Shown in pieces: positions 1-64,000 of a DNA stretch of 64,000 nucleotides. The stretch covers positions 1-64,000 of the forward strand of contig JABARQ010000041.1 of the NCBI GenBank assembly GCA_019186985.1. Direction: 5' to 3'. Within the stretch, counting starts at the first letter, position 1, and each line of letters begins with the position of its first letter. This DNA is from Prosthecobacter sp. (GTDB lineage Bacteria; Verrucomicrobiota; Verrucomicrobiia; Verrucomicrobiales; Verrucomicrobiaceae). A program made the translations under genes and the position numbers. Under the pieces are notes generated by a model. That model worked only from the letters and a program-made list of their open reading frames with translations. It was not told the DNA's origin and searched no databases.

Positions 1-2
1 TT

Positions 3-122
3 GAGGCGGAGAGGGGGAGGTATGGAGCGAGGAGGAAGACGGGGGCACGGCTGATGGCGGGGCTGTCGAGGGATGAGAAGCTGTATGCCCTGCGCGACCT
101 CAAGGTCGACAAGGTCGGCTGA
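3..122 (+). CDS. C-terminal fragment of an unidentified protein (partial)
   Basis: An open frame enters from the left edge and ends at a TGA at 120-122, leaving 39 residues. The fragment is basic and ends in DLKVDKVG. It lies 63 bases upstream of rimO on the same strand, so the two could be cotranscribed. No domain can be recognised in so short a piece, and chance openness in GC-rich DNA cannot be excluded. Confidence 0.35.
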   Translation, partial: EAERGRYGARRKTGARLMAGLSRDEKLYALRDLKVDKVG

Positions 123-185
123 GGCTGTAAAAAGCCTTTCATCCGGGCTGATTGGCCGTATTCTGGCCGCCCCCTTTTCCCGTTT

Positions 186-1544
186 ATGATCAAAGTCGGA
201 CTCGTCTCCCTCGGCTGCGCCAAAAACCTCATCGATTCAGAAATCATGGTCGGCCACCTTCAGCAGGCTGGCATGACGATGACGCCCGAGGCCGATCTGG
301 CTGATGTGCTCATCATCAACACCTGCTCCTTCATTGACATGGCCAAGAAGGAATCGGTGGGGGCCATCCACGAGGCTGTGGACGCCCGCGGGGAGTCCAA
401 GAAGCGCAAGAAGCAGAAAATCATCGTCGCAGGCTGCCTTTCCCAGCGTTTTCGGGAAGAACTGCCGAACCTCATGCCTGATGTGGATGCGTTCATCGGC
501 CTGGATCAGATCACCCAGGTGGCCCCGATCATTCAAAAACTGGTTGGAGTAAAGGAGCACGAGCAGGAAAACCTGGTGACCAAGGGCCCTCAGTACATTC
601 CTGACTACAACACGCCGCGATTCCGCCTGACACCGAAGCACATGGCTTATGTCAAAATCGCCGAAGGATGCAATCATCCCTGTTCCTTCTGCATCATTCC
701 GAAAATCCGCGGCAGACATCGCAGCCGCACCCAGGAAAGCGTGGTCAGGGAGGTCGAGCTGCTTGTGAAAAGCGGGGTGAAGGAGATCAACCTCATCTCC
801 CAGGACACCACCTACTTTGGCATGGACAAGTGGGAAGGGGAGCGGCCGAGGCCGACCTCGGGTGTGGACAGTTCCAAGGGCGAATCCTTGAGCACCTTGA
901 TCCGGGCGTTGAATGAGATCCCCGGCGATTTCTGGATCCGGCTGCTCTACACCCATCCGGCACACTGGAGTGATGACCTCATCCAGGCCATCGCCGAAAG
1001 CCCGAAGGTGGCACGATACATCGACATCCCCCTGCAGCACATCAGTGACAACATGCTGGCGCTCATGCGGCGTGAAACCTCGGGCGGCTACATCCGCGAT
1101 CTCCTGAAGCGCATCCGCAAGGGCATTCCGGGCATTGCCATCCGCACGACCTTCATCGTCGGCTTCCCCGGCGAGACGGAGGCTGATTTCAATGAGCTGC
1201 TGCAGTTCATCGAGGACGAGAAGTTTGAACGTGCAGGCATCTTCAACTACTCCCGCGAAGAGGGCACACGTGCGGACAAGATGGAGGGTCACATCCATCA
1301 CATGACCCGCAAGGCGCGCTGGAACGAGGCCATGCGAGCCATTGAGCGCAACGTGCAGCATGTGAACCAGCGTCACGTCGGCAGGATGATGCGTGTCCTG
1401 GTCGAGGAGCCCGGTGTCGCCCGCAGCGAAATGGACGCGCCGGACATCGACACGACGGTGTTCGTGAACAAGAAGCTCCCCGTCGGTCAGTTTGTTGATG
1501 TCACCATCAAGGAATGGCGCGGCTACGACCTCGTGGCCGCCTGA
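186..1544 (+). CDS. rimO: Ribosomal protein S12 methylthiotransferase RimO
   Basis: This is a radical-SAM methylthiotransferase that adds a methylthio group to the conserved aspartate of ribosomal protein S12 in the cytoplasm. The 452 residues match the usual family length. The N-terminal MTTase domain has three cluster cysteines (C11, C47, C84). The radical SAM domain carries the CNHPCSFC motif (C162, C166, C169) that binds the second 4Fe-4S cluster. A TRAM-like C-terminal domain follows from about residue 380. The opening MIKVGLVSLGCAKNLIDSE is typical of RimO rather than the tRNA enzyme MiaB. The start has no visible Shine-Dalgarno sequence. The next gene converges from the opposite strand 47 bases downstream. 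Confidence 0.95.
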   Translation: MIKVGLVSLGCAKNLIDSEIMVGHLQQAGMTMTPEADLADVLIINTCSFIDMAKKESVGAIHEAVDARGESKKRKKQKIIVAGCLSQRFREELPNLMPDVDAFIGLDQITQVAPIIQKLVGVKEHEQENLVTKGPQYIPDYNTPRFRLTPKHMAYVKIAEGCNHPCSFCIIPKIRGRHRSRTQESVVREVELLVKSGVKEINLISQDTTYFGMDKWEGERPRPTSGVDSSKGESLSTLIRALNEIPGDFWIRLLYTHPAHWSDDLIQAIAESPKVARYIDIPLQHISDNMLALMRRETSGGYIRDLLKRIRKGIPGIAIRTTFIVGFPGETEADFNELLQFIEDEKFERAGIFNYSREEGTRADKMEGHIHHMTRKARWNEAMRAIERNVQHVNQRHVGRMMRVLVEEPGVARSEMDAPDIDTTVFVNKKLPVGQFVDVTIKEWRGYDLVAA

Positions 1545-1591
1545 CCGGCCGCCCAGGATCCGGTTCAGGCATTCTGCCACCTGTTTGCGGC

Positions 1592-4228
1592 CTACTTTGC
1601 AAACATGGCGTTGTCCTTGTCGCCGCCGCTGAGAACATAGGCGACCAGGTCGAGGATTTCGTCCTTCGTGAGCATGGCGAGCAGCATGGGAGGCATGAGC
1701 GAGACCTTGCTGGGCTCGATGCTTTTCACCTCCTTGCGGTCGATGTTGGCACGCTGGTCAGGGTTGCTGAGGTCGGTGTTGAGCGTAACGTTGTCGCCGC
1801 TGAGGTTGACGACGACACCGCTGAGGATCTCTCCATTGTTCTTGGTGACGATGATGGGGGCGAACTGCTCGTTGATCTCCTTGCTGGGATTGATGATCTG
1901 GTCGAGCAGGTCATGCGGGCTGTAGCGTCCGCCGGCGCCGGTGAGGTCGGGGCCGGTCATGCCGCCGGCATTGCCGAAGCGGTGGCAGGTGAAGCAGGCT
2001 GCGGCGCTGAACATCTTCCGTCCGTTTTCAAAGCTGCGACCCTTCATGCCCTTGGCTGCGGCCTTGCTGAGGTCGTCGAGCGTCCACATCGTCGGCGTGC
2101 GGCCGACAAACATGGCGCCGGCCAGCTCAATCGCCCCTTTGACCTCGGGCTTTTTCTCGATGAGCGCTGCCAGTTCAGCCTTCTCGGAATCCGTGAAGGT
2201 GGCGAGGCTGTCACTGCGGATGAACTCAAGGAACTTGGTGAAGCTGGCTCCGCCCTTGTAGCTGGCGGCCTTCAGGAAGAACTCGAGCTGCTGTGTGCGC
2301 AGTTCCTTGTTCCAGCCACTTTTTAGAAAGCGCAGGCTGCGTGCATATTCGATCTGCGGCTCCTGGCTTTCGGCGGTGGCGATCAAGGCCATGCCCTTGG
2401 CTGCGGTGCTTGGCGCCTGGAGATGGGCGAGCGTCTCGGTGAGCAGCCAGTTGAGCTCGAAGTTGTCCGCAGGATAGGCGGGGTCGAGCTTCGCAATCAG
2501 CGCAGTGACGGTGGCTTCGTCCGGATTGCCAAAGCGATGCAGGACAATCTCGATGAGCCGCACATAGCCGAGCTTTTGATCCTGCGTGAGCCTGGCGAAG
2601 TCGAGCTTCAGCAGCGCGGTGAGGATGGCGTCGCGAGCGGCCGTGTTCACGACATGATTCGCCTCGCGATGGGTCGGGCACACGCCCGTGCGGCGGGCGA
2701 GGGCGAGCAGGGCTTCAATTTGCGCAGTGACGTTGGCCTCCCCGAGCGCCTTGTCCTGCCACTGATCCAGCGGCTGGTGCTCCAGCGCCGCACGTGCGGC
2801 GGCGCGGATGTAGCGGTCGGCGCTGCTGAGATGCGGCCAGGCGGCGGAGACGGCCTTCGTATCCTGCCTTCCGTGGAAGGCTTCCAATGAGCGGCGGAGA
2901 TTCCGCGCGCCCTCTTCTGCGGAGACGGCGGTCCGTGTCTGGATCGATGGGGCCAACGTGGTGTCCTCTTTGCCGGCATAGGTCACCCGATACAGCCCGC
3001 TCTGCACGCGTCGGCCGCCGATGGTGAAATACATCGCACCGTCTTTGCCGATGATGGCATCGCTGACCGGCAGCGGACCGCCGGTGACAAACTCCTCCTT
3101 TGTGGCGGTGTAGGTGCTGCCCTGAGGCTTGAGGTGCACGGCGTAAATCTTGCCCCAGCTCCAGTCGAGCGCGTAGAAGGCCTCCTGGTATTTGGCTGGA
3201 AACTCCGCCCCATAACCAAAAGTGCAGCCGGTGGGCGAGCCTGGGCCGATGTTCAGGGTGGCGGGCAGGTTGTCGATGTAGAACTCGGGATACTTGCCCG
3301 CGCCGTTGCGCCAGCCGAACTCCGCGCCGCTGACGACATGGTTGATGCGCGTGGGACGGTACCAGGAGGTGTTGAAGTCATACTCCATGTCAGCGTCATA
3401 GACGAACAGCTCGCCATCGCGGTTCACACCGCCGTCGTAGATGTTGCGGAAGCCGCTGGCAAAGATCTCGAAGGTCTTTCCATCCGGCGTGAAGCGATAC
3501 ACGATGCCGCCAGGGGCCATGACATGGCGGTTGTGGCCGCGGCCGTCCGGCATGCGCGGCAGCAGGTGGTCATCGCCCCACAGCTTCGCCACGGGGGAGC
3601 TGTCCGGCGTGCCAGCCTTCGGGCCTTCCTTGAGGACAGCGTTGTTGCCGCTGATGAGATACAGGCCCTTGCCGTCAGGCGTCTTCAAGATGGCATGCAC
3701 TCCATGGTCGCTGCCCGCCTCGAATTCGCGCAGCATCTCCACCTTGTCCGGCATGTCATCGCTGTTGCTGTCACTGATGCGGTACACGCCGCTGGGGATC
3801 TTTTTCTCATAGTCGTTCACCCCGACATACAGCGCCCCGAAGGCGAACAGCATGCCGTTCACACCGCGGATGTCGGCGGGCACCTTTTCGACATCGCCCT
3901 GGCTCAGCGTCCGTCCGACGGCAGGTGCCTTGAAGCGGTAGAGCATGCCATACTGGTCGCTGACGTAGATGCGACCGGCGTCATCGGTTGTCAGGTTCAC
4001 CCAGGATCCCTGGTCCTGGCCGGGGACGCTGTAGATCAGCTCCACCTGAAAGCCGGGGAGCGTCCTGATGCGCGACACCGGGGTGGCCTTGTTTTCGCCG
4101 ATGGCCGGGCCGACGGCGTCCGGGCGCCTGGGCTTTGCCTTGCCCTTGGCTTTGGGTTGCTGTGCCAGCAGGGAGCTGGGCAGGGCCAGGGCGGATAAAA
4201 GCAGGGCGGCAAAAGGCAGGCGGTTCAT
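1592..4228 (-). CDS. Secreted PVC-type heme/cytochrome c dehydrogenase-like protein
   Basis: An 878-residue exported protein of the architecture common in Planctomycetes and Verrucomicrobia. A signal peptide (MNRLPFAALLLSALALPSSLLAQ) is followed by an NHL/glucose-sorbosone-dehydrogenase-like beta-propeller over roughly residues 50-420. A helical HEAT-like middle comes next. The C-terminal PVC heme-binding domain contains CFTCH at 745-749. The ATG at 4228 was chosen because the signal peptide begins there; a TTG further upstream at 4297 would place an operator-like repeat inside the coding sequence. The family is presumed to oxidise sugars or polyols in the periplasm and pass electrons to heme c; the substrate is unknown. 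Site A lies 42 bases upstream, linking it to the AraC-type regulator at 7022. Confidence 0.85.
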   Translation of the reverse strand: MNRLPFAALLLSALALPSSLLAQQPKAKGKAKPRRPDAVGPAIGENKATPVSRIRTLPGFQVELIYSVPGQDQGSWVNLTTDDAGRIYVSDQYGMLYRFKAPAVGRTLSQGDVEKVPADIRGVNGMLFAFGALYVGVNDYEKKIPSGVYRISDSNSDDMPDKVEMLREFEAGSDHGVHAILKTPDGKGLYLISGNNAVLKEGPKAGTPDSSPVAKLWGDDHLLPRMPDGRGHNRHVMAPGGIVYRFTPDGKTFEIFASGFRNIYDGGVNRDGELFVYDADMEYDFNTSWYRPTRINHVVSGAEFGWRNGAGKYPEFYIDNLPATLNIGPGSPTGCTFGYGAEFPAKYQEAFYALDWSWGKIYAVHLKPQGSTYTATKEEFVTGGPLPVSDAIIGKDGAMYFTIGGRRVQSGLYRVTYAGKEDTTLAPSIQTRTAVSAEEGARNLRRSLEAFHGRQDTKAVSAAWPHLSSADRYIRAAARAALEHQPLDQWQDKALGEANVTAQIEALLALARRTGVCPTHREANHVVNTAARDAILTALLKLDFARLTQDQKLGYVRLIEIVLHRFGNPDEATVTALIAKLDPAYPADNFELNWLLTETLAHLQAPSTAAKGMALIATAESQEPQIEYARSLRFLKSGWNKELRTQQLEFFLKAASYKGGASFTKFLEFIRSDSLATFTDSEKAELAALIEKKPEVKGAIELAGAMFVGRTPTMWTLDDLSKAAAKGMKGRSFENGRKMFSAAACFTCHRFGNAGGMTGPDLTGAGGRYSPHDLLDQIINPSKEINEQFAPIIVTKNNGEILSGVVVNLSGDNVTLNTDLSNPDQRANIDRKEVKSIEPSKVSLMPPMLLAMLTKDEILDLVAYVLSGGDKDNAMFAK

Positions 4229-4270
4229 GGTGGTCGAGGGCCTTAAACGCCCGCATCTTCCGGAAACTAC

Positions 4271-4297
4271 CGGCAAAAGCTGTGTCGGATCCGGCAA
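4271..4297 (-). promoter_or_regulatory. Putative AraC-family operator, site A
   Basis: A 27-base site identical at 26 of 27 positions to site B (5194-5220) and matching site C (6988-7014) at about 20. Read on the minus strand it begins and ends with TTGCCG, the two copies being 21 bases apart. That is the two-helical-turn spacing used by AraC/XylS proteins. It lies 42 bases before the ATG of the cytochrome-like gene. Confidence 0.7.
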
Positions 4298-4353
4298 GAA
4301 CCGCTGGTCATGATGACACGCAAGCCTCGCCGCCCTTCAGGTGACTGCCTTGA

Positions 4354-5127
4354 TCACCTGGCTTCTTTCTTCGCCTTGCCTTTGCCCCTGGCCTTCGGGG
4401 CCTTGGCCTCGATGACCTGGGCATCGCTGGGGATGGGGTCGTTCTCGAAGGGTTTCATGCCGCCTTCGGGCAGCTCCCTGAGCATGACGTCCTTGATCTG
4501 CACGCTCATCGCCGGGCCGCGGTGAATCTGGAAGGCCAGCAGGCCTTCGAGGGAGCGCTTTGCCTCCTCGTGGTCGGTGAGTTCCATGGTCACCCTGCCG
4601 TCAATCTTATGCACCAGGTGATTGCCCTGGGCGATGATGGTGAATTCATGCCACCCGGCGATGTCAGCCTCCACCGGGTCGTGTTCGGCGACCAGCCACT
4701 TCACGCCGGATGGGTCAATGGTCACGCTCTGGCCGTTCTGGGCGATGATGCCACGGCCTCCTTCCTCATACATCATGGCGCGATAGGGTTTGTTCGGGTG
4801 GATGTCGCACTGGTAGCCGCGGATGGACCATTTCTTGTCCGCATTTTCACTGCTGCGGTACTGGATGCCCGTGTTGTTGCCGCTCTGCTTCACCTTCGCC
4901 CGCAGTTCGAAGTTTTTCAGCACACCGCCGCGCCAGATGAGGAACTGGTTGTAGGCCAGCTGCTCCGGACCTGTCGTATGGCCGACAATCTCGCCGTTCT
5001 CGACCTTCCACAGCTCGGGATTGCCATCCCAGCCGGTCAGGTCCCTGCCGTTGAAGAGGGGCTTGAATCCCTCCTGGGCCGAGGCGGTGGTGAGGGCGAG
5101 AAGGGCGAGCAGGACGAGTGGTTTCAT
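4354..5127 (-). CDS. Secreted DUF1080 family protein (3-keto-disaccharide hydrolase-like)
   Basis: A 257-residue secreted protein with a signal peptide (MKPLVLLALLALTTASA) and one DUF1080/PF06439 concanavalin-like domain. Family signatures include FKPLFNGRDLTGWDG near the N-terminus, then W-K-V-E-NGEIVG and SGNNTGIQYRS. This Pfam family is named for hydrolysis of 3-keto-disaccharides, so a role in cleaving an oxidised glycoside is plausible; the true substrate is unknown. The C-terminus ends in a short Lys/Ala-rich tail. The ATG at 5127 gives the signal peptide; a TTG at 5220 would translate the operator. The gene has its own copy of the shared site (B), 66 bases upstream. Confidence 0.85.
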   Translation of the reverse strand: MKPLVLLALLALTTASAQEGFKPLFNGRDLTGWDGNPELWKVENGEIVGHTTGPEQLAYNQFLIWRGGVLKNFELRAKVKQSGNNTGIQYRSSENADKKWSIRGYQCDIHPNKPYRAMMYEEGGRGIIAQNGQSVTIDPSGVKWLVAEHDPVEADIAGWHEFTIIAQGNHLVHKIDGRVTMELTDHEEAKRSLEGLLAFQIHRGPAMSVQIKDVMLRELPEGGMKPFENDPIPSDAQVIEAKAPKARGKGKAKKEAR

Positions 5128-5193
5128 GAGGTTGGTGGATGGCTGGGAATGAAAAGGCCGTGCGTCTGAACGTTGACACACGGCCAGAAATGA

Positions 5194-5220
5194 CGGCAAA
5201 AGCTGTGTCGTATCCGGCAA
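5194..5220 (-). promoter_or_regulatory. Putative AraC-family operator, site B
   Basis: A 27-base site that differs from site A at a single position, with the same 21-base spacing of TTGCCG half-sites and the same orientation relative to the downstream minus-strand gene. It lies 66 bases upstream of the DUF1080 start and 7 bases from the stop codon of the dhaL-like gene. Confidence 0.7.
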
Positions 5221-5226
5221 GGCCGG

Positions 5227-5859
5227 TCAGGCGGCCGGGGCGACAAAATCAGCCATGGTGCGGAGGATGACGACCACGGAGCATGCGCCGGCGTCGGGGA
5301 AACCGAGGCAGGCCTCGCCAAGCGTCTTGGCGCGGCCGAACTGGGCGATCATGTTTTTGCTGGCCTCCTTGCCGGCCTCCGCCGCGTCGGCAATGGCGGC
5401 GAGGGCTTCGGGCAGCGGGAACTGGGTGACCTCCCTGGCCTTGGCGGCGGCGGGTGCCAGCGCGTCGAGCATGGTCTTGTCGCCGGGCTTGGCTCCGCCG
5501 CGCTTCATGATGCCCTCGACGGCGGCGTCGAGGAACAGGGGCATGTCAGGCGGATCAAAGGTGCCTGCGGTGGCGAGGGCCTTGCCGCCGGCGCGGAAAA
5601 GCGTGCCGAAGATGGCTCCGGAGGCGCCGCCCATGCTGGTCATCATGGCGGTGCCGACGGTGACAAACACCTGTTCGACGGAGTTGGGCTCCAGCGTTCC
5701 GAGCTGGGCCTTCACGGCCTCCATGCCGCGTTTCATGCCGAGGCCGTGGTCGCCGTCCCCGAGGTCGCGGTCGGCCTGGGACAGCATGGGTTCCGCAGCG
5801 ATGATCGCGTCGGCGACCTTGAGCATCATGAGACGGATTTGGTTGGGCTTGAGTTCCAT
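5227..5859 (-). CDS. dhaL: DhaL-like dihydroxyacetone kinase nucleotide-binding subunit (orphan)
   Basis: A 210-residue protein covering the full DhaL (Dak2) domain. The Mg-ADP-binding aspartates are present in RDLGDGDHGLGMKRG (near residue 35), followed by MGGASG and KPGDKTMLDA. DhaL carries ADP as a cofactor or uses ATP, and acts with DhaK, which holds the triose covalently. No DhaK is encoded in this window, so the substrate and partner are unknown. The gene follows lsrF on the same strand after 86 bases and is probably cotranscribed with it. The start at 5859 matches the family N-terminus; an in-frame ATG at 5886 would add nine residues. Confidence 0.85.
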   Translation of the reverse strand: MELKPNQIRLMMLKVADAIIAAEPMLSQADRDLGDGDHGLGMKRGMEAVKAQLGTLEPNSVEQVFVTVGTAMMTSMGGASGAIFGTLFRAGGKALATAGTFDPPDMPLFLDAAVEGIMKRGGAKPGDKTMLDALAPAAAKAREVTQFPLPEALAAIADAAEAGKEASKNMIAQFGRAKTLGEACLGFPDAGACSVVVILRTMADFVAPAA

Positions 5860-5945
5860 GGTTTTGTGGAGGGTTTGGGCGGCCATGTCGGCCGCCCGGA
5901 TTGGAGCATTGATCCTCTGGCGGCAGGCGGGGAGCCTGCCTCCGC

Positions 5946-6899
5946 TTACTTGCCCTTGAGGTCGTTGAACATCGCGAAGCCCTGCTCGGGGGTGAGGCCC
6001 TCGTGCACAACGCCACGCACCGCCTTCATCATCGCCACCGGATCCTCGCTCTGGAAGATGTTGCGGCCCATGTCCACGCCCGAGGCGCCCTGCTGGATCG
6101 CGTTGTAGCTCATCTTCAGCGCGTCGAGCTCCGGCAGCTTCTTGCCACCGGCGATCACGATCGGCACCGGGCAGCAGCTGGTGATCGTCTCAAAGCCCTC
6201 GTCCGTGTAGTAGCACTTCACCACATGCGCCCCGAGCTCCGCCATGATGCGCGTCGCCAGGCGGAAATACTGCGCGTTGCGCGCCATCGCACGGCCCACG
6301 GCCACCACGCCCATCACGGCGATTCCGTAACGGGCGCCCGCATCGACGAGGTCGGTCAGGTTCTTGAGGCTCTGGCGCTCGTAGGCGCTGCCGATGAACA
6401 CCTGCACGGCCAGCAGGCTGGCGTTGAGGCGGATGGCCTCCTCGATGTTCAGGGCGGTGGACTCGTTGGACAGAGGCTCGAAGCCGGGGCGGCCGAACTT
6501 GGCCTTCCTGCCGTCGATCTCGCCCTCCCACTCCTCAAACGGGCTGACCATGGAGGTGCCGCCGCTGGCGCGCAGGGCGATGGCCTTCTGCGTGGAGGCG
6601 GGGATGATGCTGCGCTGGATGCCGCGGGTGAGCATGAGGCAGTCGGCGTAGGGCTCCAGCGGGAGGATGGTCTGGTCGACGCGCTCCAGGCCGGTGGTGG
6701 GACCCTGGAAGTAGCCGTGGTCGAAGGCGAGCATGACGGTGCGGCCGTCCTTGGGGTTGAAGACCTTGGAGAGGCGGTTCTTGAGGCCCCAGTCATACTG
6801 GTGGGAGCCCTTGAGGAAGAAGCCGGGGGCCTGCTGGGGCACGTCGGTGAAGTATTCCTTTTCCTTCTTGTCAGCGGCGCTGGTGGTGATGTCTGCCAT
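5946..6899 (-). CDS. lsrF: LsrF-like class I aldolase/thiolase
   Basis: A 317-residue cytoplasmic TIM-barrel enzyme of the DeoC/FbaB/LsrF superfamily. It closely resembles E. coli LsrF, which handles the phosphorylated autoinducer-2 breakdown product P-HPD. Shared blocks include [19 protein letters not shown] (from about residue 55), [14 protein letters not shown] and [13 protein letters not shown]. The expected Schiff-base lysine is K228 in GAHVVKCYY. Compared with the remembered E. coli sequence there is an insertion of about 22 residues around 118-143. No lsrK, lsrR or lsrACDB genes are nearby, so the natural substrate may be another phosphorylated ketose. Site C lies 88 bases upstream. 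Confidence 0.85.
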
Positions 6900-6987
6900 G
6901 GTCGTATGGATGGTTAGGTTTGAGGTGAACGGACGGGAATGGACGCCGGACGGTTATCCACACGGGGCTTGCCTTCCATGCCTGTGT

Positions 6988-7014
6988 CGGCCAGAGTTGT
7001 GTCCGATTTCGCAA
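6988..7014 (-). promoter_or_regulatory. Putative AraC-family operator, site C
   Basis: A degenerate copy of sites A and B (about 20 of 27 positions), in the same orientation relative to the minus-strand lsrF gene. It lies in the divergent region, 88 bases from the lsrF start and only 7 bases before the regulator's ATG at 7022. Binding here could both activate lsrF-dhaL and repress the regulator itself (inference). Confidence 0.55.
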
Positions 7015-7021
7015 ACTGCTC

Positions 7022-7855
7022 ATGCCTGCCTCCGCCTCCATCCTCAGCGTGGTGCCCGCCGGTTCAGCCCACCGTGTGCAGGGGCATCGCAGCGTCGCCC
7101 TGCCGGGAGTGACGGTGGACATCCTGACCACAAGGAAGATTGAGCTTCAGCAGTGGGAGCTGCGGCGGCTGAACGATCCTTACTGGCGGTTGTACTGGCC
7201 GATGCAGGACGGGGGTGTGGTGGAGATCGATGGTGAGGCGACAGAGCTGAAGCCCGGCATGGTGTATCTGATCCCGCCACGCACGACCTTCAGCACCAGC
7301 ACGCGGAGGCCGTTCAGCAAATGGTACTGTCACTTCAACCTGGGTCCGCTGGCGGACCGTGCCGCGCCTGGCATCCATGCGTTTGCGGCGGCGGCTCCGC
7401 ACAAGGCGATGCTGCGCGAGCTGATCCGGCTCGGGGCCAGCCCCGGCAGCGTGCGTTTTCCGTGGGTGTCGATCCAGCTGGTGGCGGAGTTTGTGAAGAA
7501 GCTGCCGGCGAAGGTGTGGGAGCAGCAGCGGCTGGACGCCCGGCTGCTGAAGGCGATGGAGTTCATGAACCAGCACCTGGGCCTGAAGCTGACGGCCGAA
7601 CAAATAGCGCGTCATGCCGGGCTGAGCGTGCGGAACCTGAACCACCTGTTCAAGCAGGAGGTGAGGCAGTCTCCGATGCGCATCCTGCTGGACTACCGCC
7701 TGGACGAGGCGTGCCGGCTGCTGCGTCACACCCATGACAGCATCGAGGCCGTCGCCGAGGCCTGCGGGCTGGTGAACCGGCATTATTTCAGCCGCATGAT
7801 GCGTCAGTACCGCAACACTTCGCCGGCGGCCTACCGGAGTGAGATCGGCGGCTGA
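7022..7855 (+). CDS. AraC family transcriptional regulator
   Basis: A 277-residue regulator. The N-terminal half (about 1-110) is a cupin-like sensor domain with EIDGEATELKPGMVYLIPP. The C-terminal 100 residues hold the two helix-turn-helix motifs of AraC/XylS proteins, LTAEQIARHAGLSVRNLNHLFKQ and SIEAVAEACGLVNRHYFSRM, closing with the familiar Y-R-N-TSPAAYR. It is divergent from lsrF-dhaL. Sites with AraC-type spacing occur upstream of lsrF, the DUF1080 gene and the cytochrome-like gene, so it probably controls all three units. The ATG at 7022 has no Shine-Dalgarno sequence and abuts site C. Confidence 0.88.
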   Translation: MPASASILSVVPAGSAHRVQGHRSVALPGVTVDILTTRKIELQQWELRRLNDPYWRLYWPMQDGGVVEIDGEATELKPGMVYLIPPRTTFSTSTRRPFSKWYCHFNLGPLADRAAPGIHAFAAAAPHKAMLRELIRLGASPGSVRFPWVSIQLVAEFVKKLPAKVWEQQRLDARLLKAMEFMNQHLGLKLTAEQIARHAGLSVRNLNHLFKQEVRQSPMRILLDYRLDEACRLLRHTHDSIEAVAEACGLVNRHYFSRMMRQYRNTSPAAYRSEIGG

Positions 7856-7872
7856 AGCGGCCGGGGTTCGGC

Positions 7873-8808
7873 TCAGGGGGATGTTTTTCCAGCCATGACC
7901 TCGCTGACATGCCGCACCCGGCAGCCGCGGGCCTTCAACAGGGCAAGCACGCCGTCAGGCCTGCCTCCCAGATGGCCGGCCCCGACGAGGACCATGACCT
8001 TTTCACCCGCCGTGAGCAGGGTGTCGAGCCGGTCAATCCAGGCGTGGTTCCGGCGGTTGATGAAGATGTCGAGCAGTTCGGGATACTTCTCCGCCTCGCG
8101 ATTGATGAGGCCGTGGAGGGTGTCGATGTCGCCCTTTTTCCAGGCGGTGATCATGGTTTCGTATTCCTGGGGCAGGGTGCTGACCTCGGCGAGGGTCTGC
8201 TCCAGCATTTCGGCCTGCTGTCTGGCGGTGAGCTGGGAAAAGAGCTGGAGCTGGAGTTCGACGGTTTCGAGGCCTTCACCGGGCTTGCGGTCACGCCGGG
8301 AGAGGTTTTCGAAAAGCTGATCAGCGCCCTTGTCGTTGCTGGCGCCCAGGGCCTGATATTCCTCGCTGGTGATGAAGAGGGAGGCGAGCCAGGGGCGGAA
8401 GCGGTTGAAGGTGGCCATGCTTTTGCGGCGGCTTTTGGCCCAGGTCCTGAGTTTTTCCCAAGTCTCGGCGGAAACGCTGGCATCCAGGGACTCACCTTCC
8501 GGATACTGGCCGAGTTCCATGAGGCGGGCGCTGAATTCAGGTGCTTCGCTGGCACCGGGGGGGAGTTCGAAGACGAGCTTCTGCGACTGCTGATAGGCAA
8601 AGTCGTAGCCAGGGGCGAGGGGGTGGTCGGACTGACGGAGGATGTGGATGGTGCCGCAGAGAAAGAGGAGGCCGGGACTGCCTTCACGGTCCACGACCCA
8701 GACGGAGCCGCGATGAGGCTGGGCGGCTTTGGCTTCGGAGTTGACTGCCGGCGGAAGACAGGAAGGCAGGACGGCCAGCAGGCAGAGGAGGATCGAGAGG
8801 CGGAGCAC
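7873..8808 (-). CDS. TraB/GumN family lipoprotein
   Basis: A member of the TraB/GumN (Tiki-like) family, whose bacterial function is mostly unknown; eukaryotic relatives are membrane metalloproteases. Two family signatures are visible: LCGTIHILR near the N-terminus and VLVGAGHLGGRPDGVL near the C-terminus. The N-terminal hydrophobic stretch ends in LPSC, a lipobox, so the product is probably a lipoprotein. The start is uncertain: a GTG at 8808 gives a compact signal, while a TTG at 8844 would lengthen it by 12 residues. It lies downstream of the acyltransferase gene on the same strand. Confidence 0.8.
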   Translation of the reverse strand: MLRLSILLCLLAVLPSCLPPAVNSEAKAAQPHRGSVWVVDREGSPGLLFLCGTIHILRQSDHPLAPGYDFAYQQSQKLVFELPPGASEAPEFSARLMELGQYPEGESLDASVSAETWEKLRTWAKSRRKSMATFNRFRPWLASLFITSEEYQALGASNDKGADQLFENLSRRDRKPGEGLETVELQLQLFSQLTARQQAEMLEQTLAEVSTLPQEYETMITAWKKGDIDTLHGLINREAEKYPELLDIFINRRNHAWIDRLDTLLTAGEKVMVLVGAGHLGGRPDGVLALLKARGCRVRHVSEVMAGKTSP

Positions 8809-8866
8809 GGGTCGAGATGAACCATCCGAGGCAGTGGATGGCAAATGGAAGTTCCCGTGCCGAGGC

Positions 8867-10678
8867 TCAGGGCTTGTGCCGGGCGAGATAGGCCCGGCAT
8901 TTTTCCTCGCCCATGTATTTGGCGAGCAGCTTGGGGTCGGTCTCGGTGAGGTCGACGAGGATCAGGCCGTCAATGACGGAGGAGAACTCCTTGTCGACAT
9001 TGAAGCTGAGGATGGTGCCGTTGAGGCGGAGGTAGTGCTTGAGGAGGACGGGGATGCCCTTGCCGTCGGTCTCCAGGCTGGAGATGAGGGCGGAGCAGTC
9101 GTCCACGTCCTGGAGGTCGGCGCTGATGAACTCGCGCATGAGCTTGCGGCCGCGGAGGTAGCGGAAGGGGTTGCGGGGGCGGACGAAGCTGGCGAGGTCC
9201 TCATGGAGGCAGTTTTCCTGGAGGAACTCGACGATGAACTTGCGGCTCAGCTTGTCGTAATCCTTGCTGATGCTGACGGGGCCGAAGAGCTTGGTGTAGC
9301 CAGGGTTGCGGCTGATCCAGTGGGCGATGCCCTTCCAGAGCAGGGGCAGGGAGGAGAGGTTGCGCTGATACTCCTTGATGATGAAGCTGCGGCCCATTTC
9401 GACCGCGCTTTCCAGGTTGGCGAGGAAGGGTTTTTCGAACTTGAAGAGGGTGTTCGTGTAGAGGCCCCTGGGGCCGTATTCACGGAGGATGATGTCCGCA
9501 CGGCCGAGCCGGTAGGCGCCGGCGATGCGTTGTGCGCGTTCATCCCAGAGGAAGAGGTGCTCGTAGTAGCGGTCGAAGCGGTCGAGGTCGATGTCCTGGC
9601 CTGTGCCTTCCCCTACCTGGCGGAAGGTGACCTCGCGAAGACGGCCGATTTCCTGGAGAGTCTCGGGGATTTCGTGGGAGTGGGCGGAATAAACGGAGAG
9701 TCCGCCCTGGCTGACGAGGCAGCCGCCGCGTTCGCGCAGGGCACCGACCTCCTCCTGGACTCGCTTGTCACGCCAAGCCGCCCTGAAACCGCCGCCTTCA
9801 TGGTCGGCCTGAGGCAGTTCTTCGGTTTCATCCTGGGCGTCGGGCCGACGGCGTCCGGAGAGGACGAAGGTGTGGATGCGCAGGTATTTGGTGAGGGCGT
9901 CATCATCCTCAAACTTGCGCAATTTTGAAAAGGGGATGGGGCTGCCGATGCGCATCTCGACGCTGCCTCCATTCTGCCAGGCGAACTCACGGAGAAGGAG
10001 GCCGGTGCGGAGCCTCGGATGAATGACGCCGGCGGCGTGGAAAAGGGCGCTGTTGCCGCCAGGGAAAAAGACGGGGAGCACGGTGGCGCTGGTGCGCCGG
10101 ACGAGGGAGCCGACATGCTTGGTCCAGGGGGCTTCATGGACGCCCTTGCCGGGCTGGTAGGCGGAGACCTCCCCGGCGGGAAAGATGATGAGGGCGCCGC
10201 CGGATTTGAGATGGGCCAGGGCAGCCTTCATGCCCTGCAGGTTTTCCCGGGCGGCCGCCGAGCCACCGAAGGGGTTGACCAGGATGGCGTGTTCCCTGAC
10301 TTCGGGCATGATGCCGAGGAGGGAGTTGGTCATGATTTTCAGATCCTTGCGGTGTTCTCCCACATAGCTGGCGAGCACGCAGGGGTCGAGAATGCCGAAG
10401 GGGTGGTTGGCGATGACGACCAGGGGGCCGCTGCGAGGAAACTCGAGGCCTGGCGGTTCGTCGATGATGAGGCCGGCCTTGATGACTGCGACCACACATT
10501 TGAAAAAGCCGCCGCAGGTCTGCTGCTCCGGTGGCAGCTTCAGGTAAAGGTTTCTGGAGTTCTGATAGACCTGGTCAAAGTCCCTCAGTCCCAGGGCACG
10601 CTCGGCGACACCACCGGCCAGACGGTAAAGCGTCTGCTGGAAAGGGGTGCGAAGATGGGCGCTAATGTCGATGATCAT
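8867..10678 (-). CDS. OlsF-like bifunctional acyltransferase (PlsC-type plus GNAT N-acyltransferase)
   Basis: A 603-residue protein with two acyltransferase domains. The N-terminal half (about 70-280) is a lysophospholipid-acyltransferase type with ANHPFGILDP as the catalytic His block and FPAGEVSAY further on. The C-terminal half (about 330-590) resembles the OlsB-type acyl-ACP N-acyltransferase that starts ornithine-lipid synthesis, with RVGEGTGQDIDLDRFD followed by YRLGRADIILREYG. This order is that of OlsF, which makes ornithine lipids in one polypeptide (family knowledge), so phosphate-free aminolipid synthesis is the best guess. The ATG at 10678 was chosen because residues upstream have low-quality composition. 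It lies 106 bases downstream of the CarH-like gene, same strand. Confidence 0.75.
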   Translation of the reverse strand: MIIDISAHLRTPFQQTLYRLAGGVAERALGLRDFDQVYQNSRNLYLKLPPEQQTCGGFFKCVVAVIKAGLIIDEPPGLEFPRSGPLVVIANHPFGILDPCVLASYVGEHRKDLKIMTNSLLGIMPEVREHAILVNPFGGSAAARENLQGMKAALAHLKSGGALIIFPAGEVSAYQPGKGVHEAPWTKHVGSLVRRTSATVLPVFFPGGNSALFHAAGVIHPRLRTGLLLREFAWQNGGSVEMRIGSPIPFSKLRKFEDDDALTKYLRIHTFVLSGRRRPDAQDETEELPQADHEGGGFRAAWRDKRVQEEVGALRERGGCLVSQGGLSVYSAHSHEIPETLQEIGRLREVTFRQVGEGTGQDIDLDRFDRYYEHLFLWDERAQRIAGAYRLGRADIILREYGPRGLYTNTLFKFEKPFLANLESAVEMGRSFIIKEYQRNLSSLPLLWKGIAHWISRNPGYTKLFGPVSISKDYDKLSRKFIVEFLQENCLHEDLASFVRPRNPFRYLRGRKLMREFISADLQDVDDCSALISSLETDGKGIPVLLKHYLRLNGTILSFNVDKEFSSVIDGLILVDLTETDPKLLAKYMGEEKCRAYLARHKP

Positions 10679-10784
10679 GGCTGCTGCGGCCTCCGGATGG
10701 GGGCGGCAGACTCCTTTGAAAAGCGTTTTTCGCAAGCGCTGAAACGTGACGGGCCGGTGACGCTGCAGGCCGCAGGCGCAAGGC

Positions 10785-11723
10785 CTAGAGCTGGGCGACC
10801 CGGACAAGGATGCGGTCAAGTTCGCACAACGAGTGGGCCCATTCGATGGACAGGTCGGACAGCTTGTCCTGATAGCCCCTGGCGGCACGGCCCCCGACGA
10901 GCAGGGTGACGTATTCGGGGAGGAGCAGGCGCATGCGGCGGAGCTTGTCCTCGATAACGGGACATTTTTCAGGATAGACCACGCTCAGGGCCACGGCGCG
11001 GGCCTTGCGGGCCACGGCGCATGCGGCGATTTCCTCGATGGGGAGGTTGGGGCCGAGGTAGGTGACCTTCCAGCCCAGGTCACGGGCGGTGGCTGCGGCC
11101 ATCATGGCGCCGAGTTCATGCATTTCACCGGCGGGCGTGGTGATGACGATCTCAGGGGCGTTGGGGGCGGTCTGGCTGCCGGGGACCGGAGTCATGAGCA
11201 GCTCTCGGATCACGGAGGTGGCGACGTGTTCGTGCGCCGGGCGCAGGTTGCCGGTCTGCCATTCTTCGCCGATGTGGACGATGAGCGGGCAGATGACGTG
11301 ATGCAGCATGCCGCGCTGGCCAAACTGCTGTCGTGCGCGCTGGAGCAGGCGGCTGAGACGTTCGCTGTCATAGACCTTGCTGGCCTCAATCGCGAGCTTC
11401 ACAAAATCCTCAGGGGAGTCCAGGGCGGGGGCTTCAGCCCGGGATGCCTGGGCGGGCGGGACTGGCGGACCGCTGCGTGCCAGATGCTGGTTCGCGAGCT
11501 TGCGGAGGTCGTCGGTGCAGAGCCGGGCGACGCTGCCGATGCGATGTCCTGCTTCGGTCAGTTCGCGCAGAAGCCTGAGCCTTTCGATCGCCTCCTCGCA
11601 GTACATCCGCCGGTTGGTGCAGGTGCGGCTGGGGTTCAGGGCGTTGTAGCGGCGCTCCCAGATGCGGATCACATGAGGGCTGAGCCCACTGAGCTGGCTG
11701 GCCGTCTGAATCGGGAAGGGCAT
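10785..11723 (-). CDS. carH: CarH-like MerR family B12-dependent photoreceptor repressor
   Basis: A 312-residue protein with a MerR winged helix at residues 4-70 (HVIRIWERRY, NRRMY), a helical cap and a C-terminal cobalamin domain. Residues known from Thermus CarH are present with the right spacing: W155, then E165-H166 ten and eleven residues later, and the ExHxxG motif at 200-205 whose H202 would be the lower cobalt ligand. In CarH these hold adenosylcobalamin, so the tetramer binds DNA in the dark and falls apart in light. Usual targets are carotenoid genes, none of which lie here. The neighbours are the OlsF-like gene downstream and the divergent spm-like gene. Confidence 0.85.
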   Translation of the reverse strand: MPFPIQTASQLSGLSPHVIRIWERRYNALNPSRTCTNRRMYCEEAIERLRLLRELTEAGHRIGSVARLCTDDLRKLANQHLARSGPPVPPAQASRAEAPALDSPEDFVKLAIEASKVYDSERLSRLLQRARQQFGQRGMLHHVICPLIVHIGEEWQTGNLRPAHEHVATSVIRELLMTPVPGSQTAPNAPEIVITTPAGEMHELGAMMAAATARDLGWKVTYLGPNLPIEEIAACAVARKARAVALSVVYPEKCPVIEDKLRRMRLLLPEYVTLLVGGRAARGYQDKLSDLSIEWAHSLCELDRILVRVAQL

Positions 11724-11849
11724 GACGGATCGGGTGGCGATGGCGGGTGTTGAAGGAAAGTGGAAAGGGTGGGTTGCCCGAGGACGGTTTTTCAGGCAAG
11801 CACTTTCCTTTACGCCTTTTTTCGCGGGCTGGATACAATCCCTTTCACC

Positions 11850-13277
11850 ATGCTGAACTCCATCTGGGCCACTTTATTGTTTGTTGGGCTGATCGTCGCC
11901 GGGCTTGTTGGCCGCGTTTCGGGGGCCGGGAGCGTGATCGACGCCGCCATGAAGGGGGCTGAAAAGGCCGTGATGGGCATCGCCCTGCCGCTGGCGGGCA
12001 TGATGATGTTCTGGCTGGGGGTCCTGAGGCTGCTGGAGAAGGCGGGGGTGCTGGAGGCTGTGGTGCGGGTGCTGTCGCCGCTTTTGCGCCGGATCTTCCC
12101 GGAGGTGCCGACCCAGCATCCGGCCATGAGCGCGATGGTGATGAACCTGTCGGCCAACATGCTCGGCCTGTCGAACAATGCGACGCCGCTGGGGTTGAAG
12201 GCCATGGGGCATCTGCAGGAGCTGAACCCGCACAAGCAGACGGCGAGCAACGCCATGATCACCTTTTTGGCGCTGAACACAGCCGCTTTCACCCTCATAC
12301 CGATGTCGGCGATGAACTTCCTGAACGCCGCCGGCATCCCGAACAGCTACCGGGTCATCCTTCCCACCATCCTTGCGACGGCCTGCGCCAGCTTCGGGGC
12401 CGCTGCGTCGGCGCTTTTCCTGAACCGTCTGCCCCGGTTTGCACCCCAGCCGGATGAGCCAGAGGCGGCTGCTGGCGAGGCATCGTCCGCCCAGCCGACG
12501 GCGGCTTCAAAGGCCGGTGTCAGCCGCAGGGCCAGGGGCTGGCTGACGCTTTTGATCGGCTTGTTCATCGCGGTTTCGGCGCTGGAACTCGGACCGCCTT
12601 CCTGGCGCGCCACGGTGCTGGAGAAAAGCGGTCTCTCGCAGGTGATCCGCCAGGCTGGTGAACGCAAGGCGCAGGCGGAGGCTGAGCTGGCGAAAAAGAA
12701 GGAGCAGGCCGCCGCGCAAGCCTCCCCTGAGGCGGCGCCTTCCTGGCGCAGGGTGATGGATGGGGCCTCGGGACTGGCGATCCCCGCCATCCTGATCCTC
12801 GCGGTCGGCTTCGCCTGGGCGAAAAAAGTACGGGTTTACGAAGAGTTTGTCGAAGGGGCCAAGGAGGGTTTTGCCGTGGCGACCCGCATCATGCCCTACC
12901 TGGTGGCGATGCTGGCCGTGCTGGCAATCCTGAGGGAGTCCGGGGCCTTTCTGCTGCTGGAGCACGCGCTCGCCCCGCTGCTTGGGCTGATTGGTTTTCC
13001 TGTCGAGCTGCTGTCACTGGCCCTCATGCGGCCGTTGAGCGGTTCGGGTTCCCAGGGATTGCTGATCGAGATCATCACGCGCTCCGACCTGAGCGAAACG
13101 GTGAAGTTCACGGCTGCGATCCTTTATGGTTCGACCGAGACGACCTTCTATGTGCTGACGGTGTATTTTGGCAGTGTCGGCATCCGGCGGTTCCGGCATG
13201 CCCTGATGGCCGGATTGATTGGTGATTTCTGCGGCATGGCTTCGGCGGTGGTCTTTGGCAGGCTGTTGTTTGGCTGA
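11850..13277 (+). CDS. Fused SpmA-SpmB nucleoside-recognition (Gate) membrane protein
   Basis: A 475-residue polytopic inner-membrane protein with two Gate (nucleoside recognition) domains. The first resembles spore maturation protein SpmA (MMMFWLGVLRLLEKAG, MNLSANMLGLSNNATPLGLKAM). The second resembles SpmB (VATRIMPYLVAMLAVLAILR, MRPLSGSGSQGLL). A charged, Ala-rich loop of about 110 residues separates them. Such fusions occur in non-sporulating bacteria, where the role is unknown. The start at 11850 is followed at once by a membrane segment. A TACAAT at 11834-11839 could be a -10 box, leaving a very short leader. It is divergent from the CarH-like gene across 126 bases. Confidence 0.82.
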   Translation: MLNSIWATLLFVGLIVAGLVGRVSGAGSVIDAAMKGAEKAVMGIALPLAGMMMFWLGVLRLLEKAGVLEAVVRVLSPLLRRIFPEVPTQHPAMSAMVMNLSANMLGLSNNATPLGLKAMGHLQELNPHKQTASNAMITFLALNTAAFTLIPMSAMNFLNAAGIPNSYRVILPTILATACASFGAAASALFLNRLPRFAPQPDEPEAAAGEASSAQPTAASKAGVSRRARGWLTLLIGLFIAVSALELGPPSWRATVLEKSGLSQVIRQAGERKAQAEAELAKKKEQAAAQASPEAAPSWRRVMDGASGLAIPAILILAVGFAWAKKVRVYEEFVEGAKEGFAVATRIMPYLVAMLAVLAILRESGAFLLLEHALAPLLGLIGFPVELLSLALMRPLSGSGSQGLLIEIITRSDLSETVKFTAAILYGSTETTFYVLTVYFGSVGIRRFRHALMAGLIGDFCGMASAVVFGRLLFG

Positions 13278-13351
13278 AGCTGGGGCCGACGGCAGCCCCG
13301 TGCTTGACGAAGGGCGGACTGACTGGCTAGTGCATGGTCCGATCTTGCCGA

Positions 13352-14950
13352 ATGCTTCAAGTCTCCCAGCTCACCGTTCCCGTCGACTACACCGATGCCG
13401 GCCTGCGCCAGGCGCTGGTGAAGCGTCTGGGCATTGCGGACCAGGAGTTGCTGGGCATGTGGGTGAAGCAGCGGGCGATCGATGCGCGCCGCCAGCATGT
13501 GGCCTTCAGTTTCACCCTGCTGGCGGAGGTCAGGGATGAAGCCCGGGTGCTGGGGCGGCATGAGGGCACGCTCCAGGTCATCGCCGCGCCTGACGAAACG
13601 TATCGCGAGGTGCGGCCACGTCCGGATCATGTCGTCTCCGGCCGGCCCGTGGTGGTCGGGACGGGGCCCTGTGGATTGTTCGCGGGGCTGCTTCTCGCAA
13701 GGGCCGGACGTCGGCCGATCCTGCTGGAACGCGGCAAGGCGGCGGGGGATCGTGCCAGGGACGTCACGGGTTTCTGGCGTCGTGGCTGGGATTTCAACCC
13801 CGAGTCGAACGTCCAGTTTGGGGAAGGGGGCGCGGGCACTTTTTCCGACGGCAAGCTCTACACCCAGATCCGGGACCGTGAGCATCGCATTCCCTGGCTG
13901 CTGAAGGAGATGGTGGCTGCGGGCGCTCCGGAGGACATCCTGGTCAAGGCTCGTCCGCACATCGGCACCGACCGCCTGATCAAGGTGGTCCGGCACATCC
14001 GTGAGGAGATCCTTTCGTTGGGCGGCGAGGTCCGCTTTGAATCACGAGTCGCCGATGTCGTCATCGAGGATGGCGTGATGCGCGCCGTGGTGCTGGCGGA
14101 CGGCAGCGTCATCGAAGGCTCGCCCATCATCCTTGCCGTGGGCCACAGCAGCCGCGACACCTTTGAGATGCTGCACCGGCATGGCGTGCCGCTGGAGGCC
14201 AAGCCCTTTTCGATCGGCGTGCGCATCGAGCATCCGCAGCGTTTTGTTGATGAGATGCTCTACGGCCGGTGGGCGGGGCATGCGCGGCTTGGCTCAGCGC
14301 CGTACAAGTTCGTGGCGCATTGCCCGACCGGCCGTGCGGCCTACAGCTTCTGCATGTGCCCGGGCGGCCTGGTGGTCGCGGCAAATTCGGAGCCGGGCAT
14401 GGTGGTCACCAACGGCATGAGCAGCTACGCCCGGGCGGAGGCGAACGCGAACAGCGGCTTCATGGTGGATGTGCGGCCCGAGGACTATGGTCAGGATTCA
14501 GTGCTCGCCGGGATTGAGTTTCAGCGCAGCATTGAGCGCGCGGCCTTCCGGCTTGGCGGAGGGAGCTACCATGCTCCAGCGCAGTTGTTAGGCGACCTGC
14601 TTGCAGGAAGAGCTTCCAAGGGGCAGGGGAGCGTGAAGCCGAGTTACGAGCCGGGTGTTGTCTGGACGGATCTGCGCGAGGTGCTGCCGGAGTATGTGAT
14701 CGCGACCCTGAAGCTCGCCGTGCCGCAGATCAGCAGGAAGCTGCCTGGCTACGGGCTTGAAGACGCCGTGCTGACTGCGGCGGAGACGCGCAGCTCATCG
14801 CCGGTGCGGATTCCCCGGCATGCCGAGACTCTGGTCTGCGAGGGAGTCGGCCAGTTTTATCCGGCTGGGGAGGGGGCGGGTTATGCCGGCGGCATCATTT
14901 CCGCCGCCGCCGACGGCATGAGGGTGGCCGAGGCGGTGCTGAGGTTGTGA
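13352..14950 (+). CDS. FAD-dependent dehydrogenase of the COG2509 type
   Basis: A 532-residue flavoprotein of the uncharacterised family often labelled NAD(P)/FAD-dependent oxidoreductase. A small N-terminal domain of about 95 residues precedes the Rossmann dinucleotide motif GTGPCGLFAGLLLARAG near residue 105. Further family blocks are NVQFGEGGAGTFSDGKLYT and, near the C-terminus, GVGQFYPAGEGAGYAGGI. Substrate and pathway are not known. The ATG at 13352 begins the conserved N-terminal domain; one six residues upstream is also in frame. It follows the spm-like gene by 74 bases on the same strand. Confidence 0.85.
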   Translation: MLQVSQLTVPVDYTDAGLRQALVKRLGIADQELLGMWVKQRAIDARRQHVAFSFTLLAEVRDEARVLGRHEGTLQVIAAPDETYREVRPRPDHVVSGRPVVVGTGPCGLFAGLLLARAGRRPILLERGKAAGDRARDVTGFWRRGWDFNPESNVQFGEGGAGTFSDGKLYTQIRDREHRIPWLLKEMVAAGAPEDILVKARPHIGTDRLIKVVRHIREEILSLGGEVRFESRVADVVIEDGVMRAVVLADGSVIEGSPIILAVGHSSRDTFEMLHRHGVPLEAKPFSIGVRIEHPQRFVDEMLYGRWAGHARLGSAPYKFVAHCPTGRAAYSFCMCPGGLVVAANSEPGMVVTNGMSSYARAEANANSGFMVDVRPEDYGQDSVLAGIEFQRSIERAAFRLGGGSYHAPAQLLGDLLAGRASKGQGSVKPSYEPGVVWTDLREVLPEYVIATLKLAVPQISRKLPGYGLEDAVLTAAETRSSSPVRIPRHAETLVCEGVGQFYPAGEGAGYAGGIISAAADGMRVAEAVLRL

Positions 14951-15010
14951 ACCTGCGCTTGAATGTGGCTGCGACGCAAGAGAACCCGCCAGGCGGGGCG
15001 TATGCTGCGG

Positions 15011-17107
15011 ATGCACAAGCCGTTCCTATCGATCCTGGTTCTTGCCACCGCGCTGCAGGCGGCGCCTTATCCTGAAAAGACCCCTGACACGCCGGGAAAC
15101 CGGATGCTTCAAGGCTACTGGGAGCGTCAGGTGCGTGAGATCGAGCAAAACGGCGGGCTCGCGGACATCCAGTCGGCGGAAGACTGGAGCAGGAAGGCGC
15201 CGGTTTATCGCCGGCAGCTGGCGGAGATGCTGGGCCTGGATCCGATGCCGGCGAGGACGCCGCTGCAGGCCACGAAGACCGGCGATCTGGCCGGTGACGG
15301 CTGGCGCGTGGAAAAGATGCACTACCAGGCCGTGCCCGGTCTCTATGTCACCGCGAACTTTTATCTGCCAACCAGGGTCGAGAAGCCGTTGCCTGCGATC
15401 CTTTATGTCTGCGGTCATGCCAACGTGGTGAAGGACGGGGTCAGCTACGGCAACAAGACGGGTTATCATCATCACGGCATCTGGTTTGCGCGTCATGGTT
15501 ACGCCTGCCTCATCATCGACACCGTGCAGCTTGGCGAGATCAGGGGCGAGCATCACGGCACCTACAGCAAGGGGCGCTGGTGGTGGTTTTCGCGGGGTTA
15601 TACTCCCGCCGGGCTGGAGGCCTGGGCCGGCATCCGCGGGCTGGACTATCTGGAAACCCGGCCCGAGGTGGACAAGGCACGGTTTGGCGTCACCGGGCGC
15701 AGCGGCGGCGGGGCCTACTCGTGGTGGGTGGCGGCGCTGGATGAGCGCATCAAGGCGGCGGCCCCCACGGCAGGAGTGACCAACATGCGCAACCATGTCG
15801 CCGACGGCTGCATCGAGGGGCACTGCGACTGCATGTTTTATGTGAACACCTACCGCTGGGACTATGACCGCCTGGTGGCGCTGGTGGCTCCGCGCGCCCT
15901 GTTGATCTGCAACACGGACAAGGATTCCATCTTCCCCATCGATGGCGTCTTCCGCATTCATCAGAGCGTCCGGCGCATCTACCAGATGCTGGGGGCGGAC
16001 GACAAGCTGGGCCTGCAGGTGGCTGAGGGGCCGCACAAGGACCTCCAGCCGCTGAATGTCGGTGCGTTTCATTGGTTCGAGCGCCATCTGAAGGGGGCGG
16101 ACCCGATGGCCGTGCTGGATGAAGGGGCGAAGAAGCAGCTGGAGCCGGAGCAGCTGAAGGTCTTTGCGGAGCTGCCGAAGGATGAAAAGAACACCACGAT
16201 TGATGAGGTCTTTGTGCCAAGGGCCGATGCACCGCAGGTGCCCGGTTCCTCCGGGGAATGGGCACATCAGAAGGAGGTCTGGATGACTGCGCTGAAGGAG
16301 AAGGTGCTGGCGGGCTGGCCAAAGGAGGCCGCCATGGTCTCCTCCAGCAAAGAGGGCCGCAGCGAGCGCGATGGCGTGGAGATGACGGCGTATGACTTTG
16401 AACCCGAGCCCGGCATCCGGCTGCGCCTGCACCTGGCCCACCGGGCGGGTTTGCGCCTGGAGGAACTGGAACTGGTGGCCTTGAACGTGCTCGACGCGGA
16501 GGGCTGGGAAAACTTCCGCCGCACCTATCAAGGCCGGTTTGGCCAGCACATCGAAAGCACGGCCAGGGTGGAGCCGGATGAAAAGGCCTTTGAGGGCGAG
16601 CAGAAGATGTTCGGCCATTTCAAATGGGGCATGGCCTACCTGGCGCCGCGTGGTGTCGGGCCGACGGAGTGGACGGGCAGCGAAAAGGCGCAGACGCAGC
16701 GATTGAGGCGTTTTTATCTGCTGGGCCAGACGGCGGACTCGATGCGGGCCTGGGACATCCGTCGGGCCGTGCAGATGCTGAAGCAGGTGGCCGGGCTTGA
16801 AAAGAAGCCGCTGTGGATCCAGGCGCAGCGGGACATGGCGGTGAACGCCCTTTATGCCTCGCTTTTTGAGGACGGCATCACGCGCCTGGACCTGCATGGA
16901 CTGCCGGCGAGCCATGCCTCGGGGCCGGCCTACCTGAATGTGTTGAAACACCTCGACATCCCGCAGGCGGCGGCCCTGGCTGCCGAAAGAACACGGGTGA
17001 TCATCTACAGTGCTGATGAAAAGGCCTGGGCCTACCCGGCCGGCGTGGTGAAGCTTCTCGGGCTGCCGGACAAGCAGTGGCAGATCCGCAGGCCGGCCGC
17101 CGAGTGA
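15011..17107 (+). CDS. Secreted acetylxylan-esterase-like protein with a degenerate second hydrolase domain
   Basis: A 698-residue secreted protein. A short signal peptide (MHKPFLSILVLATALQA) leads into an alpha/beta-hydrolase of the acetylxylan esterase/S9 type. The nucleophile elbow is GVTGRSGGGAYSW around residue 230 and a candidate catalytic histidine lies in AEGPHKDL. The C-terminal 200 residues look like a second hydrolase core, but the expected elbow reads QAQRDMAVNALYAS with no serine. The first domain likely removes acyl groups from polysaccharide. The start at 15011 gives the signal peptide; upstream in-frame starts do not. The oxidoreductase gene converges 15 bases downstream. Confidence 0.8.
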   Translation: MHKPFLSILVLATALQAAPYPEKTPDTPGNRMLQGYWERQVREIEQNGGLADIQSAEDWSRKAPVYRRQLAEMLGLDPMPARTPLQATKTGDLAGDGWRVEKMHYQAVPGLYVTANFYLPTRVEKPLPAILYVCGHANVVKDGVSYGNKTGYHHHGIWFARHGYACLIIDTVQLGEIRGEHHGTYSKGRWWWFSRGYTPAGLEAWAGIRGLDYLETRPEVDKARFGVTGRSGGGAYSWWVAALDERIKAAAPTAGVTNMRNHVADGCIEGHCDCMFYVNTYRWDYDRLVALVAPRALLICNTDKDSIFPIDGVFRIHQSVRRIYQMLGADDKLGLQVAEGPHKDLQPLNVGAFHWFERHLKGADPMAVLDEGAKKQLEPEQLKVFAELPKDEKNTTIDEVFVPRADAPQVPGSSGEWAHQKEVWMTALKEKVLAGWPKEAAMVSSSKEGRSERDGVEMTAYDFEPEPGIRLRLHLAHRAGLRLEELELVALNVLDAEGWENFRRTYQGRFGQHIESTARVEPDEKAFEGEQKMFGHFKWGMAYLAPRGVGPTEWTGSEKAQTQRLRRFYLLGQTADSMRAWDIRRAVQMLKQVAGLEKKPLWIQAQRDMAVNALYASLFEDGITRLDLHGLPASHASGPAYLNVLKHLDIPQAAALAAERTRVIIYSADEKAWAYPAGVVKLLGLPDKQWQIRRPAAE

Positions 17108-17122
17108 AGGGTGTCGTTCCGG

Positions 17123-18151
17123 TCAGACGCACTTCACCATGGCGCCGTTTTCCATGGATTCCCAGACAGCCTCGACGACACGCATGTAGCAGACGCCTTC
17201 GGTGAAGTCGGGGCGAGGACGTGGGGCCGAGGGATCGCGGACGGCGCGGATGAAGTCGGCTTCGACCGTCCATTCACGCTGAAGTTCGGAAGGCACGGGC
17301 ACCGTGACCGGGGCGGACTTGGGGCCGCCCAGCGTGATTTCGTCGGTGGTGAAGTCATAAGTCAGCGTGCCGCCGCTGCCGTAGATCCACAGCTTGTCGC
17401 CCGGCGCATGGGCGGCGACACCGCTGAACATGAGCGTGGCCTCCAGTCCGCTTCGGAAGCGGGCGAGGATGTTGACGAAGTCGGGGATCTCCACCTGGTA
17501 GCCCTGGCGTTCCGGAATGACAACGCGCCCCCTGGCACCGACCTCGACGATGTGTCCGAGCCAGCGCTGCAGCACCTCGATGTAGATGCCCAGGGTCAGG
17601 ATTTGAATGCCGCTGACCTCGATCTTCTGCCGCCAGTGGGCGGGTTGAGAGGCATCCAGCCAGGCTGCATTGAAGCTGTGCAGCACGGCGTGACAGGGGG
17701 TGCCGATGGCACCTTCCTCCAGCAGCTTCTTCATCATCCCGCCGTTCTTCATGCCATGTGGCGCGGGGCAGATGGCGGTGACGAGTTCGGGGTAGCGGAT
17801 GGAGGCCTCCCACATGCGTTCGGCTTCGGGAAGCGTGGCGGCCATGCGGGCCTGGGTGAAGACATGCTTTCCGCATTCAAGGCCGAAGCAGCTCGCGTCA
17901 TGATGCAGGCAGGGCGGGGCGCCGACCCAGACGATGTCCACGTCCTCGTTGTCCACCACGTCCTCCCAGCGGGCGTAGATCCGGGCCTCGGGAGCCCATT
18001 CGGCGCAGAAGGCCTTGGCGCTGGTTGTGGAGGAATTGGCGACTGCGGTGATCTGGACGTTTTCAAGGGCGCTCAGGCCGGGCATGTGGCGCTGTTTGAC
18101 GATGCCGCCGGCGCCGACGAGGCCGATGCGAAGGGGTGAGGAGGTGGACAT
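17123..18151 (-). CDS. Gfo/Idh/MocA family oxidoreductase
   Basis: A 342-residue NAD(P)-dependent dehydrogenase. The N-terminal Rossmann fold starts with RIGLVGAGGIVKQRHMPGLS, and a GFO/IDH/MocA C-terminal domain follows. The usual E-K-P motif after the cofactor site is replaced by FTQARMAAT, and the catalytic lysine of that motif is not evident, so activity is uncertain. Such proteins act on sugars or sugar derivatives and are heavily expanded in Verrucomicrobia. The ATG at 18151 places the Rossmann motif at the expected distance. The gene ends tail-to-tail with the esterase. Confidence 0.85.
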   Translation of the reverse strand: MSTSSPLRIGLVGAGGIVKQRHMPGLSALENVQITAVANSSTTSAKAFCAEWAPEARIYARWEDVVDNEDVDIVWVGAPPCLHHDASCFGLECGKHVFTQARMAATLPEAERMWEASIRYPELVTAICPAPHGMKNGGMMKKLLEEGAIGTPCHAVLHSFNAAWLDASQPAHWRQKIEVSGIQILTLGIYIEVLQRWLGHIVEVGARGRVVIPERQGYQVEIPDFVNILARFRSGLEATLMFSGVAAHAPGDKLWIYGSGGTLTYDFTTDEITLGGPKSAPVTVPVPSELQREWTVEADFIRAVRDPSAPRPRPDFTEGVCYMRVVEAVWESMENGAMVKCV

Positions 18152-18220
18152 GATGAAAAAAGGATGACGGGCCACGCTGAAAAACTCAAACATTCCATGC
18201 AGAAAAAGCCAACTTTGTGC

Positions 18221-18248
18221 TTGCAGGATCGTCAGTCTGTCCCAGAAT
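18221..18248 (+). promoter_or_regulatory. Putative sigma-70 promoter of tRNA-Gly
   Basis: TTGCAG at 18221-18226 and CAGAAT at 18243-18248 are separated by 16 bases. The tRNA begins 17 bases after the -10 element. Confidence 0.45.
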
Positions 18249-18265
18249 GGCGGCCCAACAGAAAA

Positions 18266-18340
18266 GCGGGTGTAGCTCAGTGGTAGAGCACTTCCTTGCC
18301 AAGGAAGATGTCGCGCGTTCGAATCGCGTCACCCGCTCCA
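18266..18340 (+). tRNA. tRNA-Gly (GCC)
   Basis: A full cloverleaf can be folded. The acceptor stem GCGGGTG pairs with CACCCGC, the D stem is GCTC/GAGC, and the anticodon stem CTTCC/GGAAG flanks the loop TTGCCAA, giving anticodon GCC. The T arm contains GTTCGAAT. CCA is encoded. The gene stands alone, with no integrase or repeated 3' end nearby. Confidence 0.96.
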
Positions 18341-18432
18341 CTTATCGGTCCAGCCAAACCGGAAGTTCACAGGAAGCCACAAGCCCTTGTTCCATTGGTT
18401 GATCTCAATCGGTCTGCTGCTACTGCGGTTTC

Positions 18433-19647
18433 ATGCCCGTTCAGCCGCCCAGGAAGTTCAATCCACATCCCTTTGCCTATCATCAGGAGCTGGAGGTTCG
18501 TGTCGAAAACCTGACCAACGAAGGCAAGGGCGTGGCCCGGGTGGATGGCTGGGTGGTTTTTGTGCCATTCGCCCTGCCGGGTGAGCTGGTGCGCTGCAGG
18601 ATCTTCCGCAACCACAAGAACTACAGCGACAGTGATCTTGTGGAGGTCATCGAAGCTTCGCAGGATCGCGTGGCTCCAGTGTGCCAAATCTTCGGAACCT
18701 GCGGTGGCTGCCAGTATCAGCATCTGGCCTATGAACGGCAGCTGGAGTGGAAGCGGCGTCAGGTGGAGGAACTGCTCCAGCACATGGCGCGAATTGAGCA
18801 TCCAGTGCTGCCGGTGATCTCGTCGCCGCAGCAGTATGGCTACCGATCCAAGATCACGCCGCATTTTCATCGCCCGAAGGATGGATCCGTGGGGGAGATC
18901 GGCTTCCTGCGCGCGGGCACCCGCAACGCCATGGTTGATGTCACGAGCTGCCCCATCGCCATGCCCGGGCTGAACGAGGCGCTGACCCGGGCGCGTGAGG
19001 CCGCCAGGGCGGGCAGTTTCAAGAATGGAGCCACGATCTTGCTGCGTGCCGCCGCCAATGGCGTGCTGACCCGTCCCGATGCCATTGCCGTCGAGCAGGT
19101 GGGCGAGGTGAGGTTCGAGTTCCAGGCTGGAGATTTCTTTCAAAACAACCCCTACATCCTGCCGGAGTTTGTGGGTTATGCGGTCCGGGAAGCCAGGGCG
19201 AGCGGGGCGAGGTTTCTGGTCGATGCCTACTGCGGCAGCGGTTTGTTCGGCATCAGCGCCGCCCCGGCCTTTGAGGAGGTCATGGGCGTGGAGATTTCCG
19301 AGACGGCTGTGCAGAAGGCGGCTCACAATGCGGAGATCAACGGCCTGAAGAACTGCCGGTTCCTCGCGGCGGATGCGACTGCCATCTTTAACCAGGTGCC
19401 ATATCCCGGTGACGAAACCGTGGTGATCATCGACCCTCCAAGGGCGGGATGCAGTGGCGAGTTTCTCCAGCAGCTCTTCGTATTTTCACCGAGGCTGGTG
19501 CTGTACATTTCCTGCAATCCGGCGACCCAGATGCGTGACCTGGTGCAGTTCAGCGAAGCTGGCTACCGTCTGGGCAGCGTGCAGCCCTTTGACCTGTTTC
19601 CGCAGACCAAGCATCTGGAGTGCGTCATGACTCTGAGCAGGGGGTAA
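18433..19647 (+). CDS. Class I SAM-dependent RNA (uracil-5-)methyltransferase, TrmA/RlmD family
   Basis: A 404-residue member of the family that methylates uracil C5 in tRNA or rRNA. An N-terminal TRAM-like domain (about 18-75) is followed by FGTCGGCQYQHLAYERQLEWK, which supplies iron-sulfur-type cysteines. The SAM-binding Rossmann core has VDAYCGSGLFG and IDPPRAGCSGE. The catalytic cysteine lies in YISCNPATQ and the base glutamate in KHLECVMTL. Sequence alone does not settle whether the target is tRNA U54 or a 23S site. It lies 92 bases downstream of tRNA-Gly. Confidence 0.9.
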   Translation: MPVQPPRKFNPHPFAYHQELEVRVENLTNEGKGVARVDGWVVFVPFALPGELVRCRIFRNHKNYSDSDLVEVIEASQDRVAPVCQIFGTCGGCQYQHLAYERQLEWKRRQVEELLQHMARIEHPVLPVISSPQQYGYRSKITPHFHRPKDGSVGEIGFLRAGTRNAMVDVTSCPIAMPGLNEALTRAREAARAGSFKNGATILLRAAANGVLTRPDAIAVEQVGEVRFEFQAGDFFQNNPYILPEFVGYAVREARASGARFLVDAYCGSGLFGISAAPAFEEVMGVEISETAVQKAAHNAEINGLKNCRFLAADATAIFNQVPYPGDETVVIIDPPRAGCSGEFLQQLFVFSPRLVLYISCNPATQMRDLVQFSEAGYRLGSVQPFDLFPQTKHLECVMTLSRG

Positions 19648-19736
19648 AGGCTTGGCAGCTGTGATTTAGGGAATTTGATTTACCTGGGGTTAGGTGCTTG
19701 CGGGCTGGGTTTTTGTTATTATTCTGGCCGGCGATT

Positions 19737-21446
19737 ATGCGAGCCAACACCCTCCTTTTGCACGTCGCAGGCCTTCTTGTCGGGCTGTTCTCAGCACCTG
19801 TGACCCATTCAGCAACGGCCCCTGTCCTGCCCGTCCCCCTTGTGGGCAGCTACCAGGGCATGCTTCAGGTTCCAGGGGCTCCTGAAGGCACTCCCTTCGG
19901 TCGGATTGAATTTGCCACACTTTCCACAGGCAAGGCTTCCGGGAAGCTCATCCTGATCGATAAAAAGACTTATGCCTTCACCATGACGCTGACGCCAAAT
20001 GGTGGAAGCACGGAGGCTGCCGGAAACGCAACCTTGGTTCAGAAGGCGGCCACAAAAAGCACCCCCGCCCAGTCGATGAACCTGGCTTTGAACATCAAGA
20101 ACGACGGCACATTTACGGCGAGTGGCGCACTCAGCCTTTCGACCCTTCCTTCTATCAGCACCTATGAGCAGCTTGCCGGAGCCGCTTTCAAGGTGGTGAC
20201 CTTTGTTCCCAAGAAGAATGATTGCCCATGGATTGGTGCTTACACCGGTGCGTTCTCCGATGCTTTGCCCGCGGGTTCAAGCGTTCCATCTGGGGCGGGG
20301 TATGTGTCCGGGGTCGTGGGAACTTCCGGGGAGATGAAGGTGGCAGGCAAGCTGGCTGATGGCACCACGTTCACGGGTTCCATGAAATCGTCGGGGGATG
20401 CTCGCTACTTCCTTCTTCTGACGCCCTACACTGTTGGCATTGGCTACTTTGGCACCAGCTTTCAGCTGACTCAGAGGGCGGACAGCCGCTGGCATGTCGC
20501 TGATGGCGATGCTGCCTGGACCAAATGGTCCAAGGCCGCCAACTCCAAGGACAAGGCTTTCCGCGGAGGTTTCGGTCCTTTGGATGTGTTCCTGACTCTG
20601 ATGCAGTGGGTGCCCCCGGCCGCCAAGCTCAGCGTGGCGGACACCCTTGGCATTGATGCCACTGAGGTTTTCAGCCTTGGGCTGGAGAACGTCATGGACG
20701 CTGTCAAGCATGCCAAGTGGCTGCCGAAGAAGTTTGGCTTGAACACCAACAACACGCTCAGGGTGGCTGAAGGCGCGGCCGGCAGTCCAGGGGCCTTCTT
20801 CCCGACGGAATGGGCCAAATTTCTGACCGCCAAGGTCGACCCCAAGACAGGTCTGGTGACGCTGACCATCAAAAACATTGAGGACACCATCACTCCTCCG
20901 TTTCCTGCCAGGCCCAAAATCGTCAAAAGGACCGTCAGTTTTTATGGAGTCATGTTTCAACTTCTCGCGGGTGACGCATCCCCGATTGCCAATGGTTTTG
21001 GCTCAGTTCCTCCGTTGGTGAGCACAGACCCCGCTGTGTTTGGAGGATTCGACTTCAAGGACATTGTCATTGATCCCTTCATTGCCGGCGCCGCAGGCAC
21101 GGCGGGAACATACAACGTCACTCTCGACATGCTGGACAGCCCGCTGGTGCTGCCAGACGGAGCCCCGGCCGACAACACTCCAGCGACCTTCACGATTTCC
21201 AGCGATCTGCGCAGCCTGACTCTTCTTGGCAAAACGATTCCTCTGGTGGGCGATGGTCGTCCAGGTTCGCTGGTGTACAGTGACGCCAAGAAGACGCCTC
21301 TCAAAAACCTGACGGTCACCGTATTCCTCAATGTGACGACGGGTGTGGTGAACGGGTTCAATGCCAACTATTTTCAGGTATCCAGGCCTCTTCCTCGGCA
21401 GCGTTCTTACGTCTTCGTCAACAATACGCTGATCAAGCAGCCGTAG
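19737..21446 (+). CDS. Secreted beta-repeat protein of unknown function
   Basis: A 569-residue exported protein with a signal peptide (MRANTLLLHVAGLLVGLFSAP). The rest is predicted beta-rich and built from repeats of the form G-x-Y-x-G followed by a G-K-L strand, for example VGSYQGMLQVPG and EMKVAGKLADGTTF. The same modules occur in the protein at 37054-38301, so the two are likely paralogous in part. There is no catalytic motif. A surface or matrix role is possible but not shown. An intrinsic terminator follows 31 bases after the stop. Confidence 0.7.
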   Translation: MRANTLLLHVAGLLVGLFSAPVTHSATAPVLPVPLVGSYQGMLQVPGAPEGTPFGRIEFATLSTGKASGKLILIDKKTYAFTMTLTPNGGSTEAAGNATLVQKAATKSTPAQSMNLALNIKNDGTFTASGALSLSTLPSISTYEQLAGAAFKVVTFVPKKNDCPWIGAYTGAFSDALPAGSSVPSGAGYVSGVVGTSGEMKVAGKLADGTTFTGSMKSSGDARYFLLLTPYTVGIGYFGTSFQLTQRADSRWHVADGDAAWTKWSKAANSKDKAFRGGFGPLDVFLTLMQWVPPAAKLSVADTLGIDATEVFSLGLENVMDAVKHAKWLPKKFGLNTNNTLRVAEGAAGSPGAFFPTEWAKFLTAKVDPKTGLVTLTIKNIEDTITPPFPARPKIVKRTVSFYGVMFQLLAGDASPIANGFGSVPPLVSTDPAVFGGFDFKDIVIDPFIAGAAGTAGTYNVTLDMLDSPLVLPDGAPADNTPATFTISSDLRSLTLLGKTIPLVGDGRPGSLVYSDAKKTPLKNLTVTVFLNVTTGVVNGFNANYFQVSRPLPRQRSYVFVNNTLIKQP

Positions 21447-21477
21447 TTCCTCGGCAGCTGCAATCGGGTAGTTCATG

Positions 21478-21511
21478 GAAGCCTCCGGTCTTTGCCGGAG
21501 GCTTCTTTTTT
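21478..21511 (+). terminator. Intrinsic terminator
   Basis: An 11-base-pair perfect stem (GAAGCCTCCGG / CCGGAGGCTTC) with a 6-base loop is followed by six T residues. It ends the transcript of the beta-repeat protein and insulates the SDR gene. Confidence 0.85.
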
Positions 21512-21563
21512 CTCCATTCGACATCCTTGCAACCCTTGCTCTAAATCCCGCGATCCCGTCTCC

Positions 21564-22349
21564 ATGTCCACCTCCTCCATTTTCGAACTTTTTTCCCTTC
21601 AAGGTCAGACCGCCGTTGTGATTGGCGGCACCGGTGAACTCTGCGGAGCCATTGCCGAGGGTTATGCTTCCGCCGGAGCTGAGGTGGTGCTGGTCGGGCG
21701 AGATCCGGCCAAGGCGGAAAAACGTCTGGAGGTCATCCATGCAGCAGGCGGACAAGGATATTTCATCAGTGCGGACGCTTCCAAAAAGGCGGACCTGCAG
21801 CTGCTGCTCGACCAGGTGATCGAACGCTCCGGCGGCTGCCAGATCCTGGTCAATGGAGCCGGGGTGAATTCGCCGACGCCCTTCCTGGAGATTCCGGAGG
21901 AGGAATACGACCGGATCATGAACATCAACACGAAGGGGGTTTTCCTGGCATGCCAGGTTTTCGGCAAATACTTTGTCGAGAACAAGGTGACCGCCTCCAT
22001 CATCAACCTGGGCTCCATGTCCGGCCTGATTCCGCTGAGCCGTGTGTTCACTTATTCGATGTCGAAGGGCGCGGTGCACAATCTTTCCAAGAACCTGGCG
22101 CGTGAGTGGGCTCCGAACGGCATCCGCGTCAACACGCTGGTCCCCGGCTTCTTCCCGGCTGAGCAGAACAAGAAGGTGCTGGTGCCGGAACGCGTGGCGA
22201 AGATCATGAGCCATACCCCGATGAATCGTTTCGGCGAAGCGCGTGAGCTGGTGGGAGCAGCGTTGCTTCTGGCCTCCAGTTCAGCCTCCTCCTTCATCAC
22301 CGGGCACGAGATGGTGGTGGACGGTGGTTATGCATCGATGACGATCTGA
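21564..22349 (+). CDS. SDR family oxidoreductase
   Basis: A 261-residue short-chain dehydrogenase. It has a variant cofactor motif [21 protein letters not shown], the NGAG block, a catalytic serine in NLGSMSG and the YxxxK pair in [15 protein letters not shown]. The C-terminus ends [12 protein letters not shown]. It resembles the D-mannonate/fructuronate-type SDRs of sugar-acid metabolism, but the substrate cannot be fixed. The ATG at 21564 was chosen because residues before it do not match the family. A small gene follows after 20 bases. Confidence 0.88.
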
Positions 22350-22369
22350 TCCTCCCCACAACCCGAGCC

Positions 22370-22648
22370 ATGAGTGACTGGAATCCTCCGCAAGCCGTGA
22401 ACCAGGTGGACCTGGGCTTCATGGATGCACGCAGCAAGCTGATCGACCTCGCCGCTTTTTTGGATCGCGTGCAGCGTGCCGGTCAGGAGGATGACTTCCG
22501 GGTTCAGGCGCTGAAAAAGGCCATCGGACTGCTTTCGATCGAGGAACCGGCCCGTGCCAGGGAGGTGTTGCTGAGCTTCAGTGATCCAAGCCAGGAGCCG
22601 GTGGAAAAGGCGGCGATGCAGGGGGCGGTCGGCGCTTTTCGCAGCTGA
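22370..22648 (+). CDS. Small conserved-looking protein of unknown function
   Basis: A 92-residue soluble, mostly helical protein with no signal peptide, no cysteines and no recognisable domain. The sequence contains MDARSKLIDLAAFLDRVQRAG and KAIGLLSIEEPARAREVLLSFS. It follows the SDR gene by only 20 bases on the same strand, so the two are probably cotranscribed. The strong acid/base patterning and sensible codon use favour a real gene. Confidence 0.65.
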   Translation: MSDWNPPQAVNQVDLGFMDARSKLIDLAAFLDRVQRAGQEDDFRVQALKKAIGLLSIEEPARAREVLLSFSDPSQEPVEKAAMQGAVGAFRS

Positions 22649-22679
22649 TCCGAACGAAGGGGCGGGGGAGCGTGGATGT

Positions 22680-24026
22680 TCAGCGTCCCGGGATGCCTGC
22701 GACTTCGGAGAGGAACATCCAGTTCCGTGTGATCAGGGTGCTCACGAAGATGGCGAGGAACAAGGTGACAGGCTTGGAGATGAAACGCCATTGTCTCAGG
22801 GCGCGCTCAAGCCCAAGGCCGACAATCATGACCACGATAGGCGTCCAGAGGCAGGCGTGGACGAGCAGGCGCTCCTGGGTGCCATACCAGGAGACGATGG
22901 AAATGCTCCAGATCAGCGTGGCGATGAGCCCGAGGGCCAGGGGTTCCTTGCGGGCCCTCCAGACGATGCCGGCTGAGGCGAGTGCGATGATCAGCAGCCA
23001 GCCTCCGGTCAGCCCCTGGTGGAGGCCGAGCGTCGACCAGTCGTTCCTGTTCAGGATGACCTTGGAGCGGGTCTTGTCGGGCACGGCGGTCACCTGGGCC
23101 GGAGTGACGATGTTGGAGACAAAGATTTCACGCGCGATCAGCGGCGCCGTGTCCGTGGTCGCCTTCCATTCACTGCGCAGGGCCAGGACCTCCTTCCAGG
23201 TGGCAGGCAGCGGGGAGGAGCGGGGGTAGATTTCGCGCTGCAGGTTCGCCAGGCCGAAGCAGAGGGTGATGGCGACAGGCACCAGAAGCAGCGGCCTGAT
23301 GTTCAAGCCTCCGGATTGTGCGCGGTCCTGGGCGCAGCGGGTGAGGGCCATGATCAGGCAGGGGATGATGTTTCCCACAAAGCAGCTCACTGCATAGACA
23401 TAGGCGGCGAGGTGCCAGACGGGTTTTGCCAGGGCGCCCCTTGCGGTGATGGAGGCCATGAGGGCGGCGCCGAGGCCGGCAAAAATCCAGGTTTCAGGCA
23501 GGGGTGCCATGATCCAGGCGCAGGTCCCGGCACCAAAGGTCATCGCCATGAGCAGGGAGCGCAGGGTGTTTGCGCCCGACCAGAGCAGGGTGTGGTAGAC
23601 CATGACGACGGCGAGGGCCGAGGCGAGGCAGGTGAGCATGGCGACGCCGTGGCGGGCGGCCGTGGCCTCGGGCTGGCCGAGGAGTCTCCAGCCCCGGGTG
23701 AAAAGCTGTGCCAGCGGCTGGTGCAGCAGGGTGAAGGCAGGATGAACGGCGGTGATTCCACGATGATCGGCGCTGCGGTCTCCGGCGAGGTCAAGGAAGA
23801 CCGTCTGGGTGCGGGCGCTGAAGACGATGCCGTCCCGGATGTAAATGGGGGTGTCCTTGAACTTCAGATGGGCTGAGAAGAACAGGCTGTAGAAGGCCAC
23901 GGCGAGCATCGCTCCGAGGCCGTGCCAGCGCATGAGGACCCGGGAGGTGTCCGAGGCGCGCTGGCGTGGCAGGGTGGGCTGCGTCCCTGGAGCCGGGGCG
24001 CTGAATCCGGCGACTGGAGTCGTCAT
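22680..24026 (-). CDS. Polytopic membrane protein, glycosyltransferase-like
   Basis: A 448-residue inner-membrane protein with about ten hydrophobic segments. Its layout resembles GT-C family glycosyltransferases such as ArnT/PMT-like proteins. A large non-membrane loop (about 255-310) contains YPRSSPLPATWKEVLALRSEW. The aspartate in FKDTPIYIRDG in the first periplasmic loop is in the right place for a GT-C catalytic acid, but this is tentative. It begins 13 bases after the secretin stop codon and is almost certainly in the same transcript, which suggests a link to the pilus, for example pilin glycosylation. Confidence 0.6.
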   Translation of the reverse strand: MTTPVAGFSAPAPGTQPTLPRQRASDTSRVLMRWHGLGAMLAVAFYSLFFSAHLKFKDTPIYIRDGIVFSARTQTVFLDLAGDRSADHRGITAVHPAFTLLHQPLAQLFTRGWRLLGQPEATAARHGVAMLTCLASALAVVMVYHTLLWSGANTLRSLLMAMTFGAGTCAWIMAPLPETWIFAGLGAALMASITARGALAKPVWHLAAYVYAVSCFVGNIIPCLIMALTRCAQDRAQSGGLNIRPLLLVPVAITLCFGLANLQREIYPRSSPLPATWKEVLALRSEWKATTDTAPLIAREIFVSNIVTPAQVTAVPDKTRSKVILNRNDWSTLGLHQGLTGGWLLIIALASAGIVWRARKEPLALGLIATLIWSISIVSWYGTQERLLVHACLWTPIVVMIVGLGLERALRQWRFISKPVTLFLAIFVSTLITRNWMFLSEVAGIPGR

Positions 24027-24039
24027 GACGGGACAGCTT

Positions 24040-26079
24040 TTAGAAGTACTTTTTGGTGAAGAGCAGGCGGGCCAGCTCCTGACAGCGCACCTGGAGCTTT
24101 TTCAGGCGCTGGTGATGGGCGTCGATCAAGGCGGCCTGTCCGGGATTCTGCGAGCGCAGGCTGTCGCAGTTGAGCGTGATCTGGTCCACGGCGATCTTGA
24201 GCTCCTTCAGCTTGCGGCTTTCATCGGGAGTGATGCGGCTTTCATAGAGCGTGTGGTGCAGGATGTCGGTTTCCCTTTCCAGGTAGGAAACTGCATTCGA
24301 AAGGGCGGGCAGGCCTCCGACAAGCACACCGGTGCTGGGATCGACCTGCGGGACGTTGGGCATGTACCTTCCCGGGCGCTGGGGTATGACGGACTGGGGT
24401 TCCGCCGGCAGGCCGCCATCACGGGCGTTGATGAGCGTGGGGGTGATGAAGAGCATCAGGTTCTTGTGGTTCTTGCTCTTGCTGTCGTACTTGAAGGCCT
24501 TGCCCAGGAGGGGGATGCTCTGAAGGAACGGCACGCCGGACTTGCCCTCGCGTTCACGGGCCTCATCCAGGCCGCCGACGGCGACGGTGTAGCCGGAGTC
24601 GACCTCGACAGGTGCCGAGTAGACGCGCGATGATGCCACGGGGTAGGGGTTGCCCGAGATGACCTCGGTGCCGACGATGCTGGAGACCGTGACCGCCATG
24701 TTCATCAGGATACGATCGCCGTCCATGCGCTTGGGCAGGATGTTCAGCACGGTGCCGATCGGCAGGTAGGCGATCGACTGGGACGTGGTGGCGCCGGCTC
24801 CGACGGTGGCGGAAGACTGGCCGTCCAGCACCGGCTGGTTGACGACGCTGCGGATGGCAACCTCACGGTTGTTCAGGGTGACCATGCGCGGGTAGGAGGT
24901 GGTCTGGGTCTCCTCATCACGGAGCAGCGCGCGCAGCTTCACATTGATGTCCTGGGCGCTGAGAATGCCCAGGGCAGGCCATCCCAGCGCGCCACCGGCC
25001 GCATTCAGGTTGGTGGGTGACCACAGGTTGGCCAGGTCGGTGCGAAAACCTCCGTTGGTCTGGATCTGGTTGAAGGTGACCGTCGTGCCGTCCACCCCGG
25101 TTTTGACATCCTTGACCTGGTTGAAGGTTCCATTTTCAAAAGTTCCGCCCCAGTCGATGCCAAACTCACGCTTGGGATCGCGTGAGGTTTCGATGAACTT
25201 CACCTCAAGGGCGATCAGGGCCTGCGGCTGGTCCGCCACCTTCAGAAAATCCTCCACCCACATGTGCTGGAGACGTGTGGCCACGACGTAAAGGGTGTTT
25301 GAGTCCGACTTCCAGATGACCTTTGGCTTGCGGAAGGAGCTGAGTTCGTTGGAGTTCATGGCCTTCGACATCGGATCCACCGCGCCTCCGGTGATGCCCG
25401 ACAGCAGGCCGCCCACGCCCGTTGCCGCCCCTCCTGCGGCTTCGGCGCCAGATTCATCCGATGAAAGCCCCAGCAGGTCGCGGATGTCGCGGATGATTTC
25501 GCTGGGTTTCAGGGAGAAGGTTTCCTGGACGCCCTGAAGGTTCAGGCCGCTTGAAAGGCCGCCGCCACCTGCCCCGCTGCTGCCGCCACCTCCGCCACCT
25601 CCGCCACCTCCCGTCGTGCCGCCCCCACCCATGCCGCCCGTGCTGATCTTTTCCACGCGTTCGAGGGCGTTGTTGCGGATGAGGTAGGATTTTCCAATGA
25701 GTTCACGGTCGTCCGCAGGCCTGAAGTAGAAGATGCCGTTTTCGTAAATCACGGTCAGGCCGTTGGCACGGCAAACTGTCTCTAGCACGGCGAACGGAGC
25801 CGCCTTGATGGAAAAGGTGGTGAGCTTGGAGGCTTCAGGACTGTCCTGCGGCAGGGAGATGAACGGGATGCCTGAATCTGTGGCCAGGAAGCGGATGACA
25901 TCACCCAGCATGGCCTGGGAGAAGTCGTACTGGTTGGGGGCCCCCTGCCGCAGTGGAGCCGCAATATTCTCGTATTGAGCTGATGTTTGCTGCGGATTGG
26001 AACCAAAAAACTGCGCAACAGCCAAGCTGGGGGCCGCAAGAGCGATCAAGCAGGCAGAAAGTGTCGTGAGAGGGCGCAT
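24040..26079 (-). CDS. Secretin (GspD/PilQ family outer-membrane channel)
   Basis: A 679-residue exported secretin with a signal peptide (MRPLTTLSACLIALAAPSLAVA). An N0/STN-like domain spans about 50-120 and a second N-domain about 250-300. The secretin pore domain covers about 370-570, with SYPRMVTLNNREVAIRS and the family signature VPFLQSIPLLGKAF followed by LMLFITPTLI. A Gly-rich linker lies around residues 150-178. The C-terminal 100 residues are helical and may form a coiled coil. It is the probable outer-membrane exit for the pilus-like machine encoded divergently from 26276, and an equivalent of Akkermansia Amuc_1098. A TTGAGT-17-TATATT promoter sits just upstream. Confidence 0.9.
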   Translation of the reverse strand: MRPLTTLSACLIALAAPSLAVAQFFGSNPQQTSAQYENIAAPLRQGAPNQYDFSQAMLGDVIRFLATDSGIPFISLPQDSPEASKLTTFSIKAAPFAVLETVCRANGLTVIYENGIFYFRPADDRELIGKSYLIRNNALERVEKISTGGMGGGGTTGGGGGGGGGGSSGAGGGGLSSGLNLQGVQETFSLKPSEIIRDIRDLLGLSSDESGAEAAGGAATGVGGLLSGITGGAVDPMSKAMNSNELSSFRKPKVIWKSDSNTLYVVATRLQHMWVEDFLKVADQPQALIALEVKFIETSRDPKREFGIDWGGTFENGTFNQVKDVKTGVDGTTVTFNQIQTNGGFRTDLANLWSPTNLNAAGGALGWPALGILSAQDINVKLRALLRDEETQTTSYPRMVTLNNREVAIRSVVNQPVLDGQSSATVGAGATTSQSIAYLPIGTVLNILPKRMDGDRILMNMAVTVSSIVGTEVISGNPYPVASSRVYSAPVEVDSGYTVAVGGLDEAREREGKSGVPFLQSIPLLGKAFKYDSKSKNHKNLMLFITPTLINARDGGLPAEPQSVIPQRPGRYMPNVPQVDPSTGVLVGGLPALSNAVSYLERETDILHHTLYESRITPDESRKLKELKIAVDQITLNCDSLRSQNPGQAALIDAHHQRLKKLQVRCQELARLLFTKKYF
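25583..25609. repeat. Three tandem 9-base repeats in the secretin gene
   Basis: Three perfect tandem copies of CCGCCACCT (plus-strand reading), embedded in a longer Gly/Ser codon stretch from about 25559 to 25640. They encode part of the Gly-rich linker. A change in copy number would keep the frame. Confidence 0.8.
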
Positions 26080-26100
26080 TGGGTGTGAATTTTTATGGAA

Positions 26101-26129
26101 AATATAATAAGTGTCTGAAAATTACTCAA
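26101..26129 (-). promoter_or_regulatory. Putative sigma-70 promoter of the secretin operon
   Basis: On the minus strand TTGAGT (26129-26124) and TATATT (26106-26101) are spaced by 17 bases, with the -10 box 21 bases before the secretin ATG. It lies within a strikingly AT-rich 196-base region between the divergent pilus operons. Confidence 0.6.
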
Positions 26130-26240
26130 ATTAAATTTATCACTTTTCAATACTAACTATTCTCCAAGCTGAAATGTGGGGCACTGGGAGCAAAATCAGC
26201 ATTAAAGTGTAAAAACCATAAAAAATGCTTCACAAACATG

Positions 26241-26246
26241 TATAAT
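26241..26246 (+). promoter_or_regulatory. Putative -10 element of the pilus operon
   Basis: A perfect TATAAT hexamer lies 29 bases before the ATG at 26276. No good -35 element is seen at the usual distance, but the upstream DNA is A-rich, so an activator or UP-like element may help. Confidence 0.5.
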
Positions 26247-26275
26247 TTCTATATCTTTAGGCGATAGCGATAAAT

Positions 26276-27883
26276 ATGATTCAAGTCATGACATCCTCAA
26301 TTGCCAGCTGCCCATGGATGGGACGGCATCGGATGAGTCATGGTTTTTCCATGCTCGAGGTAACGACTTTGATCGCCATCCTTGGAGTGATGGCCGCGAT
26401 GCTGGTGACGATGGTTGGCCGACAGCCGGTCGCTGTGCGTGAAACCAAGCTGTCGTCGGATGTCGCGACCCTGAACAGCTGTGTGGCCTTGTACCTGGCC
26501 GATGGTGGCAACCTGACGGGGGTGACCAATGCGCAGACGGTGATTGACCGTCTGAAAAGACCCCGTGCCCAGGCGGAGTGGCAGCGTCACACTGGAGCGA
26601 GTTCCGGTCGTCTGGTGGACACAAGGCTGAAGGCGCGCATCACCACGTCCGTGCCGCGGGACGGAAGCCGCCGGGCAAGGTGGAATCCCCAGACGTTTCG
26701 ATTTGAACTGTCCAGCGCCTCTGGAAGCGCAGTCACGGAGTTCTATTTTGATGAAACGCTGCAAAGCCTGGACCCAGGTGTCGACACCACGCGCAAGGGC
26801 AGTGTGGTGAAGTACAACGGCAACAACCGCGGCTGGGTATGGGCGGACAGTTCGGCCAGTTCACTGGCCTATGCCCAGCCGGGCGGGACGACCGGCGCGG
26901 GGAACAGTGTTCCGTTCAACCCTGATGAAGATGCGCCAACAAGCCCTCCTCCCGTCGGTGGTGGAGGCAGCGGAGGCACGGGGGGCACCGGAGGCACGGG
27001 CGGCACCACGGGCGGGGGGACCGGGGATCCGGCTCCCACGAGGCTGCCCAAGCCCGGCATCACCCCTTCCGGCGGCACCTTTGCCTATGCGGCCTTCCCG
27101 TCATCGGCGACCATCAGCTCCAACGGCGCGCCGGCCGGGGATGCATCCCAGCTCCAGTATCGCGTGAACGGCGGCGGCTGGCTGGTTTATGACAACTCAC
27201 CGATTCCGCTGTCTCCGGCGGACCTGGTCGAGGCACGCAACGTGGCGCTCGACACCATGACCTACAGCGACAGCAGCACGGCTCAGGGCCGCTATTACCG
27301 GCTGGTGGAAAGCTTCACCGGTTCTTCGACGGGCACCTGGGGCAACGCCGCCGGCGGCTCGAACCTGTTCGTCGATGTGCAGAACAGCACGAACTCCTCC
27401 ACCTTCAAGCACGGCAACACCAAGCTTGACCTGGGCAACGGTGAATACCTGGACGCCGGCACGGAGAACGTGCTGACCTTCACGCGCGCCCCCTTTGAGT
27501 CGGTCCAGCCGAACACCTGGTTCAACCTGGGGGACATGCTGATGCTCAACGGCACGACCTTTTATGACAGCGAGGCGGGCTCCGTCACCCTCAGCATCAA
27601 CCTGAACATCTCCAGTCCGCCGCAGACGGGCGTCGTGCATGTGAACCTGGGGCTGATCAGCACTGAAAACACCAGCGACCGTCTGGCCAGCGCGGACATC
27701 GTCGAGCTGCGCAATCCGTCGACGGACTTCACCGTCACGATCGACGGGGTCATCTACAGGCTTGAGCTGAGCTGGGTGACCCTCGATCCCGGAGCCGGTG
27801 TCGTGCAGGGCAACCAGTTTCTCATCTACGAAGGATCCACGGCGCGTGCCGAACTCAGGGCGCGCTTCAAAAGCAATCAATAA
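26276..27883 (+). CDS. Large prepilin-like adhesin candidate
   Basis: A 535-residue protein that begins like a type IV prepilin. A short basic leader ends in SHG, then FSMLEVTTLIAILGVMAAML follows with glutamate at +5. After a pilin-like region to about residue 190 there is a Pro/Gly-rich linker (about 220-255, with GGTGG repeats). Next comes a segment resembling a chitobiase/beta-hexosaminidase C-terminal domain (about 258-335). The rest (about 340-535) resembles the choice-of-anchor K domain, with GTWGNAAGGSNLF and the LISTENTSDRLASADIVEL tail. The architecture suggests a surface-displayed tip adhesin. The exact Met is uncertain (26276, 26288 or later), but all precede the leader. Confidence 0.8.
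   Translation: MIQVMTSSIASCPWMGRHRMSHGFSMLEVTTLIAILGVMAAMLVTMVGRQPVAVRETKLSSDVATLNSCVALYLADGGNLTGVTNAQTVIDRLKRPRAQAEWQRHTGASSGRLVDTRLKARITTSVPRDGSRRARWNPQTFRFELSSASGSAVTEFYFDETLQSLDPGVDTTRKGSVVKYNGNNRGWVWADSSASSLAYAQPGGTTGAGNSVPFNPDEDAPTSPPPVGGGGSGGTGGTGGTGGTTGGGTGDPAPTRLPKPGITPSGGTFAYAAFPSSATISSNGAPAGDASQLQYRVNGGGWLVYDNSPIPLSPADLVEARNVALDTMTYSDSSTAQGRYYRLVESFTGSSTGTWGNAAGGSNLFVDVQNSTNSSTFKHGNTKLDLGNGEYLDAGTENVLTFTRAPFESVQPNTWFNLGDMLMLNGTTFYDSEAGSVTLSINLNISSPPQTGVVHVNLGLISTENTSDRLASADIVELRNPSTDFTVTIDGVIYRLELSWVTLDPGAGVVQGNQFLIYEGSTARAELRARFKSNQ
26972..27007. repeat. Four tandem 9-base repeats in the prepilin linker
   Basis: Four near-identical 9-mers alternating GGAGGCACG with GGGGGCACC or GGCGGCACC encode Gly-Gly-Thr units. 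Gain or loss of a unit would lengthen or shorten the linker without a frameshift. Confidence 0.75.
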
Positions 27884-27895
27884 ACCGCCACCGCA

Positions 27896-28960
27896 ATGGA
27901 AGACATCCACGAACGCAGCCAGCTCGGCTACCGCATGCTTCACCTCTCCAAGGACAACGGGGTGAGCGACTTTTACATCACGCCCTGGGAGCCGCTCACC
28001 TACAAGCGCAACGGCAAGCTGTTCTTTGACTCCTTCATCTACCAGCCCGAGCGTCCGCTCGAGTTCACCCCGGGCTGCGTGGACTACGCCCTGACGCTTG
28101 GCAGCCGCCGCTATCGCGTGAACCGCATGGTGACGCGCGGACGGCCCCGCTGGGTGCTGCGCCTGCTGCCTGAAAACATTCCGGACATCAGCAAGCTCAT
28201 GGTGCCGCCTGCGGCCATCAAGGCCTTCCTGGAGGCGAAGAACGGCCTTTTCCTCGTCTGCGGCGCCACGGGTTCCGGCAAGTCCACCACCATCGCCTCG
28301 CTCATCCTGGAGCGCGCCAAGCGCCGTCAGGAGCATGTGCTCACCTTCGAGGACCCGATCGAGTTCGTCTATCCCCCCGGCATCCCCTCGCTGGTCTCAC
28401 AGCGTGAGATCGGCACGGACGAGCTGGACTTCAGCAAGTCCCTGCGCGCCGCCCTCCGGCAGGCGCCTGACGTGATCCTGGTGGGTGAGATTCGAGACGG
28501 CGAGACGGCGGAGATCGCGCTTCAGGCTGCTGAAACCGGCCACGTCGTCGTGGCCACCCTGCACACCAGCAGCGCGGCGCAGACGGTGCAGCGCTACCTG
28601 AAGCTGATCCCGAGCGACCGCATGGAGAACGCCATGCTCTCCTTTGCCGACAGCTTCCGCGGCATCCTCTGCCAGCGCCTGATGTTTGACGAGAACCGCG
28701 GCAAGCGCTTCCCCATCCATGAGCTGCTGCTGCCCTATGACTCGGTGTGCGGGATGATCCGGCGCGGTGAGTTCAAGAACCTGGAGCAGGAGCTGGAGGC
28801 GGGCTTCACGCGCGGGATGATCAGCTTTGAGCGCTGCCTGAACAACCGCATGGCCGACGGCTGGAAGCCCGCCCAGGCGCGCAAGACCGGCTATGCCGAG
28901 CACGAGGTTTACGACTACCTGCAACGAGAAAACCTGACTTCAATTTATGCTATTGGATGA
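27896..28960 (+). CDS. pilT: PilT-type hexameric ATPase
   Basis: A 354-residue secretion ATPase of the PilT/VirB11 superfamily that powers pilus retraction in the cytoplasm. The nucleotide-binding domain has Walker A GATGSGKSTT (about 121-130), the Asp box FEDPIEFVYP, Walker B DVILVGEIRDGETAEIA and the His box GHVVVATLHTSSA. The length is that of PilT rather than PilB, and the tetracysteine motif of extension ATPases is missing. It is the only pilus ATPase in the locus. Its 3' end overlaps the next gene by 14 bases. Confidence 0.93.
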   Translation: MEDIHERSQLGYRMLHLSKDNGVSDFYITPWEPLTYKRNGKLFFDSFIYQPERPLEFTPGCVDYALTLGSRRYRVNRMVTRGRPRWVLRLLPENIPDISKLMVPPAAIKAFLEAKNGLFLVCGATGSGKSTTIASLILERAKRRQEHVLTFEDPIEFVYPPGIPSLVSQREIGTDELDFSKSLRAALRQAPDVILVGEIRDGETAEIALQAAETGHVVVATLHTSSAAQTVQRYLKLIPSDRMENAMLSFADSFRGILCQRLMFDENRGKRFPIHELLLPYDSVCGMIRRGEFKNLEQELEAGFTRGMISFERCLNNRMADGWKPAQARKTGYAEHEVYDYLQRENLTSIYAIG

Positions 28961-29816
28961 AATCAAATCCGTTCTGACCTTCGCGGCCTTCAAGCCCGAG
29001 CCCGATGACGCCACCGTTCCCTGGGTGAAGCGTTTTGAGGGGCGCAGGACCCTGATGATCAACGTCAGCCGCAGCCAGGCAAGCTGGCGTGCGATTGACA
29101 AGAAGGGCCGTCTGGAGGAGGGCGGCGTCATGGAGGGCGAGTTCGCCGACATCGCCCCCCAGCGCGCCGAGGAGTGGCGGCAGATGGCCGACGGCGGCTG
29201 GTGCGTGGTGAGCGTGAACAACCGCTTCATCATCAGCCTCGAGAACAACATGATGCGCGGCGACAACTGCGTGGACCTTCTTCGCACCAACCCGCGCGCC
29301 GTGCTCGGCCCCAAGTATGACCGAGGCAAGCGCTACGCCATGTGCCATCATCCGGACACGACCGCCAGCATGCTCCTCGCCTGCGAGGAGAGCATGGTGA
29401 AGGTCACCGAGGACGTGCTGAAGAACATCGGCCTGCGCACGGGCCGCGTCTGCTGCGGCCTGTTCGCCCTCATCGAGCACGCCGTGAACGAACTTTACGT
29501 CAACAAGCGCGGCGTCGTCCCGGCGGACTCGGCCCTCATCGCAGCCTGCGAGGGCTCCCTCGCCGTGCTTGTCCAGCAGGAGGGCCAGTGGAAGGAGCTT
29601 CGCTGCCGCAGCGGCATGGGGCCCGACGCCGTGGAGACCTCCCTGCAGATCATCACGCCGCTGATCCAGAAGCTGCCCCAGGGCAGCCCGGTCCATTTCA
29701 TCAGCGACGGCCAGGACCTCCGCTTCCGCTCCGAGGTCATGGGCCACCTTGAGAAGCTTGGCGCCACCGACCTCACGCAGGACGACCTGCTGTGGCGCGT
29801 CATCGGATTTCATTAA
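28947..29816 (+). CDS. PilM-like actin-fold protein
   Basis: A 289-residue cytoplasmic protein in the PilM position, directly before two bitopic PilN/PilO-like genes and overlapping pilT by 14 bases. Weak ASKHA-like features are visible: RTLMINVSRSQASWRAI near the N-terminus and a second lobe with SALIAACEGSLAVLVQQ. It is shorter than typical PilM (about 350) and its phosphate loops are poorly conserved, so ATP binding is uncertain. It may correspond to Amuc_1101 of Akkermansia. The call rests mainly on gene order. Confidence 0.6.
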   Translation: MLLDEIKSVLTFAAFKPEPDDATVPWVKRFEGRRTLMINVSRSQASWRAIDKKGRLEEGGVMEGEFADIAPQRAEEWRQMADGGWCVVSVNNRFIISLENNMMRGDNCVDLLRTNPRAVLGPKYDRGKRYAMCHHPDTTASMLLACEESMVKVTEDVLKNIGLRTGRVCCGLFALIEHAVNELYVNKRGVVPADSALIAACEGSLAVLVQQEGQWKELRCRSGMGPDAVETSLQIITPLIQKLPQGSPVHFISDGQDLRFRSEVMGHLEKLGATDLTQDDLLWRVIGFH

Positions 29817-29834
29817 ACCCCGTCCTTCAACATC

Positions 29835-30386
29835 ATGAGCAACTACATCTGCCACGATTTCAAGACGCCGCGCACCGACACCTCCAGGCGGCTTCCGGAC
29901 ACCTTCAAGGCGATCCCCGTCCTCTTCTACCTGTCCCTGGTCGGGGCCGCCTACTTCATGACCATGGACTGGCTGGCCTACAAGCATGCCCAGAAGGAGA
30001 AGGGCGAGGCGGAGGTCCGCAAGACCGCAGTCGAGGAGGCCAAGAAGAAGCTGGACGAGGAGAAGGCCGCCCTGGATCTGGAAACCGCCCGTGCCGAGGC
30101 GCTCGCCAAGTGGATCGAGGGCGCACGCAACATCCAGCCCATCAGCGTCGCCATCGCCAGGGCCATGCCGCTGGAGGTCCGGCTGTCCGACCTGACCATC
30201 GAACGCAGCGAGCAGGTGCCCTCCAACCTCGCCTTGTCCGTCCGCATCAACGGCGGCTCGGTTTCTGAGATCGGCATGATGGAGACGGGGCTTTCACGCC
30301 TTCAGTACCGCTCGTTCTCGCCCCAGCAGAGCAAGGATGGCGAGATCATCGAATACCGCTCAACCCTGGTCCGGCAGGATCCCTGA
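29835..30386 (+). CDS. PilN-like bitopic pilus assembly protein
   Basis: A 183-residue protein with a cytoplasmic N-terminus of about 25 residues, one membrane segment (about 26-45, IPVLFYLSLVGAAYFMTMDW), a charged coiled coil (about 50-95) and a small alpha/beta domain of ferredoxin-like character. That layout is shared by PilN and PilO, which form the inner-membrane alignment complex. The opening MSNYICHDFKTPR could be the segment that binds the PilM-like protein. It lies 18 bases after that gene. Confidence 0.65.
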   Translation: MSNYICHDFKTPRTDTSRRLPDTFKAIPVLFYLSLVGAAYFMTMDWLAYKHAQKEKGEAEVRKTAVEEAKKKLDEEKAALDLETARAEALAKWIEGARNIQPISVAIARAMPLEVRLSDLTIERSEQVPSNLALSVRINGGSVSEIGMMETGLSRLQYRSFSPQQSKDGEIIEYRSTLVRQDP

Positions 30387-30403
30387 CACACACCACCACC
30401 GCC

Positions 30404-31009
30404 ATGAATCCCAAACAGCTTGCCTGCGTCGTGCTGATGTCGATCATCGGGGCCGTCACCTATTTCGGCCAGATCGTCCACAACAAGGTCGCCGCCATGA
30501 AGGGCGAGGCCGAGGCCGCCTCCGAGGATGCCACCGCCGCCGAGGATGCGCGCCAGGTTTCCGAGATCCTCGTCACCAAGACCCGGGCCGAGACCGACGA
30601 GCTGCGCCGCTTCCTCAAGGTGTGGACGCCCCATGCCGACAAGGTCCAGACCGAGCAGGAGGTCGAAAGCGCCTTTGAAATGAGCCTGCGCGACCGCGGC
30701 ATCACCCTGGTGCGCTCCCGCAAGAGCGAGGTGAAGCCCCGCCGCGCGGACCCCTTCATCCCCAGGATCGTGCAGACCTCGATCGTGGTCGAGGACGACT
30801 ACGCCAAGGTCATGAACTGGTTTGGCGACATTGAAAAGCGCCTGCCGCTGGCGCGCGTGGTGGCCTGCACGCTTTCCGGCGGCAGCTCCGTCCGCCAGCT
30901 CAAGCTCGATGTCACCATCGAGACGCCGATTGTCGACATGGCGGCCGTTCCCGGCTCGAAGACGCCCGCCAAGCCCGGGTCGAAGCCTGACTCAACCAAG
31001 AAAGCCTGA
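30404..31009 (+). CDS. PilO-like bitopic pilus assembly protein
   Basis: A 201-residue protein with a membrane segment at about 5-25, a coiled coil (about 30-75) and a C-terminal alpha/beta domain ending in a Lys/Pro-rich tail. Secondary-structure layout and position after the PilN-like gene (17-base gap) support a PilO role. There is no direct sequence signature. Amuc_1100 of Akkermansia also has a PilN/PilO-like fold, so this or the preceding gene may be its counterpart (inference). Confidence 0.6.
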   Translation: MNPKQLACVVLMSIIGAVTYFGQIVHNKVAAMKGEAEAASEDATAAEDARQVSEILVTKTRAETDELRRFLKVWTPHADKVQTEQEVESAFEMSLRDRGITLVRSRKSEVKPRRADPFIPRIVQTSIVVEDDYAKVMNWFGDIEKRLPLARVVACTLSGGSSVRQLKLDVTIETPIVDMAAVPGSKTPAKPGSKPDSTKKA

Positions 31010-31017
31010 GGTGCATC

Positions 31018-31779
31018 ATGAAGCAGTTTTTTAACCTTTTGTTATTCCTGGCGACGACCTGCGGGGCTGTCCTGCGGGCGCAGGAGCCGCTCGTCCCCGA
31101 CGCCGGGGAGGGGGAGACGGAACGAGTCCAGTACACCCTCATCCTGCCGGATGAAAAGACCCCCGAGCTGATCCGTCCGGAGGAGAACAACCCCTTCCAG
31201 ATCGCGGTCGATGAAACCAAGAACGAGGGCGACACCGAGGAGAACCGCATCCGCAACATCCTCCTGGCCATGCCCGCCAAGGGCGGAGGCTACGGCCCGG
31301 GCGGCATGAGGGTCATGCTTGGCAGCATGAGGCTGGTGGCCGGCCAGATGGTGCCCGACGTGCTGCCCGACCAGGAGGTGAAGCTGAGGGTGAAGTCGAT
31401 CACGCCTTCGCAGATCGAGCTGGTGTGGGTGGAGAAGAAGCCGACCGGCCTGCCGCCGAAGCCGTTTGTCATCAACGTCGACGTCTCACCGCGCGTCCGC
31501 TACCAGATGCCGGCGGGAGTCGGCGAAAAAGGGGCCGCCGGAGGCGGCATCGGCACCATGCGCATGGAGGGGCTGTCGGCCTTCAGCCGCAGCCAGGAGG
31601 AGCCCGTGGAGGCCGGTCCGGAGGCGTCCGCCCCCGCAGAGGAACCTCGGACGGCATCCCGGGCGGAACCCGTGCAGGACACGGCCAGGCCTGTTGAAGC
31701 GCCACCCTCTCCATCCTCCCATGTTCCGGAGGCCTCGGTGCTGCGGATGCTCTTCGGCAAGCATGCCCAGAAGAAGTGA
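31018..31779 (+). CDS. Secreted periplasmic protein in the PilP position
   Basis: A 253-residue exported protein with a signal peptide (MKQFFNLLLFLATTCGAVLRA). A disordered acidic stretch contains the ENNPFQIAVDE block. A beta-rich domain follows (about 75-165, with VKLRVKSITPSQIELVWVEKK). A low-complexity Pro/Ala/Glu tail closes it. PilP and GspC proteins likewise join an extended segment to a small beta domain that touches the secretin. It could also match the Ig-like Amuc_1102. The order after PilM, PilN and PilO analogues supports the idea. Confidence 0.55.
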   Translation: MKQFFNLLLFLATTCGAVLRAQEPLVPDAGEGETERVQYTLILPDEKTPELIRPEENNPFQIAVDETKNEGDTEENRIRNILLAMPAKGGGYGPGGMRVMLGSMRLVAGQMVPDVLPDQEVKLRVKSITPSQIELVWVEKKPTGLPPKPFVINVDVSPRVRYQMPAGVGEKGAAGGGIGTMRMEGLSAFSRSQEEPVEAGPEASAPAEEPRTASRAEPVQDTARPVEAPPSPSSHVPEASVLRMLFGKHAQKK

Positions 31780-31790
31780 GATGAACTGAA

Positions 31791-32792
31791 ATGAAGCCGA
31801 ACCCACAGGCCGCAGGACTGCGACGACATCAGCACGGATTCACCGCCGTGGAGCTGGTGACTGTGCTGTCGCTCGCGGCCGTCGTTCTGGGCAGCATCGT
31901 CGTCGGCTTTGGAACCCTGGCTCGCAGCCGGCCGACCGTGGCCTCCGTGGTCGCCGTTCCCCTTGGCGGCACGCGTGTGTTGAACTTCTACGGCGAGTCG
32001 GGAACCACCCGCAACACCGTCACCGCGCCGCATTATGGCATGATGGCCCAGGCGGAGGAGCTGAGGGAGCTGTTTTACACGGACATGGTCAGCGCCACGG
32101 CCGTCTTCTGCCTGCCACGGACTGGAGTGAACACCTACAGGCCTCACTCCATCCCCTACAATCCTGTCGAGCATGGCGAGCTCGACACGCCGCAGAAGTT
32201 CCGGGCGCACCTGCTGGCGGTGGGGGTCTCGCCGATGCCCTTCCTGGACTACCGGAACCCGCTCAATACTCCGGCCACGGCGCCGGCCGAAAACGCCTCG
32301 GTCTTCATCCTCGGCTACAGCAAGCAGGAGTTGAGCCTCAAGGTCATGGCGGTCTATGACATCGACGTCGTCCGCTTTACGGACAGGACCACACCGCAGG
32401 GGTTTCATGCAAGCGTGAAGCGATACGCGGACGATCCCCGCGGCACCAGCTTCCCGCTGGCCTATTCAGGCGGTTATGAAGTCTTCTATCCGCCTTCGAT
32501 CCCGAACTACAACGTCGACAGGCCGCAGGAATGGGCGAGCGACGGCTTCACTCCGCTGTTCATCACCTTTGAGCGTTCGACCCGCATGGCGATCCTGGAA
32601 GGCAATGCGACGGACCGCTTCAAAGTGGCGGCCGAGCGTCCCTTTTACTTCCTCTGGTGGCCTGACCCGGGAGCGCGCCACCTGGGGGCGCAGGTCAACA
32701 CCATGAGCCCGGCGGACCCACGCCAGGCCTACAATCACATGGGCGGCCGCACGGCCTTCATGTTCACCGTGCCGATGTTTCCATCCCTGTAG
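31791..32792 (+). CDS. Prepilin-type N-terminal methylation protein (minor pseudopilin)
   Basis: A 333-residue protein with a canonical prepilin leader. The basic MKPNPQAAGLRRHQHG is cut before FTAVELVTVLSLAAVVLGSI, with glutamate at +5. The large globular part has no recognised domain. It lies 11 bases after the PilP-position gene. At this size it is probably a minor pilin or GspJ-like component rather than the major subunit. Similar large prepilins occur in the cassettes described only from Verrucomicrobia (general knowledge). Confidence 0.8.
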   Translation: MKPNPQAAGLRRHQHGFTAVELVTVLSLAAVVLGSIVVGFGTLARSRPTVASVVAVPLGGTRVLNFYGESGTTRNTVTAPHYGMMAQAEELRELFYTDMVSATAVFCLPRTGVNTYRPHSIPYNPVEHGELDTPQKFRAHLLAVGVSPMPFLDYRNPLNTPATAPAENASVFILGYSKQELSLKVMAVYDIDVVRFTDRTTPQGFHASVKRYADDPRGTSFPLAYSGGYEVFYPPSIPNYNVDRPQEWASDGFTPLFITFERSTRMAILEGNATDRFKVAAERPFYFLWWPDPGARHLGAQVNTMSPADPRQAYNHMGGRTAFMFTVPMFPSL

Positions 32793-32806
32793 CTCCGTCC
32801 ACCCTC

Positions 32807-34408
32807 ATGAAGACTGCCTTCCCTCAAAAGCCCGGCCGGCGTGGCGCCCTGATGGCGGCCGCGCTGCTGCTGATGGTCGTGGGCGGCATGTTCCTGAGTT
32901 CATGGGTGTCCCTGGTCAGCTCAAGGGGTGCCCAGGTGGGCTTTCTTGAAACGGCCGTGCAGCGCCGGCTTTCCATCGAGAGCTCCCGCGGGCTTGCCTG
33001 GCAGTGCGCCCTGGAAAACTCCTTCGTTCCAGGCGAGGTGCTGGCAGGCGGACAGAGCGGCCTGCTGGGGCCGGGCTACGGCGGCATTCACACCAACGAC
33101 GGCTGGACGAACCTGAACATCTACACGTCCACGCGCCTGCCCGGAACCATGAGCACGGTGTTCCCCTACAACTACACCGGCATGAGGCCGATGACGGCCT
33201 ACCTGACCACGGAGCAGCTGAAGCGTCCGAGCACGATCCCCGGTGTCGATGACTTCAACGCCTACCTTTTTTTGAAAAGCTACCCGCCCGTGCTGGCGGG
33301 GGACCTCTTTGTCGCCTACCGCAAGCCGGACGTCGCCGGCACCCAGATCGACATCAACACCACCACCTCCGACCATCACGCGCTCTGGGTGGTGGAGGGC
33401 AGGACGGTGATCCGCGATCCACAGTCGCATTTTGCCAGGACCACGCCGAGCCCCATGCAGCTGCCCTTCATCAGCAGGTCTCTCTACATCCAGTCCCATG
33501 ACAGCTACAACTCACGCGCCATCTACGGGACGACGACGGACAGCTCCGGCGGCGCCGTGCGCCTGCCGCCCTCCAACCTGCCTTCCGTGCCAAGCTCCAC
33601 CGGACCCGTTTCCGGCAGCCGCGATGACGACTTCAAGGGCTATCTGAACGTGGTCAGCAACCCCTCGAACCCGGACAACTCCCTCTGGCATTTCATGGAC
33701 CGGGAAAGGGCGGCCGGGCGCGGGGATTACCGAACCATTGATGTGTTCGTGGAAGGGGCGGACTCGCTGGGCGCCTATGGCATGGAGGAGCAGAAGGATC
33801 CCCAGTACAAGCCGCCGATGTGGCCCAGCGGCTATCCGGCATCGGGCCTGCGCGTGCTGTACATCAACCTTTCCAACGCCAGCCTTCCGCATCTGCGCAT
33901 CCATGGCGTGGTGCATCAGGTCATCTTCCGCGGCCAGTCCAACGCCTCCGCCTTCGAGGCTGCGGGGGCCCTGCCGCCGGTCATCATCACCATGGTGCCG
34001 ATGAACGACTCCGGCCCCTCCGTGCGTGACATCCGTTTTGAGGGCGACAACAACCGCCGCATCGTCATCGGTGCGAAGCACTGGAACGCCGCCCCCCTCG
34101 ACATCACCTGGACAGGCAGCCCGGTGGGCACGGACCACGTCTGGCGCACGGTCTTCATCAACGAATACCAGACGGTCATCCTCAACATGCCGTCCAGCCT
34201 GAGCCGCAAGGTCAGGTGGCTTGGAGGCGTGATGACCAACTGGACCTTCAAGCGCCGTGTCACAGGCGGCGTGAACCCCTCCAGGCTCACCTTCGCCCGC
34301 GACGACAGCCTGCCGACGCTGACTCCCTCCGGCCCGTCGTTTGCCTCCCTGCTGCCGCGCGACGCCTGGCTGGAGTCCTATTTCCTCCCCGTTCCGCCCT
34401 CGTCATGA
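32807..34408 (+). CDS. PilX/GspK-like large minor pseudopilin
   Basis: A 533-residue protein that starts with a basic leader (MKTAFPQKPGRRG) and the hydrophobic helix ALMAAALLLMVVGGMFLSSW. This is the PilX/GspK pattern. Residue +5 is alanine rather than glutamate, as in GspK-type tip subunits. The remaining 480 residues have no known domain. It follows the previous pseudopilin by 14 bases and its stop overlaps the next start (ATGA). A capping or tip role is inferred from the missing Glu5 and large size. Confidence 0.7.
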   Translation: MKTAFPQKPGRRGALMAAALLLMVVGGMFLSSWVSLVSSRGAQVGFLETAVQRRLSIESSRGLAWQCALENSFVPGEVLAGGQSGLLGPGYGGIHTNDGWTNLNIYTSTRLPGTMSTVFPYNYTGMRPMTAYLTTEQLKRPSTIPGVDDFNAYLFLKSYPPVLAGDLFVAYRKPDVAGTQIDINTTTSDHHALWVVEGRTVIRDPQSHFARTTPSPMQLPFISRSLYIQSHDSYNSRAIYGTTTDSSGGAVRLPPSNLPSVPSSTGPVSGSRDDDFKGYLNVVSNPSNPDNSLWHFMDRERAAGRGDYRTIDVFVEGADSLGAYGMEEQKDPQYKPPMWPSGYPASGLRVLYINLSNASLPHLRIHGVVHQVIFRGQSNASAFEAAGALPPVIITMVPMNDSGPSVRDIRFEGDNNRRIVIGAKHWNAAPLDITWTGSPVGTDHVWRTVFINEYQTVILNMPSSLSRKVRWLGGVMTNWTFKRRVTGGVNPSRLTFARDDSLPTLTPSGPSFASLLPRDAWLESYFLPVPPSS

Positions 34409-34872
34409 AGCCGCCCGGACCAGACAAGCTGCTCAACCGCCTGAGGCGTGCCTACACGCTCATGGAGGTGCTGGCCGCGTCTGCGGTCGTCGGCATCGGC
34501 ATGACGGCGGCGGTGTCGCTTTCCTCCACGCTCATGATCCAGGAGGAGCTCTCCTGGCGCGTCGCCGTGGTGCGCAACTACCAGGAGAACATGGGCAGGC
34601 TCTGGCAGCTTGGCATCCGCGCCGAGGACGTGATGAACATCATGCCGCGCCACAGCGACAGCCCGATGCTCAACCAGGTGATCAACGGAACGCCGGTCAT
34701 CATTCAAACGGGCACGACCACGGCCTCGGGCCTTGGCACCATGCAGGCCGCCGCCGTCACCGCAGCGGTCAACATCTCCATGGACCCCGCCGTGAAGCGC
34801 CAGGGCGCCGCCCTCACCTTCAGCGTCTACCGCCCCAAGCTGCCCACCGACCTCCGCCCGGCGGCCCCCTAG
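34405..34872 (+). CDS. Small prepilin-type minor pilin
   Basis: A 155-residue prepilin-like protein. The leader MKPPGPDKLLNRLRRA is followed by YTLMEVLAASAVVGIGMTAA, with glutamate at +5; the cut would be after alanine rather than glycine, which prepilin peptidases tolerate. The size suits GspI/PilV-type minor pilins. The ATG at 34405 overlaps the stop of the preceding gene by four bases, so translation is probably coupled. Confidence 0.82.
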   Translation: MKPPGPDKLLNRLRRAYTLMEVLAASAVVGIGMTAAVSLSSTLMIQEELSWRVAVVRNYQENMGRLWQLGIRAEDVMNIMPRHSDSPMLNQVINGTPVIIQTGTTTASGLGTMQAAAVTAAVNISMDPAVKRQGAALTFSVYRPKLPTDLRPAAP

Positions 34873-34895
34873 CCGCTCCAGCCCCTCCTTCGGCC

Positions 34896-36122
34896 ATGAT
34901 CAAGAAAGTCACCATCACCAACATCAACACCGGGCACAAGACCGTGACCCTGGTGGCGACCGACTCGCATGAAAAGGCCATCATCGGCTGCGGGGTTTCC
35001 GCCAATGAAACCGTGGCCATCGAGGACGTCACCGGTGCGGATGAAAAGCTCCAGCTCCTGACCTCCCCCAAGCCCGGCACGGATGACTGCGGCGCCTTCT
35101 TCTCCGGCCTCGGGCGCTGCCTCGAGCGCAACATCAGCATGGTGAAAAGCCTCAAGCTGCAGGTGAACCGGGTCCGTTCGCCCCGCTACAAGGGCATGAT
35201 CGCCGACGTCATCCAGGCCATCGCCCAGGGGGAGAAGTTCAGTGATGCGATGTCGAGGTTCCCCGACCTGTTTTCGGACGACATCCTTTCGCTGCTTTAC
35301 GCCGGTGAGGAGGCCGGCCAGCTCGCCCGTGTCTGCAAGCGTGTCGGCATGGCGCAGAAGAAGTCCTCCAAGACGCTGAAGAAGCTCAAGGGCGCCCTCA
35401 TTTATCCGGGCATCGTGATGGTGCTCGGCGTCGCGGTTGTCATCGTCATGAGCTTCACGCTCGTGCCGGCGATGTCGAAGCTGTTCGCCAGCTTCGGCAC
35501 GGACCTGCCCGTGCCCACCAAGATGCTCATCGCGCTCTCCGACCTCTTCATCCACAAGCCCTACATGGTCGCGGTTCCCGTCATCGGCCTGTACATGCTG
35601 TTCTCCAACTTCGGCAAGATCATGGCCCAGCGCTGGATGCAGGACCTGGTGCTGAAGATCCCGATCGTCGGTGCGCTGGTGCGCAAGGCGGCGTCGTCCA
35701 CCAGCTTTCGCACGCTGGCCATGCTCACGGAGTCGAACATCCGGCTCACCGGCGCGCTGGAGATCACCGCCGCCGCCACCTGGCACTATCATTACAAGGA
35801 GTTCTTCATGCGCCTGCGCGACCACATCACGGTCGGCCGCAACCTGCATGAGGGCTTCCTCCTGGAATCCCACTGGCTGGGCTCGGACGGACGCAACCTC
35901 TGCGGCCTCATCGAACTGGCCAGCGAGACCGGCTCCGGCACGGAGATGCTCTCGGAGATCGCCGACGACTACGAGGAGGAGCTCGACAACATGGCGGCAT
36001 CGCTGGACAAGCTCATCGAGCCCCTGACCATGCTCGTCCTCGGGGTGATCGTCGGCTTCCTCATCTACGCCATCTACGGCCCGATGTTCAGCCTCGGCGA
36101 CGTCATCCTGAAGAAAAAGTAG
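34896..36122 (+). CDS. pilC: PilC/GspF family inner-membrane platform protein
   Basis: A 408-residue protein with two T2SSF domains (about 65-190 and 270-400) and three membrane segments (LIYPGIVMVLGVAVVIVMSF, YMVAVPVIGLYMLF and LTMLVLGVIVGFLIYAIYGP). Typical motifs are GEKFSDAMSRFPDLFSDDILSLLYAGEEAGQL in domain 1 and LIELASETGSGTEMLSEIADDYEEELD in domain 2. It forms the platform driven by the pilus ATPase. A short extra N-terminal domain precedes it. It is the last gene of the pilus run. The ATG at 34896 fits the family. Confidence 0.93.
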   Translation: MIKKVTITNINTGHKTVTLVATDSHEKAIIGCGVSANETVAIEDVTGADEKLQLLTSPKPGTDDCGAFFSGLGRCLERNISMVKSLKLQVNRVRSPRYKGMIADVIQAIAQGEKFSDAMSRFPDLFSDDILSLLYAGEEAGQLARVCKRVGMAQKKSSKTLKKLKGALIYPGIVMVLGVAVVIVMSFTLVPAMSKLFASFGTDLPVPTKMLIALSDLFIHKPYMVAVPVIGLYMLFSNFGKIMAQRWMQDLVLKIPIVGALVRKAASSTSFRTLAMLTESNIRLTGALEITAAATWHYHYKEFFMRLRDHITVGRNLHEGFLLESHWLGSDGRNLCGLIELASETGSGTEMLSEIADDYEEELDNMAASLDKLIEPLTMLVLGVIVGFLIYAIYGPMFSLGDVILKKK

Positions 36123-36202
36123 TTCGGCGGACCAGCCTGCCCCGGCGGAGGGGAAGAAGTCGTGAAGGACGGCGTTCCGTCGTCCGTATTCTCGGCCTTC
36201 CC

Positions 36203-36994
36203 ATGCCCTCCGTCCTCGCCCTCTTCGCCCATCCTGACGACATTGAATTTGTTGCCGCCGGCACGCTCCTGCAGCTGCAGGCCAGGGGCTGGGACGTTCA
36301 TTACATGAACCTCTGCACCGGCAACGGCGGATCCGTGCAGATGGACGGGCCGGCCACGTCCGCCACCCGCCTTGAGGAGGGCAGGGAGGCGGCGCGCATC
36401 CTGGGTGCCACGTTTTATCCGCCCATCGCCGACGACCTGGAGCTCACCTACCAGGTGCCGTATCTGCGGAAGGTCGCCTCCGTGGTGCGGGCGGCGCGGC
36501 CGAGCATTGTGCTCACGCATTCTCCGGCCGACTACATGGAGGATCATCAAAACGCCTGCCGCCTGGCCTGCACGGCGTCCTTCGCCCACTGCATCCCCAA
36601 CTTCGCCTGTGACCCGCCGCGTGAGGCCTTCATGCATGATGTCACCGTCTATCACGCCATGCCGCACGGCCAGTGTGACCCCTTGCGCAAGCGCATCCAC
36701 GCCGGTCTCTTTGTGGACACCACGCCGGTCCATGCCCGCAAGCGCGAGGCGCTGGCCGCCCATGTCAGCCAGAAGCATTGGCTGGACGTGAGCCAGGGCA
36801 TGGACTCCTACCTGATCAGCATGGACGAGGCCTCACGGAAGATCGGGGCTCTGTCCGGCAGTTTTGAACACGCCGAAGGCTGGCGCCGCCATCTCCACCT
36901 CGGCTACAGCGCGCAGGAGGTGGATCCACTCAGGGATGCCCTTGGCGATTCCGTGCGGGTCAACGAGGCCTATGAAGCCTGGCTGAAGGAATGA
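36203..36994 (+). CDS. PIG-L (LmbE-like) family deacetylase
   Basis: A 263-residue zinc-dependent N-deacetylase of the PIG-L/LmbE/MshB family. The metal motif AHPDDIE is at residues 9-15 and the third ligand region is DYMEDHQNA. These enzymes remove acetyl from N-acetylglucosamine-like groups on lipids or small molecules. No signal peptide is seen, so it is cytoplasmic. It starts 80 bases after pilC on the same strand but has no obvious pilus role. Confidence 0.88.
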   Translation: MPSVLALFAHPDDIEFVAAGTLLQLQARGWDVHYMNLCTGNGGSVQMDGPATSATRLEEGREAARILGATFYPPIADDLELTYQVPYLRKVASVVRAARPSIVLTHSPADYMEDHQNACRLACTASFAHCIPNFACDPPREAFMHDVTVYHAMPHGQCDPLRKRIHAGLFVDTTPVHARKREALAAHVSQKHWLDVSQGMDSYLISMDEASRKIGALSGSFEHAEGWRRHLHLGYSAQEVDPLRDALGDSVRVNEAYEAWLKE

Positions 36995-37053
36995 CGTTGA
37001 CGTGCCTCCGCCTGGACGATGCCAGGAAGCCAGGCGTGGCCCTTCCAAACCTG

Positions 37054-38301
37054 TCACGGTGGCGGAGTGAGGGTGAACTGACCGCTTTCGCTGGTTCCTG
37101 GAAAGAAGCCGGCGGCGGAGCGGGCGCTTTGAAGAATGACGCCGCCCACGGTGCGGGTGACTCCGGCCTCGGGCTTGAAGGTGCCGCTGACAAACCCGCT
37201 GGGGGCTGAAAGGCTTAGCTTGAGCGACACGGGGTCAAGGGGTGCGGTGATCTTGTTGGTGCTGTCGATGGTGATGTCGCGGATGAAGGGCGGCGCGGTC
37301 AGGTTTCCTCCGGTGGCGGTGAACACGGCGTTGGGGGAGGTGCCGTTGAGATCCATGGCTCGCCGGCCTGCCGCCGGTGGAATGTACAGCGCACCCTGGG
37401 CGTCGAGCTGCGTGGTGAAGGCGGCGTCATGCAGCGGGCCGGTGGTGTCCGGCTTGAGCCAGTCTAGGGTGCCGCTGACGGCCAGTCCCGGGGCAGTGAC
37501 CGGGAAGAACCGCAGGCTTCCGGCGATGAAGCCCTGGCTGGAATGAAGAGGGACGTAGAGCGGCCAGGTGTTCATGCCGACAATCTGGGCACCCTGGGTG
37601 ATGGCGACGTTGTTGGCCAGCTTGCCAGCCAGGGTGAGCGCGCCCTTGCTGCTCACCACGAGGGTGGCGTAACCCGTGCCCTGGGGGATGCCGGGGTCTG
37701 AGGATGTCTTCAGCAGCACCAGCGTGTACCTGCCCACGAGGCCGCCGCCGATGGTTAGGCCGCCGCTGTTGTAAAGATCCCGCTGAAGGGCGATGCCGGA
37801 GTTGAACACGACGCCGCCGACATCGCCGGTCAGGGTGCCGCTGATGGATGGAACGCTGCCATGCACATCGAGGCTCAGCGTCAGCTGGTAGTCGAGCAGC
37901 GGATCCTTGCGGTCGATGAAGACATGCAGGCCGTCCAGGCTTCCATCGGCGAGGAAGGAGCCGCCGAAGCCGTGGGTGACGCCCTGGATGGTGAGCTTGC
38001 CGCTGAAGGTGCCGCCGGCCGTGAGCTTGATGGAGATGATCCCCGTGTGCCCGGCATGGATGTCGGTGTTGGTGATGATGCCGGCGTAGTTTCCCGCCAG
38101 CAGCGGAGGCGGTGCGAGCGGAGGTGTGACCGTGCTGGCACGGCTGAGCAGGCTGCCGTTCTTGTCGTAGGCGTAGTCGCTCCGGCTGGTTCCATCATAA
38201 TTGACGGAGATCAGCCGTCCGCTGACGTCATGCCGGAAGGAGACGGTGACGGCCTGTGATGACAGGAGTGGCAGAAGGCCCAGGAGGAGAAATGTTTTCA
38301 T
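37054..38301 (-). CDS. Secreted protein with an N-terminal YD-repeat stub and beta-repeat modules
   Basis: A 415-residue exported protein with a signal peptide (MKTFLLLGLLPLLSSQAVT). Immediately after it come one or two RHS-type YD repeats (FRHDVSGRLISVNYDG, DYAYDKNGSLLSRAS). The remaining 340 residues are beta modules (GNYAGIITN, GTFSGKLTIQG, GALTLAGKLANNVAI) of the same type as in the protein at 19737-21446. It lies 48 bases downstream of the large RHS gene on the same strand, so the pair probably form one unit. Function unknown. Confidence 0.7.
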   Translation of the reverse strand: MKTFLLLGLLPLLSSQAVTVSFRHDVSGRLISVNYDGTSRSDYAYDKNGSLLSRASTVTPPLAPPPLLAGNYAGIITNTDIHAGHTGIISIKLTAGGTFSGKLTIQGVTHGFGGSFLADGSLDGLHVFIDRKDPLLDYQLTLSLDVHGSVPSISGTLTGDVGGVVFNSGIALQRDLYNSGGLTIGGGLVGRYTLVLLKTSSDPGIPQGTGYATLVVSSKGALTLAGKLANNVAITQGAQIVGMNTWPLYVPLHSSQGFIAGSLRFFPVTAPGLAVSGTLDWLKPDTTGPLHDAAFTTQLDAQGALYIPPAAGRRAMDLNGTSPNAVFTATGGNLTAPPFIRDITIDSTNKITAPLDPVSLKLSLSAPSGFVSGTFKPEAGVTRTVGGVILQSARSAAGFFPGTSESGQFTLTPPP

Positions 38302-38349
38302 GACCTTGATGGATCTGGGAATGAAGCGGTCTGGTGCGGGTATTCTGTG

Positions 38350-41300
38350 TCACTGCGGTGGCGGGGGAACGGTGCCGCCGAGACCCCTGATCACTTCGCC
38401 GACCAGCCCGCGCTGCTTGTCGATGGCGCTGAGCTTGTCGCGGGTGGCCTTGTCCCTGCGTCCGCCATTTTTGACGATGTCGTCAAGCAGCTGCTGTCCG
38501 GCCGCCTGCAGGGCGATGTAGGTGGTGGTGAAGAACTGAACCGCCGACTGATGAGCTGCGGATGCAGCCTGGCTGGAGGAGCCAGGAACTCCTTCGGCGG
38601 TGTTTTCCGAAAGGGTGGTGTTGGAGATGGGGATGGAGGTGGAAGGATTAAAGATGCCTCCGCCATCACCGCCGGGGCCGAAGGAAATGTCATCATCACC
38701 CGGGCTGCCGACGAGGCCAGGGCCTCCTCCAAAGAAGCCGCCTGGGGGCATCAGGCCTCCGCCCGGGGCGTCCATCAGGCTGTCGCTGCCATTGCCGTCA
38801 TGGATTCCAAGGGGGCCGCCTCCCGGAAAGAGGCCGCTGACAGGACCGCCAGGCGGCCCCGGGAAAAAGGCGCCGCAGCCGCTCGTTCCAGCACCGGTCA
38901 GGGCCGCCGGAATGTCATTGGCGGGAGGAGCCGGGGGCGGCGGCATGTTCTGCATTCGAAACAGCGCTTCCATGTTGTACTGCCTTGCCCGTTCCTCCCT
39001 CTCCGCAGCTTCATCGAGGCCGAAGGCGCGTTCGAACATGGTGAGCAGCATGTAGATGCTGCCCGGGCCGAGCGCCCCTGAGTTGGCGATGTCCGCCGCG
39101 ACCGCGCTCACTTCGTCAATGGCCCCGCTTGGGTCGATGTATTTCATCGGGTTGCCGGCCGCGTAGGCGTAGCGGTTGAGCGAACTCGGATCCTCAAGCC
39201 TCGGGGGAAGCGGATCCCGGGAAAGGAAGCGTGCGCTCGAGGGATCATAGTAGCGGGCGCCCATCTGGTAGAGCCCGCCCTCCTCCCTGACACCATGCCG
39301 GCCGATGTAGGTGAAGGGCTGGTTGCTGCCGCCGTTGTGCACCAGACGTTCGCCATAGGGGCCATAGGCATAGGAGTCGGTGACCGTCCCCATTTCGTCG
39401 GTGAGGGCCAGGGTGGAGCCTGCGCGGTCGAAGTGATAGAAGGTGGCGTCACCCGAGCTCATGTCGATGCTGTAGAGAAGCTGTCCGCCAGGCGTCCACA
39501 CATAGGCGATGTCAGGCTCGGTGCCCGGTGATTCCTGAAAGACAATGGGAGCCCCCCGGATGGCATAATGCCTTTGATATTCGGTGACATCCATGCCGTC
39601 CGTCCGCCGGATGAGGTGCCCGAGACCGTTGTACTCAAGCTCAACGCCGTCGGCGTTCACCAGGTTGGAGACGCCGTTCCATTCGTAGGTGTGTCCAGGC
39701 GAGGTGGTGAGGCGCCCGAGGGCGTCATAGGCATGGCCGGGTGTCGTGATCTCTCCTGCCTTGCCAAACTTGAAGGTTTGCGAAGATGCCGTCACGGAAG
39801 GGACGTCGGGCGCGTTGTAGTCGATCCCGATGACTTCACCCGCAGGGTTCAAGGTGTAGACCAGGTCGATGATGCCGCCTTCCTCGATGCGAACCAGGCG
39901 CCCGGAGCTGTCGTGGCTGAAGGTGGCGTCGATGCCCGGAGTGCGGATGATGTCCGTGAGGCGTCCGTCATCCGCATAGATGAAGTCCAGGTCCGCGTTG
40001 CTGATGTTGTCGGTGACCTGGACCAGGCGGCTGCGTGTGTCATACTGGTAGGTGACGATGACGGCGCCGTTCCTGTATTCGACCGAGGTCAGCCGGCCTC
40101 CGGGGTCATGAACAGCATTGAAATCCAGGCCATCCTGCGGGCAGTTGGAAAGACGGCCCTCGGCGTCGTATTCAAACGTCACCTCGTTGGCCGAGGTCAG
40201 CCGGTTCTGGTTGTCATAGCCGTAGTCGAGCGAGGGGCCGCTGGCGTGGGTGAAGACCTGCTCGATGAGGTTGCCCGCGAAATCATGGACGAGCGTGGTG
40301 CTAGTGCCGTCGGGAAAGGTGGCGGAACTGAGCCGTCCACGAGGATTGTAGGCATAGCTGGTGCTCCTGCCGAGGGGGTCCGTGTTTTTGGAGACAAAGC
40401 CTGACTTCATCCGGGTCGTGCTCCACACGCCGCCGCCGGGGTCGGTGATCTTGGTGACGTTGCCCAGGGCGTCGCGGTCATATTTGGCGACCCCGGTTCC
40501 CTGGCGGGCGGCGTTGATCAGCAGCCCTCTTTTGTCATAGCCGTAAAAGGTCTGCCGCCCCAGCGGATCCACGACGCCGGTGACCCGCTGCATGGCGTCG
40601 CGGATGATGCGGATGCCGGCACCGTCGGCATCACGGATCCGGACGGGGAAGCCGAGGCGGTTGCGGTCATACTGAACCCCTGAAAGAAGCGGTTGAAGCG
40701 GGGAGCGGATGTTGATGACACGTCCCTCCCTGTCGTGGCTGACGAGCCAGTCATGGGCGCCGGCATCGGTCAGCCCAGTCAGCATCTGACGCTCGTCGTA
40801 GGTGGCCGTGATGCTGTTGCTGTTGCGGTCTGTCACGGATTCGAGCAGTCCCCGGGAGTTGTAGGCATAGACGGTGGCGTTTCCCAGGCGGTCCGTCACG
40901 CCGTCCACGCGGTCCAGGGCGTCGTAGCTGACGTGGGTTTCCTTCAGGTCCGGGTCGGTGATCCTGGTGATCCTGTCGTTGTCGTTGTAGGCGTAGGTCC
41001 AGACCTTGCCGCGCTCATCCGTCACCGAGGTCAGGCGGTCCTTGCCGTCATAGGCCAGGATGACATTGTGTCCTCCGGGCCGGGTGATGAGGGAAAGCCT
41101 GCCACGTGGGGTGTCATAACCCAAGGTGGTGACGCCCTCGTCCGGCGGCTGGCAGGAGGTCAGGCGGCCCATGGCGTCGTACTGATAAGTGGTCACTGCC
41201 CCCAGCGGATTGGTGGCGGTCAGCACCTGGCCGCTGGCGTCATGGGTGTACTTCCAGCTTTTTCCGGCCTCGTCGGTGACCTGGGTCAGGTTGCCCCTGG

Positions 41301-42762
41301 CATCGTACTTGCAGGAGCTTGAGGCACCATCCGGACGGGTCACCTTGACCAGGTCATGAAAGACCAGCCCGTTGAACTTGCGCGCTGCATACGCAAACAG
41401 CGTGACCCTGCCTTCGGCGTCTGTCATGGAGGCCATCCTGCCGCTTGCCGCATGGTAGGTGAAGGAGGTCCTGCCGCCCAGACGGTCGGTCACCGAGGTG
41501 CGCCGGCCCGCGTTGTCGTAGGTCATGCTGACGGCCCTGCCGAGCTGGTCCTCATGGCTGGTCAGCCGGCCGTTGCTGTCATAAAAGTCGGTCAGGGTGT
41601 GCAGTTCAGGATCCGTGAACACCGTGCTGCCGGCGTTGTATTCCAGCGTGCTGGTGTCAGTGCCGCGCATGACCTGGGTGGTGACCTGGCTGCCGGTGTA
41701 GGCCTGGGTGAAGGGCGTGTTTCCCTCGGGCCGCTGGACGGAGCTGGGCCTGCCTCCGCTGCTGCCGTAGGTGGTGGTGTGGCCGCCGTAATCCTGGACG
41801 GAGGTCAGCACCCCGCCGGTGTAGGCAAAGGTCACGGTCCGGGGCGTCGTGTTGTCGGTGATGCTGGTGATGAGTGCGCCGGTGTAGTTCAGGGTGAGGG
41901 TGCGGCCGAGCCCGTCGCTGACGCTGGTGAGGCTTCCGCCGGTGTAAGCAAGCGTGTGGACGTTGCCCCTGCCGTCCTCGATTTTGACGAGCCTGCCGTT
42001 GGCATCGTAGGTCCAGGCCTGGCCGGTATGGGGATGGCCCAGCAAAAACTGCCCCGAACTCTCCACGAGCTGGAAGGGGATGTCAGTCGGTGCCTTGAGT
42101 CCCCAGTTCTTGCCGTTTTTGTCAAAACGCAGCACACGGCCCGATGGCAGCACGACCCGCTTCACCGTGGGTGCGACGCTGATGATCCGGGAGGCGAAGT
42201 TATGGGAACGGTTGGTGCCGAGGCCGGCCTGTACCAGGTCGCTTGCGGAGAGGGAGGACGCGACATACCTGCTGAAGCAAAGCGGCATGGGACCTCCAAG
42301 GTTCATGTCCATGCCCTCGGTGGCGAAGTATTCCCCGGTGCCGGTGTTCACCGGGTCGCCCGCAATGCCGAACTGGGGGTTCTGGGCGGAGGTTCCCGCC
42401 GGGGCCAGGACGATCACCTGGATGCTGCCGCTGACGATCTGGCCGTTGTTGGTGCCTGAGAAAAAAAGCGTGGTCGTCCCGGGGGCCGTTCCGGTGATCA
42501 CGACGTTGACGTAGCCTGTGCCGCTGCGCGGCGCCGTCAGGTCGTCTGAAACCAGGCCTGAATTCGAAACGTCGGTCAGGTTCACCGCAGCGCCGCCCGA
42601 GGAGCCCTTCACCTTCACCACGGCGGAGGTTCCCACGTCGAGGATGAGCGGGTCGGGTTCTGGAAAGAACGCCGGCAGCGGCGTGAGTCCGGCCGCCCAG
42701 GCGATGAGGAGCGGCCTCCAGACGGACCTTGGGCGCAGGGTAGTGTGGGGCTGTGCATTCAT
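38350..42762 (-). CDS. RHS/YD-repeat protein with RHS-associated core domain
   Basis: A 1470-residue protein with a likely signal peptide, a short Ig-like or BACON-like N-terminal segment and a DUF6531-type block near GDPVNTGTGEYF. Dozens of YD repeats follow (for example YDNAGRRTSVTDRLGG), which would wrap into a hollow shell. The RHS-associated core near 1150-1213 contains GARYYDPSSARFLSRDPL and NPMKYIDPSG. The variable C-terminus of 257 residues is a helical piece, a long Gly/Pro-rich linker and a small helical end with no toxin motif I can recognise. It may be a surface or secreted polymorphic protein. No immunity-like small gene follows directly. Confidence 0.85.
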   Translation of the reverse strand: MNAQPHTTLRPRSVWRPLLIAWAAGLTPLPAFFPEPDPLILDVGTSAVVKVKGSSGGAAVNLTDVSNSGLVSDDLTAPRSGTGYVNVVITGTAPGTTTLFFSGTNNGQIVSGSIQVIVLAPAGTSAQNPQFGIAGDPVNTGTGEYFATEGMDMNLGGPMPLCFSRYVASSLSASDLVQAGLGTNRSHNFASRIISVAPTVKRVVLPSGRVLRFDKNGKNWGLKAPTDIPFQLVESSGQFLLGHPHTGQAWTYDANGRLVKIEDGRGNVHTLAYTGGSLTSVSDGLGRTLTLNYTGALITSITDNTTPRTVTFAYTGGVLTSVQDYGGHTTTYGSSGGRPSSVQRPEGNTPFTQAYTGSQVTTQVMRGTDTSTLEYNAGSTVFTDPELHTLTDFYDSNGRLTSHEDQLGRAVSMTYDNAGRRTSVTDRLGGRTSFTYHAASGRMASMTDAEGRVTLFAYAARKFNGLVFHDLVKVTRPDGASSSCKYDARGNLTQVTDEAGKSWKYTHDASGQVLTATNPLGAVTTYQYDAMGRLTSCQPPDEGVTTLGYDTPRGRLSLITRPGGHNVILAYDGKDRLTSVTDERGKVWTYAYNDNDRITRITDPDLKETHVSYDALDRVDGVTDRLGNATVYAYNSRGLLESVTDRNSNSITATYDERQMLTGLTDAGAHDWLVSHDREGRVINIRSPLQPLLSGVQYDRNRLGFPVRIRDADGAGIRIIRDAMQRVTGVVDPLGRQTFYGYDKRGLLINAARQGTGVAKYDRDALGNVTKITDPGGGVWSTTRMKSGFVSKNTDPLGRSTSYAYNPRGRLSSATFPDGTSTTLVHDFAGNLIEQVFTHASGPSLDYGYDNQNRLTSANEVTFEYDAEGRLSNCPQDGLDFNAVHDPGGRLTSVEYRNGAVIVTYQYDTRSRLVQVTDNISNADLDFIYADDGRLTDIIRTPGIDATFSHDSSGRLVRIEEGGIIDLVYTLNPAGEVIGIDYNAPDVPSVTASSQTFKFGKAGEITTPGHAYDALGRLTTSPGHTYEWNGVSNLVNADGVELEYNGLGHLIRRTDGMDVTEYQRHYAIRGAPIVFQESPGTEPDIAYVWTPGGQLLYSIDMSSGDATFYHFDRAGSTLALTDEMGTVTDSYAYGPYGERLVHNGGSNQPFTYIGRHGVREEGGLYQMGARYYDPSSARFLSRDPLPPRLEDPSSLNRYAYAAGNPMKYIDPSGAIDEVSAVAADIANSGALGPGSIYMLLTMFERAFGLDEAAEREERARQYNMEALFRMQNMPPPPAPPANDIPAALTGAGTSGCGAFFPGPPGGPVSGLFPGGGPLGIHDGNGSDSLMDAPGGGLMPPGGFFGGGPGLVGSPGDDDISFGPGGDGGGIFNPSTSIPISNTTLSENTAEGVPGSSSQAASAAHQSAVQFFTTTYIALQAAGQQLLDDIVKNGGRRDKATRDKLSAIDKQRGLVGEVIRGLGGTVPPPPQ

Positions 42763-43064
42763 GTCCGTGGCTCATGGCTGGGGTTCAGGATGGGCAGCGG
42801 CGTTCGTCTTTGTCGCCTGCTGTCATGCGGCCATGGACCCTCCGCTCGGGTGGGAAGATCACGGTCCCGGCGCGCATGGGAGGGAGAATAACCGGTCCGC
42901 CCGGCCCTTGACGAGCTTTTTTCGCAAGGCCTATCCAATAATGTGACAGCAAGAGCCGGGCCGGGACGACTGCTTCGGCCGTCATGGCACGCCTTGAAAG
43001 GCGCGAAAAAGCCGGCCTCCCGGGGGCCGGCTTTGACGCAATCGTTGGTTTGTCCGGGACGGGC
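42763..43064. other. Intergenic region between aspS and the RHS gene
   Basis: This 302-base stretch holds the aspS terminator at its right end and otherwise the 5' region of the RHS gene. Open frames here overlap aspS or the RHS gene and have Pro/Arg-rich shadow composition. I see no small gene or RNA structure beyond the terminator. Confidence 0.5.
43006..43034 (-). terminator. Intrinsic terminator of aspS
   Basis: On the minus strand a 10-base-pair stem (AAAGCCGGCC / GGCCGGCTTT) with a 7-base loop runs into a short T-run. It lies about 30 bases after the aspS stop codon. Confidence 0.8.
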
Positions 43065-44909
43065 TTACGCCTCCTTCTCGCCGGCGGCGGGGGTGGCGCC
43101 CTCCTTCTTCTTCTCCTTCCAGGTGCTCTGCACATACAGCTCGCGAAGCTGCTTGAAGTCCACCGTGGTCGGCGAGTCGGTCATGAGGTCGCAGGCCTTG
43201 TTGTTCTTCGGGAAGGCGATCACCTCGCGGATGCTTTCCTCGCCGGCCACCAGCATGGCGATGCGGTCAAGGCCCAGCGCCAGGCCGCCGTGCGGAGGGG
43301 CGCCGAACTTGAAGGCTTCCAGGATGTGGCGGAACTTGACCTGCTGCTCCTCGGGGGTGACCCCCAGGACGCTGAACATCTTGGCCTGCAGGTCGCTTTC
43401 GTGGATTCGGATGGAGCCGCCGCCGAGTTCGTAGCCGTTGAGCACGACGTCGTAGGCCTCGGCGCGCACCTTGCCGTAATCACCGGCGTCAAGCAGGGGG
43501 ACATCCTCGGCCTTCGGTCGGGTGAAGGGATGATGGACGGCCACCCAGCTCTGGTCCTCGGGGCTGAAGGCGAGCAGCGGGAAGTCGACGACCCAGAGGA
43601 AGTTCAGGGCGGTGCTGTCCTTCGTCAGGTCCTGCATGTCCGCGATCTCCAGGCGCACGCGGCCGAGGATGTTGCAGGCTTCGTCCCAGGTGCCGGCATA
43701 GAAGAACACGATGTCGTTTTCCTCGACTCCCAGCTTGGCGATGAGGGCGGCCTTTTCCTCCTCGCCGAAGAACTTCCAGAGGGGGCTCTTGTATTCGAGT
43801 ACGCCGTTGGCGTCGCGCTCGACCTTGATGAAGGCGAGCTGCTTGACCTTCATCCCGGCCTGGATGGCGATCTCGTTCAGGCGGATCATCTGGCCGGTGG
43901 TGATGCCGGCGAAGCCCTTGGCGTTGATGGCGCGCACGACACCGCCGTTTTCCAGGGTGCTGCGGAAGATCTTGAACTCGGACTTCGCAAACACGTCGGC
44001 CATGTCCACGATTTCATTGCCAAAGCGCGTGTCGGGCTTGTCGGAGCCGAAGCGGTCCATGGCCTCCTGATAGGTCATGCGCGGGAAGGGCGTGGGGATG
44101 TCCACCCCCTGGCCGGCCTTGAACATGCTTTTGAGCAGGCCTTCCACGAGGGCGATGATGTCGTTCTGCTGGATGAAGCTGGCCTCGATGTCGATCTGCG
44201 TGAACTCAGGCTGGCGGTCGGCGCGCAGATCCTCGTCACGGAAGCAGCGGGCGATCTGGAAGTAACGTTCCAGGCCGGCGACCATGAGAAGCTGCTTGTA
44301 CTGCTGCGGCGCCTGGGGGAGGGCGAAGAACTTGCTTGGGCTCAACCGGGCGGGCACGAGGAAGTCGCGTGCGCCTTCCGGCGTCGGGTTGGACAGGATT
44401 GGAGTCTCGACCTCGATGAAGCCCTCGGCGTCGAGGTAGTTGCGTGCGGCGTTGGTGATCTTGTGGCGCTGGCGGATGTTCTTGTTCATCCGTTCGCGGC
44501 GAAGGTCGAGGTAGCGGTACTTCATCCGCATGTCCTCGTTGGAAAGCTCGCGGTCGAGCTGGAAGGGCAGCACGTCGGCCTTGTTCAGGATGGTGAAGCT
44601 GGTGACGACCACCTCGACCTCTCCGGTGGCCAGCCGGGTGTTTTCAGTGCCGGTCAGGCGTTTTTCGACTCGGCCGGTGACCTGGATCACGTCCTCGTCA
44701 CGCAGGTCATGGCTGCGGGCGGCCACCTCGGCGTTTTCCTCGGGGCGGAACACCACCTGGGTCAGGCCCTCGCGGTCGCGCAGGTCCACGAAGATGACGC
44801 CACCATGGTCACGGGCGGAATTGACCCAGCCAGCGAGCGTCACGTTCTGGCCGATGTGTTCGGCGCGGATGGCGTTGCAGTGGAGGGAACGGTAGGCGTT
44901 GGGGATCAT
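43065..44909 (-). CDS. aspS: Aspartate--tRNA ligase (class II)
   Basis: A 614-residue bacterial-type AspRS. The N-terminal OB fold binds the anticodon (GWVNSARDHGGVIFVDLRDREG). Class II motif 2 is visible in FQIARCFRDEDLRADRQPEFTQID and motif 3 in GGLALGLDRIAMLVAG. The GAD insertion domain lies at about 290-420. Length fits the family. gatC and gatA are in the same window, so the enzyme may also charge tRNA-Asn for transamidation (inference). The ATG at 44909 matches the conserved N-terminus; an upstream start at 44960 would add unrelated residues. Confidence 0.95.
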   Translation of the reverse strand: MIPNAYRSLHCNAIRAEHIGQNVTLAGWVNSARDHGGVIFVDLRDREGLTQVVFRPEENAEVAARSHDLRDEDVIQVTGRVEKRLTGTENTRLATGEVEVVVTSFTILNKADVLPFQLDRELSNEDMRMKYRYLDLRRERMNKNIRQRHKITNAARNYLDAEGFIEVETPILSNPTPEGARDFLVPARLSPSKFFALPQAPQQYKQLLMVAGLERYFQIARCFRDEDLRADRQPEFTQIDIEASFIQQNDIIALVEGLLKSMFKAGQGVDIPTPFPRMTYQEAMDRFGSDKPDTRFGNEIVDMADVFAKSEFKIFRSTLENGGVVRAINAKGFAGITTGQMIRLNEIAIQAGMKVKQLAFIKVERDANGVLEYKSPLWKFFGEEEKAALIAKLGVEENDIVFFYAGTWDEACNILGRVRLEIADMQDLTKDSTALNFLWVVDFPLLAFSPEDQSWVAVHHPFTRPKAEDVPLLDAGDYGKVRAEAYDVVLNGYELGGGSIRIHESDLQAKMFSVLGVTPEEQQVKFRHILEAFKFGAPPHGGLALGLDRIAMLVAGEESIREVIAFPKNNKACDLMTDSPTTVDFKQLRELYVQSTWKEKKKEGATPAAGEKEA

Positions 44910-45026
44910 GGCGGGATGCGAAAGGGGCGCGGATATTCGGGGGGAAAACCCGGAGTGCAAGCGCGGAGCCTGCCTCTTTAGCAGCCAGAAAACGGGGTGT
45001 GAACCTGGGGGGGACCCTCAGCCGCT

Positions 45027-45767
45027 TTATTGTGGCGGCCTGGGAGCCGGGGGCTTGCCGCCCTCCACAGCCGGCGGCGGACGCCGTTCACGCAGTGCCT
45101 GGAACTCCTTGAAGGCGGCTTCTCGATAGACGGACCTCAGCTTTTGCACCGCCTGAATCCGTTCCTCCCCGTGGGCTGCCTGCACTGCCGCGAGGGCTGT
45201 CTGGACGGCTTCGGAGCCCGCCAGCTTTTCATGAAACCGCTGGGTTTCCTCCCGCCGGTCCGGGCGTGAGAAAGCCATCAGTTCGCGCCCAAAACGCAGC
45301 AGCATGGCCTTCGGGAAGTCTTCGGAATCCAGAGGGGGCAGGGGTGGCAGTTCACGCTCGGATTCAGAATCGGAAGGCTCCACCTTGGCCAGGATCGCCG
45401 CCGCCTTGGGATCGCTTTTTTCCAGACTGCGCCGGATGGTCTGACGCAGCTCCGCGTGGGCCTTGAGGGTGCGTTCCCGGGCCTCCATGACCTCAGGCCT
45501 GGACCAGACCTTGTCCAGGGCCTCGCGGATGTACTTCCTCTCCTCCTCAGGCAGCTTGTCGTATTCGTCCGAGCGCATGGGCGGGCGGCCGAAACCGGGG
45601 GAGAATCCGCGCCAGTCACCGCGTTCGCCGGGGCGGCGAGGCCCGTCACCCGGGGGCCTCGGCTTGCCGCCACCCTCAGGAGGAGGCGGTCCCGGAGGCT
45701 GGCCCGGCAGCAGGGCGGTCGTCGCCAGAAGCAGGGTCAGGACTTGGAGAACACGGAGCACTTTCAT
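45027..45767 (-). CDS. Secreted Pro/Glu-rich helical protein of unknown function
   Basis: A 246-residue exported protein. A signal peptide (MKVLRVLQVLTLLLATTALLPG) leads into a Pro/Gly/Arg-rich stretch and then a long charged helical part with many Glu, Arg and Lys residues (KLPEEERKYIREALDKVW and onwards). The EERKYIREAL pattern recalls the DUF3106/CpxP-like periplasmic helical proteins, but similarity is weak. It ends again in Pro-rich sequence. It is 117 bases upstream of aspS on neighbouring minus-strand DNA with separate promoters likely. Confidence 0.65.
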   Translation of the reverse strand: MKVLRVLQVLTLLLATTALLPGQPPGPPPPEGGGKPRPPGDGPRRPGERGDWRGFSPGFGRPPMRSDEYDKLPEEERKYIREALDKVWSRPEVMEARERTLKAHAELRQTIRRSLEKSDPKAAAILAKVEPSDSESERELPPLPPLDSEDFPKAMLLRFGRELMAFSRPDRREETQRFHEKLAGSEAVQTALAAVQAAHGEERIQAVQKLRSVYREAAFKEFQALRERRPPPAVEGGKPPAPRPPQ

Positions 45768-45944
45768 GACATGAATACTGGAGGTGAAGCAGCCGGAGGA
45801 CAACGATGGATCATCAGCAAACCCTGGTCGGCTCCGTTCATCAACCCCGCAGAGCCGTCTTGGTTGCGGGTCATCCGCAGCCCCGTCTGGACAGGGGGCT
45901 GCGGGCGCCGATGTCGTTAGGCCAGCATGAATTGACTCCCACAG

Positions 45945-45972
45945 TTGACACGCCATCCCTGCGCGCTAGCAT
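45945..45972 (+). promoter_or_regulatory. Putative sigma-70 promoter of tRNA-Cys
   Basis: A perfect TTGACA at 45945-45950 and TAGCAT at 45967-45972 are spaced by 16 bases. The tRNA begins 22 bases later. Confidence 0.55.
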
Positions 45973-45994
45973 CCTCGTCTGCTGTTCACAGCAC

Positions 45995-46069
45995 GGCGAG
46001 GTAGCAAAGTGGTAATGCACTGGTCTGCAAAACCGGTATGCGCGGGTTCAATTCCCGCCCTCGCCTCCA
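45995..46069 (+). tRNA. tRNA-Cys (GCA)
   Basis: The acceptor stem GGCGAGG pairs with CCTCGCC. The D stem is GCA/TGC. The anticodon stem CTGGT/ACCGG flanks CTGCAAA, giving anticodon GCA. The T arm is GCGGG TTCAATT CCCGC. CCA is encoded. No integrase or duplicated 3' end is present. Confidence 0.96.
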
Positions 46070-46170
46070 TTCCTGGCTGCCTTGAGGCCGCCTTCGCCGT
46101 GGCGGAGAGCTTTGGTGACCGTCGCCTGAACGTGGCAGATCGATGCGGACTTCGTGATGAACCCGCGTGA

Positions 46171-47235
46171 TCAGGGCATTGCGGGATAATCCGTGTAGCC
46201 CCTGGGGCCGGGTGAGTAAAAGGTCGTGGGATCGGCGGTGTTGAGCGGCGCCCTGGCGGCGAAGCGTGCGGGCAGGTCGGGATTGGCGAGGAAGGGCACG
46301 CCGAAGGCGACGGCGTCGAGGCTGCCTTCGGCAATGGCCTGCTCGGCCTCGTCGGCGCTGTAGCCCATGTTGCTGATGAGCACGCCCCTGAAGTGCTGGC
46401 GGGCGGGCGTGAGGACATCGCCCTGCTGTGCCTGGAAGAAATCGGCGCGCATCACGTGCAGATAGGCGATCCTCCGGGCGTCGCACTGCCGGGCGACGTA
46501 GGCCGTGAGTGCGGCGGGGTCGCTGTCGCTCATGCTGTTGTAGCTGTTGAGCGGTGAGATGCGAAGGCCGACACGACCGGCCCCCCAGACGCTGATGACG
46601 GCATCAAGCACCTCAAGCAGGAGCCGGGCGCGGTTTTCAATCGGCCCGCCATAAGGTCCGCCGCGCTTGTTGGAACCGTCGCGGAGGAATTCGTCGAGCA
46701 GGTAGCCGTTGGCTCCATGAACCTCCACGCCGTCAAAGCCGGCCTTCAGGGCGTTTTCGGCGGCCTTTTGAAATCCGGCGACGATGCCAGGGATCTCGTC
46801 GTCACGCAGTTCACGAGGCGTGACGTAGGGCTTCTTGCCTTCAGGCGTGTGGACTTCATCACCCGTGATCGGAATCGCGCTCGGCGCCACAGGCTGGGCT
46901 CCGCCGTTGAGCAGCGGATGGCAGGCCCTGCCGCCATGCCAGAGCTGGAGGACGATTCGGCCGCCCTTGGCATGAACGGCGTCGGTGACGGCCTTCCAGC
47001 CCTTCACCTGGTCATCGGAGTAAATGCCAGGCTCCCTCCAGAAGGACGAGTGTCCCGCCATGACCATGGTGGCCTCGGCGATGATCAACCCGGCACCGGC
47101 ACGCTGGGCGTAGTATTCGGCCATGAGCGGCGTTGGATTGTGCTCCGCGTCGGCCCGGCAGCGTGTGAGCGGGGCCATGAGGATGCGGTTGGGCAGGCGC
47201 AGCGCACCGGCGGCAAGGGGAGAAAAGAGGGACAT
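46171..47235 (-). CDS. Old yellow enzyme family alkene reductase (NemA-like)
   Basis: A 354-residue FMN-dependent TIM-barrel reductase of the NemA/OYE class. Family markers are LPNRILMAPLTRCRA at the N-terminus, LWHGGRACHP, the substrate-binding HGANGYLLDEFL and the FMN-binding tail GYSADEAEQAI. These enzymes reduce activated double bonds of enones, nitro compounds and quinone-like electrophiles with NADPH. It is the last gene of a pirin-DoxX-OYE run (gaps 50 and 21 bases) facing a divergent LysR regulator, consistent with electrophile detoxification. Confidence 0.92.
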   Translation of the reverse strand: MSLFSPLAAGALRLPNRILMAPLTRCRADAEHNPTPLMAEYYAQRAGAGLIIAEATMVMAGHSSFWREPGIYSDDQVKGWKAVTDAVHAKGGRIVLQLWHGGRACHPLLNGGAQPVAPSAIPITGDEVHTPEGKKPYVTPRELRDDEIPGIVAGFQKAAENALKAGFDGVEVHGANGYLLDEFLRDGSNKRGGPYGGPIENRARLLLEVLDAVISVWGAGRVGLRISPLNSYNSMSDSDPAALTAYVARQCDARRIAYLHVMRADFFQAQQGDVLTPARQHFRGVLISNMGYSADEAEQAIAEGSLDAVAFGVPFLANPDLPARFAARAPLNTADPTTFYSPGPRGYTDYPAMP

Positions 47236-47256
47236 GAGATGAAGGTTGGGGCGGAG

Positions 47257-47634
47257 TTAGTTCGAGGCCAGGAAGGCTTTGACGAGGGATTTGCGGCTGG
47301 CGAGCACAACCAGGGAGAGGACGCCAAGGAGGGCGGGCATTTCATAGCCACCCCTGACCAGGAAGAAGTGATACATGCCGATGTTGACGATGACCGGTCC
47401 GAGCAGGAGGAGGCCCAGATTGGCGAAGCGACCGCTGAGAAGCAGCGCGCCTCCCGCGACTTCGAGCACCTTCACCACGGTCAGGAAGCCGGTGCCGTAG
47501 ATGGCGAACATGAAATCCTTGGCAGGACCTTCCGGGGGCGGGGGGATGGGGATGAAGTGAAGCCACATGTTGAGTCCGAAGACGACAAAGATGAGGCCGA
47601 GGAGGAGGCGTGCGAGGGTGGGGATGTGTTTCAT
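47257..47634 (-). CDS. DoxX family membrane protein
   Basis: A 125-residue inner-membrane protein with four hydrophobic segments. The pattern LARLLLGLIFVVFGLNMWL at the N-terminus and a VVKVLEVAGGALLLSGRFANLGL block are typical of DoxX-like proteins, some of which take part in quinone or sulfur redox metabolism. It is 21 bases upstream of the old-yellow-enzyme gene and follows the pirin gene. The ATG at 47634 starts the first membrane helix. Confidence 0.82.
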   Translation of the reverse strand: MKHIPTLARLLLGLIFVVFGLNMWLHFIPIPPPPEGPAKDFMFAIYGTGFLTVVKVLEVAGGALLLSGRFANLGLLLLGPVIVNIGMYHFFLVRGGYEMPALLGVLSLVVLASRKSLVKAFLASN

Positions 47635-47684
47635 GACTTGCGGGGTTGCTTTGGGTGTTGGGTTTATGGCTTGGCAGGAAAGAA

Positions 47685-48386
47685 TCAGGCAAGGTCGAAG
47701 AGCAGGGCTTCGGCATCTTCGGTGGCGGTGAAGGTCAGCGTGCCGCTGTCCTCGGTGCACATGGCGTCACCGGGCTGAAGCTGGGTGCCGTTCACTGTCA
47801 CGAGGCCCTTGATGAGCTGAAACCACACGCCGCGGCCTGCGGCAGCCTCATGGGTCACTACTTTGCCCGCCATGAGGCGCACGCGGTAGATGTCGGCGTC
47901 CTGGTGGATGATCGCACTGCCTTCACGCCCGTCGGGGGAGATGACGAGGACCTTGGCATCGTCCTCCCTGGCAGGATCGGGATGCCATTCGGTATAACTG
48001 GGAGTCAGGCCGCGCTGGTTGGGGCGGATCCAGATCTGCAGCAGGGAGGCATCCTCGCTGCCTGAGGGGTTGAACTCGCTGTGAGTGACCCCGCGTCCGG
48101 CGCTCATGAGCTGGATCTGGCCGGGCTTGAGCACGCGGCCGTTGCCCATGCTGTCCCTGTGCTGGAGCGCGCCCCGGAGGATGTAGCTGAAGATCTCCAT
48201 GTCAGCATGGGGGTGGGTTGGGAATCCGGCGCCGGGGGCGATGACGTCCTGGTTGATCACCCGCAGGCTGCGGAAACCCATGTGGGCGGGGTCATAATAG
48301 TCGGCGAAGGAGAAGGTGTGGAAGCTGTCGAGCCAGCCATGACTGGCATGACCGCGTTCCAGGGAGGGGCGAAGGTTGATTTTCAT
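47685..48386 (-). CDS. Pirin family protein (YhaK-like)
   Basis: A 233-residue bicupin of the pirin/YhaK type. The N-terminal metal site is formed by FPTHPHADMEIFSYILRG with further ligands in GVTHSEFNPS. Bacterial pirins can act as quercetinases or redox sensors. The product starts with the standard RPSLERGHASHGWLDSFHTFSFADYYD. It heads the minus-strand run pirin-DoxX-OYE, 91 bases from the divergent LysR gene. Confidence 0.9.
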   Translation of the reverse strand: MKINLRPSLERGHASHGWLDSFHTFSFADYYDPAHMGFRSLRVINQDVIAPGAGFPTHPHADMEIFSYILRGALQHRDSMGNGRVLKPGQIQLMSAGRGVTHSEFNPSGSEDASLLQIWIRPNQRGLTPSYTEWHPDPAREDDAKVLVISPDGREGSAIIHQDADIYRVRLMAGKVVTHEAAAGRGVWFQLIKGLVTVNGTQLQPGDAMCTEDSGTLTFTATEDAEALLFDLA

Positions 48387-48477
48387 GACGTGTCGATCCT
48401 GCACCCAAGGTTTGCGTGGCGCCAATGCACGTCTGTTTGCCTCAGGCTGCGCGCCGGGTATGCTCGACCGTCTTTTC

Positions 48478-49377
48478 ATGGAACTCCGACTGCTCCGCTC
48501 CTTCATCGCCGCCGCCGAGGATGGCAACATCAGCAGGGCGGCGGCGCGCCTGAGCATGACCCAGCCCGCGCTCAGCCGGCAGATCAAGGCCCTGGAGGAT
48601 GAGCTTGGCGTGTCCCTGCTGGAAAGGGCGGCGCACTCCTTTTCACTCACGCCCGCCGGAGAGCTGCTGCTGCGAGAGGGCAGGGGGCTGGTGGAGCGTG
48701 TGGAACTGCTGGATCAACGGGTGAGGGCGGCGGCCAAGGCGCAGATGATCCGCGTGGGCTATTCACCGTCCCTCACCGCTGGCATCCTGGCGCCGGCGAT
48801 CGAGGCCTTCTCCCAGCTGCATCCCAGGGCCAGGGTGGAGCTGTCCGACCTCAACAGCCTGGAGATGGTGGAGGGGCTGCAAAAGGGCGCGCTGGATGTC
48901 ATCGTCACCGTACCGCCTAACAAGGAGGTTGCCGAGGTCACCTGGACGCCCCTGCAGCAGCAGTCCTGGCGTGTGGCGGTTCCCCGCCAGCACGCCCTCA
49001 TGGCCAGGGCCTCGCTGACGCCTCAGGACCTGGACGGCCAGCGGCTGGTGATCTACAACCAGCGTGAGTATCCGGACTACTGGAATCTGGTGGCCGGCTG
49101 GTTCAAGGGCCAGGGAATCAACGCCCGCATCGCCAGCGAATGCGATGGAATCACCAGCCTGATCAGCGCCGTGGAGGCCGGGCTGGGCGTTGCCCTGGTG
49201 GTGGAACGAACCGCCTGCCTGATTCCCGAACGCATCCTGCTGAAGGCCCTGAAGCCTCAGCCTCAGCCTGTCTGCATCGCCGCAGGCATGCTGGACAAGC
49301 AGCGCCGGGACAAGGTGCTGGCCGTTTTTGTCGAGGAACTGAAGCGTGCGGGCGAAACGGTCCGTCCGCCTCAGTGA
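48478..49377 (+). CDS. LysR family transcriptional regulator
   Basis: A 299-residue regulator with the N-terminal helix-turn-helix MELRLLRSFIAAAEDGNISRAAARLSMTQPALSRQIKALE and a periplasmic-binding-like effector domain (about 90-290). It is divergent from the pirin-DoxX-OYE run, so it very likely controls that unit in response to an electrophile or aromatic effector. A T-N11-A type site would be expected in 48387-48477 but I could not single one out. The ATG at 48478 starts exactly at the conserved HTH. Confidence 0.9.
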   Translation: MELRLLRSFIAAAEDGNISRAAARLSMTQPALSRQIKALEDELGVSLLERAAHSFSLTPAGELLLREGRGLVERVELLDQRVRAAAKAQMIRVGYSPSLTAGILAPAIEAFSQLHPRARVELSDLNSLEMVEGLQKGALDVIVTVPPNKEVAEVTWTPLQQQSWRVAVPRQHALMARASLTPQDLDGQRLVIYNQREYPDYWNLVAGWFKGQGINARIASECDGITSLISAVEAGLGVALVVERTACLIPERILLKALKPQPQPVCIAAGMLDKQRRDKVLAVFVEELKRAGETVRPPQ

Positions 49378-49394
49378 GGCAGGTCTTCAGAAGC

Positions 49395-50069
49395 TCACCG
49401 CAGGGGCAGCCTGATTGTGATGGACGGTCGAGGTGGGCAGGCGGGGGGCAGCGGATGGCAGGACCTCCATCCCGGGATGGCAATGCCGAACCCATAACCC
49501 CAGGCATCACCATAGCCGTAACCCGGCCAGCCATGGGGCTGGAGAAAGGGCAGCTGGCGCGTGCGTTCGTAGATTCGCCGGTCCTGATACGGGTCATGGA
49601 CGGCGCCGAGTGCAGGAAGCACCGGCACGACGGAGGTGGCGGATGAAGCCTGCCGGCGGGCAAGGGCGCGCGCCTGCGCCTCCTGTCCCATGATCTGAAT
49701 GCGGGCGCGTGCCGCAGCCTCGGCGAGCTCCCTGAATCTTGCCTCCTCGACCGCGGCCCGGGCCTTTCTGGCCTCCTCGCGTTTTTCCGCCAGCTCCTTC
49801 TGCTCCTGACGGTGGGCGGCGGCCTTTTCTGGATCATAGCCCAGGCGGCCTCGCCATTCGGAGGAGAGGTCGGAAAACAGCACCCTGGCGGCCCCCGTGG
49901 CGTGGCGGAAGGAGACTCCGTCCGGATGCACGCGCACGATTTCACACTGCCGAAAGGTCCGTCCCTGCAGCGTGATGATCTCCGGGATCGTTTCAGCCCC
50001 CTGAAGCCGGGCGGGGGCGGCCGATGCGAGCCAGGCCGCGGCAAGAAGGGGCGCGAACAAACTTTTCAT
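49395..50069 (-). CDS. Secreted protein with an N-terminal SHD1-like module and a coiled coil
   Basis: A 224-residue exported protein with a signal peptide (MKSLFAPLLAAAWLASAAPA). An N-terminal module (TLQGRTFRQCEIVRVHPDGVSF, then VLFSDLSSEWRGRLGYD) recurs in many PVC secreted proteins. An Ala/Glu/Arg-rich coiled coil (about 80-140) follows, then a Gly/Pro/aromatic-rich tail. Function unknown. It ends tail-to-tail with the LysR gene. Confidence 0.65.
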   Translation of the reverse strand: MKSLFAPLLAAAWLASAAPARLQGAETIPEIITLQGRTFRQCEIVRVHPDGVSFRHATGAARVLFSDLSSEWRGRLGYDPEKAAAHRQEQKELAEKREEARKARAAVEEARFRELAEAAARARIQIMGQEAQARALARRQASSATSVVPVLPALGAVHDPYQDRRIYERTRQLPFLQPHGWPGYGYGDAWGYGFGIAIPGWRSCHPLPPACPPRPSITIRLPLR

Positions 50070-50163
50070 AACAGGTCATGAGAGGGTGCTGCCGGGACGT
50101 CTGCTGAATCATGCCACGGAAGCCGCCGCCCTGTCGAGGCCTTTGCGGGTGGTGGTCACGTTT

Positions 50164-51075
50164 TTAGTTCGGCTGCGCCGTCCCGGCCCCGGCCTTCCGG
50201 GCGCCCTGGCGCCTGGAGAGGAAGTCGAAGAGGACCCTTTCCAGGGGCGTGTCGGAAGGGGTCCAGAGGTATTCGACCCCCTGCCGCTCACAGGCGGACT
50301 TCACCCTGTTCCGGTGACCTGTCAGGCGTGCGAGGTAGGACTCCCGGGCGGAGGCGGGGTCGATGAACCGCTCGGTGCCTGTTTCCGCATCCAGGAAGTG
50401 CGCGCCCTTCTCGAACGGAAAGTCGACCTCGGTCCTGTCCATGACATGAAAGAGCACCACGTCATGCCCCATTGCTCCGAGGAGGCCGAGCTGGCTTTCC
50501 AGCTTCTCCGTGGGCGCCAGCAGGTCGGAGACGATGCAGATCATGCCGCGCCTGCGCAGCAGGTCGGCCAGCTGGCGCACGCTGAGGTCGAGGGCGGTTG
50601 CTCCGGGCGGGGCGGGCTTTTCCAGCTCGTGCATGAGCCGGCGGAGGTGGCCGGGGCGGTTGCGCGGAGGGATGTGCTCCTGAAGCCCCTGGCCGAAGGT
50701 GGTGACGCCGACGGCATCGCCCTGCTGCATGAGGAACATGGCGAGCGTGGCGGCGAGTGTGGCGGCGTAGGCGGCCTTGGTCATGGGGGAGCCGAAGTTC
50801 ATTGAGCGGCTGTGGTCCACCACGAGCTGGCAGCGCAGGTTGGTCTCGTCCTCGAACTTCTTGATGAAGCAGCGGTCACTGCGCGCCATCACCTTCCAGT
50901 CCATGTAGCGCGGATCATCGCCCTGGACATAGGCGCGGTATTCGGAGAACTCGACCGAGAAGCCATGGTAGGGGCTGCGGTGCATGCCTCGCCAGAGGCC
51001 CTCCACCACGCTTTTGGCCCGCAGTTCAAGCGAACGAATGCGGGCAAGGGCGGCGAGGTCGAGGGAGGCGGGCAT
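50164..51075 (-). CDS. DUF58 domain protein
   Basis: A 303-residue cytoplasmic DUF58 protein, a VWA-like fold usually encoded beside a MoxR AAA ATPase. It contains SVEFSEYRAYVQGDDPRYMDWKVMARSDR, the family signature, and LVVDHSRSMNF, which retains the DxSxS part of a MIDAS metal site. No MoxR gene lies in the window, so the partner is elsewhere or absent. The AGE-family gene lies 54 bases upstream on the same strand. Confidence 0.88.
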   Translation of the reverse strand: MPASLDLAALARIRSLELRAKSVVEGLWRGMHRSPYHGFSVEFSEYRAYVQGDDPRYMDWKVMARSDRCFIKKFEDETNLRCQLVVDHSRSMNFGSPMTKAAYAATLAATLAMFLMQQGDAVGVTTFGQGLQEHIPPRNRPGHLRRLMHELEKPAPPGATALDLSVRQLADLLRRRGMICIVSDLLAPTEKLESQLGLLGAMGHDVVLFHVMDRTEVDFPFEKGAHFLDAETGTERFIDPASARESYLARLTGHRNRVKSACERQGVEYLWTPSDTPLERVLFDFLSRRQGARKAGAGTAQPN

Positions 51076-51129
51076 TCCTGGAAGTCTGGTATCGGTCTGA
51101 GGCGGACCTTTCTAGCAGGGTTTCGGCCA

Positions 51130-52338
51130 TCAGGGGCGCGGGGTCGTGCCGCCAAGGAGCTGGTCGAGGTACCAGAGCATGCGTGGCAGGTGGAAGGGGC
51201 CCTTGAACAGGCTGCCCTTGGCGGTCTGGGACGGGCTGCCGTCGCGATGCAGCCAGCCGAACCACTCGCCGTGGCCGGGGTCGGGGAAGTGGCGGAAGCT
51301 CCAGTCATGAACCCGGGCGTGCATGTCGGCGTACCTGGGGTCGTGGGTGGATTCATAGGCCAGGGCGGTGGCGATGACGGCCTCGCAGTGGGGCCACCAG
51401 AACTTCATGTCCTGCCAGTATTCCAGGACGGGATGGTGATTGAGGTCACGATAGTAGAAGATGCCGCCGCATTCCTTGTCCCAGCCACGTTCCCACATGG
51501 CGTCGAGGAGCTGAAGGCCGAGCTTCTGGTAGCTTTTTTCGCCGCGCAGGCGGGCCTCATGGAGGATGAACCAGGCGCACTCGATGGCATGGCCGGGATT
51601 CAGCAGCCGGCCTTCGGAATGGTCGATGATGCCACCGTCGGGGGCGACGGTCTCCATGAGGACGTTGAGGTCCGGCTTCCAGAAATGGCGGCCGATTTCA
51701 AAGATGAAACGGTCGATCCATTCGGTGGCCGTGCGGCCGTTGACGACGACATGACCGAGGCTGGCGCGCAATTCCTGGGCGGTGACGACGCCGATCATCA
51801 GGGGCGCCAGGCCCATCATCGGGCGTGTCTCGCTGTTCACCTTCGGGGTCATCAGGCCGGGTTCGAAGGAGTGCCTGAGGTAGAAGGAGAAGTCCGCCAG
51901 CGCGGCCTCGCGATACCTTTCGTCACCGGTGGCCCTGGCATAGGCCGCGTGGGCGATGGCGGCGAAGGCCTCGCTGTAGACGTAGCGGCGCATGCGCAGG
52001 GGGCGTCCGTCACGGGTGACGGTGTAGAAAAGCTTGCCGTCCGTGGCATAACCATGCTTGTCGAGGAAGGCGATGCAGGAGCCTGCGGCGTCGAGGTGTT
52101 CGCGGCTTTTCCCGGCCGTGTTGAACAGCGTGGCGAACATCCAGCCGGCGCGGCCCTGGAACCAGATGCTCTTGTCGGTGTCAATCACGGCCCCGTCACG
52201 GTCCAGGCAGGTGAGGATGCCGTCGTGCTCGCGATCCATGCCATGCTTCAGCCAGAAGGGCATGACGTCCTCAAGCAGCGTGCGGCGGTAGAGGCTGCGG
52301 ATTTCCTCACGCTGGCCGGGTGAATCGAGGTAGGGCAT
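51130..52338 (-). CDS. AGE family sugar epimerase/isomerase
   Basis: A 402-residue (alpha/alpha)6-barrel protein of the N-acylglucosamine 2-epimerase family. Marker sequences include SIWFQGRAGWMFATLFN, RRYVYSEAFAAIA, NPGHAIECAWFILHEAR and KFWWPHCEAVIA. The conserved histidines in NPGHAIE and WPHCEA are present. Members interconvert N-acetylglucosamine/N-acetylmannosamine, glucose/mannose or act on disaccharides; the substrate here is not determined. The DUF58 gene follows after 54 bases. Confidence 0.88.
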   Translation of the reverse strand: MPYLDSPGQREEIRSLYRRTLLEDVMPFWLKHGMDREHDGILTCLDRDGAVIDTDKSIWFQGRAGWMFATLFNTAGKSREHLDAAGSCIAFLDKHGYATDGKLFYTVTRDGRPLRMRRYVYSEAFAAIAHAAYARATGDERYREAALADFSFYLRHSFEPGLMTPKVNSETRPMMGLAPLMIGVVTAQELRASLGHVVVNGRTATEWIDRFIFEIGRHFWKPDLNVLMETVAPDGGIIDHSEGRLLNPGHAIECAWFILHEARLRGEKSYQKLGLQLLDAMWERGWDKECGGIFYYRDLNHHPVLEYWQDMKFWWPHCEAVIATALAYESTHDPRYADMHARVHDWSFRHFPDPGHGEWFGWLHRDGSPSQTAKGSLFKGPFHLPRMLWYLDQLLGGTTPRP

Positions 52339-52405
52339 GGGGCAGCATGCTTCGGGACACGCTGCGGGCGCAAGTTTCGATTAATCCTGGGGCTGCATGA
52401 GGAAA

Positions 52406-53557
52406 TCACAGGGCCGCCTGGAGGATGGAGCGCAGCGCAGGGAGGTCGAGAGGCACGGGATTTCCCTTCATGCTGCTGGCCCTGGAGGCCTTGAGGGCAA
52501 GGCCATCAAGGTCTTGAGGGCGGATTCCGTAGGATGCCAGGCCTGGAATTCGCAGTCGTTCCGCAAGGCCGCTCAGCACGGGCGGCGCTGCTTCAGCGTG
52601 GGCGTCCGGCCTGCCGGTCAGGAGTGCCGCCGCCGTCTGGAATCGTTCCAGTGTTTCCGGGGCGGCGGCCTGACGTGCGGCGGAAAGGTTGGCCTCCCAG
52701 ACTGGAGCGAGAAGAGCAGCGCAGACAGCGCCGTGCGGTGCGGAAAACTGCCCGCCGACAGGCGCCGCGAAGCCGTGCACCGCCCCCAGTCCTGCGTTGG
52801 CAAGGGCCATGCCGCTGTACAGGGCCGCGAGAGCCATGTCTTCACGGGCATCCAGGTCCCGGCCGTCGTTCACGGCACGCTCCAGTGAGCGCATGGAACG
52901 CCGGATGCCTTCGAGGCAAAGAGCATCGGTCATGGGCTGGGCCCGGCAGGAAACAAAGGCTTCCAGGCACTGGGTCAGGGCGTCCATGCCGCTGGCCGCC
53001 GTGACTTCCGGCGGGCATTCAAGGGCAAGAGCGGGGTCGATCAGAGCCACTCTGGGCAGCATGGAAGCATGGCGCAGGCTGGCCTTCACCCCATGTTCTG
53101 GAACGGCTAGCACGGCGTTGCGGGTGGCTTCGGCCCCCGTGCCTGCCGTGGTCGGCATGGCGAGAAAGGGCAGGGACGGACGGTCAAGGGCACGGCCCTG
53201 GCCCACCACTTCGAGGTAGTCGAGCGCATCCCCGGGCTGGGTCGCCAGGGCGGCCACGGCCTTTCCGCCATCCACCGCGCTGCCTCCGCCCAAACCAATG
53301 ACGGCCTCAGCCTTGATCTCACGGGCCATGACGGCCCCGTTTCGTGCCTCCTGAAGGGTGGGTTCCTTTTGAATGCCGAAAACCGAGACGTCGAGGCCTG
53401 CGGAACGCAGGGAATCGATGATGGGGGAGGCTCGTTCGGGGTGTGAACCTGTGACCAGCAGGACGCTTCGGCCCCATTCACGGCACAGGGAGGCTGCCTG
53501 GGCGGCGGTGTGGCGGCCGAAGATGATCCGGGAGGCGGTCGCGAATTCAAATTTCAT
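52406..53557 (-). CDS. Iron-containing alcohol dehydrogenase family protein with altered metal site
   Basis: A 383-residue group III dehydrogenase. The NAD-binding GGGSAVDGGKAVAAL and the metal-site block SGMDALTQCLEAFVS are clear. Relative to E. coli FucO the D-x3-H pair reads D-x3-Q. In the later block VHGFAAPVGGQFSAPHG the histidine equivalent to H267 is alanine, while the two ligands equivalent to H263 and H277 remain. The Gln variant probably defines a subfamily with different metal or substrate preference. An ATG two codons earlier (53563) is also possible. It is divergent from the SurA-like gene. Confidence 0.85.
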   Translation of the reverse strand: MKFEFATASRIIFGRHTAAQAASLCREWGRSVLLVTGSHPERASPIIDSLRSAGLDVSVFGIQKEPTLQEARNGAVMAREIKAEAVIGLGGGSAVDGGKAVAALATQPGDALDYLEVVGQGRALDRPSLPFLAMPTTAGTGAEATRNAVLAVPEHGVKASLRHASMLPRVALIDPALALECPPEVTAASGMDALTQCLEAFVSCRAQPMTDALCLEGIRRSMRSLERAVNDGRDLDAREDMALAALYSGMALANAGLGAVHGFAAPVGGQFSAPHGAVCAALLAPVWEANLSAARQAAAPETLERFQTAAALLTGRPDAHAEAAPPVLSGLAERLRIPGLASYGIRPQDLDGLALKASRASSMKGNPVPLDLPALRSILQAAL

Positions 53558-53691
53558 GTCCACTTCGTGGACGCCAGGGGAGCTTCGTCAAGGGGGGAGG
53601 CTGGGGAACGGCAGCTGGCGATCCTATCAAATGAACCCTGTTTTGCCCTTGCAGGGCATCGTCGGGATGCTTAACCGTCCCTGATCATCCC

Positions 53692-54675
53692 ATGGTTTCC
53701 CCTTTGCGCCCCCTCCTCTTCCTTTTCTGCACCCTGGGCCTTGCAGGCGTGTCGTCCGCCCAGTCCTCCAGCAATGGCATCGCGGCCGTGGTGAATGGCA
53801 ACGTTGTCACGCGTTCCGAGGTGAGGGATGCCGTGAACGCCCAGGAGCAGATGCTGCGGTTTCAGCTTCAAAACGACCCGGGTGCCCTGCAGCGTGAAAT
53901 TGCCAACCTGCGGGCCACGGCGCTGGACAGCCTGATCGACCGCGAGCTGGTGCTTACCGAGTTCAAGCGCCTGGGGGCGCAGATCAAGCCGCAGTGGGTG
54001 GAGGACGACATCAATTCGATCATCCGGGAGAGCTTCAAGGGCGACCGTGACGCCTTTGTGAAGGAGCTGGCCAAGAACGGCATGACGATGAAGAAGTTCC
54101 GCGAGATGCGTGAGAAGATGATGATCGTGCAGGCGATGCGCGGCAAGATGGCGGCCCAGCAGGCGCCGGCCACGCCGAAGGAGATCAGCGACTTCTACGA
54201 GAAGCACATCGACGAATGGCGCGAAGGCGGGATGATCAAGATCAGCACGATCACCCTTCCCAAATACAGCGGTGACAACGGATCCACCCCGGAGGGGCAG
54301 AAGAAGCTGGCCGAGGAGATTCGCCGCAAGGTTGTGAACGGTGCGGACTTCGCCACCACGGCCAAGACATACTCCAAGGACAGTCACGCGGAGAACGGCG
54401 GCGCATGGGACTGGATGGCGCGCGACCAGATGAAACCTTCCATCGCCGCCGTTGCCTTTGCCCTGAAGACCGGAGGCATCAGCAGCGTGATCGAGGAGGA
54501 GGGCTCCTACATCATCATCGCCTGTGATGCCATCAAGCATGGCAATGCCAAGTCGCTTGAGGAGGTCCGGAAGGAGATCGAGCGCGCCATCTCCTCGGAA
54601 AAATCCAAGGCGACCCTGGACAAGTGGATGGAAGGGCTGCGCAAGCGGTCGGTGATCAAGAAGTTTGGCTGGTAA
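53692..54675 (+). CDS. SurA-like periplasmic chaperone/peptidyl-prolyl isomerase
   Basis: A 327-residue exported protein with a signal peptide (MVSPLRPLLFLFCTLGLAGVSSA). A SurA-type N-terminal chaperone domain begins with IAAVVNGNVVTRSEVRDAV and includes LIDRELVLTEF. One parvulin-like domain follows (about 180-280), with AKTYSKDSHAENGGAWDW and the GGISSVIEEEGSYIIIACD end. SurA helps outer-membrane proteins fold. E. coli SurA has two parvulin domains and this one has a single one. The gene is followed 21 bases later by cutA. Confidence 0.88.
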   Translation: MVSPLRPLLFLFCTLGLAGVSSAQSSSNGIAAVVNGNVVTRSEVRDAVNAQEQMLRFQLQNDPGALQREIANLRATALDSLIDRELVLTEFKRLGAQIKPQWVEDDINSIIRESFKGDRDAFVKELAKNGMTMKKFREMREKMMIVQAMRGKMAAQQAPATPKEISDFYEKHIDEWREGGMIKISTITLPKYSGDNGSTPEGQKKLAEEIRRKVVNGADFATTAKTYSKDSHAENGGAWDWMARDQMKPSIAAVAFALKTGGISSVIEEEGSYIIIACDAIKHGNAKSLEEVRKEIERAISSEKSKATLDKWMEGLRKRSVIKKFGW

Positions 54676-54696
54676 CCCCCCCGGGGCTTGTTTTCC

Positions 54697-55023
54697 ATGT
54701 CCGATGTCCGCCTGGTCCTGACGACGTTTCCGGACCTGGAGACGGCACGCCGGACCGGACGCGTGCTTGTGGAGGAAGGACTGGCGGCCTGCATCAACCT
54801 TCTGCCAGGCGTCGAATCCATCTACCGCTGGCAGGGAAAGGTCGACCAGGCTGCGGAGGTCCTGGGGATTTTAAAAACCACCACGGATGGTTGTCAGGCC
54901 CTGGAGCAGCGTCTTGCCGCCCTTCATCCCTACGAAGTTCCTGAAATCGTGGCCATGGAACCCGCTGCGGTCAGCGCACGTTATGCTGAATGGCTGACGG
55001 GTTCGGTGAAGCCGGAGGCATGA
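54697..55023 (+). CDS. cutA: CutA family divalent-cation tolerance protein
   Basis: A 108-residue protein of the CutA family, a small ferredoxin-like trimer. Signatures are VLTTFPDLETARRTGRVLVEEGLAACINLLPGVESIYRWQGKV and HPYEVPEIVAMEP near the C-terminus. Family members bind copper and relate to metal tolerance, although the physiological role is unclear. It lies 21 bases after the SurA-like gene. The ATG at 54697 gives the standard N-terminus. Confidence 0.93.
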   Translation: MSDVRLVLTTFPDLETARRTGRVLVEEGLAACINLLPGVESIYRWQGKVDQAAEVLGILKTTTDGCQALEQRLAALHPYEVPEIVAMEPAAVSARYAEWLTGSVKPEA

Positions 55024-55105
55024 GGGAAGATTCAGGCGCAGGATCGAGGCAGGCCGAAGCTTTAGGCTGGTTGAATCATGGGGAGGCTGGTTCCTGCCGC
55101 AGGCT

Positions 55106-55633
55106 TCAGGCCCGCGACTTCACCAGGGCGATGATCTTGGCGTCATCATCGCCAGCCGCCCAGACGTGACGGAGGAAGTCGGCGGGATGGATGTCGTATT
55201 TGGACAGGAAGGCGCGATCACCGCCGCAGCCAAACATGGTGTCGGGGTCCATTTCGCCACGCAGCTTGGCACGGGCCTTGACGATGATCCTGGGCAGCCA
55301 GGTGATGCCTTCGACCTCGGCGGTCTTTGCGGGCAGTTCGGAGGGGGCGACGACATGCGTGCTGGCCACGCCTTTCTGCACGGTCAGGAAGTAGTCGCGG
55401 CGCACGGCGGTGATCAGCAGGGCGGTCGTGGCGGTGGGGTCCTGGCCGTCTGAGACGCAGTGATCTTCGACGAAGTCAAACAGTTCACGCTCCTTGCAGC
55501 CGATGGCCTTGAGGTATTCGAGGTCTTCATCGGTGAACCAGGCGGCGTAGTCGCGGTTGCCGTCGTCGTATTCCTGTACGCAGGAATCGAAGAGTTCGGC
55601 GAAATAGGCGTCCCAGATGTAGTGCTTGGTCAT
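55106..55633 (-). CDS. DUF5069-like protein
   Basis: A 175-residue cytoplasmic protein. The segment GITWLPRIIVKARAKLRGEMDPD is typical of the DUF5069 family found mostly in Verrucomicrobia, and the C-terminal KYDIHPADFLRHVW fits a small helical fold. No catalytic motif is recognised. Assignment to the family is from memory and moderately certain. It is divergent from the thioredoxin-like gene across 182 bases. Confidence 0.65.
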   Translation of the reverse strand: MTKHYIWDAYFAELFDSCVQEYDDGNRDYAAWFTDEDLEYLKAIGCKERELFDFVEDHCVSDGQDPTATTALLITAVRRDYFLTVQKGVASTHVVAPSELPAKTAEVEGITWLPRIIVKARAKLRGEMDPDTMFGCGGDRAFLSKYDIHPADFLRHVWAAGDDDAKIIALVKSRA

Positions 55634-55815
55634 GAGAAAAGGGGAGGTGGGCGGGTGCTGGAATGAACCCGGCGGGTCGGATTCATAGCGCGGATGCTGC
55701 GGCTACCAAGGGGAAACCTGGGGGCTGGGAAAGTTTGAGCGCCGGGGTTTTTCCAACCTGCGGCCGCTGACTTGTGGACAGTTTCGCCGACGGGGCCACG
55801 TTTGATCCGCAAGCC

Positions 55816-56757
55816 ATGAAACTGAACGCTTTTTTATTCGCCTTATTCATTTCGAGCGCAGGCACCTTGATCCAGGCCCAGCAGCCGGAACAGGGGCAGG
55901 GACCGGGACAGGTGCCCCAGGAGCTGATGCAGCGTTTGTTCAACCCCGGGGCGACCGAGCAGGAGCTGATTGAGGCGGCCAAGGAGGCCAACAAGGCGGG
56001 GGTGCCGCGTCAGCAGATCATCGAGGCCAAGCTGATCTGGGGGCTGCGGACACAGAACGCCGCCTGGCTGATGAAGATCCTGCCCGAGCTTGAGGTGCTT
56101 GCGGCGAACTTTGACGCCGCCCAGTCGGCCGGCATCAAGTCGGCGGACGACATCCGAGCCTTCATTGAGTTCACCAAGGGCTTGCAGGCCCAGGAGAAGA
56201 AGGACGAGGCTGGCTTCAAGAAGCACATGCAGGAGGCCTTCTGGCTGGCGCCTGCCCAGGCGCAGCTGTTTGCCCAGGCCATCGAGAAGGGAAGGCGTGA
56301 GGCGAAGATGGCCACGATGAAGATCGACCTGCAGCTGGTGCTGGCCATGTCGAATGGTGAAACCACGACGCTGGCGGACCTGGTGGCTGGGAAGAAGGCG
56401 GTGCTGCTCGACTTCTGGGCCTCGTGGTGTGGTCCCTGCATGCAGCTCATGCCGGAGCTGAAAAAGAAGGCCGGGCATCTGATGAAGCACGGCATCGTGG
56501 TCGCCGGCATGAACAAGGACGATGAAAAGGCGGAGGTGGTCTCCGAGAAGGTGCGCAACGAGCAGGGCATTGAGTTTCCCTGGCTGATCGAGCCTGCTGA
56601 CCGTCCGTTCACGAAGATGCTGGAGATCGACAGCATCCCCCGGATGATCCTGGTCGGTCCGGACGGCAAGGTGCTTTACAACGGTCATCCCCAGGACCCG
56701 GCGCTGTGGTCGGCGCTGCAGAAGATTGATCCTGAAATCAAGTCGCCGGATGCCTGA
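55816..56757 (+). CDS. Secreted thioredoxin-like (TlpA/ResA type) protein
   Basis: A 313-residue exported protein with a signal peptide (MKLNAFLFALFISSAGTLIQA). A helical domain (about 30-180) precedes a C-terminal thioredoxin fold with LLDFWASWCGPCMQLMPEL holding the WCGPC redox pair, and DSIPRMILVGPDGKVLYNG with the expected cis-Pro region. It probably reduces or rearranges disulfides in the periplasm. The long helical N-terminal domain is not typical of TlpA. The stop is 2 bases from the converging response-regulator gene. Confidence 0.85.
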   Translation: MKLNAFLFALFISSAGTLIQAQQPEQGQGPGQVPQELMQRLFNPGATEQELIEAAKEANKAGVPRQQIIEAKLIWGLRTQNAAWLMKILPELEVLAANFDAAQSAGIKSADDIRAFIEFTKGLQAQEKKDEAGFKKHMQEAFWLAPAQAQLFAQAIEKGRREAKMATMKIDLQLVLAMSNGETTTLADLVAGKKAVLLDFWASWCGPCMQLMPELKKKAGHLMKHGIVVAGMNKDDEKAEVVSEKVRNEQGIEFPWLIEPADRPFTKMLEIDSIPRMILVGPDGKVLYNGHPQDPALWSALQKIDPEIKSPDA

Positions 56758-56759
56758 TC

Positions 56760-57494
56760 TCAGGCGTCCGGATTGATGAACATGTAGCCGGCGCTGCGCA
56801 CCGTCCGGATGTAATGAGGCTGGTGGGCGTCGTCGCCGAGCTTCCTGCGCAGGGCGGCGATGTGGACATCGACGCTGCGGTCAAAGACTTCATACTGGCG
56901 GTCGCGCAGGTTTTCGATCAGGGCCTCGCGCGACTTGATGCGCCCGCGTGACTTCATGAGGGCGGCGAGGATGTCGAACTCCACGGGCGTGAGCACAAGA
57001 ACCTGGTCATTCTGGGTGGCGACACGGGCGTCGAGGTTGAGGCGCACGGTGCCGACGACGAGTTCCTTGACCGGGGGCTCCGTCTGCTGGCCCTGCGAAA
57101 TGACGGAGCGGCGTGTGACGGCTCGCAGACGGGCCAGCAGTTCGCGGGTGGAGAATGTCTTGGGCAGGTAGTCATCAGCCCCGATCTCCAGTCCGACGAT
57201 GCGGTCAGCCTCCTCCCCCCGGGCGGTCAGCATCAGGATGGGCACGGCGGATTTGGCGCGGATGCGCTTCAGCACCTCAAAGCCGTCACAGCCCGGCAGC
57301 ATGACATCGAGGATGATGGCATGCCAGGGGGCAGCCAGGGCGCGTTCGGCTCCCTCGGGTCCCGAGTGGACCAGTTCCACCGCATAGCCGAGTGGCGTCA
57401 GGTAGTCACGGATCAGGCCGGCGAGCTTGCGGTCATCATCAATGACGAGGATGTGGGTGAGACCGTCTTGAAAACCGGAAGGTTCGGGAGGCAT
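56760..57494 (-). CDS. OmpR/CpxR-type response regulator
   Basis: A 244-residue two-component regulator. The receiver domain (about 14-125) has acidic residues in VIDDDRKL, the phosphoacceptor aspartate in IILDVMLPG and the switch lysine in DDYLPKTFSTREL. A threonine follows this lysine where proline is usual. The C-terminal winged helix (about 145-240) has ALRRKLGDDAHQPHYIRTVRSAGYMF. No histidine kinase gene is adjacent, so it is an orphan in this window. The divergent ECF-like gene lies 147 bases away. Confidence 0.92.
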   Translation of the reverse strand: MPPEPSGFQDGLTHILVIDDDRKLAGLIRDYLTPLGYAVELVHSGPEGAERALAAPWHAIILDVMLPGCDGFEVLKRIRAKSAVPILMLTARGEEADRIVGLEIGADDYLPKTFSTRELLARLRAVTRRSVISQGQQTEPPVKELVVGTVRLNLDARVATQNDQVLVLTPVEFDILAALMKSRGRIKSREALIENLRDRQYEVFDRSVDVHIAALRRKLGDDAHQPHYIRTVRSAGYMFINPDA

Positions 57495-57641
57495 GAAGAG
57501 AGAAAGCTAGAGGGGCGGCAGGCGGCTGGGGAGGGGATTTACAATGAATTAACAAAAATGCCCGGGTTTGCACACGGGATGTTTACATGACACCGGTTGA
57601 TTCTGAGGGCCGCGTTGAACTGCGGCTTTTCACGTCACCTC

Positions 57642-58286
57642 ATGACAAAAACGACAGAATCAGACCTGCTGATCGAAGCGTTCTGCCGGACGCACTGGCG
57701 TCGGCTGCAAGGGCTGGCTGTTCGTTCCGTCGGCTCGTGGACGGAGGCTGAAGATGTGGTCCAGGAGCTGTTTCTGGGCTTGGCCAGGAACGAAAAGCTG
57801 GCCGGTCTGGCCGTCAGACCGGCGGGCGAACAGTCGGCCTACCTGTCTTTGCGGTTGAATAGCCTGCTTCGCAGCCGCTGGCGCAATGCACGAAGGGACC
57901 GGCGCTTGGCGATGTTGGAGGCCGTGCCGTTGGACAAATGCCATGCCGACATGGCTTCATCGGCCGTGTCACCTGCATCCGAGGCTGACAGGGCCTGGCT
58001 GGCGCGCTGCATTGAAACAGCCATCGCCCGTTTGCGTCTGCAGACACAGGAGGCGGCCTGGAACCAGATCAGTTCGAGGCTGGAAGGGGAAGGCGAACGG
58101 GCGGGGCGGACGGGAGCGCAGCGTGTCGCGCTGCACAGGGCCCGGCAGAAGCTGCGTGAACTGATTCGGGAGGAGATGAACGGGGCGTTCCAGGATTGGA
58201 ACCTGAAGCAGCCGGGTCAGGCTTTTTCAAAGGCGTCCGCCACACGCAGGATGTTGGCTTCATCCAAGGGCTTGCCGATGATTTGA
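57642..58286 (+). CDS. ECF-like RNA polymerase sigma factor
   Basis: A 214-residue sigma-70-family protein. Region 2 is recognisable in EAFCRTHWRRLQGLAVRSVGSWTEAEDVVQELFLGLARNEKLAG, split here by residue position, and region 4 in TGAQRVALHRARQKLRELIREEM. The C-terminal 35 residues are unusual and antisense to gatA, with which the gene overlaps tail-to-tail by 70 bases. No anti-sigma gene lies beside it. The ATG at 57642 was preferred over an earlier start because upstream residues do not fit region 1. Confidence 0.7.
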   Translation: MTKTTESDLLIEAFCRTHWRRLQGLAVRSVGSWTEAEDVVQELFLGLARNEKLAGLAVRPAGEQSAYLSLRLNSLLRSRWRNARRDRRLAMLEAVPLDKCHADMASSAVSPASEADRAWLARCIETAIARLRLQTQEAAWNQISSRLEGEGERAGRTGAQRVALHRARQKLRELIREEMNGAFQDWNLKQPGQAFSKASATRRMLASSKGLPMI

Positions 58287-59638
58287 AGGCCGACAGGAAG
58301 CTGCCTGCCGCCCTCCTCGGCGGTGCCGCAGGGGATGCTGATGCCTGGCAGGCCGGCCAGGTTCACCGGGATGGTGAAAATATCCTCCAGGTAGGCCGCC
58401 AGCGGGTTGTCCTTCAGCTCGCCCAGCCTGTGGGCTGGCGTCGGGCTGGTGGGGCTGACGATGACATCCACCTGCTCGAAGGCTTTTTCAAAATCCTGGC
58501 GGATCAGGGTGCGGGCACGCTGGGCCTTGAGGTAATAGGCGTCGTAGTAGCCGCTGCTGAGCACATAGGTGCCAAGAAGGATGCGGCGTTTGACCTCGGG
58601 GCCGAAACCTTCCTCGCGGCTCATCATGTAATGCTCCATGAGGTCGCCGGCACCGGCGCTGCGGTGGCCGTAGCGGACGCCGTCAAAACGGGCAAGGTTG
58701 GCGGAGGCCTCCGCCGGGGCGATGATGTAGTAGGTGCTGACGCCGACATCCGTGTGAGGCAGGCTTATCTCGACCGGAATGGCGCCGAGGCCCTCCAGCT
58801 TTTTGATGGCGGCCTGGACGGAGGCTGAGACGCCGGCGTGGATGCCGGAGATGAAATACTCCTTCGGCAGGCCGATGCGCAGGCCCTTGATGTCCCTGCC
58901 GAGGGCGCTGGTAAAATCCGGCGCAGGCACGTCGAGGGAGGTGCTGTCGCGCGGATCTTTGCCGCAAAGATGGTTAAGAAGCAGGGCGGCGTCCTCGACG
59001 GTCCTGGTGATGGGGCCGATCTGGTCCAGGGAGGAGGCGAAGGCGACCAGGCCGAAGCGTGAGATGCGGCCGTAGGTGGGCTTGATGCCGACGCAGCCGC
59101 AGAGGGCGGCGGGCTGGCGGATGGAGCCTCCGGTGTCGGAACCCAGGGTCGCAACGGCCAGGTTGCCTGCCACGGCGGCCGCGCTGCCGCCGCTGCTGCC
59201 ACCCGGGATGCGGTCGAGGTCATGCGGATTTCGAGTGACACCGAGGGCGGAGTTTTCCGTGGAGGAGCCCATGGCGAACTCGTCCATGTTCAGCCTGCCG
59301 AAAGGGATGGCTCCGGCGTTGCGGAGACGGGTGATGGCGCCGGCGTCGTAGGGGGCGGTGTAGTTTTCCGACAGCATCCTTGAGCCGCAGGTGCAGGGCT
59401 GGCCGGTGACATTGATGTTGTCCTTGATGCCGATGGGGATGCCGCCCAGGGGCAGGCTGAGGTCGGCCTTTTCAGCTTCTGCGAGGGCTTTGTCGACATC
59501 CCAGGTCAGGTAGGCGCCAAGGGTGCCGTTCCTGGTTTCGATGGTGCCGGCCAGATCGGTGATGATGTCACGTGGCGAGATTTCCCGGGCGGCAAGCCGG
59601 CGGCGCAACGTGGCGATGGTGGAGGAGGAAAGGGACAT
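58217..59638 (-). CDS. gatA: Aspartyl/glutamyl-tRNA(Asn/Gln) amidotransferase subunit A
   Basis: A 473-residue amidase-signature enzyme. The Ser-cisSer-Lys triad region is visible: the lysine in PIGIKDNINV, the Gly/Ser loop IPGGSSGGSAAAVAG and the second serine in SDTGGSIRQPAALCG. GatA releases ammonia from glutamine for GatB to convert misacylated tRNA. It is 61 bases downstream of gatC on the same strand; gatB is not in the window. The 3' end overlaps the sigma-factor gene. Confidence 0.95.
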   Translation of the reverse strand: MSLSSSTIATLRRRLAAREISPRDIITDLAGTIETRNGTLGAYLTWDVDKALAEAEKADLSLPLGGIPIGIKDNINVTGQPCTCGSRMLSENYTAPYDAGAITRLRNAGAIPFGRLNMDEFAMGSSTENSALGVTRNPHDLDRIPGGSSGGSAAAVAGNLAVATLGSDTGGSIRQPAALCGCVGIKPTYGRISRFGLVAFASSLDQIGPITRTVEDAALLLNHLCGKDPRDSTSLDVPAPDFTSALGRDIKGLRIGLPKEYFISGIHAGVSASVQAAIKKLEGLGAIPVEISLPHTDVGVSTYYIIAPAEASANLARFDGVRYGHRSAGAGDLMEHYMMSREEGFGPEVKRRILLGTYVLSSGYYDAYYLKAQRARTLIRQDFEKAFEQVDVIVSPTSPTPAHRLGELKDNPLAAYLEDIFTIPVNLAGLPGISIPCGTAEEGGRQLPVGLQIIGKPLDEANILRVADAFEKA

Positions 59639-59699
59639 GAATCGGAAGGTGCAGGGCTGGAGGGCAATGGGCGGCTGTGCCGGAGTCTAAGCCAGGGGA

Positions 59700-59984
59700 T
59701 TACTCGATGACCTTGGGGATCTGGAACTGGTCCATGGCACGGCGCGGCGCGTTGGCGAGGGCCTGGTCCTGGGTGAAGCCGGGGCGGGTTTCGTCGGGAC
59801 GGATGACGTCAAAGACCGGCATCGCATGGGCGCTGGGCTCGGCGTCGAGCGTGTGGGAGCTGAGCTGGTCGATGTGACCCAGGATGCGGGTCAGCTGCTC
59901 CTGGTAATGGGCGGCCTCCTCCTCGGTGAGGGCGAGGCGGGAGAGCTTGGCGACGTGATGGATGTCGATCTGCGGGGAAGGCAT
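59700..59984 (-). CDS. gatC: Aspartyl/glutamyl-tRNA(Asn/Gln) amidotransferase subunit C
   Basis: A 94-residue GatC, the belt-like subunit that holds GatA and GatB together. The start MPSPQIDIHHVAKLSRLALTEEE and the conserved LRPDE-like block (VIRPDETRPGF) are typical. It precedes gatA in the usual gatC-gatA order. Confidence 0.94.
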   Translation of the reverse strand: MPSPQIDIHHVAKLSRLALTEEEAAHYQEQLTRILGHIDQLSSHTLDAEPSAHAMPVFDVIRPDETRPGFTQDQALANAPRRAMDQFQIPKVIE

Positions 59985-60118
59985 GGCCTGCCTTTAGGCC
60001 TTCTTGGCGTGGTGGCAAGCGGAGGCTCTCGGCGCTGACGGGATGCGACGACTTTTGCCGGGCCTGTGGCCGTCCTTCTTGCAAATGCGGTGGAACTCGC
60101 CAGACAAGAGCGACTCCC

Positions 60119-61018
60119 GTGTCAGCCAGCCAAACACCGCCTACCGACGATCATCACTTTCGTCGCGGCATGTTCTGGATGCTGGGGTCGCTGGCCGGAT
60201 TCACCGGCATGGCGCTGCTGGTGAAGCATCTCGGCAGTGATCGTGGCGTGAGTCCCTGGTGGGCCTTGTTTTTCCGGGCCTGGGTGGGGCTCGCGGTGGT
60301 GGCCGTCGTCTATGGACCGCGAAAGAACGTGAGCTTCCGTCGTGCGGCGACCGGCCGCATGCTGGTTTCACGCGGCGTGCTTGGGGCGCTGGGAACGGCG
60401 GCCTATTACACCACGCTGCCGGTCCTTGGCGCAGGCAAGGCGACGCTGATCGGCAACACCTGGTCGATCTGGGCGGCGCTGCTGGCCGTGCCGCTGCTGG
60501 GTGAGCTGCTGACGTTTCGCAAGGTCATGGGCATGGTGCTGGCGATAGGCGGCATCGCCCTGATCACGGAGATGAGGCCGGGGGCGGCGGGGCATCTGGG
60601 ACTGCATGAAGGCATCGCGATTGGGGGAGCCCTGGTGGCGGCCTGCGTGGTCGTGGTGATCCGGCAGCTGACGCGGACGGAGAGCAGCGGGACCATTTTC
60701 GCCAGCCAGTGCATCTATGCCGCGCTGCTGGCGCTGCCGTTCTGCCTTCAGGCGAGGCTGCCGGGCGGTCTGGACTTTGTGCTGCTGACGATGGCGGCCG
60801 TGCTTGCTGCGGGGGGGCAGATTGGCATGACGGAAGGGTTTCGTTTCCTGCCGGTCAGTGTCGGCGGCGCCTTTCAGATGCTGCTGCCGCTGTTCATCAC
60901 CACCGGAGGCTGCCTGTTGTTTGGCGAGCGCTTCACCTGGATGCAAAGCCTGGGTGCGGCGCTGATCCTGGCGGGCTGCCATGGCGTCGTGTCCTCGCCT
61001 GCCCGCAGGCCGAAGTGA
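60119..61018 (+). CDS. DMT superfamily (EamA) transporter
   Basis: A 299-residue inner-membrane protein with about ten hydrophobic segments in two EamA repeats (roughly 15-145 and 155-290). Motifs include GVLGALGTAAYYTTLP and the second-repeat end LFGERFTWMQSLGAALILAG. Substrates of this superfamily are metabolites or amino acids; none can be inferred. The start is a GTG at 60119. The GntR-LacI-type gene follows after 66 bases. Confidence 0.9.
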   Translation: MSASQTPPTDDHHFRRGMFWMLGSLAGFTGMALLVKHLGSDRGVSPWWALFFRAWVGLAVVAVVYGPRKNVSFRRAATGRMLVSRGVLGALGTAAYYTTLPVLGAGKATLIGNTWSIWAALLAVPLLGELLTFRKVMGMVLAIGGIALITEMRPGAAGHLGLHEGIAIGGALVAACVVVVIRQLTRTESSGTIFASQCIYAALLALPFCLQARLPGGLDFVLLTMAAVLAAGGQIGMTEGFRFLPVSVGGAFQMLLPLFITTGGCLLFGERFTWMQSLGAALILAGCHGVVSSPARRPK

Positions 61019-61084
61019 TGTGAAATCACGGTGGCTGCAAATGGAGGTGGCGGTTTTTCCAGGTCGCTGACATCATGCCTCTTC

Positions 61085-62170
61085 ATGAGCGCTCCTTCCT
61101 CTGGTCTTCAGCTTCCGAAACGCCATTCCCTGGTTTCGGAAACCGTCGTCAGCCTGCGTGAGAACATTGAGGCGGGCCACTGGGTCGGTGAGCTGCCAGG
61201 CGAGCGCGAGCTTTGTGAGATGCTGCAGGTCAGCCGAAGGACTCTGCGCGCAGCCTTGGATGAACTTCAGCGTCAGGGCGTGCTGGAGGTGCAGGGGCGT
61301 CAGCGGCGGCGCATCCGTGAACAAAAGGCCTCGTCCAGGCAGGCTCCACAAAGCAAGGTCATCGGCATCCTGACGCCCGGTTCCTTTCTCTCCATGCCGG
61401 GACCGATCGCCTTCATGATGGACACGGTGCGTGCCAAGCTCACGGCGGCGGGTTACGAGGTCAGGCTGCACTCCGCGCCGGGCTGCTATTCGGCCTCGCC
61501 GGCCCGGGTGCTGCGGCAGTTTCTGGCCGGTCACGAAGCCTCGGCCTGGCTCGTGCTGAGCGCTGAGGAGGCGATGCAGCGCTGGCTTGAATCCCAGAAG
61601 GTGCCCTGTCTCATCCTGGGGTCTTCGGTTCCAGGCATTCATCTGCCCTCGATTGATGCGGACTTTCACGCCACCTGCCGTCATGCCGGGACCCTGCTCT
61701 GGCGCAAGGGACACCGAAGGGTCGCCCTGGTGCTGCCTAACAGCCATTTCGGCGGTGACATCGCCAGCGAGGCCGGTTTGCGCGAGGCCCTGGGGCAGGT
61801 GCCGGGGGCAGGCCTGCGCATGCTCCGCCATGACGGCACGGCCTCGGGTGTCTGCAGGGTCATTGATGACAGCCTCAAGCTTCCGCAGCCGCCGACCGCC
61901 TACATCGTCGGCCGCAGCGCCCACATCCTGACGGTCATGATGCACCTCATGCGACGCGGAAAACGGATCCCGCAGGACGTGGCGGTGCTGGCCCGGGACA
62001 GCGATCCGATCCTGGAATGCACCAGCCCGCAGGTGAGCCGGTATGCCTCGGAGCCGAAGCAGTTTGCAGCACGCCTCATCACGGCGCTCCGGCAGCTGGC
62101 GGATCACGGGACGCTGACGACGCCGACAGTGCGCCTGATGCCGGCCTACATCGCCGGGGAGACCCTGTGA
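61085..62170 (+). CDS. GntR-type HTH fused to a LacI-like sensor domain
   Basis: A 361-residue regulator. The N-terminal winged helix (about 10-85) is of the GntR type (GELPGERELCEMLQVSRRTLRAALDELQRQGVL). The rest is a periplasmic-binding-protein fold like LacI (about 95-355), with VIGILTPGSF and KGHRRVALVLP. This mixed architecture resembles AraR-like sugar regulators that bind DNA as dimers and release it on sugar binding. The regulated genes are not clear; the DMT transporter upstream is one possibility. Confidence 0.85.
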   Translation: MSAPSSGLQLPKRHSLVSETVVSLRENIEAGHWVGELPGERELCEMLQVSRRTLRAALDELQRQGVLEVQGRQRRRIREQKASSRQAPQSKVIGILTPGSFLSMPGPIAFMMDTVRAKLTAAGYEVRLHSAPGCYSASPARVLRQFLAGHEASAWLVLSAEEAMQRWLESQKVPCLILGSSVPGIHLPSIDADFHATCRHAGTLLWRKGHRRVALVLPNSHFGGDIASEAGLREALGQVPGAGLRMLRHDGTASGVCRVIDDSLKLPQPPTAYIVGRSAHILTVMMHLMRRGKRIPQDVAVLARDSDPILECTSPQVSRYASEPKQFAARLITALRQLADHGTLTTPTVRLMPAYIAGETL

Positions 62171-62187
62171 CGGCGGCTTGGGCCGGG

Positions 62188-62922
62188 TCAGTTGCGGTTC
62201 TTGCGCGTCTTGAGTCCGTTCAGGCTGCGTTCCCGGATGCGGGAGCGCAGGCGTTCGGCGGTGAGGGCCTGCTTCAAGGCGGTGTTTTCCTGGCGCAGGG
62301 CCTGGACTTCGCCAAAGCCAGCTTCACCGGCGGCGGAAATGCCGTCGGGGGATTCCGCAGGCTCGGAAGCTGTGAAGACGTCCGTAGCCTGCCAGGCGCC
62401 GTTCAGGTCGGGCAGGGGGGCGAGGTCGCCGTTTTCAGCGGCAGGAGCTGAACCCTCGCCGAGCGACTCGCCCGTGTCGATGCCGAGCAGCCCCTCAAGC
62501 TGCATGAGCCTGGCCTTGGCGGAGGGCAGTTCGGCACCCATGCGGCGGGCGATGTCGAGCTCGGCCTGGAGGTCGCGTTCACGTTCGCGGGACTGTTTCA
62601 ACAGGTTGTCAAAGCGTGTCTCCTCCACCTTGAGCTGCTCGCTGGCCATGTGGCGGAAGAGGTCGAACTGCCGCTGCATCTCGGCGCGCCAGGAGTTGGC
62701 GTCGGAGCGCACCTGCATCAGCTCCTTCTGCTGGGCCAGGACCTGCCTTTCGAGGGCGTCCTTGTTCTTCAGCAGCCTGTCCTCGACCCTGCGCAGGAGC
62801 CAGAGGCGGACCATGGCGGCGACGAAGAACACCCCGATCAGGGCGGTCAGAACAACAAATGGCTGGGCTTCCGGATGAAACGTGTTCACGCTGAACAGGG
62901 AAGCAGTTCGCGGGCCTAACAT
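62188..62922 (-). CDS. Membrane-anchored coiled-coil protein of unknown function
   Basis: A 244-residue protein. One membrane segment lies near the N-terminus (FVVLTALIGVFFVAAMVRLWLL). A long coiled coil follows (about 55-155, from VEDRLLKNKDALERQVLAQ onward), then an acidic linker and a C-terminal basic helix. There is no enzymatic motif. It could be a scaffold or cell-envelope organiser. The start at 62922 was chosen because residues before it are of shadow composition. Confidence 0.65.
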   Translation of the reverse strand: MLGPRTASLFSVNTFHPEAQPFVVLTALIGVFFVAAMVRLWLLRRVEDRLLKNKDALERQVLAQQKELMQVRSDANSWRAEMQRQFDLFRHMASEQLKVEETRFDNLLKQSRERERDLQAELDIARRMGAELPSAKARLMQLEGLLGIDTGESLGEGSAPAAENGDLAPLPDLNGAWQATDVFTASEPAESPDGISAAGEAGFGEVQALRQENTALKQALTAERLRSRIRERSLNGLKTRKNRN

Positions 62923-63094
62923 CAAGCCTGCCTGAGTACAGGTGAAAGTTTTCCATCTCAGGAATGAAAGGCTGCGGTGAAAATTCAGGACGCGTGAAGC
63001 AAGCGGTCCACAGGGACGCCGGTCTTCCGGATGCCTTGGAATCCCGGGCATTCCTCCTTGCCGCTCCGGCCGTCCTGCCCATGCTCGGCCTTCC

Positions 63095-64000
63095 ATGCGC
63101 GTCCTGCTCACCACCACCAGCTACCAAGACACTCCCGGAGACCACCATGCCCTGCTCGAATCCCAGGGCTTTGACATTCATCGCGAACGCGGGCCGCTTC
63201 CCGAGAGCCGGATGCTGGAGCTGGCGGGCGATTTTGACGCGTTCCTTTGTGGAGATGACGAGATCACCAAGGCTGTTTTGGACAGGGCGCTCCCCCGCCT
63301 GAAGGTCATCAGCAAATACGGCATCGGCCTGGACAAGATTGATGTCGCCGAATGCACCGCGCGGAAGCTGCCGGTGCTGTTCACGCCAGGGGTGAACCAC
63401 ACCACGGTGGCCGAGCACACCTTCTGCCTCCTGCTCGCCCTTGTGCGCAACCTGGTGGACAGCGCCAACGCCGTCCGCGAAGGGAGGTGGAAGCGCGTGA
63501 CCGGCAACGAAATCTGGAACAAGAGGATCGGCATCGTCGGCCTGGGACGCATCGGCCAGGAGGTGGCGAAACGTGCCCTCGCCTTCGGCATGGAGGTGCA
63601 CGGCATGGACCTCTACTGGCCCGAGGCCTTCGTCAAGGACCACCCCGTCACCCGTCACGAAACCATCGAAAGCCTCATCGCGCAGGTCGATGTGCTCAGC
63701 CTGCACGCCAATCTCAGCGAAAGCACCCGCCATCTGGTCCGTGCCGACCGCATCGCCCTGGCGAAAACAGGACTGCTGGTGGTCAACACCTCGCGAGCCG
63801 AGCTGGTGCACATGCCTGACATGATCGCCGCCCTCAACAGCGGTCATGTTGGTGGTTATGCCACGGATGTGCTTGATGAGGAGCCGCCGCCTGCGGATCA
63901 TCCGCTGCTGAGGCATCCCCGGGCGCTGATCACGCCGCACATCGGCAGCCGGACCTACGAAAGCGTCCCCCGGCAGGCCATGCGCGCCACCCTGAACCTG
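63095..64000 (+). CDS. D-isomer specific 2-hydroxyacid dehydrogenase (partial, runs off the edge)
   Basis: At least 302 residues with no stop before the window ends. It is a phosphoglycerate-dehydrogenase-like enzyme. The NAD motif is GIVGLGRIGQEVAKRA. The catalytic residues are an arginine in NTSRAEL, a glutamate in VLDEEPP and a histidine in TPHIGS. The N-terminal domain has ISKYGIGLDKIDV. It could be SerA-like or a broader 2-ketoacid reductase; the missing C-terminus would show whether an ACT domain is attached. It is divergent from the coiled-coil gene across 172 bases. Confidence 0.92.
   Translation, partial: MRVLLTTTSYQDTPGDHHALLESQGFDIHRERGPLPESRMLELAGDFDAFLCGDDEITKAVLDRALPRLKVISKYGIGLDKIDVAECTARKLPVLFTPGVNHTTVAEHTFCLLLALVRNLVDSANAVREGRWKRVTGNEIWNKRIGIVGLGRIGQEVAKRALAFGMEVHGMDLYWPEAFVKDHPVTRHETIESLIAQVDVLSLHANLSESTRHLVRADRIALAKTGLLVVNTSRAELVHMPDMIAALNSGHVGGYATDVLDEEPPPADHPLLRHPRALITPHIGSRTYESVPRQAMRATLNL

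Follow-up and report, generated by a model that had tools for sequence, protein, structure and literature searches.

In the window (the whole 64,000-nucleotide stretch of Prosthecobacter sp. DNA that was analysed) lies what is probably the core of a distinct type IV pilus-like machine found in the order Verrucomicrobiales, its likely assembly motor and small pilins being encoded elsewhere in the genome. Our confidence in this split machine is good, and is carried by the co-occurrence and physical linkage of its parts. The system would be a variant of the type IV filament superfamily, its function being read from the genes alone. One secretin gene and ten tightly packed genes are present in the window sequence. 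The original prediction had described a rightward run of a large prepilin, PilT, proteins in the M, N, O and P positions, three more prepilins and PilC, together with a divergent secretin, and all of these genes were found where it had placed them. Within the run, which lies on the plus strand, neighbouring genes overlap by 14 bases (the PilT-type and M genes) or 4 bases, or are separated by gaps of 8-23 bases. The features are as follows.

24040..26079, minus strand: secretin, 679 residues; Pfam Secretin, signal peptide, secretin domain at 384-549, divergently transcribed.
26080..26275, no strand: 196 intergenic bases that separate the divergent secretin gene from the run; presumed promoter region.
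26276..27883, plus strand: large prepilin, 535 residues; GFSMLE N-terminus, Gly/Thr-rich linker, C-terminal choice-of-anchor K domain (348-526).
27896..28960, plus strand: PilT-class ATPase, 354 residues; Pfam T2SSE, NCBIfam pilT_fam, PDB sequences and tree.
28947..29816, plus strand: PilM/cytoplasmic-EpsL-like actin-fold protein (M), 289 residues; from its predicted fold.
29835..30386, plus strand: PilN-position protein (N), 183 residues; from position and topology only.
30404..31009, plus strand: PilO/GspM-position protein (O), 201 residues; from position, topology and low-probability profile ranks.
31018..31779, plus strand: PilP-position periplasmic protein (P), 253 residues; weak structural match.
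31791..32792, plus strand: minor prepilin, 333 residues, GFTAVE; N_methyl and TIGR02532.
32807..34408, plus strand: PilX/GspK-like large minor prepilin, 533 residues; from position and an N-terminal hydrophobic helix (12-39).
34405..34872, plus strand: minor prepilin, 155 residues, YTLMEV; TIGR02532; its ATG at 34405 overlaps the previous stop by 4 bases.
34896..36122, plus strand: PilC/GspF inner-membrane platform protein, 408 residues; Pfam T2SSF and NCBIfam HofC/PilC/GspF.

The gene order is conserved beyond chance. Loci were found with two short peptide patterns, and the 80 named here are those listed among 98 matches. As far as the contigs reach, the order is kept in all 80 with no violations, pilA being left out of this test as weak pilA matches mix with the small prepilins. 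The secretin and every gene from PilT to PilC are held by 39 of the 80, and the secretin gene is on the opposite strand in 50/50 loci where it can be seen. Two loci, L121 and L127, are without the three prepilins between P and PilC. All 80 are titled Verrucomicrobia and, with these two patterns and 80 of 98 matches listed, the order was not seen outside Verrucomicrobiota; a gene order shared by many phyla would have refuted the original prediction. No description of the cluster was found in the open-licence papers searched, among the matches listed, which agrees with the first impression of a layout that was not recognised as a named one.

The ATPase at 27896-28960 is of the PilT class. It matches Pfam T2SSE (5.8e-44) and scores 273.1 bits with pilT_fam (cut-off 319.1) against 135.4 with GspE, and the nine PDB sequences that match it best all come from PilT, PilU or pilus retraction ATPases. 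In a tree of 35 ATPases it falls on the PilT side of a 100/100 split; some long branches are joined in this tree, and it was therefore used solely to separate PilT from PilB/GspE. The protein carries letters matching the motifs that we take to be the Walker A, Asp box, Walker B and His box. The letters AIRNLIRE are absent from it and from the five other PilT-class proteins of the genome, so that this comparison is uninformative.

An assembly-class ATPase was seen neither in the window cluster nor in the 80 named loci. Taken alone this could suggest a self-sufficient cluster, in which the PilT-class ATPase drives both extension and retraction in the manner of the single bifunctional motor of Tad pili. 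There are precedents, as a passage of PMC9815625 describes how PilT helps the MSHA pilus not only to retract but also to extend and a passage of PMC12019362 describes CpaF as bifunctional. Many of the 80 loci, however, end before the place where the ATPase would be expected, and another contig of the same genome, C43, encodes a 723-residue GspE/PilB-class ATPase together with three small prepilins, a response regulator and a hybrid histidine kinase. This ATPase scores 407.8 bits as GspE and 397.7 as PilB (PilB cut-off 675.65), all below the family cut-offs, and falls on the PilB/GspE side of the 100/100 split. PilT as sole motor was dropped once the C43 ATPase proved to track the cluster, and we regard a self-sufficient cluster as very improbable.

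The agreement between the two is close. One comparison of the C43 ATPase covered eleven picked genomes, five without the cluster and six with it. Within the order, M and a C43-type ATPase are both present in 74 genomes and both absent from 114, with M alone in 3 and the ATPase alone in 0, an agreement of 188/191. Both are found in the same 27 of 43 good-quality relatives and in the same 8 of 383 genomes across the phylum (seven of these also count among the 191, and the eighth lies outside the order); these three sets overlap and the counts are not independent of descent. The genomes of the order with the cluster and without the ATPase, G140, G091 and G108, are drafts. In a set of 56 genomes M stands alone in G015 and G031 and the ATPase alone in G025, all three being 78-81% complete. 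The parts are also physically linked in some relatives, since in 22 of the 74 genomes the cluster and the ATPase lie on one contig, less than 12 kb apart and on the same strand, with the ATPase downstream. In G047, the one linked island that was read through, the order PilC, small pilin, X, Y, Z, ATPase, regulator and kinase directly continues a window-type cluster; three further islands with a linked ATPase (L228, L229 and L230) were fetched and were poorly handled by the simple gene caller. On the strength of this co-occurrence and of the downstream, same-strand linkage, the machine is probably split over separate loci in the genus of the window, the same pieces standing together in some other genera, and the C43 ATPase is likely to be the assembly motor of the cluster. 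The original prediction of a complete system therefore does not hold for the window cluster itself, given a likely assembly ATPase and small prepilins on a second contig and a possible major pilin on a third. The latter is a 142-residue prepilin at C6, which is 63% identical to the small pilin of G019 and is a possible major pilin; C43 is without the small pilin that precedes the ATPase module in some relatives.

The genome also carries a tandem pair of pilB genes, which was considered as the motor. The tandem pair is present also in the cluster-negative G003, G007, G010, G013 and G014 and in six genomes of genus g2, and is thus not specific to the cluster. It was rejected as its motor, a helper role being possible. 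In these six g2 genomes, which we take for Akkermansia, M is missing and two pilB genes lie side by side.

The Amuc_1098-1102 cluster of Akkermansia had been proposed as a smaller relative of the window cluster. Both are verrucomicrobial and secretin-based, but the window secretin scores only 58.2 bits with the Amuc_1098 model against a cut-off of 750, whereas secretin genes of that family are present elsewhere in the same genome, at C27 and C8, with 1015.7 and 906 bits. The proposed relationship accordingly finds no support, and the cluster being a form of the Amuc_1098 system was rejected. It could still be that the cluster derives from the general verrucomicrobial (Amuc_1098-type) pilus as a degenerate or auxiliary copy, which would use the tandem PilB pair of that pilus and contribute adhesive subunits to its filament. 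Both systems do occur in this genome and, among nine stretches of it, the closest paralogue of the window PilC is the PilC adjoining the tandem pilB pair. The cluster nevertheless brings a secretin, a platform, scaffold genes and a PilT-class ATPase of its own, all kept from genus to genus, and has a separate co-occurring assembly-class ATPase; with a secretin so far below the Amuc_1098 cut-off we think an auxiliary copy highly unlikely.

The protein encoded at 24040-26079 is clearly a secretin (Pfam Secretin, 4.3e-33), with a tail of about 130 residues after the domain. By cut-off it would belong to neither the PilQ nor the GspD family, with 134.7 bits as GspD (cut-off 351.35) and 120.6 as PilQ (cut-off 284.35), and in the PDB sequence search the best GspD match (5.5e-19) preceded PilQ (1.5e-16). 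Since the secretin is best as GspD and the assembly ATPase is slightly better as GspE than as PilB, these matches also fit a secretion system. The machine could then be of the type II kind, its prepilins building a short pseudopilus in the periplasm by which proteins, the anchor-K domain perhaps among them, would be driven out through a GspD-like secretin. Consistent with this, there is a GspK/PilX-like prepilin, the profile of O leans towards proteins taken for GspM, and GspG or GspH models fit the small pilins about as closely as PilA or ComGC models do, with N-terminal matches under cut-off. Against it, M and N are two genes in place of a single GspL, further clusters with GspE-class, F-class and pseudopilin genes already exist in this genome, and a PilT-class gene is present in 79 of the 80 loci, the remaining one being cut at a contig end. 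PilT is said in a passage of Denise 2019 (PMC6668835) to be frequently lost in type II systems. A type II-kind machine would on balance seem unlikely, and we prefer the split type IV pilus-like machine. With the type IVa pilus it shares separate PilM-, PilN-, PilO- and PilP-position genes, a PilT-class ATPase and, in the likely C43 motor, a PilB/GspE-class one, PilC, a secretin, several prepilins and a predicted PilM fold. It differs from that system in the divergent secretin, under the PilQ cut-off, in the large anchor-K prepilin, in having its genes in two or three loci in the genus of the window with a two-component pair beside the ATPase, and in M, N, O and P proteins that match no Pfam or NCBIfam family.

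These four proteins had been likened to a PilM-PilP scaffold, and their predicted folds bear this out for M and lean the same way, weakly, for P. Alignment A1 holds 20 rows of M matches, the window included; A2, A3 and A4 (25, 24 and 24 rows) were built from the window plus 24 diverse loci chosen among the named 80, with L143 dropped from A3 and L119 from A4 for doubtful starts. The AlphaFold model of M, made with the 20-row alignment, has a pLDDT of 85.8 and a pTM of 0.85. Foldseek matched it to EpsL (1yf5, 9.6e-13) and PilM (5eox, 4.4e-12), and VIA gave a Z of 12.3 to both PilM (2ych) and 1yf5 and of 13.3 to BT_3980, with FtsA close at 10-12. M is thus predicted to have a PilM/EpsL fold; folds unlike PilM-P would have refuted the original prediction, and for M this did not come true. 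The model of P has a pLDDT of 69.8 overall and of about 90 in a beta-rich core (about 74-153). VIA placed in its first six rows, at Z 4.7-5.3, four entries for PilP and two chains of pilus complexes, 3jc8_Pa and 4av2_M, which we take to be PilP, tied with pyruvate carboxylase at 4.2-4.6; Foldseek placed 3jc8_Pa first with an E of 0.066 and gave nothing at 0.001 or better. P may therefore lean weakly towards PilP, at a Z of about 5 that is tied with unrelated rows.

N has a cytoplasmic tail that is short and conserved, a single predicted transmembrane helix at about 24-42 and a periplasmic remainder, and O has one predicted N-terminal transmembrane helix (6-26); this topology fits PilN and PilO. 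When the O profile was compared with 207 proteins of the same genome, three taken for GspM by gene position ranked 1, 2 and 4, with low probabilities of 19.9, 13.1 and 3.4 percent; hhalign of M, N and P against the same 207 gave at most 4 percent. Searching each row of the N, O and P alignments against Pfam, and PDB sequences with profiles of M, N, O and P, gave nothing or chance-looking matches only.

Three of the four prepilins in the run are large, as had been claimed for all four, at 535, 333 and 533 residues; the fourth has only 155. The 535-residue protein matches NF038131 (8.5e-22) and, at its N-terminus, GspG of NCBIfam (0.0022), with Pfam N_methyl at 0.11. The 333-residue protein matches N_methyl (1.3e-4) and TIGR02532, and the 155-residue protein carries the TIGR02532 prepilin motif (9.4e-5). 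The 533-residue protein has a prepilin-like N-terminus without Glu+5 and matches no Pfam or NCBIfam family; we presume it to be like PilX/GspK. No match at E up to 1 was found between the window prepilins and the Verru_Chthon models (TIGR02596 and relatives), a cassette that we take to be runs of large prepilin-type proteins in Verrucomicrobia, and the one link is that in relatives the small pilin matches weakly at its N-terminus (23 bits, cut-off 70). PilC matches Pfam T2SSF (1.9e-35) and, all under cut-off, HofC (2.4e-60), PilC (6.8e-57) and GspF (1.3e-53).

In the machine that we propose, the secretin would form the outer-membrane exit, a PilM-N-O-P-like scaffold would tie it to the inner membrane, and PilC would be the inner-membrane platform. 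The 723-residue ATPase, encoded beside the three small prepilins of C43, would assemble the filament, probably under control of the adjacent response regulator and hybrid histidine kinase, and the PilT-class ATPase would presumably retract it. The C6 prepilin is a candidate for the major pilin, the three minor prepilins may prime or cap the filament, and an adhesive or surface domain is probably presented by the 535-residue prepilin, which carries the choice-of-anchor K domain. We infer that the two modules act as one machine making a retractable filament for attachment. A more speculative extension, which we think unlikely, would make this system a class of its own among type IV filament machines, one founded within Verrucomicrobiota that has separate scaffold proteins, a tip adhesin of the anchor-K kind and a hybrid-kinase circuit dedicated to it, and that builds prostheca-tip attachment fimbriae in Verrucomicrobium and relatives. 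Attachment fimbriae emerging from prostheca tips are reported for V. spinosum in a passage of PMC12283558.

Verrucomicrobia are common in water and soil, and the Akkermansia pilus is the sole one that we found studied at gene level in open-licence literature, among the matches listed. The system described here would be a second verrucomicrobial secretin system, distinct by secretin family and with a defined gene set. Given the probable split in this genus, annotation of the window alone would yield a pilus that has no motor for assembly. The natural split, with the joined arrangement in other genera, makes both the membership of the parts and the origin of the prostheca-tip fimbriae testable.

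Around the cluster, genes at 21492, 22370, 36203 and 37054 were rejected as members (matched in 0/80 loci), as was the gene at 22680 (matched in only 2/80), not every locus extending far enough to show them. No match came from scanning five neighbouring genes for defence systems, from searching plasmids with M or from scanning locus L227 for tRNAs. There is no prepilin peptidase among the cluster genes named in the window. For the last two genes of the run, the sequence favours ATG starts at 34405 and 34896 over the listed open reading frames of 218 and 593 residues, which begin far upstream.

The secretin gene of the cluster lies on the minus strand, and ten plus-strand genes start 196 bases away from it, tightly packed: neighbours either overlap, by 14 and 4 bases, or are separated by 8–23 bases. 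The genome itself comprises 5.88 Mb in 55 contigs, the window lying on contig C20. Pfam matches in the cluster were to the secretin, the ATPase, the PilC-type platform and one prepilin, to which NCBIfam added a choice-of-anchor K domain in the large prepilin and a prepilin motif on two genes; the NCBIfam PilT family matched the cluster ATPase under its cut-off. The genes in PilM, PilN, PilO and PilP position (M, N, O and P) and those following the cluster are:

28947–29816, plus strand: M
29835–30386, plus strand: N
30404–31009, plus strand: O
31018–31779, plus strand: P
36203–36994, plus strand: PIG-L family deacetylase, directly after pilC
37054–38301: 415-aa protein with an RHS-like start and no Pfam match, adjoining the next gene
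38350–42762, minus strand: RHS-repeat protein of 1470 aa with 11 repeats and DUF6531

A contig search for the M protein covering 84,980 species (genome_contigs) gave 98 confirmed relatives, and all 80 that were kept have verrucomicrobial titles. Across these 80 of the 98 loci, M was found in 80, the PilT-class ATPase gene in 79, N in 77, O in 75 and P in 74, with the three prepilins in 67, 59 and 58, PilC in 59 and the secretin in 50. There were no violations of the order, the secretin was on the opposite strand in all 50 loci that show it, and 39 of the 80 have the secretin together with all nine genes from the ATPase to PilC. We take most of the absences to be contig ends; in two loci (L121 and L127) PilC directly follows P, with no prepilin matches between them. 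The PIG-L deacetylase gene was matched in none of the 80 loci. Four of the 80 records carrying the cluster are titled Akkermansia muciniphila (L090, L094, L121 and L144). As L090 corresponds by contig number and match position to G031, a genome placed in the window's genus, its title was taken to be a mislabel.

The original prediction that the protein encoded at 28947 is PilM-like was supported by its predicted structure (pLDDT 85.8, pTM 0.85), which Foldseek matched first to the EpsL cytoplasmic domain (9.6e-13) and PilM (4.4e-12). VIA-align placed BT_3980, EpsL, PilM and FtsA close together, with Z from 13.3 to about 11. This gives M a predicted fold of the PilM/GspL/FtsA group, and where its gene sits favours PilM as the natural interpretation. 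M may be nearer to GspL in not binding nucleotide, because the phosphate-loop letters of ATP-binding PilM could not be made out at the corresponding strand. N carries a short conserved tail in the cytoplasm and a single predicted transmembrane helix, and O one predicted N-terminal transmembrane helix. When the profile of O was compared with 207 proteins, three that we take for GspM by position ranked 1, 2 and 4, none with a probability above 20 percent. The model of P is confident at residues of about 74–153 only. Its first six VIA rows (Z 4.7–5.3) are four PilP entries and two pilus-complex chains, 3jc8_Pa and 4av2_M, which we presume to be PilP, with pyruvate carboxylase tied at 4.2–4.6; Foldseek placed 3jc8_Pa first, weakly, at E 0.066. 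The missing sequence matches are unsurprising, since a review (PMC4471445) states that the PilMNOP counterparts of other systems resemble one another in structure, with little or no homology in sequence.

The only ATPase of the cluster is of the PilT class: it scored 273 bits against the PilT family versus 135 against GspE, its nine best PDB sequences are PilT, PilU or retraction ATPases, and in the tree it groups with PilT, across a split that has full support. No assembly-class ATPase was seen in any of the 80 loci, many of which stop short of its expected place. The genome has 13 T2SSE genes over the cut-off and seven secretins. The 723-aa GspE/PilB-class ATPase on contig C43 is a candidate motor, its class occurring in 6/6 genomes with the cluster and 0/5 without it among eleven picked genomes of the window's genus. 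Co-occurrence with M was followed in three overlapping sets (relatives, order and phylum). Both were present in the same 27 of 43 relatives with a completeness of 90% or more and contamination of no more than 5%; among all 56 relatives, M alone was found in G015 and G031 and the ATPase alone in G025, counting G045, with a partial M match of 20 bits, as lacking M. In the order, M occurs in 77/191 genomes and the ATPase in 74/191; by comparison of the genomes listed, all 74 are within the 77 (M without the ATPase: G140, G091 and G108). This association has a Fisher p of 5e-50 when descent is ignored. The same 8 of 383 genomes of the phylum set have both; the order set also contains seven of these, and the eighth is from outside the order. 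Within the window's genus and two others (g9 and g18), listed members without M are also without the ATPase. A tandem pilB pair is listed in genomes with and without the cluster; that of the window's genome adjoins one pilC, and many relatives are also listed with adjacent pilB genes, among them six genomes of a further genus, g2.

In 22 of the 74 genomes, 19 from family f3 and 3 from the window's family, M and the ATPase lie on one contig less than 12 kb apart, on the same strand with the ATPase downstream. In G047 the island after PilC encodes a 131-aa prepilin, three small prepilins, the ATPase, a response regulator and a hybrid-kinase relative; Pfam finds Response_reg in the regulator counterpart of the window's genome, and HisKA, HATPase and receiver domains in that of the kinase. 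All 27 order-set genomes of the window's genus that have both carry the ATPase on a different contig from M, including the six-contig G016. The module of the window's own genome, at locus L015 on C43, does not include the small pilin found ahead of the module in G018, G019 and G023; the pilin of G019 has its closest relative, 63% identical, at the C6 prepilin locus. Scores of the small pilins against the PilA, ComGC, GspG and GspH models were about the same, the matches lying at the N-terminus and falling below cut-off.

From the observed presence and class of the components, the predicted M fold and the co-inheritance, we infer a pilus-like cycle. A prepilin peptidase would mature the small pilins, which the C43 ATPase would assemble on PilC; M, N, O and P would hold the filament pilins, with passage out through the secretin, and the PilT-class ATPase would pull the pilins back. 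The tip or the surface is the probable site of the minor prepilins and the anchor-K prepilin, and the hybrid kinase and response regulator probably time assembly.

The system would work like a type IVa pilus, but its secretin fails the PilQ family cut-off and the identities of N, O and P are putative. GspD- and GspE-leaning scores are common to it and type II secretion, though it has a PilT-class ATPase. The Amuc_1098 system, described in Akkermansia (PMC4960237), was rejected as its identity; the Amuc_1098 secretin family is present separately in the genome. No published description of the cluster appeared among the papers listed, and neither 'Verrucomicrob' nor 'Planctomycet' appears in the main text of Denise 2019 (PMC6668835). 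Fimbriae at the prostheca tips of V. spinosum are reported (PMC12283558). The cluster is present in a record titled Verrucomicrobium sp. BvORR106 (L117), and a link to these fimbriae is proposed purely as a hypothesis.

A second unusual system, at about 85,000–104,000 of contig C18 (L009 and L010), comprises a secretin of its own, genes of the GspE and F classes, small prepilins, a protein of 639 aa and a PilT-class ATPase that is divergent. An ATPase scoring similarly to that of the C18 system occurs in 5 of the 11 picked genomes, including one that lacks the window cluster.
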